A stretch of 58,586 nt of DNA from an uncultured Flavobacteriales bacterium (GTDB taxonomy: Bacteria; Bacteroidota; Bacteroidia; Flavobacteriales_D; Sanyastnellaceae). A program made the translations under genes and the position numbers. Under the pieces are notes generated by a model. That model searched no databases. It saw nothing but the letters and a program-made list of their open reading frames with translations, and had not been told where the DNA came from. This document shows positions 1 to 58,586 of the stretch, one piece after another; position 1 is the stretch's first letter, and every line of letters starts with the position of its first letter. The stretch spans positions 1 to 58,586 of the forward strand of contig CAJQPF010000004.1 in the NCBI GenBank assembly GCA_905480095.1, in the 5' to 3' direction.

Positions 1-1
1 G

Positions 2-427
2 CATGTCGGTCGATCTAGAAGCAACAGAACGGTGCAAGCAGTCTATGTTGATGGTGAAGAAGGAAAGCATGCAGTCACGCATTATAGGGTTCTTGAGAGA
101 TTGGGCCCCGTTACTTTGGTTCAATGTAAACTTGAAACAGGAAGAACACACCAAATCCGTGTTCACATGCAGCATATTGGTCACCCTTTATTTGGTGACC
201 CACGATATGGGGGTAACGTTGCTGTGAAGGGTTCGCCAGGAGGGAAGTACAATTCATTCCTGCGCAATTGTTTCAGTCTTCTACCCCGTCAGGCGCTTCA
301 CGCAAAAACCCTTGGGTTCATTCATCCTGGGACAAAAGAATTCGTTTCTTTTGAATCTGATATCCCATCAGATATGGCAGAAATAATTTCTAAATGGAAA
401 ACGTATCTAGACGGAATAGCGCGATAA
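2..427 (+). CDS. RluA-family 23S rRNA pseudouridine synthase, C-terminal part (5' truncated)
   Basis: This is the C-terminal ~141 residues of a pseudouridine synthase of the RluA/RluD family, which isomerises specific uridines in large-subunit rRNA. The frame is open from base 2, so the true start lies outside the window. The visible GRTHQIRVH motif and the following [12 protein letters not shown] stretch are the family hallmark that closes the catalytic domain; the catalytic Asp and any S4 domain would be upstream. The C-terminal [12 protein letters not shown] segment is also typical. Whether it is RluD or another RluA paralogue cannot be decided from the fragment. It converges on the ABC-F gene, with 19 bp between the stop codons. 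Confidence 0.9.
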
Positions 428-446
428 AAGAGAGGGGCAAGAATAT

Positions 447-2420
447 TTAACCTTCCTCAAGTTTTTCTTTTTCAATCAGTGCCTTTTCCCATTTTGCAAG
501 AAGATCGTCGTGTACTTTCTGTACTTCTTCAAATTCATAACTGAGTTCAGTCATTTTTTTTCTGTCGCTGGGGTCAACGTTAGCAACTTCCTCATTCTTT
601 GATGCGAGGTTGACCTCAGCTTCTGAAACAGCTTTCTCGAGTCGCACAACATTCTTACTGGCTTTTCTGAGTGCCTTATCTCTGGCTTTCCGAGTTTCAT
701 AGTCGTCTTTGTGACTTGAAGATTGTTTTTCTTCTCTATCTGAGGGCACACTTTTCTTACCCTTACTTAACGTTCTTTCTCCAGTTTTTGATGCCTCATA
801 TGCACCTATGCTTTCTGCATGCTTGATATGTAGGAAATTTTTGATATCTCCGATGTATTGCTTCAAGCCATTTGGTGTCACCTCATTGACAAACTCCGTT
901 AGCCCAGAAAGGAAGTCTCTGTCGTGTGACACCACGATGAGAGATCCATCAAAACTTGCAAGCGCATCTTTAAGCACTGATTTTGATTTTAAGTCGAGGT
1001 GGTTCGTAGGCTCATCCAAGATCAGCACGTTATATGGGTGAAGTAAGAGTTTGCAAAGGGCTAATCTGGCTTTCTCTCCTCCACTTAACACACTGACCTT
1101 CTTATCGACGTCCTCTCCTGAGAAGAGAAAGGATCCCAACATTGATCTAAGATTAACCTTGCTATCTAATGTTACTTCAGCTTCAAGTGTTTCGAGAACG
1201 GTAATTTTTGGATCTAATTCTTCAGCTTGATTTTGAGCGTAATAACCGATGTCGACATTATGCCCCTTGATTAGATCGCCCTCAAACGATTCCAAACCGA
1301 GTAATATTCTGGTCAAGGTGGTTTTTCCCGCACCATTTTTTCCGACAAAAGCTACTTTTTCTTGCCTTGCCATAATGAAATCTAATCCCTTAAATACATC
1401 TAATTTTCCAAACGATTTACAAAGTCCTTTGGCTTCAAAGACCACTTTTCCAGATCTGGGGGCTGGCGGAAAACGAAATTTAATTTTCGCATTGTCTGCA
1501 GCGTCAACTTCGACCCGCTCTAGCTTGTCAAGCTTTTTAATCAAAGATTGTGCAAATGCGGCTTTGTTTTTCTTGGCCCGAAATTTATTAATCAGAACTT
1601 GAGTCTCTTCAATATACTTCTTCTGGTTTTTTGATGCTTGCAACTGCCGCTCACGTTCTTCTTCTCTCCAAACTTGGTACTTAGAATAGGGCGCCTTGAA
1701 ATCATACAATTTGTAAGGACTTATTTCGATGGTTCTTTCCGTTAATGTGTCAAGGAACATCCTGTCATGAGAAATAAGTAAAATAGCACCAGCGTAGTTT
1801 TTCAGAAAACCCTCTAACCACTCGATACTTTCGATATCTAAATGATTTGTAGGCTCGTCAAGGAGTAAAAGATTGGGGTTCGTTAAGAGGAGCTTGGCAA
1901 GCTCTACTCTCATTTTCCATCCTCCACTGAACTCACTCATCTTTCTTTGTAGGTCCTCATCTTTGAATCCCAAACCTTGTAAAATCCGATGGATGTTTTC
2001 CTCTAAATTGCCTGCGCCTATAATATCCAATCTTGTATTGGCATCAGTGAGCTCATCTATCAGCCGTCCGTACTCACTGCTTTCATAATCAAGTCGTGAA
2101 GAGATCTCTTCGGTGATTTCTCCAATACGTGCTTCTAACTGTTTTACTTCAGCAAAGGCACTTGCAGCTTCGTTAAATACGGTTTCTCCCTCATTATGCG
2201 CCATCTCTTGGGGAAGGTATCCAATCTTGTAATCATTTGGATAGCTCACAGTTCCCTCAGATGGCTTGTTGATCCCCGCAAGGATAAACATCAAGGTGGA
2301 TTTTCCTGCGCCATTACGTCCGACAAGACCTATCCTCTCCCTCTTTCCGATGAATAAGTTTAATCCTTCGAAAAGCGTCCGTTCTCCAAAGTGAACCCCA
2401 AGTTGTGTGACTGTTAGCAT
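447..2420 (-). CDS. ABC-F family ATPase (Uup/EttA-like ribosome-associated)
   Basis: A 657-residue soluble protein with two ABC nucleotide-binding domains and no membrane segments, as in the ABC-F family, whose members act on the ribosome rather than in transport. Domain 1 has Walker A GRNGAGKST, signature SGGWKMRVELA and Walker B LLLLDEPTNHLD. Domain 2 has GKNGAGKTT, LSGGEKARLAL and VLILDEPTNHLD. The linker between them (about residues 240-310) is rich in charged helix-forming residues, and the last ~110 residues form a Lys/Glu-rich coiled coil like the Uup C-terminal domain. It lies downstream of gldN but is separated from it by a terminator, so it is probably transcribed independently. Confidence 0.93.
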   Translation of the reverse strand: MLTVTQLGVHFGERTLFEGLNLFIGKRERIGLVGRNGAGKSTLMFILAGINKPSEGTVSYPNDYKIGYLPQEMAHNEGETVFNEAASAFAEVKQLEARIGEITEEISSRLDYESSEYGRLIDELTDANTRLDIIGAGNLEENIHRILQGLGFKDEDLQRKMSEFSGGWKMRVELAKLLLTNPNLLLLDEPTNHLDIESIEWLEGFLKNYAGAILLISHDRMFLDTLTERTIEISPYKLYDFKAPYSKYQVWREEERERQLQASKNQKKYIEETQVLINKFRAKKNKAAFAQSLIKKLDKLERVEVDAADNAKIKFRFPPAPRSGKVVFEAKGLCKSFGKLDVFKGLDFIMARQEKVAFVGKNGAGKTTLTRILLGLESFEGDLIKGHNVDIGYYAQNQAEELDPKITVLETLEAEVTLDSKVNLRSMLGSFLFSGEDVDKKVSVLSGGEKARLALCKLLLHPYNVLILDEPTNHLDLKSKSVLKDALASFDGSLIVVSHDRDFLSGLTEFVNEVTPNGLKQYIGDIKNFLHIKHAESIGAYEASKTGERTLSKGKKSVPSDREEKQSSSHKDDYETRKARDKALRKASKNVVRLEKAVSEAEVNLASKNEEVANVDPSDRKKMTELSYEFEEVQKVHDDLLAKWEKALIEKEKLEEG

Positions 2421-2441
2421 GCGGCGGCAAATGTCGTAAAT

Positions 2442-2474
2442 AAAAAACGGGAAGCCACTAAGCCTCCCGTTTTT
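2442..2474 (-). terminator. Intrinsic terminator after gldN
   Basis: The inverted repeat ACGGGA (2447-2452) and TCCCGT (2465-2470), extended by an inner GC/GC pair, is flanked by six A on the left and four T on the right. Read on the minus strand this is a GC-rich hairpin followed by a T run, directly after the gldN stop. It ends the porP-gldKLMN transcript before the ABC-F gene. Confidence 0.8.
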
Positions 2475-2495
2475 AAGTTGATGGTGTATTATAAA

Positions 2496-3359
2496 TCAGT
2501 AATGCCATAAATCGTGTTCCAGTAAGAACAATTCCTCTTTGATGCGTTCAGATTCAGCAAGCGCATCCATTCCTCTTACGTAACCCTTCACGATTCGGTC
2601 ATATACATTTGACTCCTTCACAATATAACTTGAGAAATATCTTTTTTGGAACAAGTCCTCGTATGTTCTGCGCTGAGCGTCATTGAACAGATTGAAGGCC
2701 TCAGAATGTGCAAAAACCTCTCGGCATTCAGGGTAATATAGCCAAAAAAGCGGCTGATAACCAATGCTTTCGCCGTCTCTGAATTCTTCAATAAGTGGCG
2801 CAATTCCTATTATCCTTACATATCGTTCACTTCTTTGTCTGTCCCAAATCCAATCTTCTTTCAAACGGTACCTCGTAATATATTCAGAGCTAATTGCTGT
2901 CTGTTGTTTTTCTGATTCGATCTCTTCACCATCATCATCATACTTTCTAATGTAAGTGACTGGGTTAAGCTTACTGCGAACACTGTCAACACTTAGTTTG
3001 TTCCTGACATAAAACTCGTCTTCATCACCCGCTGGACCGGCACCATAAGCTTGCAAAGAACCGTCTATAAGTAGCCCCTCCTTGATTACGTCAAAAAGGT
3101 TTTTCCTGTTTTGAATCGGCTCTACAGGATAGAAGAAAGGATGATTTATTTTTTGCTTTAAATCCATCTCTTGCCAGAGACGCTTAGAGTACATGACGTC
3201 AGCTTCACGAAGATATGGGTATGGTATGACTCTTTTCTCAAATCTTGTTTGTCTTACGTATGCTCCGTCAAGAACATCTTGTACTTGTGCGTCACATTCG
3301 AATGACACAGTAAAGATTGCTACAATTAGCAGTGTGAATTTAAAATAATTGCTCATCAT
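2496..3359 (-). CDS. gldN: GldN, type IX secretion/gliding protein
   Basis: A 287-residue periplasmic protein with an N-terminal signal peptide (cleavage expected after the Cys-Asp-Ala region near residue 24). GldN/PorN binds GldK/PorK and forms the periplasmic ring of the type IX secretion system. Family features include the early VLDGAYVRQTRFEKRVIPYP stretch and a WIWDRQRSERYVRIIGIAPL segment in the middle. It follows gldM by 9 bp and is the last gene of the operon. Identification rests on both the sequence pattern and the invariant gldK-L-M-N order. Confidence 0.93.
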   Translation of the reverse strand: MMSNYFKFTLLIVAIFTVSFECDAQVQDVLDGAYVRQTRFEKRVIPYPYLREADVMYSKRLWQEMDLKQKINHPFFYPVEPIQNRKNLFDVIKEGLLIDGSLQAYGAGPAGDEDEFYVRNKLSVDSVRSKLNPVTYIRKYDDDGEEIESEKQQTAISSEYITRYRLKEDWIWDRQRSERYVRIIGIAPLIEEFRDGESIGYQPLFWLYYPECREVFAHSEAFNLFNDAQRRTYEDLFQKRYFSSYIVKESNVYDRIVKGYVRGMDALAESERIKEELFLLEHDLWHY

Positions 3360-3368
3360 CGTTTCTTT

Positions 3369-5090
3369 TTACTTTATGACTTTCAAACTCAGATTTAAAA
3401 TACGAGTTGTTTTGTCAGGCATCCGTACTTTGATATCCTCAAAGAAAAGTCGGGTTCCAGGCCTTGCTTTTCTGAGTAGTTTTTCCTGTTGGGATGTGAT
3501 TTTATTATTCGTAGACTTTTCACTTGAAACAACACCGTCTTTACTCATTGTAATTGTAAAGCCTATTACTTCTGGTTTTATTTGAAATGCAAAATCGGGC
3601 ATCTTAGGCACTACAGCTGTGAATGAAAGGATTTCATTCGTTTTGATCAGCATGTTCGTGGGATCTTTGCCACCCCACCATGGTAAAGGATCAGGGATTC
3701 TTTTGACGACGAAATCACGTTGCCCAAGATTACTTATAGTTCCATCTGGCATTTCACCTTTCACAGAAATTACAGCTGTCTTGTTTGAGTCCTTTGATGG
3801 TTCAACGATATATGTTCCGTCACTCTGCTTTTTGATCTTATGGCTTCCAGAGATACTCACACGAAGCTTGTCGCTCGCAACTCCAGGCACACTTATCTCT
3901 ACTGGATTCGGCACCCCTCTGTAGAAGACATTCATCTTTGTCGGAGAGACCACAAGCGCAGGTTCTGCAATCGTAAATGTAGGCGTAAAGAATTGTTGCG
4001 ATTGCATATCTCCTTCAGCACCTTGATACCTGATGACTCCCTTGTATTGATATTGTCCCAGAGACATACCTCTAGATGACATCGCCATAAGTCCTTGCCC
4101 AAGCTCGTTAACATCAAGCGGTTCAAGACCGACATAGTCAAGAGCTGAGGAATCTTTCCCATCCCATTTTTTGGAATCAATATATACCTCAGGCTTTTTT
4201 GTTGGATCAAAAGCAGCAAGGAAAATATTTGCCCTCACCGTATCGCCTCGGAGAATATAATTTGATTGCGGTATCGTCAAAGGCATGATATTAGAGAACT
4301 TCAAACTTTTTGCTTCGGTGCTGTTTAGTAGCCAGCCGATTGCATCTTCTTCTGCATCTCTAATGTCAATAATCATTTTAGACATGAGCGGCATAACTGC
4401 TGCCAAGGGCATTTTATGGAAGTTTGCAATTTCCCATGACACCATTTTTTCGGATTTCATTTCTTCTTCAAATGAGAACCGTTCGTTCAATGATTTTAGG
4501 GTATTTGGTGGAAGTGAGATGACATTTCCATCGATATCTGTGACACTCAAATTTAAAAGGTAGTCACGGTATTCCTGAACAGCAAGCTTAATCCCATTGG
4601 CAGTCCATTCACCTTCTATTGGGTTATTTTCATCTGCACCTACCATGTATCGTGTGAGTGATTGATACTCATCTTTTACACGAATGTAGGCCAGGTTTAA
4701 CGTGGTGTCATTCCCATTTTCATCAACACCGAAGTATTTCTCGAAATTCACCAGTTCTTGTTCTTCAAAATCACCGGATGAAGTAGACAAGCAACGTGCT
4801 TTAAGTTCAGTGATATAGCGCACCAAGTCATCTGATTTTTGAACGATGGTCTGAGCTTTGTCGTAAAAAGGTCCGACTTTCACTTGATTACTTGAGTATT
4901 TTCCTTCTAGTGCAGAGTAGGTGTCGGAAATTTTTGATGAAAGCGTAGACTGTGTTTGTAGTAGACTATTTTCTACTTTCACGAAACCATCTAAAACTTC
5001 TTTAGAAATATTCAACGCCAGAAGTGCAGTAAGGACGAGGTACATCATCCCTATCATTTTCTGTCTTGGGGTCTCTTTTGCTCCTGACAT
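3369..5090 (-). CDS. gldM: GldM, type IX secretion motor/trans-periplasmic subunit
   Basis: A 573-residue protein starting MSGAKETPRQKMIGMMYLV, the conserved GldM/PorM N terminus, with one transmembrane helix at about residues 12-32. The rest is a long periplasmic region, which in known structures is a chain of helical and Ig-like domains that dimerises. With GldL it makes the proton-driven inner-membrane motor that powers type IX export and gliding. Length matches the family (about 510-575 residues). The start lies 2 bp after the gldL stop codon, consistent with translational coupling. Confidence 0.95.
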   Translation of the reverse strand: MSGAKETPRQKMIGMMYLVLTALLALNISKEVLDGFVKVENSLLQTQSTLSSKISDTYSALEGKYSSNQVKVGPFYDKAQTIVQKSDDLVRYITELKARCLSTSSGDFEEQELVNFEKYFGVDENGNDTTLNLAYIRVKDEYQSLTRYMVGADENNPIEGEWTANGIKLAVQEYRDYLLNLSVTDIDGNVISLPPNTLKSLNERFSFEEEMKSEKMVSWEIANFHKMPLAAVMPLMSKMIIDIRDAEEDAIGWLLNSTEAKSLKFSNIMPLTIPQSNYILRGDTVRANIFLAAFDPTKKPEVYIDSKKWDGKDSSALDYVGLEPLDVNELGQGLMAMSSRGMSLGQYQYKGVIRYQGAEGDMQSQQFFTPTFTIAEPALVVSPTKMNVFYRGVPNPVEISVPGVASDKLRVSISGSHKIKKQSDGTYIVEPSKDSNKTAVISVKGEMPDGTISNLGQRDFVVKRIPDPLPWWGGKDPTNMLIKTNEILSFTAVVPKMPDFAFQIKPEVIGFTITMSKDGVVSSEKSTNNKITSQQEKLLRKARPGTRLFFEDIKVRMPDKTTRILNLSLKVIK

Positions 5091-5092
5091 AT

Positions 5093-5890
5093 CTAGCTGG
5101 CTTTATTGCCCATTGCATTGAGCATGTTGCCGTAAACTGTATTAAGAGACGCAAGATTTTCTGCAAGAGCAGCAATATGCTCTTTGTAAGCCTTTGTATC
5201 CTCTACACTATCGTTTAGTGTCTTCACCAATTCACCCATTCCTGAATAAAGTTCTTTATTTGCCTCTAGCTGTTGAAGCTGCATCTCATACATGGCATTC
5301 AATGATCCAAGGTTCGTGTTCATACGCTCCAAGTTCTGTCCAGCAGAATTCCCTGCTTCTTTAGTGCCAACGAGACCTGTCAATGACTCAGAAACACCTT
5401 CGTAGGTGTTGGCCATTTCATCAACTCTGTTTGATGCTTTTACAAGTGAATCGCTAAATTCCTGAGTTGCTCCCGCAGCATCTGCCATGCTACTCATCTT
5501 GCTTGCTTGGTCACCCAGATTTCTCATCCCATCTCCAAGATTTTTAAGCATTTTAGAATCAATTTCTGCTTCTTTTAAAAGCGAATCAAATTCCTCAACA
5601 GCAGTTGTTGCATTGTTTGTCTCATCATCTTCGTAACGCAGTTCAGGATGTACCAATGACCAGTCTGGTTCGCTATGTGCTGGCGGCTCTAGTGCTGAAA
5701 AGAAGAAAATCAAGGCCTCAGTACTCAGACCGATGATAAGCATTTCACTCGCAAAAGGCATGTGCTCAATTTTAAACAGGGCACCTATAATAACAATGGC
5801 AGCACCAAAGCCATATAGTTTAGACATAAATTCTTTAAACTTTTTGCCACCGGGCATCCATGGATGTATTCTTTTGCTTGCGGGTATCAT
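5093..5890 (-). CDS. gldL: GldL, type IX secretion inner-membrane motor protein
   Basis: A 265-residue inner-membrane protein. Two transmembrane helices lie at about residues 26-75; the second carries an intramembrane acidic residue (STEALIFFFSALEPP) of the kind implicated in proton use by the GldLM motor. The rest is a cytoplasmic, coiled-coil-rich tail ending near residue 265. It is placed between gldK and gldM as in all T9SS operons and is tightly coupled to gldM (2 bp). An 88-bp gap separates it from gldK and shows no clear promoter. Confidence 0.95.
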   Translation of the reverse strand: MIPASKRIHPWMPGGKKFKEFMSKLYGFGAAIVIIGALFKIEHMPFASEMLIIGLSTEALIFFFSALEPPAHSEPDWSLVHPELRYEDDETNNATTAVEEFDSLLKEAEIDSKMLKNLGDGMRNLGDQASKMSSMADAAGATQEFSDSLVKASNRVDEMANTYEGVSESLTGLVGTKEAGNSAGQNLERMNTNLGSLNAMYEMQLQQLEANKELYSGMGELVKTLNDSVEDTKAYKEHIAALAENLASLNTVYGNMLNAMGNKAS

Positions 5891-5978
5891 TCTTCTAAAA
5901 TGTTAGTTTCAATTATAAATTACCGAGTAAATCTCGATAGCAGGGTTTCAGGTATTCTAATTTAATGTGAAGGGTGTT

Positions 5979-7346
5979 TTAATTCCACTCTTCTTTGGGG
6001 CCAGACTTTCCACGTCCCAAGTAGGACATCACAGAACGGAAGCCAATAAACGCTTTTGCAGAATCACTGTACTCATATGTACGTGTTCCTGTTTGGCAAT
6101 AATAACCAATGTCTTTCCATGAGCCTCCTCTAATGACTTTTCTGTGAAGTGCTTGACTGTCTTCCATTTTTGCATGGTAAACGTAGTCAGGTGCTAGATC
6201 GTAAGCGAAGTCATAGACTGTTTCATCAAAGGCAGTGTTCGTCCACTCGGCCACATTTCCAGACATTTGGTATAGGCCGTAATCGTTCGGGCTGTATGAT
6301 TCAACAGGTGCGGTGTAAGCATTTGCATCCTCTACGTAGTCTCCACGCATGGGTTTGAAGTTTGCGAGGACACAACCTTGCTCATTTCGAATGTATGGCC
6401 CACCCCAAGGGTAAGGCGCTAGATTCCTGCCTCCACGCGCAGCATACTCCCATTCAGCTTCAGAAGGAAGACGAAATTTTTGAATGTATGTTTGGCCTTC
6501 ATTTTTTCTCCAGGAGTTCATTATTTGTGTGCGGTACGCATTAAATGCGACTGCCTGACCCCACGTGACGCCCACAACTGGGTAGTCATCGTATGCAGGA
6601 TGCCAGAAATAGTTCTCTGCCAAAGGCTCGTTGTATGAGTAGGCGTAGTCGTGAATCCAAACAAGCGTGTCAGGATAAACATTAATTGTTTCCTCGACCA
6701 CAAATTGTTGACGGTCTGAATAGCGCTTGACGGAGTGCCATTGACCCAATTCATTTGGTTCACCGTAATCTTCGTCACGACCTTCCTTACTTGCTGCTTT
6801 TTCAAGGTTAAACCAATAGTAACGGTAATTTAGTTTACGTGTATCTATTTCTTTACGGTTGTAATACCTGTCAGATCCTTGAAGGTAATACTCATCATAA
6901 AGCAGGTCAAAGACATCTTCGTCAGTCCAGTCTACAGGCTCTTCCCAATTAAGGACAAAACCCTTGTCAATAAATCGGTCTAATTCTTTGCCCTCACTAT
7001 CTTCGGCATAGAAATAACGGTCATCGTCATTTTCAGCGAGTGTGTTTAGAAATAATGAATCACGGACGTAGTTTACAAATTGTCGGTATTCATTGTTAGA
7101 TATTTCGTGTACATCCATATAGAATGCTGGGATAGTCACTGTTTTCGCGCGTGTGTTCAATGCGTATGGAACATCTTGATCACTAGGGCCCATGGTATAC
7201 GATCCGAAGTGGATGTAATTCATGCCGTAAGGATTCGCTTGATCCCAGTACTCACGGGGGTGTACCCCTACGAGCTCACCCTGGGGTCCCATATAACAAC
7301 CAGCAAGCAGTACTGGCGTCATGAGTATCAGAAGGAACTTATTCAT
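5979..7346 (-). CDS. gldK: GldK, type IX secretion outer-membrane lipoprotein
   Basis: A 455-residue lipoprotein: a short hydrophobic signal is followed by the lipobox LLAGC at residues 14-18. The body is a formylglycine-generating-enzyme-like (sulfatase-modifying factor) fold, shown by FYMDVHEISNNEYRQFV, RLPSEAEWEYAARGG, QMSGNVAEWTNT and VIRGGSWKD. GldK/PorK does not act as an FGE; it forms a periplasmic ring with GldN under the outer membrane. An acidic/aromatic insertion (about residues 100-200) splits the FGE core, as in other GldK proteins. It lies downstream of the porP/sprF gene, as in the Porphyromonas porPKLMN operon. Confidence 0.95.
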   Translation of the reverse strand: MNKFLLILMTPVLLAGCYMGPQGELVGVHPREYWDQANPYGMNYIHFGSYTMGPSDQDVPYALNTRAKTVTIPAFYMDVHEISNNEYRQFVNYVRDSLFLNTLAENDDDRYFYAEDSEGKELDRFIDKGFVLNWEEPVDWTDEDVFDLLYDEYYLQGSDRYYNRKEIDTRKLNYRYYWFNLEKAASKEGRDEDYGEPNELGQWHSVKRYSDRQQFVVEETINVYPDTLVWIHDYAYSYNEPLAENYFWHPAYDDYPVVGVTWGQAVAFNAYRTQIMNSWRKNEGQTYIQKFRLPSEAEWEYAARGGRNLAPYPWGGPYIRNEQGCVLANFKPMRGDYVEDANAYTAPVESYSPNDYGLYQMSGNVAEWTNTAFDETVYDFAYDLAPDYVYHAKMEDSQALHRKVIRGGSWKDIGYYCQTGTRTYEYSDSAKAFIGFRSVMSYLGRGKSGPKEEWN

Positions 7347-7410
7347 ATAGAGAGTTTTCTTGTAGGTTTATTAGGAGGTTACGGATAAAACGAAAGAAAG
7401 GTTCCTTTTA

Positions 7411-8382
7411 TTATAGGAATCTTGGATTCGCATATCTGTTTAGTATTGGTGTAGAAATAAATTTGAAGCTGTACGACAGAAAGAATTCATGGGATCCTGA
7501 AGAATATGTTTGCAGCTCAGACGTGGTCGCATCGAATGAATAACCCACCTTGAAAAGTTGTTCTTTAGAGCTCGTTGCATCTTTGCTAATCAATCGGTAT
7601 TGGAGTCCAGCAATTGGGGATATCGCATCTCCTGGCCTCCATGAAACGCCAGCCCAAACCATTTCATCATACATCACATTTACGTTGATATCCATGGCTG
7701 TCGCATTAAAATCTGTTTTTGCGAGTAGGTTCGTTCTTAAAACCAAGATGTCTCCATCAATCGCGTAATTGTATCCACCCATGGCGTAAAAATGTCTTGC
7801 AGGTGTGATACTCATGATCGTTCCGCCATCTTTAAGTTCAGATTGGGCGATGTGCGTCATAGAAAGACCGGCATAAAATGTTTTCGGCTTCGCGATGTAA
7901 ACGCCAAAGTCGACATCAATGGCAGATCCTGTTTCTCCATCTGAAGGAATTGCATTGTCTTGCGTCCAGTCATCTATAGCAAGCCAATCCGGCTTAAATG
8001 TCTTGCTGAAGTAGCTGACAGATGTTCCCAAACTTAAGGTTGTTCCGCCTGCAAAAGGTGCCAAAGAATATGAATACCCCACCTTTGCCATTGTGTTGGC
8101 TTCAAAACCCAATTCGTCTTGATAGAATTGAACGCCAAACCCACCTGGCATAAACCCAAGTTTTCCATTCACATTTAACAGTGATGTGACAGGTGCGCGA
8201 TCCAATCCGGCCCATTGATTTCGGTAAAAACCATTGACTTGAATCAAGTCTGAATTGCCGGCAGCGGCAATATTCGACATAGCATGGTCCATGTACCATT
8301 GCGTGAACTGTGGGTCTTGTTGAGCGCTTAGTGAAGCGGTAAAAAGGCCCATTACGAACATAAGTAGAACACTACGTATCAT
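7411..8382 (-). CDS. PorP/SprF family type IX secretion outer-membrane protein
   Basis: An outer-membrane beta-barrel of the PorP/SprF family, which works with T9SS and gliding machinery; in gliding bacteria SprF helps SprB export. The start at 8382 is chosen because it gives a proper signal peptide (MIRSVLLMFVMGLF ending SLSAQ). The longer frame from 8514 would overlap the upstream gene and bury the signal. After cleavage comes QDPQFTQWYMDHAMSN, the near-invariant PorP/SprF N terminus, then alternating beta strands to an aromatic-rich C terminus. The mature protein is ~300 residues, as in the family. It sits 64 bp upstream of gldK. Confidence 0.92.
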   Translation of the reverse strand: MIRSVLLMFVMGLFTASLSAQQDPQFTQWYMDHAMSNIAAAGNSDLIQVNGFYRNQWAGLDRAPVTSLLNVNGKLGFMPGGFGVQFYQDELGFEANTMAKVGYSYSLAPFAGGTTLSLGTSVSYFSKTFKPDWLAIDDWTQDNAIPSDGETGSAIDVDFGVYIAKPKTFYAGLSMTHIAQSELKDGGTIMSITPARHFYAMGGYNYAIDGDILVLRTNLLAKTDFNATAMDINVNVMYDEMVWAGVSWRPGDAISPIAGLQYRLISKDATSSKEQLFKVGYSFDATTSELQTYSSGSHEFFLSYSFKFISTPILNRYANPRFL

Positions 8383-8483
8383 GTTAACTCGTTGATTTTC
8401 AATATTTTTACAGGTTTCAGCTTTCACTGAGAGTGGCAAGATAAGGAATTTTATGAAGATGGGCACTTTATTCGCAAATAACA

Positions 8484-9656
8484 TCATGCTAGTTTTTGAT
8501 ATGTTCTCCACCATCTGTCCGGAAGTTGGCCCTCAGCAGCTTCTTGATAGTCTTCGTAAGCGCATGGAACAAGATGATGGTGATCTTTGTTGTTTTTCTT
8601 TGACGTAGGTATTGGAACATCCATCCACCATCTGTCACTTCTCGCTGATTTGAAAAAGGCAACTTCATGATCATTGCCAGGTAAATCAACGACATATCTT
8701 GTGTATTCTTCTGCACTGCATTTGGGATAATCTCCCGTTTGGCAAAATATTCCATCAAGCATATGCCAAATCACTTGGGCTGCCAGATGTGCGCCTCGAC
8801 CTCTGTCATCAAGATCTGGGTTGTGTTCAAACACTCCCAGTGCGATCATTCTGTCACTGAGTCCAGCATACCGCGCAAGTTGACAAATTTGAGAAGCTGT
8901 TAGTCCGTTTGGACCCGCGTGAGTTGATGCGGGATGGTCTGCAGCTCTGATAGATGATAAATCGATCGAAATGAGATCTGAATTCCTGAACGTAGGCTCC
9001 AAAAGTTTCGCATTGCTGTGCACTGTGCCAAGACGAATGGCTTCAAATTCAAGCCGTTCCAAAAGTTCAAGCGTATCAGGATCCGTCAGATATCCCTGAT
9101 GCCCCACATTTGTATAGTCGAACAAGTAATTCGGTTCATGTAAAACCAAACGGTTCATGAAATTTCTCGATGTATGTACTGCAGGATCACCGCCAAAATC
9201 CAGTCTTGAGTCTACCGTCACGACGTTCATAGGTCTGCCTACAGATTCTAAGGCCGCATACAACGGGAAAGTCAGGTCATGTCCTCCGCCCAAAACAATG
9301 GGGATTACCCCCATTTGAATGAGCTCAGAGACCACGGTTATGACTGCGTTTTCAGTGTCAGAATCTTCGAAACCAGCTCGGATGTTTCCTAGGTCTACCA
9401 CAGGTGCCCATCTGGTGGGCGGTGTTAGACGATACAGCCACGATCTGATCGCATCAGGTGCAGCAGAACACCCTTCATTGTCGCCACTTTTTCTACCGTC
9501 ATTCACACCAAAAATCGCAATGCGGCACCCCTCAATCTCTGGTTGGTAGTCAAAACGATGTATATCTATCCTGTCAGCGATTCGAGATGTTCCTTCTGCA
9601 TTGCTGAAAACCGGTTGATCAACCGGTTGAAAGAGGTCGTATATTCCTTGACTCAT
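8484..9656 (-). CDS. Arginase/formimidoylglutamase-family protein with altered metal site
   Basis: A 390-residue ureohydrolase-fold protein. Family motifs are GGGHDLTF (residues ~150), a DSRLD segment at the place of the canonical DAHxD, and SIDLSS where arginases have SxDxD. Thus two metal-ligand positions of binuclear manganese ureohydrolases (His of DAHxD, second Asp of SxDxD) are replaced by Arg and Ser. Annotation pipelines call such Bacteroidota proteins formimidoylglutamase, but no hut genes are nearby. It lies between topA and the T9SS operon, an arrangement I recall in other Bacteroidota. It may have reduced, single-metal or non-enzymatic activity; function is uncertain. Confidence 0.8.
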   Translation of the reverse strand: MSQGIYDLFQPVDQPVFSNAEGTSRIADRIDIHRFDYQPEIEGCRIAIFGVNDGRKSGDNEGCSAAPDAIRSWLYRLTPPTRWAPVVDLGNIRAGFEDSDTENAVITVVSELIQMGVIPIVLGGGHDLTFPLYAALESVGRPMNVVTVDSRLDFGGDPAVHTSRNFMNRLVLHEPNYLFDYTNVGHQGYLTDPDTLELLERLEFEAIRLGTVHSNAKLLEPTFRNSDLISIDLSSIRAADHPASTHAGPNGLTASQICQLARYAGLSDRMIALGVFEHNPDLDDRGRGAHLAAQVIWHMLDGIFCQTGDYPKCSAEEYTRYVVDLPGNDHEVAFFKSARSDRWWMDVPIPTSKKNNKDHHHLVPCAYEDYQEAAEGQLPDRWWRTYQKLA

Positions 9657-9767
9657 GGTGCGAATTCCTTGCAGTATATAGTATTAACTGCAATTAGGCA
9701 CAAGTTTAGTTAATGGAATAACCAAATTTACCGACAGAAGACATTATCCGTTCACACTGGATTGTTA

Positions 9768-12092
9768 CTACTTCTTTGCTTTGAACGCTCTTTTCTTGGT
9801 TTTGGGCTTGTTATCGTGTTCTATGATAAGCTCTTGAGCTCTTGCCCAGTCAATCTTTTCGTGATCTTCGCCTTTGGGTATTTTGACGTTTTTCTTCCCA
9901 GCTTTAATATACGGCCCCCAACGTCCGTTGATGATTCTTACAGTTTCGTCTTCTTCGAATACTTTTAACAAAGCAGCTGCATCAGCGGCTACCTTTTCTT
10001 GGATCAGTTCTATGGCTCTTTCTAATTCTATCGTGTAAGGATCATCGTCTGAATCTTTTTTAATCGAGACAAATTTGCTGTTGTGAACCACATATGGGCC
10101 AAATCTACCAATAGATGTTGACACCACTTTCCCTTCATATTCCCCTAATTTCCTGGGGAGTTTAAACAACATGAGGGCTTCCTCTAACGTAATAGACTCT
10201 AGGGATTGACTGTTGCGAAGTGAGGAAAACTTCTTATCCTCATCATCCGCTTTTCCCAGTTGAGCCATTGGGCCAAATCGCCCGATACGAACGAGGACTT
10301 GTTTCCCAGTATTTGGATCCATCCCTAAGATTCGCTCTCCAGAAGCACGATCAGCATTTTCGAGCGTATCATCGACCTGATCTTTAAATGGAGAATAGAA
10401 CCCTTTAATCATATCCTGCCAATCTTGTTTTCCTTCAGCAATAAGATCAAACTTTTCTTCAACTCCGGCAGTAAAGTTGTAGTCCATAATTTTGTCAAAA
10501 TGCTTGATCAGGAAATCGTTGACAACAATCCCGATGTCTGTGGGCGCAAGTTTGTTTTTCTCTGCCCCGGTATTTTCAGATTCAGTACTGACTGTAAGGT
10601 CTAAACCGTCAAGTGTGATGACCCTGTAGTTTCTTTTAGTTCCTTCTCTTTCAGGCATTTCAACGTATCCTCGCTTTTGAATAACACTGATGGTAGACGC
10701 ATACGTAGAAGGTCTTCCGATGCCTAATTCTTCAAGTCTTTTGACCAAGCTCGCTTCAGTATAGCGAGGGGGGTGATTTGCAAAACGTTCTGTTGCTACG
10801 ATTGTTATTCTCTCCATGGGATCCCCATCGGTCATCGCAGGAAGCAATCCTTTTGCTTCATCATCATTTTCTTCGTCAGTGCCTTCGAGATATACTTTTA
10901 GAAACCCTTCAAAAGTGATGACCTCTCCTTTTGCGACAAAGAGTTCAGTGCTGCCACTGGTGTCGATGGTTACCGTTGTTTTCTCTAATCGAGCATCGGC
11001 CATTTGGGAGGCAATAGCGCGTTTCCAAATCAGTGAATAAAGTTTATCTTCCTCGGGCTTGCCGTTGTGTTGGCTTACAGAAAAATCAGTCGGGCGAATG
11101 GCTTCGTGTGCTTCTTGTGCGCCTTTAGATTTGTTCGAGAATGTTCGCCTTTCGCAGTATTCATCCCCATATGATGCGCTTATAGCCGATGCAGCGCTAT
11201 CCAGAGCAGTGTCACTCAAAGTCACAGAATCGGTACGCATATATGTGATTCGTCCAGCTTCGTATAGTTTTTGAGCGACGCTCATGGTCCTGGATACGGA
11301 GAAGCCTATTTTACGAGAAGCTTCCTGCTGAAGTGTTGACGTTGTAAATGGTGCAGTAGGTTTCTTCTTGGCCGGTTTTGTTTCAAGTGACTTTATAGAG
11401 TGAGAACTTTGAATACATTTTTCCATAAAAGCCTGTGTATCGGCCTCTGTTTTGAAACGTGTTTTACATTCCGCTTGTACTGTTTTCTCTCCAACAGTTT
11501 TGAAATGACCCACAACTCGGAATTTCGAAGATGACTGATGTGCCTCGATATCCCTTTCTCGGTCAACGATAATTCTTACACCTACACTTTGAACCCTACC
11601 CGCGCTAAGGCTAGGCTTTACCTTCTTCCAAAGTACTGGACTTAGTTCGAATCCGACCAAACGATCTAGTATGCGACGTGCTTGTTGTGCATTGACAAGA
11701 TTCGTGTTTACTTTCCTTGGGTTCTCAATGGCCTTGAGAATAGCAGATTTGGTTATTTCATGAAAAACAATTCGTTTTGTGTTTTTCGGTTTTAATCCAA
11801 GTGCTTCGACGAGGTGCCATGAAATCGCTTCTCCTTCTCGGTCCTCATCCGTCGCTAGCCATACCATTTCAGCACCTTTTAATGCTTTTTTGAGATCGGT
11901 GATAACCTTCTTTTTGTCATCAGTTACCTCATAATTGGGCGCGAAATTATTTTCAATATCGATTGCTTTGTTGCCCTTGGGAAGATCTCGGATGTGACCA
12001 AAACTTGACTTAACTGTGAAGTCTTTACCAAGGTATCCTTCTATTGTCTTTGCTTTTGCAGGTGACTCGACTATAACTAGATTCTTCGACAT
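9768..12092 (-). CDS. topA: DNA topoisomerase I (type IA)
   Basis: A 774-residue topoisomerase I that relaxes negative supercoils. The Toprim domain starts at MSKNLVIVESPAKAKTIEGY and includes the DEDREGEAI metal-binding motif. The catalytic tyrosine sits in RITYMRTDSV. The C terminus has several short repeats of the IGRFGPYV / WGPYIKAGKK type in place of the four-cysteine zinc fingers of the E. coli enzyme, and ends in a very basic Lys-rich tail. Length is as expected for Bacteroidota TopA. It is transcribed divergently from miaB across a 149-bp region. Confidence 0.97.
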   Translation of the reverse strand: MSKNLVIVESPAKAKTIEGYLGKDFTVKSSFGHIRDLPKGNKAIDIENNFAPNYEVTDDKKKVITDLKKALKGAEMVWLATDEDREGEAISWHLVEALGLKPKNTKRIVFHEITKSAILKAIENPRKVNTNLVNAQQARRILDRLVGFELSPVLWKKVKPSLSAGRVQSVGVRIIVDRERDIEAHQSSSKFRVVGHFKTVGEKTVQAECKTRFKTEADTQAFMEKCIQSSHSIKSLETKPAKKKPTAPFTTSTLQQEASRKIGFSVSRTMSVAQKLYEAGRITYMRTDSVTLSDTALDSAASAISASYGDEYCERRTFSNKSKGAQEAHEAIRPTDFSVSQHNGKPEEDKLYSLIWKRAIASQMADARLEKTTVTIDTSGSTELFVAKGEVITFEGFLKVYLEGTDEENDDEAKGLLPAMTDGDPMERITIVATERFANHPPRYTEASLVKRLEELGIGRPSTYASTISVIQKRGYVEMPEREGTKRNYRVITLDGLDLTVSTESENTGAEKNKLAPTDIGIVVNDFLIKHFDKIMDYNFTAGVEEKFDLIAEGKQDWQDMIKGFYSPFKDQVDDTLENADRASGERILGMDPNTGKQVLVRIGRFGPMAQLGKADDEDKKFSSLRNSQSLESITLEEALMLFKLPRKLGEYEGKVVSTSIGRFGPYVVHNSKFVSIKKDSDDDPYTIELERAIELIQEKVAADAAALLKVFEEDETVRIINGRWGPYIKAGKKNVKIPKGEDHEKIDWARAQELIIEHDNKPKTKKRAFKAKK

Positions 12093-12170
12093 TTTTTAAA
12101 TTTGAGTCGCAAAGGAAATGTAAAAGGACAATAAATAACAACAAAATATTCATTAGTTTTTTTGCTTTTC

Positions 12171-12189
12171 GGGGTACCCCTTTAGGGGT
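12171..12189. repeat. GGGGTACCCC palindrome with overlapping hairpin
   Basis: A perfect 10-bp palindrome GGGGTACCCC is followed by TTTA and GGGGT, so ACCCC (12176-12180) can pair either with the GGGGT before it or with the one after it. It lies in the topA-miaB intergenic region, immediately next to the TGACA palindrome. It could be a protein site or a small hairpin in the topA leader; the sequence does not decide. Confidence 0.5.
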
Positions 12190-12201
12190 GACAATTTGTC
12201 A
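12189..12201. promoter_or_regulatory. TGACA-N3-TGTCA palindrome upstream of miaB
   Basis: TGACAATTTGTCA has perfect 5-bp arms around a 3-bp centre. It overlaps the -33 TTG of the predicted miaB promoter, so a bound protein would be expected to compete with RNA polymerase. A 12-of-13 identical copy lies upstream of groES (16846-16858). The binding protein is unknown. Confidence 0.6.
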
Positions 12202-12226
12202 GCACTAAATAATACGAGTACATTTG
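12196..12226 (+). promoter_or_regulatory. Predicted miaB promoter (TTG / TAnnTTTG)
   Basis: A Bacteroidota housekeeping promoter: -33 TTG at 12196-12198, 20-bp spacer, -7 box TACATTTG at 12219-12226, ending 15 bp before the miaB ATG. That implies a very short 5' leader. Its -33 element is inside the TGACA-N3-TGTCA palindrome. Confidence 0.6.
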
Positions 12227-12241
12227 CCTAAAATTGAGTAG

Positions 12242-13702
12242 ATGAGAGAAGGAGATAGAAATATTGATGAGGCAAGACAAGGTGAAGCGATTAACGTTGA
12301 CACTTTGGCTTTTGCAGTTGACAATAATTCTGTGGTTCAGAAAAAATTGTATTTAGAAAGTTATGGTTGTGCGATGAATTTCAGTGATTCAGAGATTATT
12401 GCATCCATCATGAATAACGTTGGATATACGACGACAAAAGACCCCCAAGTTGCAGATTTGATTTTAGTAAATACGTGTTCTATCAGGGAAAAAGCTGAGG
12501 AACGTGTTCGCAATCGATTGAATGAATTTAAGCGCTACAAAAAGAAGAACCGACAACTTGTGGTCGGCATGTTGGGATGTATGGCTGAACGACTAAAGGA
12601 AAGTTTACTTGAGCAAGAGAAGCTTGTAGATCTTGTTGTGGGTCCTGATGCCTATAGAGATTTGCCAACTTTGGTAGAGAAAGTGAATGGCGGTCAGAAA
12701 GCAGTGAATGTGCTGTTGTCGAGAGAGGAAACCTATGCTGAGATTAGTCCTATTCGACTTGATTCCAAAGGTGTGACTGCGTTTGTAAGTATCATGCGGG
12801 GCTGCGACAACATGTGTTCGTTCTGTGTGGTGCCTTTCACGCGAGGACGTGAGCGCAGCAGGGACCCTGAAAGCATCGTGGCTGAAGCAAAAGATCTTTT
12901 TGAGAAGGGGTATCGTGAGGTAACGCTTTTGGGCCAAAACGTGGATTCTTTCAAATGGAATTTAGACATAAAGGGAAAAGTTAAAAACCCAGATTTACCA
13001 GTCGTCCGTTTCGCGGAACTTCTCGAAATGGTTGCTGAAGTTAACCCAGATCTTAGAGTGAGATTTTCCACGAGCCACCCCAAGGATATGGTCGATGACG
13101 TCATGCATGCGATGTCACGTCATGAAAACCTATGTAAGTATATTCATCTGCCTGTTCAATCAGGCTCGAGCACCATGCTCAAACGTATGAATCGCGGCTA
13201 TACCCGAGAGTGGTATTTGAATAGAATTGCTGCGATTAAAGAAATACTTCCAGGCTGTGAATTGTCAACAGATATAATTACAGGATTTTGTGGCGAGACC
13301 CAAGAAGAACATGATGAAACCATGACCCTGTTGAAAGAGGTTGGATTTATTATGGCGTACAATTTTAAATACAGCGAAAGACCCAAAACCTTGGCTGAAC
13401 GTAAGTTCGAAGATGACGTTCCTGAAGAAGTGAAGGCCGCCCGGCTCTCAGAAGTTATTCTTCATCAACGACAGTACGCATCAGAGTTAACAAAGAAAAT
13501 GGTCGGGAAGGTATACCGGGTCCTTGTAGAAGGTCCGAGTAAGAAGAGCGATGAAAAGTATTTTGGGCGGACGACTCATAACATTGTTATGATTTTTGAC
13601 AAAGGAGATCTTAAGCCCTGCGATTACGTCAATGTAAGAGCATTGTCTTGTACCACTGTTACGTTATTGGGAGAAGTAACCACAGATCCAGCGGACGCAT
13701 AA
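12242..13702 (+). CDS. miaB: tRNA-2-methylthio-N6-dimethylallyladenosine synthase MiaB
   Basis: A 486-residue radical-SAM methylthiotransferase that adds a methylthio group to i6A37 of tRNAs. The N-terminal UPF0004 domain shows its three cluster cysteines in SYGCAMN, NTCSIREKAEERV and GMLGCMAER. The radical-SAM motif is RGCDNMCSFCVVPFTRGRER (CxxxCxxC). A C-terminal TRAM domain begins at VGKVYRVLVEG. The N terminus has ~30 extra residues before the conserved KKLYLESYG start, as is usual in Bacteroidota. It is the first gene of a compact operon with the sigma-54 activator (1 bp apart) and lptE. Confidence 0.97.
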   Translation: MREGDRNIDEARQGEAINVDTLAFAVDNNSVVQKKLYLESYGCAMNFSDSEIIASIMNNVGYTTTKDPQVADLILVNTCSIREKAEERVRNRLNEFKRYKKKNRQLVVGMLGCMAERLKESLLEQEKLVDLVVGPDAYRDLPTLVEKVNGGQKAVNVLLSREETYAEISPIRLDSKGVTAFVSIMRGCDNMCSFCVVPFTRGRERSRDPESIVAEAKDLFEKGYREVTLLGQNVDSFKWNLDIKGKVKNPDLPVVRFAELLEMVAEVNPDLRVRFSTSHPKDMVDDVMHAMSRHENLCKYIHLPVQSGSSTMLKRMNRGYTREWYLNRIAAIKEILPGCELSTDIITGFCGETQEEHDETMTLLKEVGFIMAYNFKYSERPKTLAERKFEDDVPEEVKAARLSEVILHQRQYASELTKKMVGKVYRVLVEGPSKKSDEKYFGRTTHNIVMIFDKGDLKPCDYVNVRALSCTTVTLLGEVTTDPADA

Positions 13703-13703
13703 T

Positions 13704-14963
13704 TTGAACGGTAAAACAATGAACGTAGCGTCAATCAAACAAAGATTTGGAGTAATCGGCACAAGTCTGTCACTTGATCGCGCAATAAATATTGCAGCGC
13801 AAGTTGCCCCTACAGATTTGTCCGTATTGATTCTAGGTGAAAGCGGTACAGGTAAAGAAGTGATGCCACGTATTGTCCATCAGTTCAGTAAGAGGAAACA
13901 TGGCAAATACATTGTCGTGAACTGCGGAGCGATTCCAGAGGGGACAATTGATTCGGAACTGTTTGGTCATATGAAAGGCGCTTTTACGGGTGCGACAGAT
14001 TCTAGAAAAGGGTACTTTGAAGAGGCGGATGGTGGCACCATTTTTTTGGACGAAGTTGCAGAACTTCCACTCACGACACAAGTGAGATTGTTGCGGGTTC
14101 TTGAAACTGGAGAGTTTATGAAAGTGGGGTCTTCTCTTACTCAGAAAACAGATGTAAGAGTTGTTGCTGCTACAAATGTTGACTTTATTGAAGCGTTTAA
14201 TAAGTCCAAATTTAGAGAAGACTTATACTATCGTTTGAACCAAGTTCCGATTCAGATGCCTCCCCTAAGAGAAAGGTCAAGCGATATTCATTTGCTTTTT
14301 AGAAAATTCACTACAGATTTCAGTGAATTGCATCGCATGCCGCCATTGTCTCTCACACCAGATGCGATAGAGATCATTGAAAATTATCCATGGCCTGGAA
14401 ATATTCGACAACTCAAGCATATTACCGAACAAATATCTGTTTTAGAGCCAGAAAGATATCTGAATTCAGATGTAGTGTTGGGTTATTTGCCAGAAACGAA
14501 CAGATCTCGATTGCCAGTCAGAGTTCAAAGTTCAAGTGATGGATTCGAAGAAAGTGATTCAGGTAGGAATGAAAGAGAGATATTATACAAGGTGCTTTTC
14601 GATATGAAGGGTGAATTGAATGATTTGAAAGACTTGGTGTTGGGCTTGGTAAATAGTTCTCAGTCCTTGACGAGCAAAGAGCAGGATTTGGTGAATCGTG
14701 TGTTGAAATCTGAGTCATCATCTGAGTCATCGTCCTCTAAATTTCCTCTCATATTAAGAGATAAAGATTCCCAAAATACGGCATCTCCAAGGGTGCGAGA
14801 AGTAGAAGAAGTGGAGCAAAACTTATCTCTTGTCGACGTAGAGCGTCAGTTAATTAAACGGGCACTGGAGAAGCACAGCAATCGCAGGAAAGACGCTGCT
14901 GAAGAACTTGGAATTTCAGAGCGGACACTTTATCGAAAAATTAAGGAATACGACTTGAAATGA
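13704..14963 (+). CDS. Sigma-54-dependent Fis-type transcriptional activator
   Basis: A 419-residue enhancer-binding protein without a receiver or GAF domain: the AAA+ domain begins almost at the N terminus. Walker A is GESGTGKE; the sigma-54-contacting loop is GAFTGAT; Walker B is GGTIFLDEVAELP; the arginine-finger region is FREDLYYRLN. A low-complexity Ser/Asp/Glu-rich linker (about residues 275-365) leads to a Fis-type helix-turn-helix, AAEELGISERTLYRKIKEY. Lacking a sensor domain, it is probably regulated by its level or by partner proteins. The alternative start at 13719 would remove five residues. It sits between miaB and lptE, a conserved Bacteroidota arrangement; targets are unknown. 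Confidence 0.93.
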   Translation: MNGKTMNVASIKQRFGVIGTSLSLDRAINIAAQVAPTDLSVLILGESGTGKEVMPRIVHQFSKRKHGKYIVVNCGAIPEGTIDSELFGHMKGAFTGATDSRKGYFEEADGGTIFLDEVAELPLTTQVRLLRVLETGEFMKVGSSLTQKTDVRVVAATNVDFIEAFNKSKFREDLYYRLNQVPIQMPPLRERSSDIHLLFRKFTTDFSELHRMPPLSLTPDAIEIIENYPWPGNIRQLKHITEQISVLEPERYLNSDVVLGYLPETNRSRLPVRVQSSSDGFEESDSGRNEREILYKVLFDMKGELNDLKDLVLGLVNSSQSLTSKEQDLVNRVLKSESSSESSSSKFPLILRDKDSQNTASPRVREVEEVEQNLSLVDVERQLIKRALEKHSNRRKDAAEELGISERTLYRKIKEYDLK

Positions 14964-15451
14964 TGAAGTATCTTCAAATATTTGTCATTGCGCTTTTTAT
15001 GGGGTGTGGCGTTTACTCTCCATATGGTGCAGCGACCTCAGGTGCAACATCTTTTAGTGTTTCTAAATTTGAGGCGATTCATCCTCTTGTTTCGGCAACC
15101 TCAGCGTTGAGTATCACAGAAGCTTTGGTCGACCGCGTCCAACGGCAGTCCGTTCTAAAGTTAGATTCTGACAAAGGCGCGTTACAGTTTTCAGGAAAAG
15201 TTGTGGGATGGACAGTACAGCCCATTAATGTGCAAGGGGATGAGACCGCTGGAGCGAATAGAGTCACAATTACTGTTGATGTTGTATATACAAATACAAT
15301 CGATGAAAAGTTAAGTTTTCAAAGGAATTTCAGTAGGTTTGTCGATGTACCAAGCAGCGATGATTTATTCTCAATCGAGGACCAAATTGTAGATGAAATT
15401 GGTGTACTTCTTTCGCAAGATATTTTTAATTCAAGCTTAGGTAATTGGTAA
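14960..15451 (+). CDS. LptE-like LPS-assembly lipoprotein
   Basis: A 163-residue lipoprotein with signal MMKYLQIFVIALFMGC; the lipobox Cys is at residue 16, followed by GVYSPYG. The remainder is a single alpha/beta domain ending DIFNSSLGNW, which matches the Bacteroidota LptE family that plugs the LptD barrel during lipopolysaccharide insertion. The identification relies on length, lipoprotein signal, C-terminal pattern and the position after the sigma-54 activator, since LptE diverges strongly. ATGA overlap (4 bp) with the preceding gene indicates translational coupling. Confidence 0.8.
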   Translation: MMKYLQIFVIALFMGCGVYSPYGAATSGATSFSVSKFEAIHPLVSATSALSITEALVDRVQRQSVLKLDSDKGALQFSGKVVGWTVQPINVQGDETAGANRVTITVDVVYTNTIDEKLSFQRNFSRFVDVPSSDDLFSIEDQIVDEIGVLLSQDIFNSSLGNW

Positions 15452-15458
15452 GCCGACA

Positions 15459-16415
15459 GTGATAAATCTAGAGAAAATAAATGCATTGCTACATCGTAAA
15501 AACGAGAGTTTTGCTGATGTCAGAGACGAATTGGTTGAGTTGGTAGAAGGCCACCCTTACAGTGGTCCTTTCAGGATGTTACTTGCAAAGGCCTCTAAAG
15601 ACGCTGGTCATCTCGATCAACGCAAGGATTTGTTGTCTGCTGCAGCGCATTGTGAATCTAGAAAAGCACTTTTTGAATTAATGTTTGGAGAGGCTTTGAG
15701 AGAGGAGGCAAGGAAAATTCATGAAGTGATTAAGGAGACCGAAGACGTTTCGGAAGAAGAACTGATTGAATTGGTTTGGCATTCAAATGAAATAACATCA
15801 ATTGAACCAAATGAAGATGAAATGTTCATTGAACGAGAAATGGCCATCGAGGCAATAGAATCTTCATTAAAAGATGAAATGGAGCGTTGGGATCGAGACG
15901 AAAACGACAAAAAGAGCATAAAAGAGCAGCCAGAAAGTGGTGATAAAAAAATATTTTCAAAAAATATTTCAAAAAATATTAAAGCACCAGATTCATCTGA
16001 AAACAAGGGTGTAAAACCAGATGAAATTATTGAAATTAAGGGGCGAGGAGATGCGAATTCTCTCTTTGGAAAATGGCTTGAGAAAAGAGCGAAAGATACT
16101 TCTTTTGGAGAAGTAGGAGCTTCAAATATTCAGGTAGAGAAAGGTGCAGAGGCGATTATTGATTCGTTCTTAAGAAAAAAAAATCCGTCTATTGGAGCGA
16201 TTAGAGACATCGATACGCCAGTTGAGGAGTGGGCAAACAAAGGCTTGGAGTATGACCCGAGTTTGGTCACCGAAACGATGGCGAAATTGTATGCAAAACA
16301 GGGACAAATTGGGCTTGCTAAGAAGGCATTCAAGAGGCTCGCCTTGATATACCCTGAAAAAAGTGTTTATTTTGCATTCCAGCTTAAAAAGCTAAGCAAC
16401 AACAAAGAGAACTAA
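15459..16415 (+). CDS. TPR-like helical protein of the lptE-secG cluster
   Basis: A 318-residue cytoplasmic protein with no signal peptide or membrane segment. It is helix-rich at both ends, with a highly charged, Lys/Glu/Asp-rich middle (about residues 85-200) that looks disordered. The C-terminal ~50 residues (TMAKLYAKQGQIGLAKKAFK) resemble one tetratricopeptide repeat. Translation appears to start at GTG (15459); the next in-frame Met is far inside. Proteins of this type commonly lie between lptE and secG in Bacteroidota; role unknown, perhaps scaffolding. Confidence 0.7.
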   Translation: MINLEKINALLHRKNESFADVRDELVELVEGHPYSGPFRMLLAKASKDAGHLDQRKDLLSAAAHCESRKALFELMFGEALREEARKIHEVIKETEDVSEEELIELVWHSNEITSIEPNEDEMFIEREMAIEAIESSLKDEMERWDRDENDKKSIKEQPESGDKKIFSKNISKNIKAPDSSENKGVKPDEIIEIKGRGDANSLFGKWLEKRAKDTSFGEVGASNIQVEKGAEAIIDSFLRKKNPSIGAIRDIDTPVEEWANKGLEYDPSLVTETMAKLYAKQGQIGLAKKAFKRLALIYPEKSVYFAFQLKKLSNNKEN

Positions 16416-16417
16416 TA

Positions 16418-16771
16418 ATGGGTACTTTCATTACAGTAATTATTTTGATCATAGCCTTCCTTTTGGGAGCGGTAATTCTTGTCCAAAACCCCAAAGGAGG
16501 TGGCTTAGCAGCCGGCTTTACTGGTGGAGCCTCTATGGGCGGTGTACAAAGGACGACAGACTTTTTAGAAAAAAGCACATGGTATTTGGTCGTCGCTCTT
16601 TTCGTGGCTTGCATTGGTGCAGGGATTTATAACGGAAACTCAGAAGGAAGTGTCGGTATAGATGAAAACTTCCTGCCTACCAATTCTGCACCTGCGCCTA
16701 CTGATTCAGACAGTTCTTCGGACCTTTCTGCGCCTGTCGAGACATCGGGTTCAGAAGAAGGTGCTGAATAA
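16418..16771 (+). CDS. secG: Preprotein translocase subunit SecG
   Basis: A 117-residue membrane protein with two transmembrane helices (about residues 2-20 and 55-72) joined by a Gly-rich loop with the SecG signature VLVQNPKGGGLAAGF. The C terminus is a Ser/Pro/Asp-rich tail, common in Bacteroidota SecG. It is the accessory subunit of the SecYEG export channel. It starts 2 bp after the upstream stop, so it is co-translated with the TPR-like gene. Confidence 0.93.
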   Translation: MGTFITVIILIIAFLLGAVILVQNPKGGGLAAGFTGGASMGGVQRTTDFLEKSTWYLVVALFVACIGAGIYNGNSEGSVGIDENFLPTNSAPAPTDSDSSSDLSAPVETSGSEEGAE

Positions 16772-16845
16772 ACAAATCATTTATTTCTTTTCAATAGATT
16801 CTGCTTCTTAGTAGAGTTAAATTGCGCCCACATTAACGCTGCGGT

Positions 16846-16858
16846 TGACAGTTTGTCA
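16846..16858. promoter_or_regulatory. TGACA-N3-TGTCA palindrome upstream of groES
   Basis: TGACAGTTTGTCA, identical in 12 of 13 bases to the site upstream of miaB (12189-12201). It is 70 bp before the groES ATG. Just downstream is TTTGGCATAATTATCGAC (16870-16887), which resembles the -24 half of a sigma-54 promoter but lacks the -12 GC. No CIRCE element is present, so this palindrome is the best candidate heat-shock control site here. Confidence 0.6.
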
Positions 16859-16927
16859 TGCCCTTTGGGTTTGGCATAATTATCGACTAAAGCAAAGTAC
16901 AAATTCAAAAATAAAAACAAACTTTTG

Positions 16928-17203
16928 ATGTCAGTAAATATCCGTCCCCTTGCAGATCGAGTTCTAATTCAACCCGCTGCTGCTGAAGAAACGACAGCGA
17001 GTGGAATCATTATTCCAGATACAGCTCAAGAAAAACCTCAACGTGGAACTGTAGTGGCTGTTGGTCCAGGCAAAGTAGATGAACCTACAACAGTTAAGGT
17101 AGGTGATTCAGTTTTATACGGAAAGTACTCTGGTACTGATCTTCAACTTGAAGGGCAAGACTACATGATCATGCGAGAGTCGGATATTCTAGCAATCGTT
17201 TAA
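16928..17203 (+). CDS. groES: Co-chaperonin GroES
   Basis: A 91-residue GroES (10-kDa chaperonin), which caps the GroEL chamber as a heptameric lid. The mobile loop [18 protein letters not shown] and the [13 protein letters not shown] segment are characteristic. The ATG at 16928 gives the family N terminus [14 protein letters not shown]; a TTG one codon upstream is less likely. It is followed by groEL after 25 bp. Confidence 0.97.
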
Positions 17204-17222
17204 ATCACACAGATTAAGATAA

Positions 17223-18860
<1,638 letters not shown>

Positions 18861-18862
18861 GT

Positions 18863-19567
18863 ATGATGTCTATTTCCGTTAAACACGCAACGAAAGTATT
18901 TGATGGGCAAGCTGCGCTTAACGATGTGAGCTTACAGATCCCGTCTGGTCAGGTGCTAGGGCTCTTGGGTCCCAACGGTGCAGGTAAAACGACATTGATG
19001 AGACTTATTTCAGGATATCTTCCACCGACATCGGGATATATTGAAGTGTGTGGTTTCGATGTAGACAGTGATCCTTTAGAGACAAAAAAGAGAATCGGGT
19101 ATTTGCCCGAAAACAATCCCCTGCCTGAGGAGATGTACATTCGGGAATATTTGAAATTTGTCGGTGGACTTTATCATTTAGATCATGTTCAAGACAAAGT
19201 GAAAAATGTCATGGAGCTTGTGGGGCTTGTCCCTGAAGCGCACAAAAAAATAGGGCAATTGTCTAAAGGGTACCGTCAAAGAGTCGGTCTTGCGGCCTCC
19301 ATTATGCATGAGCCTGAGGTGTTGATTTTAGACGAACCCACTTCGGGATTGGACCCGAATCAACTCGTCGAGATCAGATCTTTAATACGAAGTATTGGAG
19401 AGAAGCGGACCGTCATATTATCCACGCATGTAATGCAGGAAGTGGAAGCGATGTGCGATCGAGTGGTTCTGATTCGAAAGGGTGATTTGGTAGCAGATGA
19501 GGCTACTTCCACATTTACAAGTAGAGAGGGAGGTTTGGAAAAAGCATTTAAGGATATCACTTCTTGA
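18863..19567 (+). CDS. GldA-like ABC transporter ATP-binding protein
   Basis: A 234-residue ABC ATPase with Walker A GPNGAGKTT, Q-loop YLPENNPLP, signature LSKGYRQRVGLA, Walker B VLILDEPTSGLDPNQ and switch His in STHVMQE. The sequence is closest in style to GldA, the ATPase of the GldAFG transporter linked to gliding, but it lacks the ~60-residue C-terminal extension of GldA and no gldF or gldG is in the window. It could serve another ABC-2 exporter. It starts 2 bp after groEL and overlaps rsgA by 4 bp. Confidence 0.85.
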   Translation: MMSISVKHATKVFDGQAALNDVSLQIPSGQVLGLLGPNGAGKTTLMRLISGYLPPTSGYIEVCGFDVDSDPLETKKRIGYLPENNPLPEEMYIREYLKFVGGLYHLDHVQDKVKNVMELVGLVPEAHKKIGQLSKGYRQRVGLAASIMHEPEVLILDEPTSGLDPNQLVEIRSLIRSIGEKRTVILSTHVMQEVEAMCDRVVLIRKGDLVADEATSTFTSREGGLEKAFKDITS

Positions 19568-20514
19568 GTTCGGATTCAAATACTGAAAGAGGAGTAGTCT
19601 TTAGATCTACGGGGTCTTGGTATGATGTTCAGGATGGAATGGGCGAAACTGTGCGATGCAGAATCAAAGGTAAATTCCGTCTCCAGGGCATTCGAACCAC
19701 AAATCCAATTGCGGTCGGTGATTTCGTCCAATTTACGAGAGAAGAAGAGGGGATAGGCATTATAGATGCAATTGAGGAAAGAAGAAATTTCATTGCACGT
19801 AAATCAGTGAATCTATCTAAGGAAAGTCACGTCGTTGCTTCTAATCTCGATCGCGCATTTCTCATTGTCACGATTGCAAAACCGAGAACCAGTTCTGGGT
19901 TTATTGATAGATTCTTAGTGACAGCAGAAGCAATTGGCATTCCTGCGACCATAGTATTTAATAAAATGGATCTTCTTGAGGGAGATAAGGAGGCAACTGC
20001 GAGGCAAGATGAACTTGAGAAGATTTACGCAGATGTTGGCTATAAAACACTACGTGTATCCGCAAAAACTGGACTTGGGATTGCTGAGATGAAATCAGCG
20101 TTAAATGATGGTATTTATCTTCTCTCAGGGCACAGTGGTGTAGGTAAAAGTACAATTATTAACAAACTCATCCCTGGCCTCGAACTTGCCACCGCCGACG
20201 TCTCAGAGTCTCATTCTAAGGGGAGACATACCACCACATTTGCAGAAATGTTTTCCGTGCCAGGAGGAGGTTTTATTATTGATACACCTGGAATAAAAGG
20301 GTTTGGTCTCGTTGCCCTTAAAAAGGAAACACTGAATCATCAATTCCCTGAAGTCTTTGAGTTATTACAAGGTTGCAAATTCAACAATTGTGTCCATATG
20401 GATGAGCCAGGATGTGCTGTCAGGAAGGCTGTCGAAGCGGGGAAGGTGTCAGAGGAGAGATACAGAAATTATCTTGAGATGTATACTGGATTTGATGAAG
20501 GTCCATATAGGTAA
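19564..20514 (+). CDS. rsgA: Small ribosomal subunit biogenesis GTPase RsgA
   Basis: A 316-residue circularly permuted GTPase acting late in 30S assembly. An N-terminal OB-fold (GSWYDV...CRIKGKFRLQGIRTTNPIAVGD) is followed by motifs in permuted order: G4 NKMD, G1 GHSGVGKST, G3 DTPG. The C terminus carries a zinc-binding cluster (GCKFNNCVHMDEPGC). The start is TTG at 19564, overlapping the previous stop codon (TTGA); no ATG is available before the OB-fold, so this start is well constrained. Confidence 0.95.
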   Translation: MSSDSNTERGVVFRSTGSWYDVQDGMGETVRCRIKGKFRLQGIRTTNPIAVGDFVQFTREEEGIGIIDAIEERRNFIARKSVNLSKESHVVASNLDRAFLIVTIAKPRTSSGFIDRFLVTAEAIGIPATIVFNKMDLLEGDKEATARQDELEKIYADVGYKTLRVSAKTGLGIAEMKSALNDGIYLLSGHSGVGKSTIINKLIPGLELATADVSESHSKGRHTTTFAEMFSVPGGGFIIDTPGIKGFGLVALKKETLNHQFPEVFELLQGCKFNNCVHMDEPGCAVRKAVEAGKVSEERYRNYLEMYTGFDEGPYR

Positions 20515-20521
20515 ATTGAGA

Positions 20522-21307
20522 TTATACCCGTGAGGTATAAAGGCCTTTCACAATTAAATTTTCAGAGTTGTACTTCAAACGTTTGTGCGTTTTAAGCCCC
20601 AGTACATCCACGCCTATGGATCTTAAAATAGCATCTCCTGCCGCACAATCCCATTCCATATATGGTCCCGTTCGTGCATGTATTTCAGCATCTCCAAGTG
20701 CAATTTTACAGAATTTTAATGCGCCGCTGACAGGGCTGACCACTATTTCTGATGATGTGATGCCTGGGGGTAGCAATTCTTCTACAGATGCCTTTTCCAT
20801 CCAAGATGTCACCAAACGATATGGCCTTTGTATGTCTTTGCTTTGAATAGATGTTAAGTGAGAACCATCTAACTGTGCTGATGACACTCCTTTGCCTAAT
20901 GCGCCAATGTAGATTGTGTTTGCGAGGGGATCAGCGACAACCCCTATGATGGGGCCGGATTCATCACATAGCGCAATGTTGATTGCAAATCCAGTCCTGT
21001 GACTTACAAACGATTCAGTCCCATCCAGAGGGTCAATTAAGAAATAATGTTTCCATTTTTTTCTCGCTTCGAAAGGCGGTATTTCTGATTCTTCACTGAT
21101 GATGGGGATTCCTAAAGGTTTTAAAATGTCCGATATTATTTTTTCAGACGCATAATCTGCATTAGAAACCACAGAGCCATCATTTTTTTGTGTGATATTC
21201 AATGCTTCATTGGATGCGTTTAATGCCGCAAGCAGGACATGGGATCCCGCACTTGCAGCCTCTAGACAATGGGCAATGATTTGATCAAAAAGTTTCTTAG
21301 GAATCAT
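20522..21307 (-). CDS. cysQ: 3'(2'),5'-bisphosphate nucleotidase CysQ / inositol-phosphatase family
   Basis: A 261-residue metal-dependent phosphatase of the inositol monophosphatase superfamily. Motifs visible are SEESE, the metal-binding DPLDGTESF, and a C-terminal WDCAAGDAIL. CysQ removes 3'-phosphoadenosine 5'-phosphate produced by sulfate assimilation. No sulfate genes are adjacent. Its start is only 17 bp from the divergent TPP riboswitch. Assignment to CysQ rather than an inositol phosphatase follows the DGTESFV and length pattern. Confidence 0.87.
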   Translation of the reverse strand: MIPKKLFDQIIAHCLEAASAGSHVLLAALNASNEALNITQKNDGSVVSNADYASEKIISDILKPLGIPIISEESEIPPFEARKKWKHYFLIDPLDGTESFVSHRTGFAINIALCDESGPIIGVVADPLANTIYIGALGKGVSSAQLDGSHLTSIQSKDIQRPYRLVTSWMEKASVEELLPPGITSSEIVVSPVSGALKFCKIALGDAEIHARTGPYMEWDCAAGDAILRSIGVDVLGLKTHKRLKYNSENLIVKGLYTSRV

Positions 21308-21323
21308 GCCGGTAAGGTACTTA

Positions 21324-21410
21324 TATTTGACCTGATGCAGGGGTGCTGTAAAGCTGAGATTATACCCTTTGAACCTGACCGAGTAATATCGGAAAGGAAG
21401 ATGTCAAGTG
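21324..21410 (+). promoter_or_regulatory. TPP riboswitch (THI box)
   Basis: A thiamin pyrophosphate riboswitch. The conserved cores are visible in order: GGGGTGCT (21340-21347), GCTGAGAT (21353-21360), ACCC (21363-21366), GAACCTGA (21371-21378), GTAAT (21382-21386) and AAGGAAG at 21394-21400. Closing helix P1 pairs TATTTGAC (21324-21331) with GTCAAGTG (21403-21410). An AGCAC at 21414-21418 is complementary to GTGCT at 21343-21347 and could form a competing structure. It lies 46 bp upstream of the TonB-dependent receptor, which it should repress when TPP is high. Confidence 0.93.
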
Positions 21411-21456
21411 TTCAGCACGCCCGCGTCATGATTATTCATGTTTAATTTATGCTGCT

Positions 21457-23721
21457 ATGCGCAAGATTTTTATTGTTGGATTGTTTCTGTCTCCGCTTGT
21501 TTTTCATTCTCAAATAGATTCAATCAATGTTTTGAAACCTGCCGCGGTTTCTGCTGTGACTGCTGACGAAAGATCTCCGTTTGCGCACACGAACTTAGAT
21601 TCTGAAGATTTAAACGCACGAGATTCGGGTCAGGATTTGCCGTTTTTATTGCGACTTACACCATCTGTCGTTATCACCTCAGATGCCGGAAATGGAATTG
21701 GATACACGGGCATGAGGCTTAGGGGTTCTGACGCAAGTAGAATCAATGTCACAATTAATGGTGTCCCGCTCAATGATGCGGAATCTCAAAATGTGTATTG
21801 GGTTGATTTACCAGATTTGGGAGCGAGTGTCTCGGGATTACAAATCCAAAGAGGTGTCGGGACAAGTACAGTAGGACCTGGTGCTTTCGGGGGTTCAGTA
21901 GCGTTAAATACACTTGGAGAGATTGTGAAGCCAAATGTGAAAGCTGTTTTAGGCATGGGGAGTTTTAATTCATACCGCAAGAGTGTGAGTTGGAATACCG
22001 GGATGCTTGCAGATGGCATTTCGTTTGACGGAAGAGCGTCACATATTTCTTCGGATGGCTACATTGACAGGGCGTCAAGTGAATTAAGTTCTCTTTACGC
22101 GTCACTTGTCAAAAGATGGACCAGTGGAAAAGTCTCACTCACGACAATGTTGGGTCACGAGAGAACATATCAAGCGTGGTATGGCGTACCACAAATTGTC
22201 ACAGAAGAAAATACAACAGATACAGATATTCAAGATTGGGCAACAGGATCATCCGAATATGGATACGGCGATGACACTCAAAGAATTTCTGACTTAATCG
22301 AGAACCGCAGAACCCACAATTATTATAACTATGAAAATGAAGTGGACGATTACAATCAAAACCACTTTCAACTGCACCTCGAACAAAACATTGGTATAGC
22401 AGATTTGGGAGTCGCACTCTACACAACAACAGGGTCAGGTTACTATGAGCAGTTTAGAGCCGCAGACACCTTTTCAGATTATGGACTTATCGCGCCAATT
22501 TATCCGGATTCAAGTGCCCCTGAGACGACAAATGTGATTAGGCAACGTTGGCTCGATAACCGTTTGTGGGGGTCAATTGTAAACCTAACAATCCCACTTG
22601 AAGAGATGACAATCGTTGCTGGGGGAGCTTATTCCAGGTACGAGGGAGGTCACTTCGGTGAAATAATCTGGATGGAACATGCAGCTGATGTTTTACCTGG
22701 AAGGACCTATTACGACAACATTGGAAATAAAACAGATGTGAGTGGTTTTGTTCGGGTCAAACACGATTTCGCGGGGGATGTTTTAAGGTTACAGGCCGAG
22801 GCACAAATCCGATCTGTTCTTTATACTGCTGATGGCGTTGATGCAGACCTTCAAAATGTTCTCATCAATGACGATTTGTTGTTTTTTAACCCCAAGATTG
22901 GCGTTGACTATAATCTTTCATCGTCGAGCAGGGGGTATGCCTCAGTTGCGATTGCAAATCGAGAACCTGCGAGAAGTGACTATCTCGACAGCCCAGAATT
23001 TGGTTCAGAAAGTATTAGCCATGAACGCTTAATTGATTTTGAATTTGGGTACCGTTATGTGGCAAAAAAGTGGGCCACAGAAATCGGGTTTTATCACATG
23101 GATTATAAAGATCAATTGATCGCTACAGGCATGTTAAATGATGTGGGTAATTCTGTCAGAGTAAACGTGCCTTCGAGTTTCAGGCAGGGCATAGAGTTTC
23201 AGGTTGGCGTTGAGCTTCACTCCAGAGTTCGATGGGATGGAAATGTGACTGTTTCTAGAAATAAGATCAATGTGTTTTCAGAAACACTCTACGATTACGA
23301 TGAGAACTTTGAGTACGAGAACCTTGTAAATCATGTAAATACAGACATCTCATTTTCTCCTGCGTTCATCGCAGCAAGTGTGTTTGGATATGATGTTTGG
23401 TCAAATGAAGACAGCCAGATAAAATGTGAGTTGTCTACGAAATATGTCGGCAAACAATACCTTGACAATACGTCCAACGACAGCAGATCGTTGCCTGGAT
23501 ATGTCGTGAATAATGTTGTATTAAGCTACTCACAGTCATTTGAAAGCGGAGGTGATTTAACGCTTTCTGTATTCGCAAATAACATACTGGATCACATGTA
23601 CAGTGCAAATGGATGGACATACAGTTATTTATTCGGTGGCATGGATGCGATGACAACGGAAAATTATGTCTATCCCCAAGCAGGACGACATGGGTTTGTG
23701 AATTTAACAATGACGTTCTAG
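21457..23721 (+). CDS. TonB-dependent outer-membrane receptor, probable thiamin uptake
   Basis: A 754-residue TonB-dependent transporter. It has a signal peptide (cleaved after FHSQ near residue 19), a TonB-box/plug domain with LRGSDASRINVTINGVPLND and GAFGGSVALNT, then a 22-strand-type barrel rich in aromatic and Asn/Ser residues, ending in the outer-membrane signature LTMTF. It lacks the carboxypeptidase-like N-terminal domain of SusC proteins. The TPP riboswitch upstream implies thiamin or a precursor as substrate, matching the thiamin-regulated receptors (OMRthi) described in Bacteroidota. No thiamin biosynthesis gene or inner-membrane partner is present. Confidence 0.9.
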   Translation: MRKIFIVGLFLSPLVFHSQIDSINVLKPAAVSAVTADERSPFAHTNLDSEDLNARDSGQDLPFLLRLTPSVVITSDAGNGIGYTGMRLRGSDASRINVTINGVPLNDAESQNVYWVDLPDLGASVSGLQIQRGVGTSTVGPGAFGGSVALNTLGEIVKPNVKAVLGMGSFNSYRKSVSWNTGMLADGISFDGRASHISSDGYIDRASSELSSLYASLVKRWTSGKVSLTTMLGHERTYQAWYGVPQIVTEENTTDTDIQDWATGSSEYGYGDDTQRISDLIENRRTHNYYNYENEVDDYNQNHFQLHLEQNIGIADLGVALYTTTGSGYYEQFRAADTFSDYGLIAPIYPDSSAPETTNVIRQRWLDNRLWGSIVNLTIPLEEMTIVAGGAYSRYEGGHFGEIIWMEHAADVLPGRTYYDNIGNKTDVSGFVRVKHDFAGDVLRLQAEAQIRSVLYTADGVDADLQNVLINDDLLFFNPKIGVDYNLSSSSRGYASVAIANREPARSDYLDSPEFGSESISHERLIDFEFGYRYVAKKWATEIGFYHMDYKDQLIATGMLNDVGNSVRVNVPSSFRQGIEFQVGVELHSRVRWDGNVTVSRNKINVFSETLYDYDENFEYENLVNHVNTDISFSPAFIAASVFGYDVWSNEDSQIKCELSTKYVGKQYLDNTSNDSRSLPGYVVNNVVLSYSQSFESGGDLTLSVFANNILDHMYSANGWTYSYLFGGMDAMTTENYVYPQAGRHGFVNLTMTF

Positions 23722-23745
23722 AGAAATATTTTGTACTTTAATCGA

Positions 23746-24981
23746 ATGAAACACATTGTGCTCATATTGGTTATCGTCTTCTCATGTTTTGGCGTCAAGG
23801 CTCAATTTACCATGCCCTTTGAAGAGTTGGTTCATGAGGGAACTTGGTTGCAATGGCCGCATAACTTTACGTATGGATTTGGTGCTTCTGATGTTGAGCC
23901 TGCCTGGGTAGAAATAACAGCGGCATTAATCGGAGGGGAGAAAGTGCACATTGTGGCGTATGATGAAAACCATATGACTCACATTGAGGATCTATTGATA
24001 GGTGCTTCAGTGTCTCTAGAGAATGTCAACATCATTGTTGCAGAAAATGATGACTTTTGGATCAGAGATAACGGGCCTATTTTTGTCTATGATTCCGAAT
24101 CTCAACTTACAGTTCTCGATTGGGGGTTTAATGGATGGGGAGGCAATGCACCGTATGCGCTGTGTGATGATATTCCTATTGCAGTCGCGGCGCACTTGTC
24201 CATTCCATTAATTGATTTAAATGAAATGGTGCTTGAGGGTGGCGCCTTTGAAGTAGATGGTCATGGAACGATTATGGCGACGAGATCTTCTGTAACAGGA
24301 GCAGACAGAAATCCAGGTTGGACTGAGTCTCAGATTGAGGGTTATATGGAAGAATATCTGGGTGTCACAAATTTTGTTTGGTTTGATGGTTTGTTCGGAG
24401 GAATCCAGGATATCACAGATCAACACATAGATGGTTTTGCGAAATTCCAAGGAAACAATACGATTGTGACGATGAGTCACATCGACCTCTCTTATTGGCA
24501 AGTTTCTGTTTCCGACATTGCGCTCCTATACAACTCAGCAAACTCAAGCGGCGAACAATTTGAAATCGTTGTTTTACCATTGACCCAGAATGACGTCACC
24601 ACGACCTGGGGAGAAAACGTAGGGACACGTGCCAGTTATGTGAATTATTATGTCGCAAACAACGTGGTTCTTGTGCCCAACTACAATGACCCCAACGATG
24701 ATGTGGCAAACGAAATAATTCAAGGCTTATATCCAGATCGTGATGTTGTGGGTATAGATTCCAGAAATATGTTTCTCAATGGCGGTATGGTGCATTGCAT
24801 CACACAGCAGCAGCCTATCGGAGATACTGGCGTAGGGTTGCATGAGCTAGAGGATCTTAACCAGGATCGCGTGATTGGCGTTTTTGATTTTTTAGGCAGG
24901 ACGGTTGACAACCCAACCCCAGGGGTTTTATACTTGTGGCTTTACGAAAGTGGTTTCGTTAAGAAGGGCTTAGCACATTAA
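23746..24981 (+). CDS. Secreted agmatine/peptidylarginine deiminase-family enzyme
   Basis: A 411-residue member of the PAD_porph/agmatine deiminase family, which hydrolyses guanidino groups. Catalytic motifs are intact: WIRDNGP, LEGGAFEVDG, HID (His227, Asp229) and GGMVHCITQQQP with the nucleophile Cys351. A signal peptide (MKHIVLILVIVFSCFGVKAQ) shows export, unlike cytoplasmic agmatine deiminases and like Porphyromonas PPAD. The last ~40 residues (RVIGVFDFLGR, then LYLWLYESGFVKKG) resemble a compact T9SS C-terminal sorting tail. The ATG at 23746 is preferred over TTG at 23731 because it gives the signal peptide. It lies 24 bp behind the receptor and may share the riboswitch. Confidence 0.87.
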   Translation: MKHIVLILVIVFSCFGVKAQFTMPFEELVHEGTWLQWPHNFTYGFGASDVEPAWVEITAALIGGEKVHIVAYDENHMTHIEDLLIGASVSLENVNIIVAENDDFWIRDNGPIFVYDSESQLTVLDWGFNGWGGNAPYALCDDIPIAVAAHLSIPLIDLNEMVLEGGAFEVDGHGTIMATRSSVTGADRNPGWTESQIEGYMEEYLGVTNFVWFDGLFGGIQDITDQHIDGFAKFQGNNTIVTMSHIDLSYWQVSVSDIALLYNSANSSGEQFEIVVLPLTQNDVTTTWGENVGTRASYVNYYVANNVVLVPNYNDPNDDVANEIIQGLYPDRDVVGIDSRNMFLNGGMVHCITQQQPIGDTGVGLHELEDLNQDRVIGVFDFLGRTVDNPTPGVLYLWLYESGFVKKGLAH

Positions 24982-25690
24982 AGTTTAGCGACTTTTCTAA
25001 CACGGTTCCCAAGACCACAAGATCAGCGCCCGCATTCCAAGCCACCTCCATACCTTCAAAATCAGTGATTCCACCTCCGACTATAAGTGGAACATCAACT
25101 GCATTTCGCACGGCCTTGATCAGTGTTTCAGGAATAGGATTTCCTGCCCCACTTCCTGCATCTATATACACAGCTTTCATGCCTAACAATACGGCTGCTT
25201 GAACTGTAGCGACTGCAAGTTCAGGTTTCGATGATGGTATGGGAAGGGTTTGGCTTATATAAGCAGCAGAGGTAAGTGGGCCATCTCCTACAAGTAAATA
25301 CGCAGTTGCCACGGTTTCGATATCCATGGCCATTAAACGGGGAGCTGCCTCTACGTGCCTCCCGATTAGTAGATCAGCATTTCGACCACTCACTAAGCTA
25401 AGAAACAAAAGTGCATCGGCTTCTTCACATATTTGGTCTGGTGATCCGGGAAAAATGACAACAGGTAAATCAGTGTGCTTTTTAACATTCGTGATCTGTT
25501 TACTTGTGTTGCCACGAGATAAAAAACTCCCGCCAATTAAAATGTCAGAACATTCAGAGTTATTGATGTCTTCAATCCAATGTGCCAATGTGAGGTCTTT
25601 TGGTGCTTTGTCAGGATCTAAAAGCACAGAGAAACGCTTGTGACCTTGAAGTCTGTCTGCGTTTAATTTTTCTATCCAATGGTTTGCCAT
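24959..25690 (-). CDS. Geranylgeranylglyceryl phosphate synthase family protein (PcrB-like)
   Basis: A 243-residue TIM-barrel prenyltransferase of the GGGP/heptaprenylglyceryl phosphate synthase family. Visible signatures are FSVLLDPDKAP, DILIGGSFLS, VIFPGSPDQI, AVYIDAGSGAGNPIP and VGGGITDFEG, which line the glycerol-1-phosphate and phosphate sites. Bacteroidota members have been shown to have GGGP synthase activity, but the product's role in these bacteria is unclear. The 3' end overlaps the convergent deiminase gene by 23 bp and the 5' end overlaps the hydrolase gene by 19 bp. Confidence 0.9.
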   Translation of the reverse strand: MANHWIEKLNADRLQGHKRFSVLLDPDKAPKDLTLAHWIEDINNSECSDILIGGSFLSRGNTSKQITNVKKHTDLPVVIFPGSPDQICEEADALLFLSLVSGRNADLLIGRHVEAAPRLMAMDIETVATAYLLVGDGPLTSAAYISQTLPIPSSKPELAVATVQAAVLLGMKAVYIDAGSGAGNPIPETLIKAVRNAVDVPLIVGGGITDFEGMEVAWNAGADLVVLGTVLEKSLNFNVLSPS

Positions 25691-26559
25691 ATCTTCTCTT
25701 TGATTAAATCCACAATATTTCGATGCCTCATCACATGCCCGCTAGGCACTTGTAAAAAATATACGCCGCGAATTGTGCTGTCATTTGTGCTAAATTCCTG
25801 AAGTCTTTTTTGAAGTGGAAGTGACCATGAAAACGGGATGATTTTATCTCGATTTCCGAAGATAAAGTATACGGTCTTTTCCTTGTTGGTATTCTCATGC
25901 AAAACCTTTGCTAGTTTATTTTTTTCAGGCCAAAATGCCTTGTGCCCCATCCAGCCACGTGCGACTCTCTGTCTAATTTCAGGATTGTCTGTATGGAATC
26001 TTCCGAAGTGATGTTTGTGTTCAGAGATTATTCTGAGTGATCTCATGACATCGATAATCAGCCTGTTTGTTTTTGGGTACTTGTCGATCATCCCCCAGGC
26101 AGACCTTCCGATGTGAGTGTTGACGATAAATTTATAAAACCTCCCCATCTTTAGTCCGTCTGGCGCCAATGCAATGACTCTGGAAAATTTATCAGGGAAA
26201 TCTTGAAATAATGAGAGTGCTATTCTTGAGCCCATGGAGTAGCCGAGGAGTTCAAGGCGGACATTGTCTGCTCCGATGTAGGCCTCCAGCGCATTGATTA
26301 ACACTTGAGGAGATAGAGGCGATTCAAGTGGGAATGGCGGAAGCGGTTTGCTACTGCCGTGGTGCAAAAGACTCACGGAAAGCATCGAAGTGCTCGAATC
26401 ATACAGCGGCATGAAATTTCCCATCTCTTTTGCTTCTCTGTCGAAACCGTGAAATGCGACCACTGTTTTTGAATCCGGTGTGGGTTTTGATGCTGGGATC
26501 TCCCATGCACCGAACTGCCAACCATGGTGTTCCCACTCCACATATTCCCCATTATTCAT
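25672..26559 (-). CDS. Alpha/beta hydrolase
   Basis: A 295-residue alpha/beta-hydrolase-fold protein without signal peptide. The nucleophile elbow is GYSMG (Ser near residue 112) and the oxyanion-hole region is FHGFDRE. A candidate catalytic Asp lies in FGNRDKIIPF and the His in VPSGHVMRH. Substrate is unknown. It is translationally linked with the GGGP synthase gene (19-bp overlap), which suggests a shared pathway, possibly lipid related, but this is inference. Confidence 0.85.
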   Translation of the reverse strand: MNNGEYVEWEHHGWQFGAWEIPASKPTPDSKTVVAFHGFDREAKEMGNFMPLYDSSTSMLSVSLLHHGSSKPLPPFPLESPLSPQVLINALEAYIGADNVRLELLGYSMGSRIALSLFQDFPDKFSRVIALAPDGLKMGRFYKFIVNTHIGRSAWGMIDKYPKTNRLIIDVMRSLRIISEHKHHFGRFHTDNPEIRQRVARGWMGHKAFWPEKNKLAKVLHENTNKEKTVYFIFGNRDKIIPFSWSLPLQKRLQEFSTNDSTIRGVYFLQVPSGHVMRHRNIVDLIKEKIWQTIG

Positions 26560-26725
26560 TCTGCTAAGTTCGGGCTAAGTAGGGTTACGATATAAACATT
26601 AATAAAGTGTGGAAAAGACATTGTGTTTTTCAGACTTAAATAGTTGTTTCCTCATGTAACTTTGCCCTTGTTTAAGTCATTATTAACCTGCGATATCACA
26701 AATGATATGGTCGGATAAAAAAAAA

Positions 26726-29545
26726 ATGCCTAAAGATTCCAGTATAAAGTCTGTACTAATTATAGGGAGTGGTCCCATTGTTATAGGTCAGGCATGTGAG
26801 TTTGACTACAGTGGCTCTCAAGCAGCCCGTTCGATAAGAGAGGAAGGGATCGAAGTTACTCTGATAAATTCTAATCCTGCGACCATCATGACTGACCCGG
26901 TGATGGCGGATAACATTTACCTCAAACCACTTGAGCCAGAATCGATCATTGAGATCTTAAAGCTGCACGATATTGATGCGGTTCTTCCGACTATGGGAGG
27001 TCAGACTGCCTTGAATCTTGCGATTCAATGTGATGAACTGGGTATTTGGGAAGAGCATGGCGTTAAAATTATCGGTGTTGATATATCTGCGATTGAAATC
27101 ACTGAGAACAGAGAGCAATTCAGACTGTTAATGGAACGCATTGGTATTCCAATGGCACCTCAATCAACGGCAAAAAGTTTTTTGGAAGGAAAAGAAGTTG
27201 CCCAAAAGTTCGGTTACCCTTTATGCATTCGGGCGAGTTTTACGTTAGGAGGCGCAGGAGCTGCGGTCGTTCACACAAAAGAAGAGTTTGAGGATAAGCT
27301 GACTTCGGGACTTCATATCTCCCCTATTCACGAGGTGATGATCGACAAAGCATTGCTGGGGTGGAAGGAATTTGAGCTTGAGCTTTTGCGCGATTCTAAT
27401 GACAATGTTACCATAGTGTGTTCTATCGAAAACATGGACCCGATGGGCATTCACACCGGTGATTCTATCACAGTGGCTCCAGCTTTGACGCTATCTGACT
27501 CGACATATCAACGCATGCGTGATATGGCCATTAAAATGATGCGAAGCATTGGGGAGTTTGCTGGTGGATGTAATGTCCAATTTGCAGTATCTCCTGACGA
27601 GAATGAGGATATCATTGCAATAGAGATTAACCCTCGTGTCTCAAGGTCTTCAGCCCTTGCATCTAAAGCCACTGGATATCCCATTGCAAAACTTGCCTCT
27701 AAGCTTGCGATTGGGTATCACTTAGATGAATTAAAGAACTCTGTCACTGGATCGACTTCGGCCATGTTTGAGCCGACGTTAGATTACGTTGTTGTTAAAA
27801 TACCACGTTGGAATTTTGATAAATTTCCAGGAACAAATAAAGAACTGGGACTTCAAATGAAGGCCGTCGGGGAAGTAATGGCCATAGGTCGGTCCTTCCA
27901 AGAGGCGCTTCAAAAAGCATGTCAGTCTTTAGAAATAAAAAGAAACGGTCTCGGTGCGGATGGACGTGAATTAAAAGACAGAGATACGATTATGAGCAGT
28001 CTCCATCACCCGAGTTGGAACCGCTTATTTCACATCTATGACGCGTTTAAATTAGGAATTCCTTTTCATAAAATTCACGAATCCACTAAAATTGATCCTT
28101 GGTTCTTAAGGCAAATTGAAGCCTTGTTAATGCTTGAGAAGGATATCGAAAAGGAGTCAATTGACACAATTACTCGTGCACTCTTAATGGATGCAAAGAG
28201 AAAGGGATATGCTGACCGCCAAATCGCTCACCTTCTCACGTGTCTTGAAAGTGAAGTTCATGAAAAGAGAAGGGTTGAGGGGATAAACAGAGTGTATAAA
28301 TTGGTAGATACTTGTGCAGCTGAATTTCCAGCAGAGACGCCATATTATTACTCCACTTTTGAAGGTTCCGAGAACGAAAGTGTAGTTTCGGACAAGAAAA
28401 AAGTCGTTGTTTTAGGGAGTGGTCCTAACAGAATCGGACAAGGTATTGAGTTTGATTATTGTTGTGTTCACGGCGTTCTAGCGGCCAGAGAATGCGGTTA
28501 TGAAACAATCATGATCAACTGTAATCCAGAAACTGTTTCTACCGATTTTGATACTGCAGACAAACTTTACTTCGAGCCTGTTTTTTGGGAACACATCTAC
28601 GACATCATTCTGCACGAGAATCCAGTGGGTGTGATCGTTCAACTTGGTGGCCAAACAGCCCTTAAACTTGCTGAAAAATTAGATCGCTATAATATTCCTG
28701 TTCTTGGGACCTCTTACAAGGCACTTGATTTAGCTGAAGATAGAGGCAGTTTCTCTTCGCTCCTTAAAAAGCAAGAGATTCCGTATCCCAAGTTTGGCGT
28801 TGTTGAAAGTGCTGATCAAGCAGTTGATTTGTGCAGAGAATTGGGATTTCCATTGCTTGTCCGTCCATCCTATGTTCTTGGCGGTCAGAAAATGAAAATA
28901 GTGATTAACGAAGAAGATTTGGAGCGCCATGTGATTGACATTCTGAAACATATGCCAGAGAATCAGATTCTACTAGATCACTTTATAGAGGGAGCTATGG
29001 AATGTGAAGCTGATGCCATTTGTGATGGTGACCAGGTTCGCATTATAGGCATTATGCAACATATTGAGCCAGCTGGAATTCACTCAGGTGACAGCTATGC
29101 TCTATTGCCACCTTTCAATCTGGGTGATTTGGTCATTCAGAAGATTGAAGACTATACAAAGAGAATCGCTGTTGCACTTGAGACCAGGGGGCTTATTAAT
29201 GTTCAATTTGCCGTCAAGGACGACGAGGTGTTTATTATTGAAGCGAATCCTCGTGCTTCTCGGACAGTGCCGTTTATCTCTAAAGCATATGGTGTCCCTT
29301 ATGTAAATCAAGCCACCAAAGTGATGCTGGGTGAGAAGAAATTAAAGGACATGCCTCATGCACCTCATCTTGATGGATATGCAGTCAAGATTCCAGTATT
29401 TAGTTATGAGAAGTTTCCCGATGTCAATAAGGAACTCGGTCCTGAGATGAAATCTACAGGAGAAGCCATTCGTTTTATATCAGACTTAAGAGATCCTTTC
29501 TTTAGAAAGATTTATAGTGAACGTAATCTATATTTGAGCAAGTAA
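26726..29545 (+). CDS. carB: Carbamoyl-phosphate synthase large subunit, lacking the allosteric domain
   Basis: A 939-residue large subunit of carbamoyl-phosphate synthase, making carbamoyl phosphate from bicarbonate, ammonia and ATP for pyrimidines and arginine. Two ATP-grasp halves are clear: the first opens SVLIIGSGPIVIGQACEFDY, the second VVVLGSGPNRIGQGIEFDY. It ends just after the second synthetase domain, so the C-terminal MGS-like allosteric domain of the ~1070-residue E. coli protein is absent, as I recall in other Flavobacteriia. The ATG at 26726 (MPKDSSIKSVLII) fits the family N terminus better than the ATG at 26702. A TAACTTTG box at 26657-26664 may be the -7 element. Confidence 0.96.
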   Translation: MPKDSSIKSVLIIGSGPIVIGQACEFDYSGSQAARSIREEGIEVTLINSNPATIMTDPVMADNIYLKPLEPESIIEILKLHDIDAVLPTMGGQTALNLAIQCDELGIWEEHGVKIIGVDISAIEITENREQFRLLMERIGIPMAPQSTAKSFLEGKEVAQKFGYPLCIRASFTLGGAGAAVVHTKEEFEDKLTSGLHISPIHEVMIDKALLGWKEFELELLRDSNDNVTIVCSIENMDPMGIHTGDSITVAPALTLSDSTYQRMRDMAIKMMRSIGEFAGGCNVQFAVSPDENEDIIAIEINPRVSRSSALASKATGYPIAKLASKLAIGYHLDELKNSVTGSTSAMFEPTLDYVVVKIPRWNFDKFPGTNKELGLQMKAVGEVMAIGRSFQEALQKACQSLEIKRNGLGADGRELKDRDTIMSSLHHPSWNRLFHIYDAFKLGIPFHKIHESTKIDPWFLRQIEALLMLEKDIEKESIDTITRALLMDAKRKGYADRQIAHLLTCLESEVHEKRRVEGINRVYKLVDTCAAEFPAETPYYYSTFEGSENESVVSDKKKVVVLGSGPNRIGQGIEFDYCCVHGVLAARECGYETIMINCNPETVSTDFDTADKLYFEPVFWEHIYDIILHENPVGVIVQLGGQTALKLAEKLDRYNIPVLGTSYKALDLAEDRGSFSSLLKKQEIPYPKFGVVESADQAVDLCRELGFPLLVRPSYVLGGQKMKIVINEEDLERHVIDILKHMPENQILLDHFIEGAMECEADAICDGDQVRIIGIMQHIEPAGIHSGDSYALLPPFNLGDLVIQKIEDYTKRIAVALETRGLINVQFAVKDDEVFIIEANPRASRTVPFISKAYGVPYVNQATKVMLGEKKLKDMPHAPHLDGYAVKIPVFSYEKFPDVNKELGPEMKSTGEAIRFISDLRDPFFRKIYSERNLYLSK

Positions 29546-29558
29546 AACTGGTTTATTG

Positions 29559-29756
29559 ATGCTCCGTTCAATTTTTTATATCGTTTTGGTTTGGTTAGTT
29601 TGGCGTTGGCTCGATCGCCTTTTTGGCAATCGTCAAAGAAAAAATGCTGTAAATACACCAGGAGGTGGCTCTGGACCCACAGCGACATCCAAGCGCAAAA
29701 AACACAACGATGACCGGATTGGAGATTATGTTGATTTCGAAGAAGTAGAGGACTAG
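29559..29756 (+). CDS. DUF4834 family small membrane protein
   Basis: A 65-residue protein with one N-terminal transmembrane helix (LRSIFYIVLVWLVWRW), a basic/Gly-rich linker and the conserved acidic ending GDYVDFEEVED. This matches the Bacteroidota-specific DUF4834 family of unknown function, which is commonly encoded just before a YfhO-type protein, as here (17-bp gap). The ATG at 29559 is used; a TTG one codon upstream is possible. Confidence 0.8.
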   Translation: MLRSIFYIVLVWLVWRWLDRLFGNRQRKNAVNTPGGGSGPTATSKRKKHNDDRIGDYVDFEEVED

Positions 29757-29773
29757 ATGCTATCTTACAAGCC

Positions 29774-32287
29774 ATGAAGAAAGTACTTAATCAAGTTGTA
29801 CCCCACGCGATTGCTGTTGTTCTGCTTTTTTTGATTTCAGCGGCTTTTTATTCTCCCGCTTTCATGAAGGGCGAGCGAATGAAACAGGGAGATATTGAGA
29901 AGTTTAGAGGCATGTCTCATGAGACCTTAAGCTATGAATCTGTTGAGGGTGAAAAACCATCATGGACAAACAGCATGTTTTCAGGGATGCCTACCATTCA
30001 AATTACGGGCTTGGGATTTACAACATTGCCTAAAGTTATTTGGCTCATTTTGAGATTTTTCATGTCTCCTGAACTCATGACATTGTTTATGGCGATGCTC
30101 GCAGGGTATGTTTTGGCGTTGTGTCTTAAAGCACCTCCTTGGATTGCGTTTATTGTCGGTGCAACGTTTGGGCTCTCTACGATAACGACACTTTACTTGG
30201 CTGCAGGACATGCTTCAAAGGTTCGTGCCATCGCTGTGATGCCTGGCGTCCTCGGGGGGGTTATTTGTGCATTTCGTGGCAAAAGGGCCGCTGGGGTTGC
30301 CGTTTTCACTTTGTTTCTCGCGCTACACCTGTATGCAAATCATCTTCAGATGACTTATTACCTGATATTTCTTGTCGGTGCAGTAGGTATTTATGAGTTG
30401 ATTTCGATCCTGCGAAAAGGCCAAACCAAATACGCTCTAATCACTTCATTGTTTCTTTTGATCGGTGCATTTTGTGCGGCGCTTCCTCAATCTTCAGACT
30501 TATATCTTACTCAGGAATACGCACATCATACCACCCGTGGAGAGGCAATATTAACGGACCCGAACACCGCGAATACATTGCTTGCCGAGGACGGACTTTC
30601 GGACCAGTATATTTTAGAATACAGCATGGCCCGAGGAGAGTGGATGTCTGTCATGGTGCCCAATATAAAAGGAGGTGCTGATCCATTATACTGGGGTGAA
30701 CAGAGATACAGTGGCGGTGCTTTTTATTTCGGAGCCATCGCATTTGCGCTGTGCCTGGCATTCTTTTTCGTCGGAAAAGATCGCATTAAGTGGCCGCTTC
30801 TTTTTGTCACTGTTCTGGCCATTCTTTTGTCATGGCGTGACACGTCTTTTGTGTCAGATTTTTTCATCAATCATTTCCCCCTGTTTAATAAATTTAGGGA
30901 TACGAAGATGATGCTCGTCATTGTTCAAGTTGCAGTGGCGACTGGCGCAACGCTTGCACTCAAAGAAATTTGGGAGGAAACGAATTCCAAGAATTGGAAG
31001 CCTTGGCTGTATTCGTTTGGAGGAATTGTGTTTGTCTTGGCGCTGTTTTATGCGCTCCCTTTGGTCTTTTTCGACTTTACGTCGAGCATCAGAAATGATC
31101 AAGCTGTTTTGCAATTGGGCAAATCAAGCGCGGTCGATTTGCGGATTGATATTTTTCGAGATGACATTCTAAGGACCATAGGGCTTCTTATTTTGTTCGT
31201 CGGTTTGATCATTGTAACACTCAAAAACATCCTCAACCGACATGCATCGATTGCGATTTTATCAGTGATCATGATTGCGGAAATAATCACAGTCAACAGT
31301 CGGTATTCGGTCAATTGGGTGCCTGCGTTTGAAGCCGATTACCCCTTTGAAGCCTCACCTCAAGATATGGCAATCTTGTCATCACAAACTGCGGATTTAA
31401 TTGGGTATGAAGATCTAAGAAAGTCTTACATTAAAATTGAAGAAGAGAAATTAGGCCACAAATTGACGCGCAGACATTCAAGGGCTGAATTGGCAGCGTC
31501 TTTTAGTGCGTTAAACGCGCTAAGCCATTACCGTGTTTTTGACTGGCAAAACCCATTTAATGATGCCAGGACCTCTTATTTCCACAAATCTGTAGGCGGT
31601 TATCACGGTGCAAAACTGCAGCGATATCAAGATTTTATTGACCGTGTTTTGCGACCGGAAATAGAAGACTTCAAGGCATTTGCAGAATCCTCAGGGATTG
31701 GATTGGCAACCACACGTCTCAAAGCTCTTGCCATGCTTAACACCCAGTATATGATTTTTCCCGGCGCTGAACAGCCCCTTCCTTTAGGAGGTGCACTTGG
31801 GCCCGCTTGGGTTGCAGATAATATTTTGTGGGTGGATGATGCTGAAACTGAAATTTCGGAAATAAGAAATGTAGACCTCGCCTCTACGGCAATCATTCAC
31901 ACAGACTTTTTATCGGAAACAGCTTCATTTGAGATTCCGGACAGTGATGTTTCATTGGATAACATGTCGAATGTTTCGCTTATACATTATCATCCTGATG
32001 GCTCTACTTATGAAGTAAATAGTGAGCATGACGGCATGTTCGTGTTAAGTGAAGTTTGGTATCCTGAAGGATGGAAAGCAACAGTCGATGGAATAGACGT
32101 TCCTCTTGTGAGGGCAAATTATATACTTCGTGCACTTCCAATATCGGCTGGGCGTCATACAGTTGAACTTCGTTTTGAACCTTCAGACAGAAAATTGGCA
32201 GGATTAGCGAGTGGGTTTGGGTCTTTTGTTTTATTGATATTTCTTTTCTCCATGACTTATATGGCAAGCCGTAAAAGTTTAGGGTAA
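29774..32287 (+). CDS. YfhO-family multi-pass membrane protein
   Basis: An 837-residue inner-membrane protein with about a dozen hydrophobic helices between residues 8 and 500, a large extracytoplasmic C-terminal region (about 510-800) and a final helix. It resembles the YfhO family, related to GT-C type glycosyltransferases; Bacillus YfhO glycosylates lipoteichoic acid, but a Bacteroidota substrate is not known. The C-terminal part (VLSEVWYPEGWKATVDG) is the typical YfhO soluble module. The stop codon overlaps the next ATG by 1 bp (TAATG). Confidence 0.88.
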   Translation: MKKVLNQVVPHAIAVVLLFLISAAFYSPAFMKGERMKQGDIEKFRGMSHETLSYESVEGEKPSWTNSMFSGMPTIQITGLGFTTLPKVIWLILRFFMSPELMTLFMAMLAGYVLALCLKAPPWIAFIVGATFGLSTITTLYLAAGHASKVRAIAVMPGVLGGVICAFRGKRAAGVAVFTLFLALHLYANHLQMTYYLIFLVGAVGIYELISILRKGQTKYALITSLFLLIGAFCAALPQSSDLYLTQEYAHHTTRGEAILTDPNTANTLLAEDGLSDQYILEYSMARGEWMSVMVPNIKGGADPLYWGEQRYSGGAFYFGAIAFALCLAFFFVGKDRIKWPLLFVTVLAILLSWRDTSFVSDFFINHFPLFNKFRDTKMMLVIVQVAVATGATLALKEIWEETNSKNWKPWLYSFGGIVFVLALFYALPLVFFDFTSSIRNDQAVLQLGKSSAVDLRIDIFRDDILRTIGLLILFVGLIIVTLKNILNRHASIAILSVIMIAEIITVNSRYSVNWVPAFEADYPFEASPQDMAILSSQTADLIGYEDLRKSYIKIEEEKLGHKLTRRHSRAELAASFSALNALSHYRVFDWQNPFNDARTSYFHKSVGGYHGAKLQRYQDFIDRVLRPEIEDFKAFAESSGIGLATTRLKALAMLNTQYMIFPGAEQPLPLGGALGPAWVADNILWVDDAETEISEIRNVDLASTAIIHTDFLSETASFEIPDSDVSLDNMSNVSLIHYHPDGSTYEVNSEHDGMFVLSEVWYPEGWKATVDGIDVPLVRANYILRALPISAGRHTVELRFEPSDRKLAGLASGFGSFVLLIFLFSMTYMASRKSLG

Positions 32288-33471
32288 TGAAGCTAATTCA
32301 CACAAGTTTGTCGAAGGGTTGGGACGATGACTTTTGGGGTAAATGGGACAGCTTTCAGGCAGAAAACCCAAGCGCATACCTTGACTCTAGGTCAGTAAAA
32401 GCAGCCTTAGATGTCCCGCAACGACAATTAAGAGCACTTTGTTGGGTGGATCACGCTCATCATATTTTAGGTATTGCTACCACAGAAGATACTTCAGCTG
32501 TCAGTCAATCAAAAGGTCAGTTTCTGAAAGCAGATAAACCTGTTTTCAAGCTTGCGCAGAGATATTTATATCGTGGAGATGGTAAGTTTAAACTAAATAT
32601 AAGGGTTTTAGGAATGGTGCTTTCCAGTGGAGATCATGCATTTAGATTCTCGGATCATTTGTCAAAAGAGGAAATACACAATGCCATTGACGAGGCGGTA
32701 TATCTTTGTCCATTGCCCAATTCAACCGTTCCACGGTCAATCCTTATTAAGGATCACTACAGTGAGCTTCCTTGGGGAGATCGGTTTGCTGGAAAATCAA
32801 GTTGGCATCCCAAATGGGTGGATCTTGAATTTGACCCTGTGATGGAGATTGATTTGAAGTCTGAATGGAAGTGTTTTGACGATTATAGCAATGCTTTACG
32901 AAAAAAATCCAGGACGAAAATAAGACGGATTTTTAAAAGTTCAGAAGAGTTGGTTCAAAGGGATTTATCTCTGAAGGAGGTGATTTCACTTTCTGATGAA
33001 TTGTACGGTTTATATTCAAAAGTATATGGAAGGGCAGGTTTTCAACTCGGGAAGCTGCACAAAGAGGATATCATTTCCCTGAAAGAACATTGGGGAGATG
33101 ACTTTCCTGTCATCGGTTATTATTTTGAAGGAACCCTTGTCGGATTTCAGTGCGGTATCGTGACCAATTATACTGTTGAAGCCTTTTTTGTTGGTTTTAA
33201 TGAAGATGAAAACAGAGTTCATTCTATTTATCAAAGAATGTTGCTTGAGTTTGTAAATCAAGGAATTGAGCGGGGCGCTAATAAAATTTCACTTGGCAGA
33301 ACGGCTTTGGATATTAAATCTTCATTGGGAGCCTGTCCCAGAAGATTGTCCTGTCACATGAGGGTCAACAGGCCCGCGATTCATTTTTTATTAAGTGTTA
33401 TAGCGGGCGCTTCCTCTCCGAAAATTCCACAACTTAAAAGAGCGTGGAAGGATGATGTTATTCAAACCTAA
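32287..33471 (+). CDS. GNAT/FemAB-like acyltransferase-fold protein
   Basis: A 394-residue soluble protein. The C-terminal half (residues ~190-350) has the layout of a GNAT/FemAB-type aminoacyl or acyl transferase: a basic RKKSRTKIRRIFKS helix, then IGYYFEGTLVGFQCGIV and VHSIYQRMLLEFVNQGIERG followed by ISLGRTALDIKSSLG. I do not recognise the N-terminal half. Translational coupling to the YfhO-type gene suggests a role in cell-envelope modification. Specific function is unknown. Confidence 0.6.
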   Translation: MKLIHTSLSKGWDDDFWGKWDSFQAENPSAYLDSRSVKAALDVPQRQLRALCWVDHAHHILGIATTEDTSAVSQSKGQFLKADKPVFKLAQRYLYRGDGKFKLNIRVLGMVLSSGDHAFRFSDHLSKEEIHNAIDEAVYLCPLPNSTVPRSILIKDHYSELPWGDRFAGKSSWHPKWVDLEFDPVMEIDLKSEWKCFDDYSNALRKKSRTKIRRIFKSSEELVQRDLSLKEVISLSDELYGLYSKVYGRAGFQLGKLHKEDIISLKEHWGDDFPVIGYYFEGTLVGFQCGIVTNYTVEAFFVGFNEDENRVHSIYQRMLLEFVNQGIERGANKISLGRTALDIKSSLGACPRRLSCHMRVNRPAIHFLLSVIAGASSPKIPQLKRAWKDDVIQT

Positions 33472-33505
33472 GCGATATTATATTCGCATTTTATACAGAA
33501 TTTAA

Positions 33506-34063
33506 ATGAACAATAAAGGAGCATTGGTATTGATTGGTGTTTGGCTTTCGGTACTTACATATGTACAACTTTCACCAGAGCCTGTTGTGATGTCAGACAA
33601 AGAGTCTGCTGTGATTGCTTATGTTCATGGTGACACCATTCAGCAAGGCATGTTGTTGATTCAAAGCTTGGAGGCAACCCTCAGAGAAAAAATGACAGAA
33701 GCTGAGTCCGTTTTGAAAGCACAAGCGCTCCCACTTCAAGAAGAGGCCCAAGAACTGATTAACTATGCAAATTCAGGACAGGCATCTGCTGATGAGATTG
33801 ATATTGCGAGTCGTAGGGTAGGCGAAATTGAAAGCCTATTGGAAAGGATGCAATACGACGCGGAACAAAGTTTTGCACTTCGTGAGAAAGCGATGCAGGA
33901 CACCATTGCCGAACATCTTACTGCAACACTCAAGACATTTTCTGAAGATCAAGGGATTGATTTGGTTTTAAATTGGGGTCTCAGTGGTGAAGGTGTTCTT
34001 TACGGGACAGATTCGCGTGATATCACCATTGAGGTTTTGGAAGCTTTAAACGACCCTAAATAA
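33506..34063 (+). CDS. OmpH/Skp-family periplasmic chaperone
   Basis: A 185-residue protein with an N-terminal signal/anchor (MNNKGALVLIGVWLSVLTYV), the opening beta strand VIAYVHGDTIQQGM typical of OmpH, and a long Glu/Ala/Gln-rich helical segment (residues ~50-140) that would form the Skp tentacles. It ends with DLVLNWGLSGEGVLYGTDSRDIT, the returning strand. Skp proteins carry unfolded outer-membrane proteins across the periplasm. It is 2 bp upstream of the DUF4924 gene. Confidence 0.88.
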   Translation: MNNKGALVLIGVWLSVLTYVQLSPEPVVMSDKESAVIAYVHGDTIQQGMLLIQSLEATLREKMTEAESVLKAQALPLQEEAQELINYANSGQASADEIDIASRRVGEIESLLERMQYDAEQSFALREKAMQDTIAEHLTATLKTFSEDQGIDLVLNWGLSGEGVLYGTDSRDITIEVLEALNDPK

Positions 34064-34065
34064 AT

Positions 34066-34602
34066 ATGATGATTCTCTCTGACACAAAAAAGAAGGAGCA
34101 TATTGTTGAGTATATTTTGTTTTTATGGCAAATTGAAGACCTGATTCGTGCCGCTAAATTCAATCCGGACATTCTTGAGGGATGGGCTGAGGAAACATCA
34201 ATGCGGGAGGATACAGATCCTGACAAAGAAAAAGAATGGATCGTCGGATTGGCTCAGTCTATGCGTCTAGAAGGCAAGGAGACGTCGGGTCACATCACCA
34301 AGGTGAGTGAGCCATTGGTGGAATTGGCGCACCTTCATGAAATGCTTCTCGGAACGGTTGAAGATTTAAGATATAAAGAAGCATTTGAGACAGCCAAGCC
34401 TTTCCTCAAAGAATTAAGTGTCAAGCAAAATGATGAAGCGGTTCATCCTGTTGAACAGTTGCTGATAGGCTTGTATGGTTGGTTGATATTAAGGATGAAA
34501 AAACAAGTCATTTCTCCTGAATCTGAAGCAGGATTTGTCGCTTTTAGAAACTGGGCAAATGCGCTTGCAAGGGGGCATATTAAAGTTTATTACGACGCAT
34601 AA
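34066..34602 (+). CDS. DUF4924 family protein
   Basis: A 178-residue all-helical cytoplasmic protein whose N-terminal KKEHIVEYILFLWQIEDLIR pattern fits the Bacteroidota DUF4924 family. No catalytic motif, signal or membrane helix is apparent and the function is unknown. It follows the OmpH/Skp gene by 2 bp and is the end of that transcript, with 82 bp before the next gene. Confidence 0.75.
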   Translation: MMILSDTKKKEHIVEYILFLWQIEDLIRAAKFNPDILEGWAEETSMREDTDPDKEKEWIVGLAQSMRLEGKETSGHITKVSEPLVELAHLHEMLLGTVEDLRYKEAFETAKPFLKELSVKQNDEAVHPVEQLLIGLYGWLILRMKKQVISPESEAGFVAFRNWANALARGHIKVYYDA

Positions 34603-34684
34603 ATCACGATACTATCCTTGTTTTGTTGTTAAAAACTCAAGGGAGTCTATGTGTTAATAGGCCTTCGTATGGCGATTTTGCAGT

Positions 34685-35773
34685 ATGCTACCTACCTCTC
34701 CTCTTCACAATATTCAGTTATGGAAAGCTGAGGTGATTGACCCCTCATCTGAAGAAGGGTTGATACGTTTTGCAACATTAAAATCGAAAGGACTTATTCA
34801 TTCAGAGATCGACACTTTAGAAAGTCAGGTGGTAGAATTGGCCATCATTCGAAATCCATCTCTTAAAGACAACCCCTTAGGTCTTACAAATGCTATAAGC
34901 GCAATCATTGGCAATAAGAACTGGGACACATATGGCCGATGGGTTGTGTACCCATGGAACGGTTGTGCTGTAAGGTTGCTTCCACCTTCGTCGTTTATCG
35001 AAGTAAGAACAAATCGCAACCGAGATAGAATTACAAAGCAAGAACAGGAGATTCTGAGTCATAAAACAGTAGGAATAGTTGGACTTTCTGTAGGTCATTC
35101 TGCTGCGGTAACGATTGCAATGGAAAGATCAGCAGGGACAATTAGAATTGCCGACTTTGATGATCTAGAACTTTCAAATTTAAATCGGATTAGAGCAGGT
35201 GTTTTTGAATTGGGTCTTCCCAAATGGCTTATTGCGGCGCGTACAATTTCAGAAACTGATCCATATGTAAATGTGGAGGTTTTTCCAGATGGCGTTCAAG
35301 AGGACAACATTGACAGTTTTATGAATCAATGCGACGTTGTCATTGATGCCTGTGATGGACTTGCTGCAAAGGCGATGATTCGAATTGAAGCATTAAAAAG
35401 GAAGATACCTGTCATCATGGATACAAGCGACAGAGGGATGCTTGATATAGAGAGATATGACATTCTTGAGTTTACAGATGGTTTTCTTCATGGTCGCATT
35501 GATTCAGAAATGATGACTTCACTTAGAAAAAGATCTCACTGGGATACAGAAACATTAAATTTATTTATTGACTTCTCAACCGCTTCTGAACGCGGCCAAA
35601 TGAGTTTGGCTAAGATGGGAACTGAACTTGTCGGTTGGCCCCAATTATATTCTGATGTCGCTTCAGGTAGTGCTTTTGCAGCTGAGGCTGCGCGCAGACT
35701 GCTGCTTGGAGAAGATATACCTGATTCACGATTATACCTTGAAATAGATGAGCAGCTCTCTGTCAAGAACTAG
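34685..35773 (+). CDS. ThiF/E1-like adenylating enzyme homologue (Rv1355c-like, no nitroreductase domain)
   Basis: A 362-residue protein with a ~125-residue N-terminal region followed by a ThiF/MoeB/HesA-type Rossmann domain: nucleotide loop VGIVGLSVGHSAA, then RIADFDDLELSNLNRIRAGV (the DFDxxxxSNLNR adenylation signature) and CDVVIDACDG. Such enzymes adenylate a carboxylate, often the C terminus of a ubiquitin-like or small peptide partner. There is no zinc-binding CxxC pair, and the position after the Rossmann core reads MDTSDRGML, with no obvious catalytic cysteine. The sequence recalls the mycobacterial Rv1355c family minus its nitroreductase half. It overlaps the next gene by 26 bp and begins a kinase-containing operon. 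Confidence 0.8.
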   Translation: MLPTSPLHNIQLWKAEVIDPSSEEGLIRFATLKSKGLIHSEIDTLESQVVELAIIRNPSLKDNPLGLTNAISAIIGNKNWDTYGRWVVYPWNGCAVRLLPPSSFIEVRTNRNRDRITKQEQEILSHKTVGIVGLSVGHSAAVTIAMERSAGTIRIADFDDLELSNLNRIRAGVFELGLPKWLIAARTISETDPYVNVEVFPDGVQEDNIDSFMNQCDVVIDACDGLAAKAMIRIEALKRKIPVIMDTSDRGMLDIERYDILEFTDGFLHGRIDSEMMTSLRKRSHWDTETLNLFIDFSTASERGQMSLAKMGTELVGWPQLYSDVASGSAFAAEAARRLLLGEDIPDSRLYLEIDEQLSVKN

Positions 35774-36494
35774 CGCGGAAAAGCTAAAGCTCGCAAAAAG
35801 TGTGAGTGAAGTACACTTACGGGTGCTAAGGTCTTCTGAAGACCTTGCCCTTTCACACAAGATGGTGGAAGGTCATAAGCGTGTTTTAAAAGCCTACGGC
35901 ATCAATAAAATATCGTCATTTAATTCTGATTGGATTGGTAGAGAAGATGTCATTCTCATCGCTGCAATGTCTGCGGATGGCGAGCGTGTGCTTGCAGGTA
36001 CGAGATTGCAGTCTGGCCCTGAACCTGAAGGTTTCCCGCTCTATAAAGCAGTAGGAGAGATGGATGAAAACATTTCGCCTTGGTTAAAGTCAATTATTCC
36101 AGAAGGAACCATTGAACTAAATGGCATGTGGAATTCAATTGAATTGGCTGGGATGGGATTGGGTGTTGAGTGGATGGTTCAGTCTGCGATGGCCTCTATG
36201 TCGATGTTGGATTTAAGAAATCTTCTTGCGCTAACATCACCTGTAACAAGGAAAATGAGAGACAGAATGGGTTGGCAAATTCATGATGAGTTTGGCGATG
36301 ACGGATATTTTAAATATCCTACTGAAAAATTGAGAGCAAGCATTGAGCATTTTATTTTCCCTGACGATATCCCCAAATCTGTCCCAGAGGTAAAGGTATT
36401 TATGGAAGGCATTTGGGAAGCTCCTATCGGACACGTGATGCATTTTGAAGGTCCCAAAGGAAAACTGAAGGTCATTTTTAACTTTTCGATATGA
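35748..36494 (+). CDS. GNAT/autoinducer-synthase-like acyltransferase-fold protein
   Basis: A 248-residue soluble protein I cannot name with certainty. Its core has the order seen in GNAT-fold N-acyl synthases: strands VILIAAMS and RVLAGTRLQ, an IELNGMWNS strand-turn followed by ELAGMGLGVEWMVQSAMASM helix, DLRNLLALTSPVTRKMRDRMGW, then C-terminal strands. This resembles acyl-homoserine-lactone or N-acyl amino acid synthases (LuxI/FeeM type) more than standard acetyltransferases. The ATG at 35748 lies inside the E1-like gene; the stop overlaps the kinase start by 4 bp, so the three are likely translated together. Confidence 0.55.
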   Translation: MSSSLSRTSAEKLKLAKSVSEVHLRVLRSSEDLALSHKMVEGHKRVLKAYGINKISSFNSDWIGREDVILIAAMSADGERVLAGTRLQSGPEPEGFPLYKAVGEMDENISPWLKSIIPEGTIELNGMWNSIELAGMGLGVEWMVQSAMASMSMLDLRNLLALTSPVTRKMRDRMGWQIHDEFGDDGYFKYPTEKLRASIEHFIFPDDIPKSVPEVKVFMEGIWEAPIGHVMHFEGPKGKLKVIFNFSI

Positions 36495-38635
36495 TCAATT
36501 GTAAAGCCATTTTTAGGCTTTCGTTTTTATTATTTGTTGTGTCGTGTTTTTCTTTTCAGCCTTCTTCTTTTGCTCAGAAATATCTCGGTTCTCGACTCGA
36601 GATTTTATCTACTACTTCGCATAATGTAGATGTACAATCTCCTGTTGATTTGCTTCATGAGACCTGGGTGAGGTCGGATTTGGATGTCCCAAACTTGGGG
36701 AATTCAAGCAATTGGGTGTGGGCACGGTTGGATTTGGATCCTGTCATAGATGCTGGGCTTAGTGTTGAAATTGCTTACGCAACGATTGATTCACTTCAAG
36801 TCTTTATGGTATGTGATGGTGTTGTGAAATCGAAGCGTTCTGCAGGCGCGACTGTTCCCAGATCTTTTCGAGAACAACAATTGGGGAATTACCCATCCTT
36901 TCCTATCCCTGTTGAGGACTGTGAGAAACTCACCTGCTATATACGTGCTTGGAGTGGAAAGCAGATTTTATTGCCTGTACGTGTAGAGGGTACGCGTAAA
37001 CTTTTGACCGATGGTCATTATCGGGATGTGTTTTTTGCAATCTATTTCGGCGTCGTAATTTCCCTGCTTATTTATAATCTATTTCTTTACTTCAGTGTAA
37101 AGGACAACAATTATTTACAGTATGTTTTATTTATTATTGCTGTAGGGGGAACACAACTTGTGCTCAATGGATATGATCGGGTTTTTGAACTGATTACCTC
37201 TCCTTGGTTAGCGCTTAGAATCACGCATATTTTCGGAATTTTAAGTGGTGTGTTTTCTATCCTTTTTGTGAGGAATTTTTTACACTTAAAGACCAAAGCA
37301 CCCCTCTATTATAAAATTTTTGGCTGGTTATATATCCCTTATGTTTTTGCTTTATTGCTTTTAGTTTCAGGCTATTTTAATGCATCATATGATATGATTA
37401 ATGTATCAGCTTTGTCGATTGTTTTGCTTGTCCCCGTCTCAATTAAAGTCTGGAGGAGTGGGGATGAGTCGGCAGCATATTTTTTAGTGGGTTGGTTGGT
37501 TTTTATTACAGCTGTTACTGTATTTGTATTGAAAGATTTCGGATTAATCCCCTACAATGAAGCCACGCTTTATGCGCTTCCCATAGGAAGTGCCATAGAA
37601 TTGGTGGTCCTATCCTTGGCCCTAGGCTCTCGGATTAATCAACTTAAGAAGGACAGGCAAAAGGCAAAAGAAAAGGAGCTAAATACATCTCTATTGAATG
37701 AAAAGATCCAGAGAGAACAAAATATCGAACTGGAAAGGAGTGTGACTGAGAGAACCTCTGAGCTTACTGAAATGAACGATTCATTGGCAGAAACACTGGA
37801 GGATCTTAAATCTGCCCAACAGCAGTTAATTCAATCTGAGAAATTGGCTTCATTAGGACAGTTAACGGCAGGTATAGCACATGAATTAAATAACCCGATC
37901 AATTTTGTGACCTCAAGTGCACAATCTCTTAAAAGAGATTTCGCTGATCTAAAAGAAGTCATCGAAACGGTATCGGTTCTTCAACCCATGAGTGACAAAC
38001 TGTCTGATGAGCTGAAGGTTGTAATTCAAAGAATGAAGGATTTAGATATTGCATTCACACTCAAGGAAATTGATGAGCTTTTGGCTGGGGTAGTAGATGG
38101 TGCAGAAAGAACTGCTGAAATTGTAAGCGGTTTAAGAATCTTTTCCAGAATGGATGGAAATCAATCATCTGAGGCAAACATCAATGAATTGTTAACCTCT
38201 ACGCTGATCATTTTGAGGAGTAACCTGAAGGACGAGGCAGATGTCTTAACAGAGTTCTCCGAAAACCTTCCCAATATCAACTGTCAGCCTGGAAAATTAA
38301 ATCAGGTTTTCATGAATATTATTACGAATGCGGCTCAAGCGACTATGGAAACGCAGCTTATTCGTTCTGAACGAGAAGTTAGAGTGCGAACACGATTGGT
38401 AAATGATTCGGGCAAACAGTTTATTCAAGTTGACATAACCGACAATGGTGTGGGGATGTCAGAACAAAAAATATCACAAATATTTAATCCCTTCTTCACA
38501 ACGAAAGGAGTGGGGCAAGGAACTGGACTTGGGCTTAGTATTGTTAAGGGGATTCTTGACGATCACGATGCTACAATAGAAATTACATCTGAAATAGATA
38601 AAGGCACGACCTTTCTTCTTAGCTTCCCACTATGA
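36491..38635 (+). CDS. 7TMR-DISM sensor histidine kinase
   Basis: A 714-residue membrane kinase. Signal peptide (residues 1-28), then an extracytoplasmic 7TMR-DISMED2-like beta domain (about 30-180) suited to ligand binding, then seven hydrophobic helices (about 183-390), a coiled coil (395-450), and a kinase core. His464 lies in LTAGIAHELNNP; the ATPase domain shows NQVFMNIITNAAQA, DNGVGMS and GTGLGLSIVKG. It is a non-hybrid kinase with its own receiver encoded next, overlapping by 4 bp (ATGA). The ligand is unknown; the upstream E1-like and GNAT-like genes are candidates for producing it. Confidence 0.92.
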   Translation: MINCKAIFRLSFLLFVVSCFSFQPSSFAQKYLGSRLEILSTTSHNVDVQSPVDLLHETWVRSDLDVPNLGNSSNWVWARLDLDPVIDAGLSVEIAYATIDSLQVFMVCDGVVKSKRSAGATVPRSFREQQLGNYPSFPIPVEDCEKLTCYIRAWSGKQILLPVRVEGTRKLLTDGHYRDVFFAIYFGVVISLLIYNLFLYFSVKDNNYLQYVLFIIAVGGTQLVLNGYDRVFELITSPWLALRITHIFGILSGVFSILFVRNFLHLKTKAPLYYKIFGWLYIPYVFALLLLVSGYFNASYDMINVSALSIVLLVPVSIKVWRSGDESAAYFLVGWLVFITAVTVFVLKDFGLIPYNEATLYALPIGSAIELVVLSLALGSRINQLKKDRQKAKEKELNTSLLNEKIQREQNIELERSVTERTSELTEMNDSLAETLEDLKSAQQQLIQSEKLASLGQLTAGIAHELNNPINFVTSSAQSLKRDFADLKEVIETVSVLQPMSDKLSDELKVVIQRMKDLDIAFTLKEIDELLAGVVDGAERTAEIVSGLRIFSRMDGNQSSEANINELLTSTLIILRSNLKDEADVLTEFSENLPNINCQPGKLNQVFMNIITNAAQATMETQLIRSEREVRVRTRLVNDSGKQFIQVDITDNGVGMSEQKISQIFNPFFTTKGVGQGTGLGLSIVKGILDDHDATIEITSEIDKGTTFLLSFPL

Positions 38636-39174
38636 TAAATGTTTTATATATCGATGATGAGGAGCATAATCTAACTTCATTCAGAGCTGCCTTTCGCAGG
38701 GATTTTCAAGTTTTTGTAACAACTGAACCTTCTGAGGCTGTAAGGATATTGGTAGAAAATCCCATTGAAGTTGTGATATCAGACCAAAAAATGCCCACGC
38801 TCAGTGGCGTAGAGTTTTTTGAACTTATTATGCCAGATCACCCCAATCCGGTGCGTATGCTATTGACGGGACATGCGGACATAGATGCTGTTATAGATGC
38901 GATTAACAAAGGCCAGATATACAAGTATATCAGCAAGCCATGGAATGAAGCTGAGTTAAAACGTCTTGTCGAAGAAGCGAGTGAATTGTACCAATTCAGA
39001 ACTGCCCAAGATATGCAGGCTTCAGATTATAGTAAGAGATTGTATTCTGCTCAAGATAAACTTGAGTCCTTGATTTCAGAAATTAAATCCTCTAGCGATT
39101 TAACCGAAGAGAGTAAGGCAAGCTATATCGAAACGATCAACGGCGCAATCTCGCTTCTCCAGGTGCCCACATAA
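38632..39174 (+). CDS. Response regulator with receiver domain and helical tail
   Basis: A 180-residue response regulator. The receiver has acidic residues in YIDDEEHN, phosphorylation site Asp51 in VVISDQKMP, the Thr of LLTGHAD and Lys in YKYISKPW. The remaining ~60 residues are helical and charged with no DNA-binding or enzymatic output domain, so it may act through protein contacts. Receivers of this QKMP/TGHAD type are often paired with 7TMR-DISM kinases. It is translationally coupled to the kinase. Confidence 0.9.
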   Translation: MINVLYIDDEEHNLTSFRAAFRRDFQVFVTTEPSEAVRILVENPIEVVISDQKMPTLSGVEFFELIMPDHPNPVRMLLTGHADIDAVIDAINKGQIYKYISKPWNEAELKRLVEEASELYQFRTAQDMQASDYSKRLYSAQDKLESLISEIKSSSDLTEESKASYIETINGAISLLQVPT

Positions 39175-39244
39175 ATCGTTTTTATGCTCAATCGAGTTCA
39201 ATTGTCTTTAAGCGTTGTATCTTGTGCGCAAGATTTCATATCCC

Positions 39245-39631
39245 ATGCATGTAATTCTAATCGATGACAGTGAAATTGACAATGCAGTCAATAAGAAATT
39301 GCTCAAATTAGCTCGGATATCCGACGATATTGAGGTCTTTACTTCGCCCCGTGCATCTCTCCAACACATTAAAGAGTTGGGGATTACTTGGACATCTCCG
39401 AGACTCATTTTACTTGATTTATCTATGCCAGATATTGATGGGATGGAATGGCTTAAAATATTCAGAGCGCTCCCCGATCAAGTTCAAAATAAATGTTTAA
39501 TTTATGTCCTCAGCGCATCCATTGATCGCCAACAACTTGCTCTCGTAGATGCTGACCCTTCTGTGATCGCATTGCTTGAAAAGCCACTGGATGTATATCT
39601 ACTCCAGCAACTCATCAAACAAGAAGCTTAG
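39245..39631 (+). CDS. Single-domain response regulator (receiver only)
   Basis: A 128-residue stand-alone receiver: VILIDDSEIDN, phosphorylation site Asp58 in ILLDLSMPDIDG, Ser/Ala of VLSASID and EKPLD with the conserved Lys. The ATG at 39245 gives a canonical receiver start and is preferred over TTG at 39215. It is 70 bp downstream of the first response regulator; an ATCTTG-TGCG-CAAGAT inverted repeat (39219-39234) lies in the gap, so it may be differently expressed. It could be a CheY-like diffusible phospho-acceptor for the same kinase. Confidence 0.9.
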   Translation: MHVILIDDSEIDNAVNKKLLKLARISDDIEVFTSPRASLQHIKELGITWTSPRLILLDLSMPDIDGMEWLKIFRALPDQVQNKCLIYVLSASIDRQQLALVDADPSVIALLEKPLDVYLLQQLIKQEA

Positions 39632-39647
39632 CAATTATAAATACGAT

Positions 39648-40733
39648 TTAGAGGTATTTAAAATCTTCCCCAGTTTTTATTTTCAGTAGGGTTTCATAAA
39701 TAAGTTTGATACACCCTTCAATGTCATCTTTGTGAACCATCTCTACTGTTGTATGCATATATCTCAGAGGCAGGGATATCAGTGCACTTGGTACACCACA
39801 ATTCGAATATGCAAATGCATCCGTGTCTGTTCCAGTAGACCTTGAGGCCGCCATTCTTTGGAAGTCAATCTTGTTGTCTTTTGCTGTGTCAATAATGCGT
39901 TTCAATAGATTGTTTTGAACTGCGGGCCCGTAGGTAACAGCGGGTCCTTTACCTGCTGTAATGTCTCCTTGCTCAATCTTGTTGACCATGGGCGTTTGGG
40001 TACAATGGCACACATCTGTAACAATAGCGACATCGGGTTTGATGCGTTCAGCGATCATTTGTGCGCCCCGTAACCCGATCTCTTCTTGAACTGAATTGGT
40101 GATATATAAACCAAATGGCAACGTTACTTTGTTCTCTTTCAGCATTCTCGCCACCTCTGCAATCATGAAGCCACCCGCTCTGTTATCTAACGCTCGGCCT
40201 ACATACCAATTCTTATTCAAAACCATAAACTTGTCGGGATAGGTCACCACACATCCCACATGAATCCCCATCTTCTCAACCTCTTTTGCGTCTTTTGCGC
40301 CCACATCTAAAAAGATGTTTTTCACTTTTGGCGATTCTTCTTTTGCAGCGGTTCTTGTGTGTATTGCTGGCCAACCAAACAATCCTGTGACAGGACCTTT
40401 GTCTGTATGGATGATGACGCGCTTTGATGGAGCGATTTGATGGTCACTTCCTCCGTTTCTTCGCAAATAAATGAAGCCCTTAGGTGTAATGTAGTGAACA
40501 AACCAACTGATTTCATCAGCATGCGCTTCTATCACCACTTTGTATTTTGCCTTTGGATTAATGACCCCTACAGCGGTGCCATACGTATCAACAAAATGTT
40601 CGTCGATATACGGTTTTAAATAATTAAGCCACATTTTTTGACCTTCAGCTTCAAATCCTGTCGGTGAAGGGTTATTCAAATAAGACTCCAGAAATGCCTC
40701 AGACTTCTTAGTGATGATTTTATTTTTTGCCAT
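39648..40733 (-). CDS. M42 family metallopeptidase (glutamyl/deblocking aminopeptidase type)
   Basis: A 361-residue cytosolic M42 aminopeptidase; members form dodecameric shells that trim peptides. Metal and catalytic residues are visible: VIEAHADE (His), ALDNRAGG (bridging Asp), VQEEIGLRG (general-base Glu and ligand Glu), VTDVCHCTQ (Asp) and RYMHTTVEM (His). Substrate preference cannot be read from the sequence. It lies downstream of the beta-oxidation operon but beyond that operon's terminator. Confidence 0.93.
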   Translation of the reverse strand: MAKNKIITKKSEAFLESYLNNPSPTGFEAEGQKMWLNYLKPYIDEHFVDTYGTAVGVINPKAKYKVVIEAHADEISWFVHYITPKGFIYLRRNGGSDHQIAPSKRVIIHTDKGPVTGLFGWPAIHTRTAAKEESPKVKNIFLDVGAKDAKEVEKMGIHVGCVVTYPDKFMVLNKNWYVGRALDNRAGGFMIAEVARMLKENKVTLPFGLYITNSVQEEIGLRGAQMIAERIKPDVAIVTDVCHCTQTPMVNKIEQGDITAGKGPAVTYGPAVQNNLLKRIIDTAKDNKIDFQRMAASRSTGTDTDAFAYSNCGVPSALISLPLRYMHTTVEMVHKDDIEGCIKLIYETLLKIKTGEDFKYL

Positions 40734-40813
40734 GTGGTAAAATTATCATGGATTTCCTCCTTTGGTGACTTTTTTTTGAAACCTTATGCAACGTCTTTTG
40801 TTCCTATTTAGAC

Positions 40814-40856
40814 AAAAAAAATCGGACTGCAAAATCGTTAAATCTTCCAGTCCGAT
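40814..40856 (-). terminator. Intrinsic terminator of the beta-oxidation operon
   Basis: Perfect 9-bp inverted repeat ATCGGACTG (40821-40829) and CAGTCCGAT (40848-40856) with an 18-nt loop, followed on the minus strand by seven T (complement of A 40814-40820). It lies just after the acyl-CoA dehydrogenase stop and before the M42 gene, so it ends the marR-fad transcript. Confidence 0.88.
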
Positions 40857-40876
40857 GAAATAAGATGGTTTAAACC

Positions 40877-42670
40877 TTAAAAGCAGTACTCATTTTTTGC
40901 GATACAAGCATCTGCAACGCGACGTCTCGCCTCTTTACAATTGAATGGGTCCACTTTCGTAAAGCGCTTCATGCCAAGCATCATCATTTTAAGTTCGTCT
41001 CCTTCTGCAAAACCGTTCAGTGCTTCCTTGCCTGCGATATTAATCTTATCTGCGACACCGTAAACATATGTTTGCATCATATCAAGTTGTACAGCTGCCG
41101 CATCGTCTCCTTTGGCTTGATGAAGTTTCTGAACTCTCAGCACCAATGACTCAGCAGTGTATGCCCAATTCATCATGTCTGCAATATTCATGAGGATTTC
41201 TTGCTCTTTTGCAAGCGTCATCATCAATTTCTGAGCAGCTGATCCTGCGACCATTAAAATTGATTTCTTAAAATTCTTGATATAGAGATGATGACGGTCG
41301 AAGATGTCAGTGGGTGGAGGTCCAAATTCTGGAATCCCGGTCAATTCATTCGCCACTTCCATCGCTGGCCCCATTAAATCCATCTCACCTTTCATCGCTT
41401 TTTTCAAAATCATGTCAACAGTCAGCATCCTGTTAATTTCATTTGTCCCCTCAAAAATTCTATTTATTCTCGCATCTCGATACGCTCTTTCAACTTGCGT
41501 TTCTGCACTGTACCCCATCCCACCAAAAATCTGAACAGCTTCATCTACAACGTAGTCAGCAACTTCTGAGCAGACAACCTTCATCATGGCACATTCAGGA
41601 GCGAATGAGGCGATGCCTTTCAGTGTAGCTTGTCCGTGCTCAACACCACTTGCCTCCAAAGCTTGAATAGCGTCATCGATGTTTTGTGTTGCACGATATA
41701 CGGCTGTCTCTGCGGCGAATGTTTGAATCGTCATCTCTCCAATTTTATGGCGAATTGCACCATATTTTGCAATGGATCTCCCGAATTGCTCTCTTTCGTT
41801 TGCATACCGTATGGAATAATCGATCCCTTCTTTACACGCGCCAATCACAACCCCACCGAGCTTTATTCGCCCAATGTTTAAGATGTTAACTGCAATTTTA
41901 AAGCCCTTACCTCTCTCGTAAAGCAAGTTATCTACGGGCACCTTCACGTCATTGAAAAACACTTGTCTTGTACTCGACCCCTTGATTCCCATCTTCTTTT
42001 CTTCGGGATTCATCGTGATGCCTTCGTATTCTTTTTCTATAATAAACGCCGTCAGATTTTCATCATCGTCAATCTTTGCGAATACAATAAAAATATCAGC
42101 GAACCCAGCGTTCGTAATCCACATTTTTTGACCGTTAAGGATATAATGTGCACCGTCTTCACTCAATGTCGCTTTTGATTTGGCACTATTTGCATCTGAA
42201 CCAGAACTGGGCTCAGTGAGGCAATAACACCCTTTCAATTTCCCACTCGCAAGCCCTGGGATATATTTCTGTTTTTGGGCTTCATTCCCATAATAAAGAA
42301 TCGGAAGTGTAGCAATTCCAGTATGTGCACTGAAACTTACGGCAAATGAATGGCCTCCACCAACGCCTTCCGTAATCACCATTGTGCTCTTAAAATCCAT
42401 GCCCAAACCACCCAACGATTCAGGTATTGAGCTACTCAGTAGTCCCAATTCCCCAGATTCCTCAAGAAGCTTAGGCATAAGACCTTCTTCTTGATTGTCA
42501 ATCGGGTCAAGATTGGGCACAACTCTGGAATTAATAAAATCTATTGCCGTCTGTTTCATCATTAGATGCTCCTCGGTCCAATCTTCGGGTGTAAAGATTT
42601 CATCGCAACTCACGTCGCGAATGATAAATTCTCCTCCAGTTATAGCTTTGTTTTCTTTTAAGTCACTCAT
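40877..42670 (-). CDS. Acyl-CoA dehydrogenase
   Basis: A 597-residue flavoprotein catalysing the first step of beta-oxidation. It has the FAD/substrate motif CYCLTEPSSGSDA, MWITNAGFADIFIVF, the C-terminal helical domain with FGGMGYS, and the catalytic-base region RIFEGTNEINRM. It is ~200 residues longer than typical medium-chain enzymes; the extra C-terminal helical region is like that of very-long-chain-type dehydrogenases. It is the last gene of the marR-fadB-thiolase-dehydrogenase operon, 6 bp after the thiolase gene. Confidence 0.95.
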   Translation of the reverse strand: MSDLKENKAITGGEFIIRDVSCDEIFTPEDWTEEHLMMKQTAIDFINSRVVPNLDPIDNQEEGLMPKLLEESGELGLLSSSIPESLGGLGMDFKSTMVITEGVGGGHSFAVSFSAHTGIATLPILYYGNEAQKQKYIPGLASGKLKGCYCLTEPSSGSDANSAKSKATLSEDGAHYILNGQKMWITNAGFADIFIVFAKIDDDENLTAFIIEKEYEGITMNPEEKKMGIKGSSTRQVFFNDVKVPVDNLLYERGKGFKIAVNILNIGRIKLGGVVIGACKEGIDYSIRYANEREQFGRSIAKYGAIRHKIGEMTIQTFAAETAVYRATQNIDDAIQALEASGVEHGQATLKGIASFAPECAMMKVVCSEVADYVVDEAVQIFGGMGYSAETQVERAYRDARINRIFEGTNEINRMLTVDMILKKAMKGEMDLMGPAMEVANELTGIPEFGPPPTDIFDRHHLYIKNFKKSILMVAGSAAQKLMMTLAKEQEILMNIADMMNWAYTAESLVLRVQKLHQAKGDDAAAVQLDMMQTYVYGVADKINIAGKEALNGFAEGDELKMMMLGMKRFTKVDPFNCKEARRRVADACIAKNEYCF

Positions 42671-42676
42671 GATAAT

Positions 42677-43855
42677 TTATTTAAGAAGTTCAAATACGCC
42701 AGCGGCTCCCTGACCGGTTCCGACACACATCGTTACAATTCCGTGTTTACCCTCTCTAAGCTTTAATTCATCTAACAGTTGAACGGTGAGTTTAGAACCG
42801 GTGCAACCGAGAGGATGCCCCAATGCAATCGCTCCTCCATTGACATTTACCTGAGCTGGATCAAGTCCCAATTCACGAGATACAGCAACACTTTGAGAAG
42901 CAAAAGCTTCATTTAATTCATACAAATCAATATCTCCAGACTTTAATCCTGCTCTCTCCAGTGCTTTGGGTACAGCATGAATGGGACCCATGCCCATCAC
43001 CCGAGGTTCAAGTCCGCTCACATGGTATGCCTTCAGTCTTGCGATAGGTTCTACATCTAACTCTTTAAGCATGCGCTCACTCACGACGAGAACGAATGCG
43101 GCACCGTCAGACGTTTGAGAACTGTTTCCTGCTGTGACTGATCCTCCCTGAGTAAATACAGCTCTAAGTTTTGCGAGCGCTTCGGGTGTAGTCCCTCTGC
43201 GAACGCCTTCGTCCGTATCTATGATTGTACTTCTGGTAGCGGGTCTTTCGTTCGTGTCTAAATATGTTTCGTCTACTGTGATCGGAGCAATGCCAGTTGC
43301 AAATCGACCTGCGTCAATCGCTGCTGCTGCCCGCATGTGGCTTTCCATAGCAAAAGCGTCTTGGTCTTCTCGACTGATGTTGTAATCATTCGCCACAGCT
43401 TCTGCAGTGAGCCCCATACCCCAATACCATTCTGGGTTGTTCTTGGCCACTTTTGCATTTGGCACCAATCTCCATCCTCCAAATGGAATCGGGGACATTG
43501 TCTCAATTCCACCTGCAATAATGCAGTCTGACATCCCCGCATGAATTTTTGCAGAAGCGATTGCGATCGATTCTAATCCAGAAGCGCAGTATCTGTTCAC
43601 AGTCATTCCAGGAACTTTCTCGGTATCCAGTCCCATAAGTGACACCATCCGACCGATATTCAGTCCTTGCTCAGCTTCTGGCGTTGCATTTCCAACAATA
43701 ACATCATCTATTCTCTCCTTGTCAAGTTGAGGGAAATCTGACATGAGTTTACGAATCACTTGTTCTCCGAGATCGTCTGGTCTCATAAAACGAAACACGC
43801 CTCTGCCTGATCTTCCTACAGGAGATCGATACCCTCCAATTATATATGCGTCCAT
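42677..43855 (-). CDS. Acetyl-CoA acyltransferase (3-ketoacyl-CoA thiolase)
   Basis: A 392-residue thiolase that cleaves 3-ketoacyl-CoA with CoA. The active-site Cys lies in NRYCASGLESIAIA, the His in GGAIALGHPLGCTGSK, and the second Cys in CVGTGQGAAG. It is the FadA partner of the multifunctional enzyme encoded 6 bp upstream, with which it probably forms the trifunctional complex. Confidence 0.95.
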   Translation of the reverse strand: MDAYIIGGYRSPVGRSGRGVFRFMRPDDLGEQVIRKLMSDFPQLDKERIDDVIVGNATPEAEQGLNIGRMVSLMGLDTEKVPGMTVNRYCASGLESIAIASAKIHAGMSDCIIAGGIETMSPIPFGGWRLVPNAKVAKNNPEWYWGMGLTAEAVANDYNISREDQDAFAMESHMRAAAAIDAGRFATGIAPITVDETYLDTNERPATRSTIIDTDEGVRRGTTPEALAKLRAVFTQGGSVTAGNSSQTSDGAAFVLVVSERMLKELDVEPIARLKAYHVSGLEPRVMGMGPIHAVPKALERAGLKSGDIDLYELNEAFASQSVAVSRELGLDPAQVNVNGGAIALGHPLGCTGSKLTVQLLDELKLREGKHGIVTMCVGTGQGAAGVFELLK

Positions 43856-43861
43856 GATATT

Positions 43862-46231
43862 TTAGTTACGTAGTATTTTACCTTTTTGAATAAGCGACTG
43901 CATTCGTTCTAGCGTTTTGCGTTCAGTACATAGCTCTACAAATGCCCTGCGCTCAAGACCCAATAGGTATTGCTCGCTGACTTCTTGCTTTGCCGTCAAA
44001 TCGCCTCCACACATCACCCTTCCCAGTTTTTCACTGATCAGTTTGTCGTGTTCAGAGATGTACTTTCCCACTGCCATTGCATTTGCTCCTGCATACACGA
44101 TTCCCATGCCTTCCGCACCTAAAACTGTAATGTCTTTGCGTTCGATGGGTCTTGTGTAGCCAGAATCAGCCATTTGAATAGCCGCAGCCTTTGACCTAGA
44201 AACAAGGTCTCTGCGATTGACACAAACCTCGTCCACACCTTCAACCAGGTAACCAAGTTCAAATGCCTCGTATGCTGATGTTGCCACTTTTGCTTGTCCT
44301 ATCGTCAGAAAACTTTCTCTCATTGCATTAATACGTATATCTCCTTCCTTTAAGGAATCTGACAATCGCAATACAAATTCTTTTGTGCCTCCACCTGCAG
44401 GGATGACGCCTATACCAAACTCGACAAGGCCCATATATGTTTCAGCGTGTGCGATGACTTTATCTGCATGAAGACAAAGTTCACATCCGCCACCCAAAGC
44501 CATGTTGTGAGGTGCCGCAATAACGGGGACCCCCGAGTAACGCATTCTCATCATTGTGTCCTGGAAGTATTTAACAGCGGCATCAAGTTCCTCCCATTCC
44601 TGTTCAACTGCAAGCATGAAAATCATCCCCACATTCGCTCCTGCACTGAAATTTGCACCGTTGTTACTCACGACCAATCCACGGTATCCTTCTTCAGCCA
44701 GATCGATGGCTTTGTTTAAACCCTGTAGGACTTCCGCGCCTATGGAATTCATCTTTGTATGGAATTCAATATTGAGGATCCCATCGCCGATGTCCTTAAT
44801 GGTTGTCCCACTGTTGGACCAAACCACATTGTCAACATACTCAAGGTTGATTCTCCCTTCTTGACCAGGAATGACTTTATACGTCTTACTTGTCGGGTCG
44901 TAACATTCTCTCACACCACCTGTCACTCTATAAAAAGTATCATGACCTGCTTCAAGCATGTCATTCACCCAACCCGCAACGTGATGACCACGTTCTTTCG
45001 CAATTTCTGAAGCCGCTTGAATGCCAATTGCATCCCAACTTTCGAAAGCGCCTAATTCCCATGCAAATCCGGCTCTTAGGGCATCATCAATTCGGTAAAT
45101 TTCATCACTTATCTCAGGAATCCTGTAACTCACATATGAGAATACATCGGTGAATATTCTTCGATAGAAATCTCCCGCTTCGTCTGTTCCGTTAAAAAGC
45201 AACTTTGTGCGATCCTTTAAATCGTCCACTTGTTTTGCCGCTTCCAGTGTGGCATATTTTACTTTTTCCTTTTCTCTATATTCTAAAGTCTTAAGGTCAA
45301 GGACCAGTATTTTGCGTTTGCCTTTGTCGTCTTTAGATTTTTTATAAAATCCTTGTCCAGATTTACTTCCAAGCCAATTGTTGTCCACCAAATGCTGAAC
45401 ATATTTTGGGATCGCAAAGGATTCAGACCGTTCGTCATTTGGACAATTTGTAGCGACTCCATTTGCAACATGCACAAGCGTGTCAAGACCTACAACATCA
45501 CATGTTCGAAATGTCGCACTCTTAGGCCTTCCCATCGCTGGCCCTGTAAGTTTGTCAACTTTGTCAACAGAAAGCCCCATGTCTTCTACAGTATGAAAGA
45601 GTGCTTGAATTGCAAAAACGCCAACTCTGTTTGCAATAAATGCAGGCGTGTCTTTGCAAAGTACTGACTGCTTTCCGAGGATGCTTTCACCATATCCCAT
45701 GAAAAAGTCAATGACCCTCTGCTCAGTTTTAGGTCCAGGGATAATTTCAAGGAGTTGAAGATATCTCGGGGGGTTGAAAAAGTGTGTGCCACAGAAATGC
45801 TTTTGAAAATCTTCGGAGCGTCCTTCACTTAATTGAGAAATAGGGATTCCACTGGTGTTCGATGAAATCAGTGTTCCAGGCTTGCGAAACGCTTCTACCC
45901 GTTCAAACAGTTGTTGTTTGATATCCAACCTTTCTACGATGACCTCAATAATCCAGTCGCAACTAGAAATTTTTTCTAAATCATCGTCAAAATTTCCACA
46001 TTCGATGCGATTCGCAAATCGCTTTGAGTAGAGTGGGGCAGGCTTTGATTTCAGAGATGCTTTTAATGCGCCTTCTGCAGGAGCGTTTCTTGGCCCCTCT
46101 TTTGATGGAAGGTCGAGAAGCAATACCTCAGACCCTGTTTGGGCCAGATGGCAAGCTATGGCAGATCCCATAACTCCAGACCCCAAAACCGCTACTTTGC
46201 GAATCTCGTGCGTTTTAATAGGTGTATTCAT
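43862..46231 (-). CDS. 3-hydroxyacyl-CoA dehydrogenase / enoyl-CoA hydratase fusion
   Basis: A 789-residue bifunctional beta-oxidation enzyme. The N-terminal dehydrogenase has the NAD motif VAVLGSGVMGSAIA and the FVANRVG-type C-terminal domain (FIANRVGVFA). The hydratase/isomerase domain is at the C terminus (about residues 480-700), with oxyanion-hole segments GANFSAGANVG and ALGGGCELCLHAD, and the catalytic Glu region YMGLVEFGIGVIPAGGG. The domain order is opposite to E. coli FadB (hydratase first). It overlaps the marR stop codon by 4 bp. Confidence 0.94.
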   Translation of the reverse strand: MNTPIKTHEIRKVAVLGSGVMGSAIACHLAQTGSEVLLLDLPSKEGPRNAPAEGALKASLKSKPAPLYSKRFANRIECGNFDDDLEKISSCDWIIEVIVERLDIKQQLFERVEAFRKPGTLISSNTSGIPISQLSEGRSEDFQKHFCGTHFFNPPRYLQLLEIIPGPKTEQRVIDFFMGYGESILGKQSVLCKDTPAFIANRVGVFAIQALFHTVEDMGLSVDKVDKLTGPAMGRPKSATFRTCDVVGLDTLVHVANGVATNCPNDERSESFAIPKYVQHLVDNNWLGSKSGQGFYKKSKDDKGKRKILVLDLKTLEYREKEKVKYATLEAAKQVDDLKDRTKLLFNGTDEAGDFYRRIFTDVFSYVSYRIPEISDEIYRIDDALRAGFAWELGAFESWDAIGIQAASEIAKERGHHVAGWVNDMLEAGHDTFYRVTGGVRECYDPTSKTYKVIPGQEGRINLEYVDNVVWSNSGTTIKDIGDGILNIEFHTKMNSIGAEVLQGLNKAIDLAEEGYRGLVVSNNGANFSAGANVGMIFMLAVEQEWEELDAAVKYFQDTMMRMRYSGVPVIAAPHNMALGGGCELCLHADKVIAHAETYMGLVEFGIGVIPAGGGTKEFVLRLSDSLKEGDIRINAMRESFLTIGQAKVATSAYEAFELGYLVEGVDEVCVNRRDLVSRSKAAAIQMADSGYTRPIERKDITVLGAEGMGIVYAGANAMAVGKYISEHDKLISEKLGRVMCGGDLTAKQEVSEQYLLGLERRAFVELCTERKTLERMQSLIQKGKILRN

Positions 46232-46677
46232 TTTAATTGAAGTGGTATAAGATGTTCAGGATCTTCAAGAATTGTATTGAGTTTTTGAAGACCATCATTT
46301 AATTGTTGTATTGTTTCGCGACCTAACATTGTAGATAACCTTTCATTGATTCCGACGACCAAATCCCTGGCTTGGCGTCTTGAGTCAAGACCTACTGGCG
46401 TTAGGAAGACCCTTACAGATCTTCCATCGACCTTGTCAGGACGACGTTCTATGAGACCTTTTTCTTCCATGCCTTTTAAAGTCCTAGATAATGAAGTGGG
46501 CTCCATACCCATTCTCGGTCCAAGCTTTGTGCTGGGCGTTCCATCTCTCTCGATACTTAACAGTGCATATCCCACTGATAAGGTGATGCCCCGTCTTTCA
46601 GCTTCCGAAGAATAAAGGCGTGCAAGTTTGGCCCATCCCCACCTCAAGTTGAAGTCTATTGTTTCTTGTCGTTTCAA
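46228..46677 (-). CDS. MarR-family transcriptional regulator of the beta-oxidation operon
   Basis: A 149-residue winged-helix regulator. The recognition helix region is KLGPRMGMEPTSLSRTLKGM, followed by the wing LIERRPDKVDGRSVRVFLTPVG, and helical dimerisation segments at both ends. The start is TTG (46677); no in-frame ATG precedes the DNA-binding domain. As the first gene of the operon, overlapping fadB by 4 bp, it likely represses the operon and responds to acyl-CoA or fatty acid. A 19-bp palindrome 41 bp upstream is its probable operator. Confidence 0.9.
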   Translation of the reverse strand: MKRQETIDFNLRWGWAKLARLYSSEAERRGITLSVGYALLSIERDGTPSTKLGPRMGMEPTSLSRTLKGMEEKGLIERRPDKVDGRSVRVFLTPVGLDSRRQARDLVVGINERLSTMLGRETIQQLNDGLQKLNTILEDPEHLIPLQLK

Positions 46678-46717
46678 TTGAAAGATAAAAGTACGATAAA
46701 ATACTATGCACGCATAA

Positions 46718-46736
46718 TAAATTTATCATAAATTTA
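46718..46736. promoter_or_regulatory. 19-bp palindromic operator upstream of marR-fad operon
   Basis: TAAATTTATCATAAATTTA is a perfect inverted repeat with one central base. It contains two ATAAATTTA half-repeats and lies 41-59 bp before the marR TTG start, where a MarR dimer would block transcription. No similar site is seen elsewhere in the window, including upstream of the acetyl-CoA synthetase gene. Confidence 0.72.
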
Positions 46737-46933
46737 AACAGTGACGTATAAACGTTCTTTTTAGGTCTCCAGAGGCATGTCTCTAAATAGAATGTTTTGA
46801 GAAAATATTGTGATCCTTCAACAGATATATTGCTTTGTTTTATCCGCGCTACTCCTTGATTATGTTACGTACTTGTTCACTTTTAGATTTGTTAACGTAC
46901 ATTAGATAAATGTTTCAAATCATTCATGTCCCG

Positions 46934-48040
46934 ATGCGATATTTGTTGGCGATTTCTTTCGTCCTAATGATGGTAAAGACCAGTTCTTCCCAGTCAACAT
47001 CGTGTCTTGAAATTCTCCCAAATCCCAACCCGTCATCTCCAGCATTCCAAGAGTTTGATCGATTTGTCGAGGTGCTTGGTGTCCTTCAATTCTATGCAGA
47101 GCCTGGGGTGAGTGATGCTCAGCTGCTTCATGCGGCTTCTGTAGGTGCTGAACTTTTAGATAACAATGAAGATGGACTCATTGATGATGACGCGCTTGGT
47201 GAACAATTGTCGAATGTAAATGCCACAATGCCACTTTTTCTGGCAGAGGGTTCACCTGCAGAGGAGGCGATGATGGATAATTTTGACGACACATTTTGTG
47301 TTCACGCAGTATTGTATTCTGACGAAATCGCTCCGGATTCACCTTTGGATTGGTTTTCTGAGGCCTGTCTGGAAGAAATTTTGCATACCATTAATGGGTG
47401 CGGCCACACTGAATTGTACCCATCCATGTTCGCTCTTTGGCCAGCAGGTGCATCTCAATTGGCTCAAGCCATGGATTTGGCCCGCGGAGGTCAATTTCTT
47501 GGAATCCCAGGTTCTTACCCAGATGAAGCTTGGTTTCATTACTCAGATGTAACATGTGATTACGAGTGTATGGCCATTGAATACTTGTATTGGGCTTTGG
47601 CTTCAAATATGGGCGTATTAAATACCCCTGAAATTTGTGAGGCGATTGCTGAAGAATGGGAGTTGTGCTCTCCAGAACTTCTCGCTTCTACTGACCTCAT
47701 GATTTATTCGATCATCACAAACCCCTTGAATAAATTACCACAGCAAGCCCCAGATGGTGTTTACTGTCCTGTCGTTTCAGTTTCTGAAACAGCGATTCAA
47801 GGTTCCCCAAACGTTTTCCCAAACCCGTCTCATGATCAGTTTATGATTGATCTCAATGCTTTGTCATCGCGTGCAAAATTCATTGTGATTACCGATACTT
47901 CAGGAAGGGAAATCCGTTCACAAAAGTTGATGCCCAACGCTCAGAGGGTCATACTTGATGGGGATTTGATTTCCGGACTATATATCTTATCTATTTATGC
48001 CGATTCACTGCTTTATTCTACCTCTTTAATTGTCAATTAA
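46934..48040 (+). CDS. T9SS-exported protein with EF-hand-like loop and EEILH motif
   Basis: A 368-residue secreted protein of unknown function. The ATG at 46934 gives a clean signal peptide (MRYLLAISFVLMMVKTSSSQ). A calcium-loop-like DNNEDGLIDDD appears near residue 85, and EACLEEILHTINGCGHTELYP near residue 145 looks like a metal-protease helix with the first His of HExxH replaced by Glu. A second conserved-looking block is YSDVTCDYECMAIEYLYWAL. The C-terminal ~75 residues are a type IX sorting domain (VFPNPSHDQFMIDL, then GLYILSIY). Confidence 0.8.
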   Translation: MRYLLAISFVLMMVKTSSSQSTSCLEILPNPNPSSPAFQEFDRFVEVLGVLQFYAEPGVSDAQLLHAASVGAELLDNNEDGLIDDDALGEQLSNVNATMPLFLAEGSPAEEAMMDNFDDTFCVHAVLYSDEIAPDSPLDWFSEACLEEILHTINGCGHTELYPSMFALWPAGASQLAQAMDLARGGQFLGIPGSYPDEAWFHYSDVTCDYECMAIEYLYWALASNMGVLNTPEICEAIAEEWELCSPELLASTDLMIYSIITNPLNKLPQQAPDGVYCPVVSVSETAIQGSPNVFPNPSHDQFMIDLNALSSRAKFIVITDTSGREIRSQKLMPNAQRVILDGDLISGLYILSIYADSLLYSTSLIVN

Positions 48041-48041
48041 C

Positions 48042-48590
48042 ATGGACCGTATCGGATTTTCTTCAAGACTTGGTGCAGTAGCATTGGATTGGGTTTTTGC
48101 TGGCGTTTTTGCTGGCGTTTTTGCTGCCATCTTTGGAATGTTAGGCTTGGGGGCTGGAGGCGCATTGGGTTTGGCCGTTGATGAGCAAGCTCAAATGGAA
48201 AGTGCATTAGAGGCCGCGGGACTTGGTGCAGGACTTGGTGCGCTTCTGGGGTTGATCAGCGGCATCGTGATCGGTTATTTTTTGTATTCTCTGATCGAAG
48301 CATTCGCAGGAGCAAGTCCAGGAAAAATGGTGCTTGGATTTAAAGTGGGAAATGAAGACGGTCGTGCTGGAGATACGGGTCTTTATTTAAAGCGTTGGGC
48401 AATTAAAAATGCATCAAGTGTTTTTTCCATGGTCGCACTATTCACTGGTCTCGTGTTTCTTGAGCCCATTGGAACGTTAATTGGAATTGTGATGTTTTTT
48501 GGTTGCTTTTTAGCGCTTTCGGATGAACGTCAAGCATTGCACGATAAGATTGCGAAAACCGCGATTTATCACAAAAAAGATTTGATCTGA
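48042..48590 (+). CDS. RDD-family membrane protein
   Basis: A 182-residue protein with four hydrophobic helices and the RDD start FSSRLGAVALDWVFAG, plus ASPGKMVLGFKV and the late ALSDERQALHDKIAKT motif. RDD proteins are small membrane proteins proposed to transport ions or osmolytes. A 12-bp tandem repeat (48093-48126) duplicates the FAGV unit in the first helix. It starts 1 bp after the preceding stop codon when the ATG at 48042 is used. Confidence 0.85.
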   Translation: MDRIGFSSRLGAVALDWVFAGVFAGVFAAIFGMLGLGAGGALGLAVDEQAQMESALEAAGLGAGLGALLGLISGIVIGYFLYSLIEAFAGASPGKMVLGFKVGNEDGRAGDTGLYLKRWAIKNASSVFSMVALFTGLVFLEPIGTLIGIVMFFGCFLALSDERQALHDKIAKTAIYHKKDLI

Positions 48591-48600
48591 GTCTCCACTC

Positions 48601-50499
48601 TTACAGTCCTGCACCTTTTATAATATCCGCAACAACACTTGGATCAAGGAGTGTAGATGTATCCCCTAGGTTTGTCACATCACCCTCGGCTACTTTTCTT
48701 AAAATTCGCCTCATGATCTTTCCAGATCGCGTCTTTGGAAGACCCATCACTATTTGAATCTTATCAGGTTTTGCAATAGGGCCGATAATGTCCACGACCG
48801 TTTTGTTGACTTCCACAACAAAGGCTTCCATGTCAGTTGGGTATTTGTGGCAGATTGCATATGCATAGATCCCCTGACCTTTGATGTCATGCGGATATCC
48901 TACAACAGCCGTTTCCACGACATTTTCATGCTCATCTATTGCTGCTTCTATTTCGGCTGTGCCGAACCGATGACCACTCACATTGATAACATCATCCACC
49001 CGTCCTGTAATTCGGTAGTATCCATCCTCATCTCGTCTGCATCCATCTCCCGTAAAATATTTCCCTGGATAGGTTGAGAAATAAACGTTCTGACATCTTT
49101 CATGATCTCCATATGTTGTTCGAATCATGCTGGGCCATGGGAATTTGACACATAGGTTCCCCTGCACATCGTTGCCTTCAATTTCGTTTCCTTCAGAATC
49201 GACCAAGCAAGGTTGAATTCCTGGCAGGGGAAGCGTCGCATAACTGGGTTTTAATTTTGTAATTCCCGCCAATGGAGAAATCATGATTCCCCCCGTTTCT
49301 GTTTGCCACCATGTATCGACAATGGGGCATCTGCCTTTTCCGATAACGTCGTTATACCAATGCCAAGCCTCTTCATTGATGGGCTCTCCCACAGATCCTA
49401 AAACCCGAAGTGAACTGAGTTTATAAGGGTTCACAAATTCCTTCCCACGCGCTTGGAGCGCACGAATTGCTGTTGGCGCAGTATAGAATAGGTTGACCTG
49501 ATGTTTGTCACAAATCTCCCAAAACCTTCCTGAGTCAGGATATGTCGGCACCCCTTCAAACATTACTGTTGTAGCCCCCGATAATAGTGGGCCGTAGACG
49601 ATGTATGTATGTCCGGTAATCCAGCCGATATCTGCTGTACACCAATAAACATCACCATCCTTGTATTGAAAGACATTTCGAAAGCTGTATTCGGCATACA
49701 CCATGTAGCCTCCACACGTATGAACAACCCCTTTCGGTTTGCCTGTAGAGCCTGAAGTATAAAGGACAAATAGCGCATCCTCACTTTCCATTGTTTCAGC
49801 GACACAAATGTCATTTACAAGGTCAAGTTCCTCATGAAGCCAGACATCGCGCCCAGATTTCATGTTCACTTTTTCACCCGTTCTTTTAAGCACAATCGAC
49901 TTTTCAATGCTTGGGCACGTTTCAAGTGCTTTATCTACAATATTTTTTAATTCTATTGTTTTTGCGCCTCTGTACCCCCCATCTGCAGTGACAATAATGT
50001 TGCAGTTTGCATCATTAATTCTGTCCTCTAAAGATCTTGCGGAGAAACCTGCAAAAACCACGGAGTGTATCGCCCCAATTCTTGCGCATGCTAACGTAGC
50101 GATTGCAAGCTCAGGTGTCATGGGCATGTATAGACATATTCGATCACCCTTCTTTCCTCCGTTGCGTTTTAAAACGTTGGCGAATGAACATACGCGTTTG
50201 TGAAGTTCTTTATATGTGATCCGAACGGTCTCTTCACTTGGATCGTTTGGTTCCCATAAAAGTGCAATGTGATCCCCTTTCGTCTCCAAATGTCTGTCCA
50301 AGCAATTTTCTGTAATGTTGAGTTGTCCTCCGATAAACCATTCAACTTGAGGCGTGTCAAATTCCCATTTCAGTACCTTATCCCACTTCTTTTTCCATGT
50401 GAAGGTATCAGCCTTTTTTGACCAAAAAACCTCTGGATGATCTATACTCTTTTTGTACTCTTCTTTGTATTCCTTAAGAGAATTGATTTTATTCATCAT
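48601..50499 (-). CDS. acs: Acetyl-CoA synthetase
   Basis: A 632-residue AMP-forming acetate:CoA ligase. Motifs: YTSGSTGKPKGVVHTCGG (P-loop), DTWWQTETGG, YFTGDGCRRDEDGYY and the C-terminal TRSGKIMRRILRK with the regulatory Lys that is acetylated in homologues. It converts acetate to acetyl-CoA and fits with the neighbouring beta-oxidation and TCA (sucC) genes. It follows the LolD-type gene by 14 bp on the minus strand. Confidence 0.96.
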   Translation of the reverse strand: MMNKINSLKEYKEEYKKSIDHPEVFWSKKADTFTWKKKWDKVLKWEFDTPQVEWFIGGQLNITENCLDRHLETKGDHIALLWEPNDPSEETVRITYKELHKRVCSFANVLKRNGGKKGDRICLYMPMTPELAIATLACARIGAIHSVVFAGFSARSLEDRINDANCNIIVTADGGYRGAKTIELKNIVDKALETCPSIEKSIVLKRTGEKVNMKSGRDVWLHEELDLVNDICVAETMESEDALFVLYTSGSTGKPKGVVHTCGGYMVYAEYSFRNVFQYKDGDVYWCTADIGWITGHTYIVYGPLLSGATTVMFEGVPTYPDSGRFWEICDKHQVNLFYTAPTAIRALQARGKEFVNPYKLSSLRVLGSVGEPINEEAWHWYNDVIGKGRCPIVDTWWQTETGGIMISPLAGITKLKPSYATLPLPGIQPCLVDSEGNEIEGNDVQGNLCVKFPWPSMIRTTYGDHERCQNVYFSTYPGKYFTGDGCRRDEDGYYRITGRVDDVINVSGHRFGTAEIEAAIDEHENVVETAVVGYPHDIKGQGIYAYAICHKYPTDMEAFVVEVNKTVVDIIGPIAKPDKIQIVMGLPKTRSGKIMRRILRKVAEGDVTNLGDTSTLLDPSVVADIIKGAGL

Positions 50500-50513
50500 G
50501 ATTTAAATTACAG

Positions 50514-51164
50514 TCAGACAATGACACCATCTGCCATTCTTAAGCTTCGGTCCGCTCTTGAAGCAAGTTCTTCGTTGTGGGTGACGATAATGATTGTAAG
50601 CCCAAGTTTGTCGCGCAGATCGAAAAACAGATCATGAAGAATGGCGGCATTTTCAGAATCTAAATTTCCGGATGGTTCATCGGCGAGTAGGATTTTAGGT
50701 TCGTTCATGAGCGCTCTAGCGACGGCAATACGCTGTTGTTCACCTCCAGAAAGTTCAGCAGGCAAATGGCTGGCCCTGTCGTGAAGTCCAAGTTCTTTCA
50801 GCAGCTTCATGCCTCGGGTTTCGGCCTCCAAATCGGATGTGCCAGCAATCCATGCAGGCATCATCACATTTTCCAGAGCTGTAAACTCAGGAAGGAGTCT
50901 GTGAAACTGAAACACGAATCCGATGTGTTTGTTTCTGAAATCTGCAAGTGATGACCGTGACAGATTGGACACATTCTCTCCGCCTATTTGAAGTTCGCCA
51001 GAACTCTCAACATCAAGTGTGCCAATGATTTGAAGTAATGTGGTCTTTCCGGCGCCAGAGGTTCCAACGATGCTGACGACTTCGCCTTCTGCGACTTTGA
51101 GAGTGATGCCTTTTAAGACCTCTAATTCTCCAAATTGTTTCCGAATATCTTTTACTTGAATCAC
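50514..51164 (-). CDS. LolD-type ABC transporter ATP-binding protein
   Basis: A 216-residue ATPase of the LolD/MacB class: Walker [11 protein letters not shown]-loop [17 protein letters not shown], signature [15 protein letters not shown], Walker [14 protein letters not shown]. In this class the ATPase energises FtsX-like permeases, for example lipoprotein release by LolCDE. The permease genes are not adjacent, which is common for Bacteroidota lolD. It is divergent from sucC. Confidence 0.9.
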
Positions 51165-51239
51165 AGTTGCAATCTACGCAATCGTGCCCCTTAAATTGCC
51201 TAACTTTGCCCCGTAAAATCAACTCTTAAAAGCAGAAAA

Positions 51240-52451
51240 ATGAATCTTCACGAGTATCAGGGTAAATCTATCCTTAAAAGTTTTGGAGTTGCTATTCAAG
51301 AAGGACTAGTGGCAGAGACTGCAGAAGAGGCTTACAGCGTTGCTGAAAAATTAGCAGCGGATACGGGCACAGAGTGGTTTGTTGTCAAAGCACAAATTCA
51401 TGCGGGTGGCCGAGGCAAAGGTGCCGTTATAGAAACGGGATCTCACGGTGTTGTTCTTGCAAAAGGTCTTGATAAAGTTAAAGGTGTGGCATCAGGCATC
51501 CTGGGTGGCCATTTGGTCACAGCTCAGACTTCCTCAAAAGGAAAAATGGTCAACAAAGTCCTTGTTGCTCAGGACGTATACTACCCAGGCGAAACAGAAA
51601 CAGAGGAATACTATGTTTCAGTTCTTTTAGACAGATCATCGGGTAAAAACATCATTATGTATTCTCCAGAAGGAGGAATGGATATTGAAGCAGTCGCTGA
51701 AAAGACACCAGAGCTTATTTACACAGAAACCATCGATCCAGGTGCAGGACTTCAGGGATTCCAAGCGAGACGTATTGCGTTTAATCTAGGTCTCAGTGGT
51801 CAAGCTTATAAGCAGATGATCAAATTTGTGTTCAAACTATATGATGCATATATCGGTTGTGATGCGTCCATGTTTGAAATCAATCCAGTTCTAAAAACAT
51901 CTGACAACAAAGTCATCGCGGTAGATGCGAAGGTGAGTCTAGATGAAAATGCCCTTTTCCGTCATCCAGCATATGAAGCGATGCGTGACAAAACCGAGGA
52001 AGATCCTACAGAACTGGAAGCGGACGAAATAGGGCTTAGCTATGTCAAGCTCGATGGAAATGTTGGGTGTATGGTGAACGGCGCCGGTCTCGCGATGGCG
52101 ACCATGGATATTATCAAGTTAAGTGGAGGTGATCCTGCAAATTTTCTTGACGTAGGCGGAACTGCTGATGCTTCTCGAGTAGAGCAAGCGTTCCGCATTA
52201 TTCTGAAAGACCCTTCTGTAAAAGCAATACTCGTAAATATCTTTGGAGGAATTGTGCGTTGCGATAGAGTGGCGCAAGGTGTTGTCGATGCATATAAAAA
52301 TATGGGGAACATCGATGTTCCTATTATCGTCCGTCTACAGGGGACAAATGCCACTGAGGCGAAGAGGCTTATTGACGAGTCAGGCTTAGAAGTAACCTCT
52401 GTCATCCTTCTTCAGGAAGCTGCAGATGCGGTTGCTGCTGTTGTCGCTTAA
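51240..52451 (+). CDS. sucC: Succinyl-CoA synthetase beta subunit (ADP-forming)
   Basis: A 403-residue ATP-grasp subunit of the TCA-cycle enzyme that makes ATP from succinyl-CoA. Start MNLHEYQGKSILKSFG and KAQIHAGGRGKG are typical; NGAGLAMATMD, FLDVGGTAD and VNIFGGIVRCDRVA are the C-terminal domain signatures. sucD is not adjacent, as is usual in Bacteroidota. A TAACTTTG box at 51201-51208 may be its -7 element. Its TAA overlaps the stop codon of the convergent methyltransferase gene (shared TTAA). Confidence 0.97.
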   Translation: MNLHEYQGKSILKSFGVAIQEGLVAETAEEAYSVAEKLAADTGTEWFVVKAQIHAGGRGKGAVIETGSHGVVLAKGLDKVKGVASGILGGHLVTAQTSSKGKMVNKVLVAQDVYYPGETETEEYYVSVLLDRSSGKNIIMYSPEGGMDIEAVAEKTPELIYTETIDPGAGLQGFQARRIAFNLGLSGQAYKQMIKFVFKLYDAYIGCDASMFEINPVLKTSDNKVIAVDAKVSLDENALFRHPAYEAMRDKTEEDPTELEADEIGLSYVKLDGNVGCMVNGAGLAMATMDIIKLSGGDPANFLDVGGTADASRVEQAFRIILKDPSVKAILVNIFGGIVRCDRVAQGVVDAYKNMGNIDVPIIVRLQGTNATEAKRLIDESGLEVTSVILLQEAADAVAAVVA

Positions 52452-53101
52452 ATTTTCATAGCGATTTGTACGCCATCCCAAACAGGTATCAATACATTCT
52501 CAACCTCTTTGTGATCCAGGATATACTTATTTAATAGGTGTATCCTTGAGGCTCCAGATTCTGGTTTTGAGCGCTTCTTCATGTCGAGAACGGCCCCTCC
52601 CCAAATGACATTGTCTATCAGGAGCCATCCGCCACTTCGGAGTCTAGAGATTGCAAATTCCGCATACTCTATTTGATGTTCCTTGTCTGCATCTAGCCAT
52701 ATAAGATCGAACTCTCCCTTGATTTCTCCACTTTTAATAATGTCTAAAGCATGACCGTAATGTCGCGTGATGTTCTCATAAACCCCTGCTTCATGAAAGT
52801 ATGTCTCATGTATGCGCTCTAATTCGTCGTTTATTTCAATTGTATGTATTTCACCATGCGGCGCAAGACCTTCAGATAAGCATATTGTCGCGTAGCCCGT
52901 AAATGTTCCGAATTCCAAGATGCGATTTGGGCGAACCATTTTACTTATTGCAGATAAAAAACGCCCCTGAATTGGATCACTGAGCATCTGGGGTTTTGTC
53001 GTTGTTAACCATGTGTCTCTTCTCAGTCGTGACAACACCTCTCCCTCTGGAGATGAATGATCTTCAGAATATTCATTTGTTGCGTCTTCAAAATGTGCCA
53101 T
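52448..53101 (-). CDS. Class I SAM-dependent O-methyltransferase
   Basis: A 217-residue methyltransferase of the catechol/caffeoyl-CoA O-methyltransferase type. Motif I is ILEFGTFTGYATICLSEGL; the metal/acidic site is DLIWLDADKEHQ; LLIDNVIWGGAVLD follows. The natural substrate is unknown. It is convergent with sucC and divergent from the SUI1-domain gene. Confidence 0.9.
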   Translation of the reverse strand: MAHFEDATNEYSEDHSSPEGEVLSRLRRDTWLTTTKPQMLSDPIQGRFLSAISKMVRPNRILEFGTFTGYATICLSEGLAPHGEIHTIEINDELERIHETYFHEAGVYENITRHYGHALDIIKSGEIKGEFDLIWLDADKEHQIEYAEFAISRLRSGGWLLIDNVIWGGAVLDMKKRSKPESGASRIHLLNKYILDHKEVENVLIPVWDGVQIAMKI

Positions 53102-53144
53102 ACAGCAAATCTACCGCGTACCTTGCGCAATATTTGCAAATAAA

Positions 53145-53492
53145 ATGGCAAAACGAAGACGAAATAACGACGGCATGGTGTTCAGCACCAATACTGGGTT
53201 CGATTGGGATGAAGACAGTGGTGACGAAGATGACCGCAATTGGTCGCCTTCTATGTGCAAGCTATATGTGAGTTTGGACAGAAAACAACGCGCTGGGAAA
53301 CCTGTAACACTGATAGAAGGCCATGATGGACCCGCTTCAGAACTCCTTGCATTGGGTAAAACGCTTAAAGTTAAATGTGGTGTAGGTGGCGCTGTAAAAG
53401 AGGGGTGTATTCTGATCCAGGGCGATCACAGAGATAAAGTAGTCTCTATTCTTGAAGCAGATGGATTTCATGTAAAACGCAAAGGCGGTTGA
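53145..53492 (+). CDS. SUI1/eIF1-like translation factor (YciH family)
   Basis: A 115-residue protein with an acidic, disordered N terminus and a C-terminal SUI1 domain: VTLIEGHDGPASELLALGK, KCGVGGAVKEGCILIQGDH and KVVSILEADGFHVKRKGG. Bacterial YciH homologues are proposed to affect initiation fidelity on the ribosome. It is 10 bp upstream of the THUMP methylase gene, so the pair forms a translation-related unit. Confidence 0.9.
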   Translation: MAKRRRNNDGMVFSTNTGFDWDEDSGDEDDRNWSPSMCKLYVSLDRKQRAGKPVTLIEGHDGPASELLALGKTLKVKCGVGGAVKEGCILIQGDHRDKVVSILEADGFHVKRKGG

Positions 53493-53502
53493 TACAATAA
53501 CA

Positions 53503-54675
53503 ATGGATATAACAAACATTCCCACAGCAGCGTACCATGCAAAAACACTTGCGGGTCTTGAACAGTTGGTGGCTGATGAGCTTCTGGCACATGGCGCTAC
53601 AGAAATTAAAATTGGCAGGAGAGGGGTCGGCTTTACAGCAACTGCTGAAGTCATGTATCGTCATTGTATGCATGCTAGATTTACATTAAAAGTGTTGCGA
53701 ATTTTATATCAATTCAAAGCGAAGCATACCGATGAGCTTTATCGCATGGCTGCAAGAAAAAAGTGGGAGGATGTTCTGAAAGAGAATGGAACATTAACGA
53801 TTGATTCTACGATATACTCAGATCATTTCACACATGATCAATTTGCTGTTCTTCGTTTAAAGGATGCAATCGTAGATAGGTTTCGTGCAAAAAAAGGAGA
53901 ACGACCTTCAATAGATAGACAGAATCCTGACGTCAGAATACACTTACATATCAGCCGTGAAGACGTGACCATCTCTTTAGACGCTTGTGGAGAGCCTCTG
54001 TCAAAAAGAGGTTACCGTTCTAGAAAAGCGATTGCACCGTTAAATGAGGTGTTGGCTGCAGGTCTTCTTGCATTGAGCGGGTGGCATCCTGGTATACCCT
54101 TATACGATCCAATGTGTGGGTCGGGTACCTTTACATGTGAAGCGGCGCTTTGGGCGTCGGGGATGCCCGTCCAAATGAACCGTTCTCACTTTGCGTTCAT
54201 GGAATGGATGAATTTTAATCGATCTGCTTGGATTGCTGTGCGTGATGAAGCGATGGATTTCAATCCGCCTGTTCCAACAGCCATATATGCGTCTGACATA
54301 AGTGGAGATGCGATATCCCAAACCAAATATGCGCTGTCACAACTTGATCTGCCTTCTCACAATGTGAGTGTCGATGAAATCGATTTCTTTCAATCAGAAC
54401 CGCAGAAAACGGAGGGAGGTGTCGTTGTGATCAACCCGCCATATGGAGAGCGAATGGAACCTGAAAACATTGATGAGATGTATGCAGCCATAGGCGACAG
54501 ACTCAAGTTTCATTGGCCTGGATTTAAGGCCTGGATTATCTCATCGAATCCAGAAGCGATTAAGCACATCGGCCTAAAAAGCAACCACCGACATAAAGTG
54601 CACAATGGCCCTTTAGAATGTCGGTGGTTGGGATATGAATTATACGCGGGCTCTCGCTTCGCGGATAAAAAGTAA
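53503..54675 (+). CDS. THUMP-domain RNA methyltransferase (RlmL N-terminal-domain type)
   Basis: A 390-residue RNA methylase. The N-terminal THUMP domain binds RNA (about residues 50-165); the C-terminal Rossmann domain has YDPMCGSGTFTCEAAL and the amino-methylase motif NPPYGERM. This corresponds to the m2G-forming N-terminal half of E. coli RlmL, here as a stand-alone protein. Its likely target is 23S rRNA, but that is inferred from the family. Confidence 0.9.
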   Translation: MDITNIPTAAYHAKTLAGLEQLVADELLAHGATEIKIGRRGVGFTATAEVMYRHCMHARFTLKVLRILYQFKAKHTDELYRMAARKKWEDVLKENGTLTIDSTIYSDHFTHDQFAVLRLKDAIVDRFRAKKGERPSIDRQNPDVRIHLHISREDVTISLDACGEPLSKRGYRSRKAIAPLNEVLAAGLLALSGWHPGIPLYDPMCGSGTFTCEAALWASGMPVQMNRSHFAFMEWMNFNRSAWIAVRDEAMDFNPPVPTAIYASDISGDAISQTKYALSQLDLPSHNVSVDEIDFFQSEPQKTEGGVVVINPPYGERMEPENIDEMYAAIGDRLKFHWPGFKAWIISSNPEAIKHIGLKSNHRHKVHNGPLECRWLGYELYAGSRFADKK

Positions 54676-54684
54676 CGAGAAGTC

Positions 54685-55566
54685 TTACTGCTTCACAAAG
54701 CTTGCGCTCAAGATTGATGTTTCAGAAACGCAATCTACGCTGTATGTTCCGTGGCGAAGTCCACTTACATCTAAGTTGACGTCCCCAGAGACCACATCTT
54801 GTGTGAACACCAAACGACCATTTGTATCATATACGTAAGCCTTGGCATTTGAGTTCAGTCTGAAATTAATCACATCAACGGTGGGATTCGGGTAAATGTT
54901 CATCGCCGAAGCTGAGATTGAACCTACAGCCATCCCTATACTCACATCGGCGGCACTGCTTGGTTCGATTTTATACTGTTCATAGGTATATGTGAGAACG
55001 CCAGTTACGGAGTAGTATTCTCCGAGCATCCAAGCTGGATCTGGAGAGTATAGCATATCGTCGATCATACAGTCCCCCGTTCCGTCATCAAAATATCCAT
55101 CACCGAACCCCAGGTCTGGATTCGTACAAACTGCATTTGTTACTTTGACTCGACATCCTTCGTACGCTTCTCCTGATTCGGCAATAAACCCAGTTGTGAG
55201 ATTAATTGCAGCAGGAAGGTCGTTGTCAGAACTTACGGTTGTAAATGCGGTGACATTCGTGATCTCAGTGAGGTCGTAATATTCAATGACTTCGCCAGTC
55301 AGGATGACTAAATCTCCCACAGCTGGAAGATTTGTGTTGTCATAGATGTAGATGCCGTTCCAAGGGCCAGATCCATCTTGTAAGAAGTAGCTGTAATCAG
55401 TTGCAGCAGTGACTACACCTTGTACAGTCACGACTTGTTCAAGCAGTGGGGAAGCGAAAAGCTCTCCTTGAACCTGAGCAATTGTATGGGTTACATCTTG
55501 AGCAGATGTTAAAGTTGCAACAAAGATGCAAGCGATAGTAAAGAAAAAACGTACAGAATTTAGCAT
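54685..55566 (-). CDS. Small T9SS-exported protein with OB-fold domain(s)
   Basis: A 293-residue secreted protein: signal peptide MLNSVRFFFTIACIFVATL ending TSAQ. The middle resembles the OB-fold domains attached to extracellular nucleases (VVTVQGVVTAA, YSYFLQDGSGPWNGIYIYD, VGDLVILTGEV), here without any nuclease domain. It ends in a type IX sorting domain (MNIYPNPTVDVINFRL, then GLRHGTYSVD). Function is unknown; surface binding of polymers is possible. Confidence 0.82.
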   Translation of the reverse strand: MLNSVRFFFTIACIFVATLTSAQDVTHTIAQVQGELFASPLLEQVVTVQGVVTAATDYSYFLQDGSGPWNGIYIYDNTNLPAVGDLVILTGEVIEYYDLTEITNVTAFTTVSSDNDLPAAINLTTGFIAESGEAYEGCRVKVTNAVCTNPDLGFGDGYFDDGTGDCMIDDMLYSPDPAWMLGEYYSVTGVLTYTYEQYKIEPSSAADVSIGMAVGSISASAMNIYPNPTVDVINFRLNSNAKAYVYDTNGRLVFTQDVVSGDVNLDVSGLRHGTYSVDCVSETSILSASFVKQ

Positions 55567-55655
55567 GATTTAGGTGTTATATTTGAGCGGCAATTTAGTC
55601 AAAAATGACTGAGAGTTATACCTAATAGTACTGTGTTTCCTTATTCAAAAAAGAG

Positions 55656-57314
55656 ATGAGATGTTTTCTTCGTTATCTGGCACTGTCCCTTTTACCATTT
55701 ATACTGGCGTGTTGTAATTTTAAATCTCAGCATGCAGACCTCATTCTTCATAACACTGTAGGTTTGGTATGTGATGGGACACCTATTGGTTCAACTAAAA
55801 TGGCCATTGCAATAGAAAAAGGTAAGATTGTCGCCGTAGGGCCTGAACGAAAGATCTTAAATGCCTATAACGCTGACGAAAAGATTGATCTTCAGCAGGC
55901 TGTCGTTTATCCAGGGTTAATTGATGCGCATGCGCACTTCACGGGATACGCTTTAAGCAAGTTAGAGGTTGATCTTGTCGGTTCAGTCTCTTATGATGAT
56001 GTTTTGAGTAGACTTGAAGCCTTCTCCGAAACCCATTCTTCTGGATGGCTCACTGGCAGGGGGTGGGACCAAAACAAATGGTCGCCTTCATCCTATCCCA
56101 CACGCACGCGTTTGGATGAACTGTTTCCCTCACGACCTGTTGCGATACGAAGAATTGATGGACATGCACTTTTGGCAAATTCGGCTGCGCTTAGAATCGC
56201 TGGGATGTCAGACCTACGCTTTATTCAAGGGGGAGAAATGATTTCGCTTGAAGACGGCACTCCATCAGGGGTGCTTATAGATGGCGCAGCAGACTCTCTT
56301 CTGTTATTCATACCTCCTCATGATGGTCCTACAAAAGACGCGGCGCTTATTCAGGCACAACATGATCTTTTTGCGTTGGGTTTGACTACGGTGGTGGATG
56401 CCGGTTTAGATATGTCGGATATCAGAAGGATAGATTCGCTTCACAGGTCAGGAGACCTTCACATAAGGGTCGTTGCCATGGCAAGTGGAACACAGCCCAA
56501 TCTAGATTCCGCTTTCGCAAAAGGGCCACATCGATCAGATCGATTGATTGCACAATCCATCAAGTTTTATATGGATGGATCCTTAGGGTCTCGAGGTGCC
56601 GCCCTTTTGGCGCCTTATTCTGACCGTCCTTCTCACAGTGGTTTTATATTCCAGGATTCTGCGGAATTTCGTTCAAACCTAAATATCGCATACGCGCGAG
56701 GCTTTCAAGTGGCAACACATTGCATCGGCGATTCTGCGGTTAGAAATGTCCTTAACCTATATAACGCTGTTCTTGGTGGTCAAAATGACAAAAGGTGGCG
56801 CATTGAACACGCTCAAGTTGTCTCTCCCTCGGACTTGCCTTTATTTACATCAGCGAGTATCATCCCTTCAGTACAACCTACCCATGCGACTTCTGATATG
56901 TATTGGGCTGGAGAGCGTCTCGGAAGAAATAGAATCAGGACTGCCTACACCTACCGTGACCTGCAAAAAGCAATTGGAATTCTTCCTTTAGGTACAGATA
57001 TGCCTGTAGAGGATATTGATCCACGTAAAACCTTCTATGCAGCTACAGTGAGGAAGGATTCAGAGGGGTTTCCTGCTGAAGGCTATCATATAGACCAAAG
57101 CCTTACAAGAGAATCCGCCCTTTACGGAATGACGCTTTGGGCTGCCATTGCAAATTTTCACGACAACGAAGTCGGATCTATAGAGGTAGGTAAGTGGGCA
57201 GACCTTGTTGTGATGGACCGCAACCTTCTTATAGTTAAGCCAGATCAGATTTTAGGAGCCCAAACACTCAGAACGTTTGTGTCAGGAGTTCAAGTCTATA
57301 AGTCATCTAATTAA
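55656..57314 (+). CDS. Lipoprotein amidohydrolase (YtcJ/Amidohydro_3 type)
   Basis: A 552-residue metal-dependent hydrolase. A signal peptide with lipobox ILAC (Cys19) predicts an envelope lipoprotein. The amidohydrolase barrel has the metal-binding DAHAHFTG, GWDQNKW, a conserved FYMDGSLGSRGA (barrel Asp), ATHCIGDSA and WRIEHAQVV, plus the final GTDMPVEDIDP. The family includes exoenzyme-like hydrolases of unclear substrate. It is co-oriented with the SCO gene 5 bp downstream. Confidence 0.9.
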   Translation: MRCFLRYLALSLLPFILACCNFKSQHADLILHNTVGLVCDGTPIGSTKMAIAIEKGKIVAVGPERKILNAYNADEKIDLQQAVVYPGLIDAHAHFTGYALSKLEVDLVGSVSYDDVLSRLEAFSETHSSGWLTGRGWDQNKWSPSSYPTRTRLDELFPSRPVAIRRIDGHALLANSAALRIAGMSDLRFIQGGEMISLEDGTPSGVLIDGAADSLLLFIPPHDGPTKDAALIQAQHDLFALGLTTVVDAGLDMSDIRRIDSLHRSGDLHIRVVAMASGTQPNLDSAFAKGPHRSDRLIAQSIKFYMDGSLGSRGAALLAPYSDRPSHSGFIFQDSAEFRSNLNIAYARGFQVATHCIGDSAVRNVLNLYNAVLGGQNDKRWRIEHAQVVSPSDLPLFTSASIIPSVQPTHATSDMYWAGERLGRNRIRTAYTYRDLQKAIGILPLGTDMPVEDIDPRKTFYAATVRKDSEGFPAEGYHIDQSLTRESALYGMTLWAAIANFHDNEVGSIEVGKWADLVVMDRNLLIVKPDQILGAQTLRTFVSGVQVYKSSN

Positions 57315-57319
57315 TCATT

Positions 57320-57979
57320 ATGGGGAGTAAGCAAGCCATCGTACTTTTTGTGACAATCGTTTTGAGTGCTATTCTATATACCTACTTTTTTTTATTACGT
57401 GTTGAAGAAAGGTTACCTATATATCAGCCATCTCAAATTAATCCAGCCTTGGTTGATCCAACTTTACAGACAGAGGATGACCATCGTATTGCTGATTTTA
57501 AGCTCATAAATCAACTTGGTGACACCGTTTCTATGTCAGATGTAGCGGGTTCAATTCTAATTGTAGACTTCTTTTTCACGAGATGCGCCACGATTTGCCC
57601 GCTCCTAACTAACAACATAAAACTGATTCATGACCGTTTGCCAGAAGGAGTTCGCATCCTTAGTCATTCAGTTACGCCTGTTGCGGACAGTGTGTCGGTT
57701 CTTTCTAAATATGCCGATAAGCACGGTGCAAACCCATCTTTGTGGTGGTTTCTCACTGGTCCCAAGGATGAAATATATAAATTGGCCAGGAAGAGCTATT
57801 TCGCTTGTTTGGACGAGGGGGATGGTGGTTATCAGGACTTTGTACACACTGAGAACGTTGTATTGGTTGATCCTCAAGGCAGGCTTAGGGGGTTCTATGA
57901 CGGCACGAAAGAGTCGGAGATTTCTCAGCTATACCTAGACTTAGAGAGTTTAATTGAAGAAAATAAGAAAATAAAGTAA
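57320..57979 (+). CDS. SCO-family copper/thioredoxin-like protein
   Basis: A 219-residue membrane-anchored thioredoxin-fold protein. One N-terminal transmembrane helix (residues 5-24) is followed by the SCO domain with the copper-binding TRCATICPLLT (CxxxC) and the His of DFVHTENVVLVD. SCO proteins insert copper into cytochrome c oxidase subunit II. No oxidase genes are in the window. Confidence 0.92.
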   Translation: MGSKQAIVLFVTIVLSAILYTYFFLLRVEERLPIYQPSQINPALVDPTLQTEDDHRIADFKLINQLGDTVSMSDVAGSILIVDFFFTRCATICPLLTNNIKLIHDRLPEGVRILSHSVTPVADSVSVLSKYADKHGANPSLWWFLTGPKDEIYKLARKSYFACLDEGDGGYQDFVHTENVVLVDPQGRLRGFYDGTKESEISQLYLDLESLIEENKKIK

Positions 57980-57987
57980 CAAACAAC

Positions 57988-58017
57988 TTGTTAGGAAGAA
58001 AACCTAGTGTAAATTTG
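57988..58017 (+). promoter_or_regulatory. rRNA operon promoter P1
   Basis: TTG (57988-57990), 19-bp spacer, TAAATTTG (58010-58017), then CGTCCGCTTTCGAAGGAAAG. First of three aligned modules; it matches the Bacteroidota -33/-7 consensus. Confidence 0.8.
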
Positions 58018-58091
58018 CGTCCGCTTTCGAAGGAAAGTGAGTTTTTTGACAAACGGATGACTTTTAAAATTTAATAAAAATCACTTTTAAC

Positions 58092-58121
58092 TTGCATTAT
58101 TAAAAAGATGCATTATCTTTG
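58092..58121 (+). promoter_or_regulatory. rRNA operon promoter P2
   Basis: TTG (58092-58094), 19-bp spacer, TATCTTTG (58114-58121), then CGCCCGCTTTCAAAGGAAAG. Both P1 and P2 modules also share an ACAAACGG further downstream (58049-58056 and 58157-58164). Confidence 0.85.
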
Positions 58122-58200
58122 CGCCCGCTTTCAAAGGAAAGCAATTTGTTTTTTCTACAAACGGTCGTAAAAAAGAGTTGAAAATTTTTTAACTTTTAAG

Positions 58201-58230
58201 TTGCAGAATGAAAATCCTGTGATACCTTTG
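58201..58230 (+). promoter_or_regulatory. rRNA operon promoter P3
   Basis: TTG (58201-58203), 19-bp spacer, TACCTTTG (58223-58230), then TCGTCCGCTTTGAAAGAAG. It is the promoter nearest to 16S, about 210 bp upstream. Confidence 0.85.
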
Positions 58231-58259
58231 TCGTCCGCTTTGAAAGAAGTAATTTATGA

Positions 58260-58273
58260 AGCTCTTCGGAGCT
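58260..58273 (+). other. UUCG-capped hairpin in rRNA leader
   Basis: AGCTC-TTCG-GAGCT, a perfect 5-bp stem with an ultra-stable UUCG tetraloop, near the 5' end of the P3 transcript. Confidence 0.7.
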
Positions 58274-58287
58274 GATTTGAATATAAA

Positions 58288-58297
58288 GTTCTTTGAC
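58288..58297 (+). promoter_or_regulatory. boxA-like antitermination site
   Basis: GTTCTTTGAC matches the rRNA boxA pattern (E. coli core GCTCTTTA). It would recruit NusB/NusE to the elongating polymerase and lies upstream of the leader hairpins, consistent with rRNA antitermination. Confidence 0.65.
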
Positions 58298-58316
58298 TTG
58301 ATGCAGCAGCCCAAAT

Positions 58317-58396
58317 CCTATCTCTTAATTGAGATAGGTACACCATGTAAGTTTACTTACTGGTGTTTTTAACATCTTCTCTTCGGAGATGATGTT
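58317..58396 (+). other. Three stacked hairpins in the 16S leader
   Basis: First: CCTATCTC (58317-58324) pairs with GAGATAGG (58331-58338). Second: ACACCA and GTAAG (58340-58351) pair with CTTAC and TGGTGT (58356-58366), followed by TTTT, so it looks like a terminator. Third: AACATC plus TCTC (58371-58381) pairs with GAGA plus GATGTT (58386-58396) around a UUCG loop. They could be processing or antitermination structures. The rest of 57980-58440 shows no coding potential. Confidence 0.65.
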
Positions 58397-58440
58397 CCAA
58401 CGTTAATTTTTATGAGAGTCAATTATGGATTATAACTTAC

Positions 58441-58586
<146 letters not shown>

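Follow-up and report, generated by a model that had tools for sequence, protein, structure and literature searches.

Why two enzymes of small-molecule chemistry should be translated together with a membrane receptor kinase is the question raised by a locus in a stretch of 58,586 nucleotides (here called the window, meaning the whole stretch that was analysed) from an uncultured Flavobacteriales bacterium of the family Sanyastnellaceae, whose genome is fragmented and 83.5% complete. An earlier reading made from the letters of the DNA (the sequence-only reading) had described four overlapping genes followed by a further receiver, and had proposed that the enzymes make, modify or degrade the signal read by the kinase. 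The ORF calls reproduce this layout at the same coordinates: four genes spanning 34685-39174 with overlaps of 26, 4 and 4 bp, and a gap of 70 bp between the first receiver and the ATG of the second. The features are:

34685..35773, + strand: ThiF/E1-like cyclase, a desaturase-less short form of the Rv1355c/TrzS family (362 aa; NF005901, invariant D224)
35748..36494, + strand: FeeM/LuxI-fold N-acyltransferase, predicted N-acyl amino acid synthase (248 aa; AlphaFold model with structural matches to FeeM, LasI, RpaI and BjaI)
36491..38635, + strand: RetS-like 7TMR-DISM sensor histidine kinase (714 aa; Pfam, sensor model, intact catalytic boxes)
38632..39174, + strand: receiver protein (180 aa; Response_reg 3.1e-18)
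39245..39631 from the ATG, with a TTG at 39215 also possible, + strand: second stand-alone receiver (Response_reg 3.4e-9)

The first of the overlaps joins the ThiF and acyltransferase genes in the adjacency that marks oxazolone loci. On the 5' side of the operon, positions 32287-34602 of the same strand code for a FemX-like GNAT (Acetyltransf_6), an OmpH/Skp-like protein and a DUF4924 protein; the OmpH-DUF4924 pair remains close by in many genera of the window's family, even with intervening genes. Convergent to the operon, at 39648-46231 of the minus strand, lie an M42-type aminopeptidase gene and a beta-oxidation cluster (acyl-CoA dehydrogenase, thiolase and hydroxyacyl-CoA dehydrogenase; named by eye), which could possibly represent an acyl-CoA link to the operon. 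In many relatives the operon is flanked by genes of the same sizes, coding for proteins of ~361 and ~597 aa.

The sole Pfam match of the first protein is to ThiF (PF00899, 6.9e-22), and in NCBIfam it matches the Rv1355c family (NF005901, 8e-109) over model positions 7-340 of 722, and, as it lacks the second half, it scores 365 bits and stays below the full-length cut-off of 476 bits. The label 'E1-like' given to it earlier is right for the superfamily, and the family match narrows it to the cyclase half of the Rv1355c/TrzS family. TrzS is known to carry out the ATP-dependent cyclisation of N-acyl tryptophan, an activity abolished in the D217A variant (PMC12856293). In the window protein D224, part of a C223-D224 motif, is one of 41 columns that are invariant between it and its homologues from Bacteroidia, Rhodococcus and Streptomyces. 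This aspartate is conserved throughout 28 aligned proteins, including the Rhodococcus Rv1355c protein, and matches, in alignment, the CTD-motif Asp of E. coli ThiF, the residue class mutated in TrzS D217A; the ECD motif is also present in a Mycolicibacterium homologue. E1/ubiquitin-like, CBASS-like and tRNA (TcdA) roles of the ThiF gene were considered and rejected, their matches all lying at the level of the superfamily. Membership of an E1-E2 defence system (Bil/CBASS-like) was likewise rejected, with weak E1 superfamily matches for this protein and none for its neighbours.

The window protein ends at residue 362, where the fused oxidase of its longer relatives would begin. No homologue of this flavin-dependent oxidase (nitroreductase) half was found in the window genome at its 83.5% completeness or in its genus, nor in any relative with a short ThiF protein, and a separate desaturase elsewhere in the window genome was rejected as a candidate, since none was found. 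By its sequence, the window ThiF protein would work like the cyclase half and not like full TrzS. The complete ThiF-FDO fusion is found in many relatives among the Bacteroidia. Of 395 genomes sampled across this class, 70 carry the ThiF marker. On the ThiF tree the fused oxidase undergoes 13 changes of state, at least 6 of them forced by strong branches, these counts being slightly high because L218 and L245, scored as 'short', are cut off by contig ends. As the actinobacterial outgroup has the fusion, its repeated loss is the simpler reading. On a Streptomyces plasmid (L264, 4128-7042) a ThiF-family protein overlaps the gene for a beta-ketoacyl-ACP synthase III, another acyl-handling partner.

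The second protein has no match of its own in Pfam or NCBIfam. A few relatives touch Acetyltransf_1 (2e-6), and the Pfam FeeM model (PF21926) touches 1 of 34 family members weakly (E 0.017) and the window protein not at all. Both phmmer and profile searches against PDB gave nothing useful, so that the assignment rests on a structural model; some matches to lectins were short and not credible. The AlphaFold model, built from a 34-sequence alignment, has a pLDDT of 92.1, and its best solved match is FeeM (2g0b; Foldseek rank 1, 8e-8; VIA-align Z 16.3), with an rmsd of 3.0 over 182 residues and a difference in sequence that leaves 10% identity. The next matches are LasI, RpaI, BjaI and TofI, and for most other GNATs among the matches ~140-160 residues are aligned. 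The model therefore predicts a GNAT/FeeM fold. This agrees with the earlier description 'GNAT/autoinducer-synthase-like' in terms of structure; no autoinducer-synthase model appears among the Pfam and NCBIfam matches at E up to 1, and the likeness to LasI and BjaI is one of fold. No plasmid-borne copies of the acyltransferase were found. N-acyl amino acid synthases have reportedly been linked to PEP-CTERM/exosortase systems (by Craig et al. in 2011).

TyzA of the tyrazolone pathway has likewise been likened to FeeM and BjaI (PMC10404671). Given a FeeM/AHL-synthase fold, as in TyzA, beside an Rv1355c-family ThiF protein, the pair is predicted to be the acyltransferase and cyclase of oxazolone biosynthesis. 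The same combination is found in TrzA/TrzS (Rv1356c/Rv1355c), which make tryptazolone in Mycobacterium and Rhodococcus with a ThiF cyclase of the same family beside an N-acyltransferase; unlike the window protein, this cyclase has the FDO desaturase, and no histidine kinase is reported beside trzAS (PMC12856293). In the tyrazolone pathway of M. tuberculosis (TyzA/TyzB/TyzC) a FeeM/BjaI-fold acyltransferase is again paired with a ThiF cyclase, here the stand-alone TyzB as in the window, whereas the desaturase is present and no receptor kinase is reported (PMC10404671). OxzA/OxzB of Pseudoalteromonas rubra, as far as they are described in that same source, comprise the same acyltransferase-ThiF pair with a desaturase and without mention of a receptor kinase (PMC10404671). 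Hence the statement that no described system has this set of genes holds for the whole set in the PMC open-licence literature, and has to be given up for the enzyme pair, which is described as TyzA/B, TrzA/S and OxzA/B. In addition, genes for c-di-GMP metabolism adjoin trzAS, and the authors of that study suggest signalling from these genes and from structural analogy (PMC12856293). A GGDEF gene also lies near a plasmid copy of the Rv1355c-family ThiF gene in Rhodococcus, and no 7TM kinase is seen beside the ThiF gene in the few plasmid records read from outside Bacteroidota.

The third gene codes for a receptor that earlier was called a 7TMR-DISM histidine kinase, a name upheld by its Pfam domains (7TMR-DISM_7TM, 4.9e-41; DISMED2, 3.2e-13; HisKA; HATPase_c). 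It has a RetS-like periplasmic domain, seven TM helices and an intact histidine kinase, with all boxes preserved (HELNNP at 464, NIITNA, DNGVG, FNPFFT and GTGLG). In a model of the sensor (pLDDT 92), the periplasmic DISMED2 domain, at about residues 34-166, adopts a RetS-like fold, matching RetS (3jyb) with Z 15.5 over 135 residues. In these features it resembles the RetS/LadS/SagS-type 7TMR-DISM sensors of Pseudomonas, with their RetS-fold periplasmic domain, 7TM bundle and histidine kinase; no report of such sensors in operons with signal-type synthases was found in the PMC open-licence literature. On a tree with paralogues the operon kinases are not resolved as one clade, a result compatible with one origin, and 8 of 11 other 7TM receptors fall in a clade of their own (support 100/100). 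At the most divergent locus (L107, from G053), the receptor slot following a full ThiF-oxidase and a divergent acyltransferase is occupied by a different membrane protein (4902-5612), which has several hydrophobic segments and a linker INYAQRIQQAILP, and runs off the contig. We take this linker to resemble those of SpoIIE-type phosphatases; if the protein is confirmed, the receptor slot can take another type of receptor.

Both receivers retain the phosphoacceptor Asp and the Lys (D51/K102 in the first, D58/K113 in the second). In most relatives the gene after the kinase codes for a fusion of receiver and second histidine kinase (~360 aa), followed by a stand-alone receiver, and the long homologues of the first receiver have the architecture Rec-HisKA-HATPase; the 180-aa receiver of the window is a shortened remnant of that receiver-histidine kinase. 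In families other than the window's, a single divergent receiver gene (~155-165 aa) usually lies just upstream of the enzymes and is a conserved part of the system there. An example is the divergently transcribed single receiver gene at L236 (7243-7707, minus strand), with similar cases in many families. The outputs vary among relatives and include Rec-PAS-histidine kinase and Rec-PAS proteins and one LuxR-type regulator (L239), the sole one among the outputs examined; the window locus encodes no DNA-binding domain.

The sequence-only reading had staked its proposal on the enzymes keeping company with the kinase in related genomes. A first set comprised 29 regions drawn from two families, one of them the window's, and all regions examined have the ThiF, GNAT and kinase genes in one and the same order (in L040 the acyltransferase was missed by the ORF picker and found by another search, and L054 is truncated within the ThiF protein). 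Across Bacteroidia we gathered loci by the acyltransferase or ThiF model, never by the kinase, and counted those where the two enzymes are present and the downstream sequence extends for 1.5 kb or more, which gave 101 loci from 21 families and 55 genera. A 7TM kinase lies directly downstream of the enzyme pair in 98/101 loci, 20/21 families and 53/55 genera, the loci being related by descent and therefore not amounting to 98 independent events. The gap between enzymes and kinase has a median of -4 bp, i.e. a 4-bp overlap, and is below 30 bp in 78 of the 98. The loci without a 7TM kinase in the next position are L193 (a gap, then a large Rec-PAS-HK protein), L223 and L249. The acyltransferase-first order was scored in seven loci, in five of which both genes are whole (L102-L104, L106 and L182) and the kinase still comes next. 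ThiF loci that are devoid of the acyltransferase (L203, L211, L232 and L252) are also devoid of the kinase and have unrelated neighbours, and, except at contig ends (L123, L125 and L126), relatives without the enzymes also lack an operon-type kinase; L229 is the converse case, with ThiF and a 7TM kinase and no acyltransferase detected.

The linkage is nearly universal and thus did not refute the proposal of the sequence-only reading. The same gene order recurs more often than by chance, and the synthase and receptor genes are linked and co-inherited. The kinase coupling persists through repeated changes in desaturase content, and its survival through these losses, swaps of gene order and shifts in output speaks for selection acting on the combination. 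In a partial-distance test, co-variation of acyltransferase and sensor beyond shared history was not significant, either for the 7TM portion (GNAT-7TM partial r 0.13, p 0.10) or for the periplasmic domain (p 0.28).

Taken together, we favor, with a probability of about one half (0.52), a self-contained locus for making and sensing a molecule, in which the kinase reads the acyl amino acid or oxazolone product of the enzymes encoded beside it. By analogy with the homologous enzymes, which provide good support for this class of chemistry, the GNAT-fold enzyme would draw on acyl-CoA or acyl-ACP to attach a fatty acyl group to an amino acid at its amine. With ATP, the ThiF enzyme would then adenylate the carboxylate of this N-acyl amino acid, leading to ring closure to an oxazolone (azlactone). 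The earlier suggestion that the two enzymes activate and acylate a carboxylate came close and, by homology, had the order reversed, N-acylation preceding adenylation and cyclisation in the known pathways (PMC12856293, PMC10404671). In most relatives the fused flavin-dependent oxidase would next desaturate the ring; the window lineage has lost this domain, and its product should therefore be a saturated oxazolone or the ring-opened derivative thereof. The product or a breakdown product would reach the periplasm or neighbouring cells and be read by the RetS-like domain, the 7TM bundle or both, upon which the kinase would hand phosphate to the receiver proteins. The linkage makes both the sensing of the product and this direction of information flow plausible. 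In mycobacteria the oxazolones are found mostly in cell pellets versus supernatants, unlike a typical diffusible signal, while the supernatant is where the acyl-amino acid intermediates build up (PMC12856293). The oxazolone and the ring-opened acyl amino acid are therefore equally good candidates for the ligand. Against product sensing count the lack of an exporter in the operon, of a DNA-binding regulator in the window locus and of significant co-variation between acyltransferase and sensor.

The linkage by itself fits product sensing and control of production equally. The strongest competitor, which we regard as rather unlikely, is that the kinase senses another cue, such as envelope stress, a nutrient or a competitor's molecule, and uses its relay to turn the enzymes on or off, the acyl-oxazolone being a membrane lipid, a redox-stress lipid or an antimicrobial and not the ligand. 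7TMR-DISM kinases respond to diverse cues, and the 98/101 loci accommodate this explanation just as well. Moreover, known N-acyl tyrosines are antimicrobial, and sub-inhibitory antibiotics induce oxazolone production in Proteobacteria (PMC12856293). Yet the window locus has no DNA-binding output, the LuxR-type regulator of L239 being the one case among the outputs examined, translational coupling joins the enzymes to the kinase itself, and an association of kinase and enzymes over ~20 families exceeds what simple regulation usually gives. Far less probable is that an amino acid or N-acyl compound from outside is acylated and cyclised by the enzymes, as a means of silencing or altering a foreign signal detected by the kinase. 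Such interception would be consistent with the general coupling of enzymes and receptor, but the homologous enzymes are biosynthetic, starting from primary amino acids and acyl-CoA (PMC10404671, PMC12856293), and the locus gives no hint of uptake; the suggestion that the enzymes modify or degrade the signal found no specific support. Most improbable is a role of the ThiF protein in activating a ubiquitin-like or sulfur-carrier protein as an E1-type enzyme, or in acting on tRNA as TcdA does, with the kinase linkage being incidental. Its superfamily, its weak PADLOC E1-E2 matches (best 1.9e-10) and its PDB sequence matches to TcdA (2e-9) and ThiF would allow such a role, but the Rv1355c family match is ~90 orders stronger, the near-universal partner is an N-acyltransferase, and no E2, JAB, ubiquitin-like or sulfur-carrier gene occurs in the neighbourhoods examined.

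A locus that makes and senses its own product has a comparable layout in the alpha-hydroxyketone systems LqsA/LqsS of Legionella and CqsA/CqsS, where an autoinducer synthase gene is said to lie near genes for a sensor histidine kinase and a receiver; the synthases reportedly use unrelated PLP-enzyme chemistry, and LqsS and CqsS are said to be of a different sensor type from the window kinase. No described oxazolone synthase-receptor system was found in the PMC open-licence literature. The enzyme chemistry (Oxz, Tyz, Trz) and the receptor (7TMR-DISM) are each already known, and it is their combination that was not found described. More tentatively, with odds somewhat below even, we propose that the locus represents an undescribed, class-wide system of cell-cell or self-signalling in Bacteroidia, with an acyl-oxazolone or N-acyl amino acid as the autoinducer of the RetS-like 7TM kinase and with gain and loss of the desaturase diversifying its chemistry. 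Such a system, if true, would be the oxazolone counterpart of AHL signalling.

The authors of the Trz study regard the physiological role of the mycobacterial oxazolones as a major unresolved question (PMC12856293). With a receptor kinase tied to the oxazolone enzyme pair in ~20 families of Bacteroidia, there is now a concrete role to test and a candidate receptor, and a make-and-sense locus would give the acyl-oxazolone lipids the biological role that is still missing. To our knowledge, few small-molecule autoinducer systems of their own are established in Bacteroidota; with the ThiF marker in 70/395 sampled genomes, this would, if true, be a widespread autoinducer locus of the Bacteroidia.
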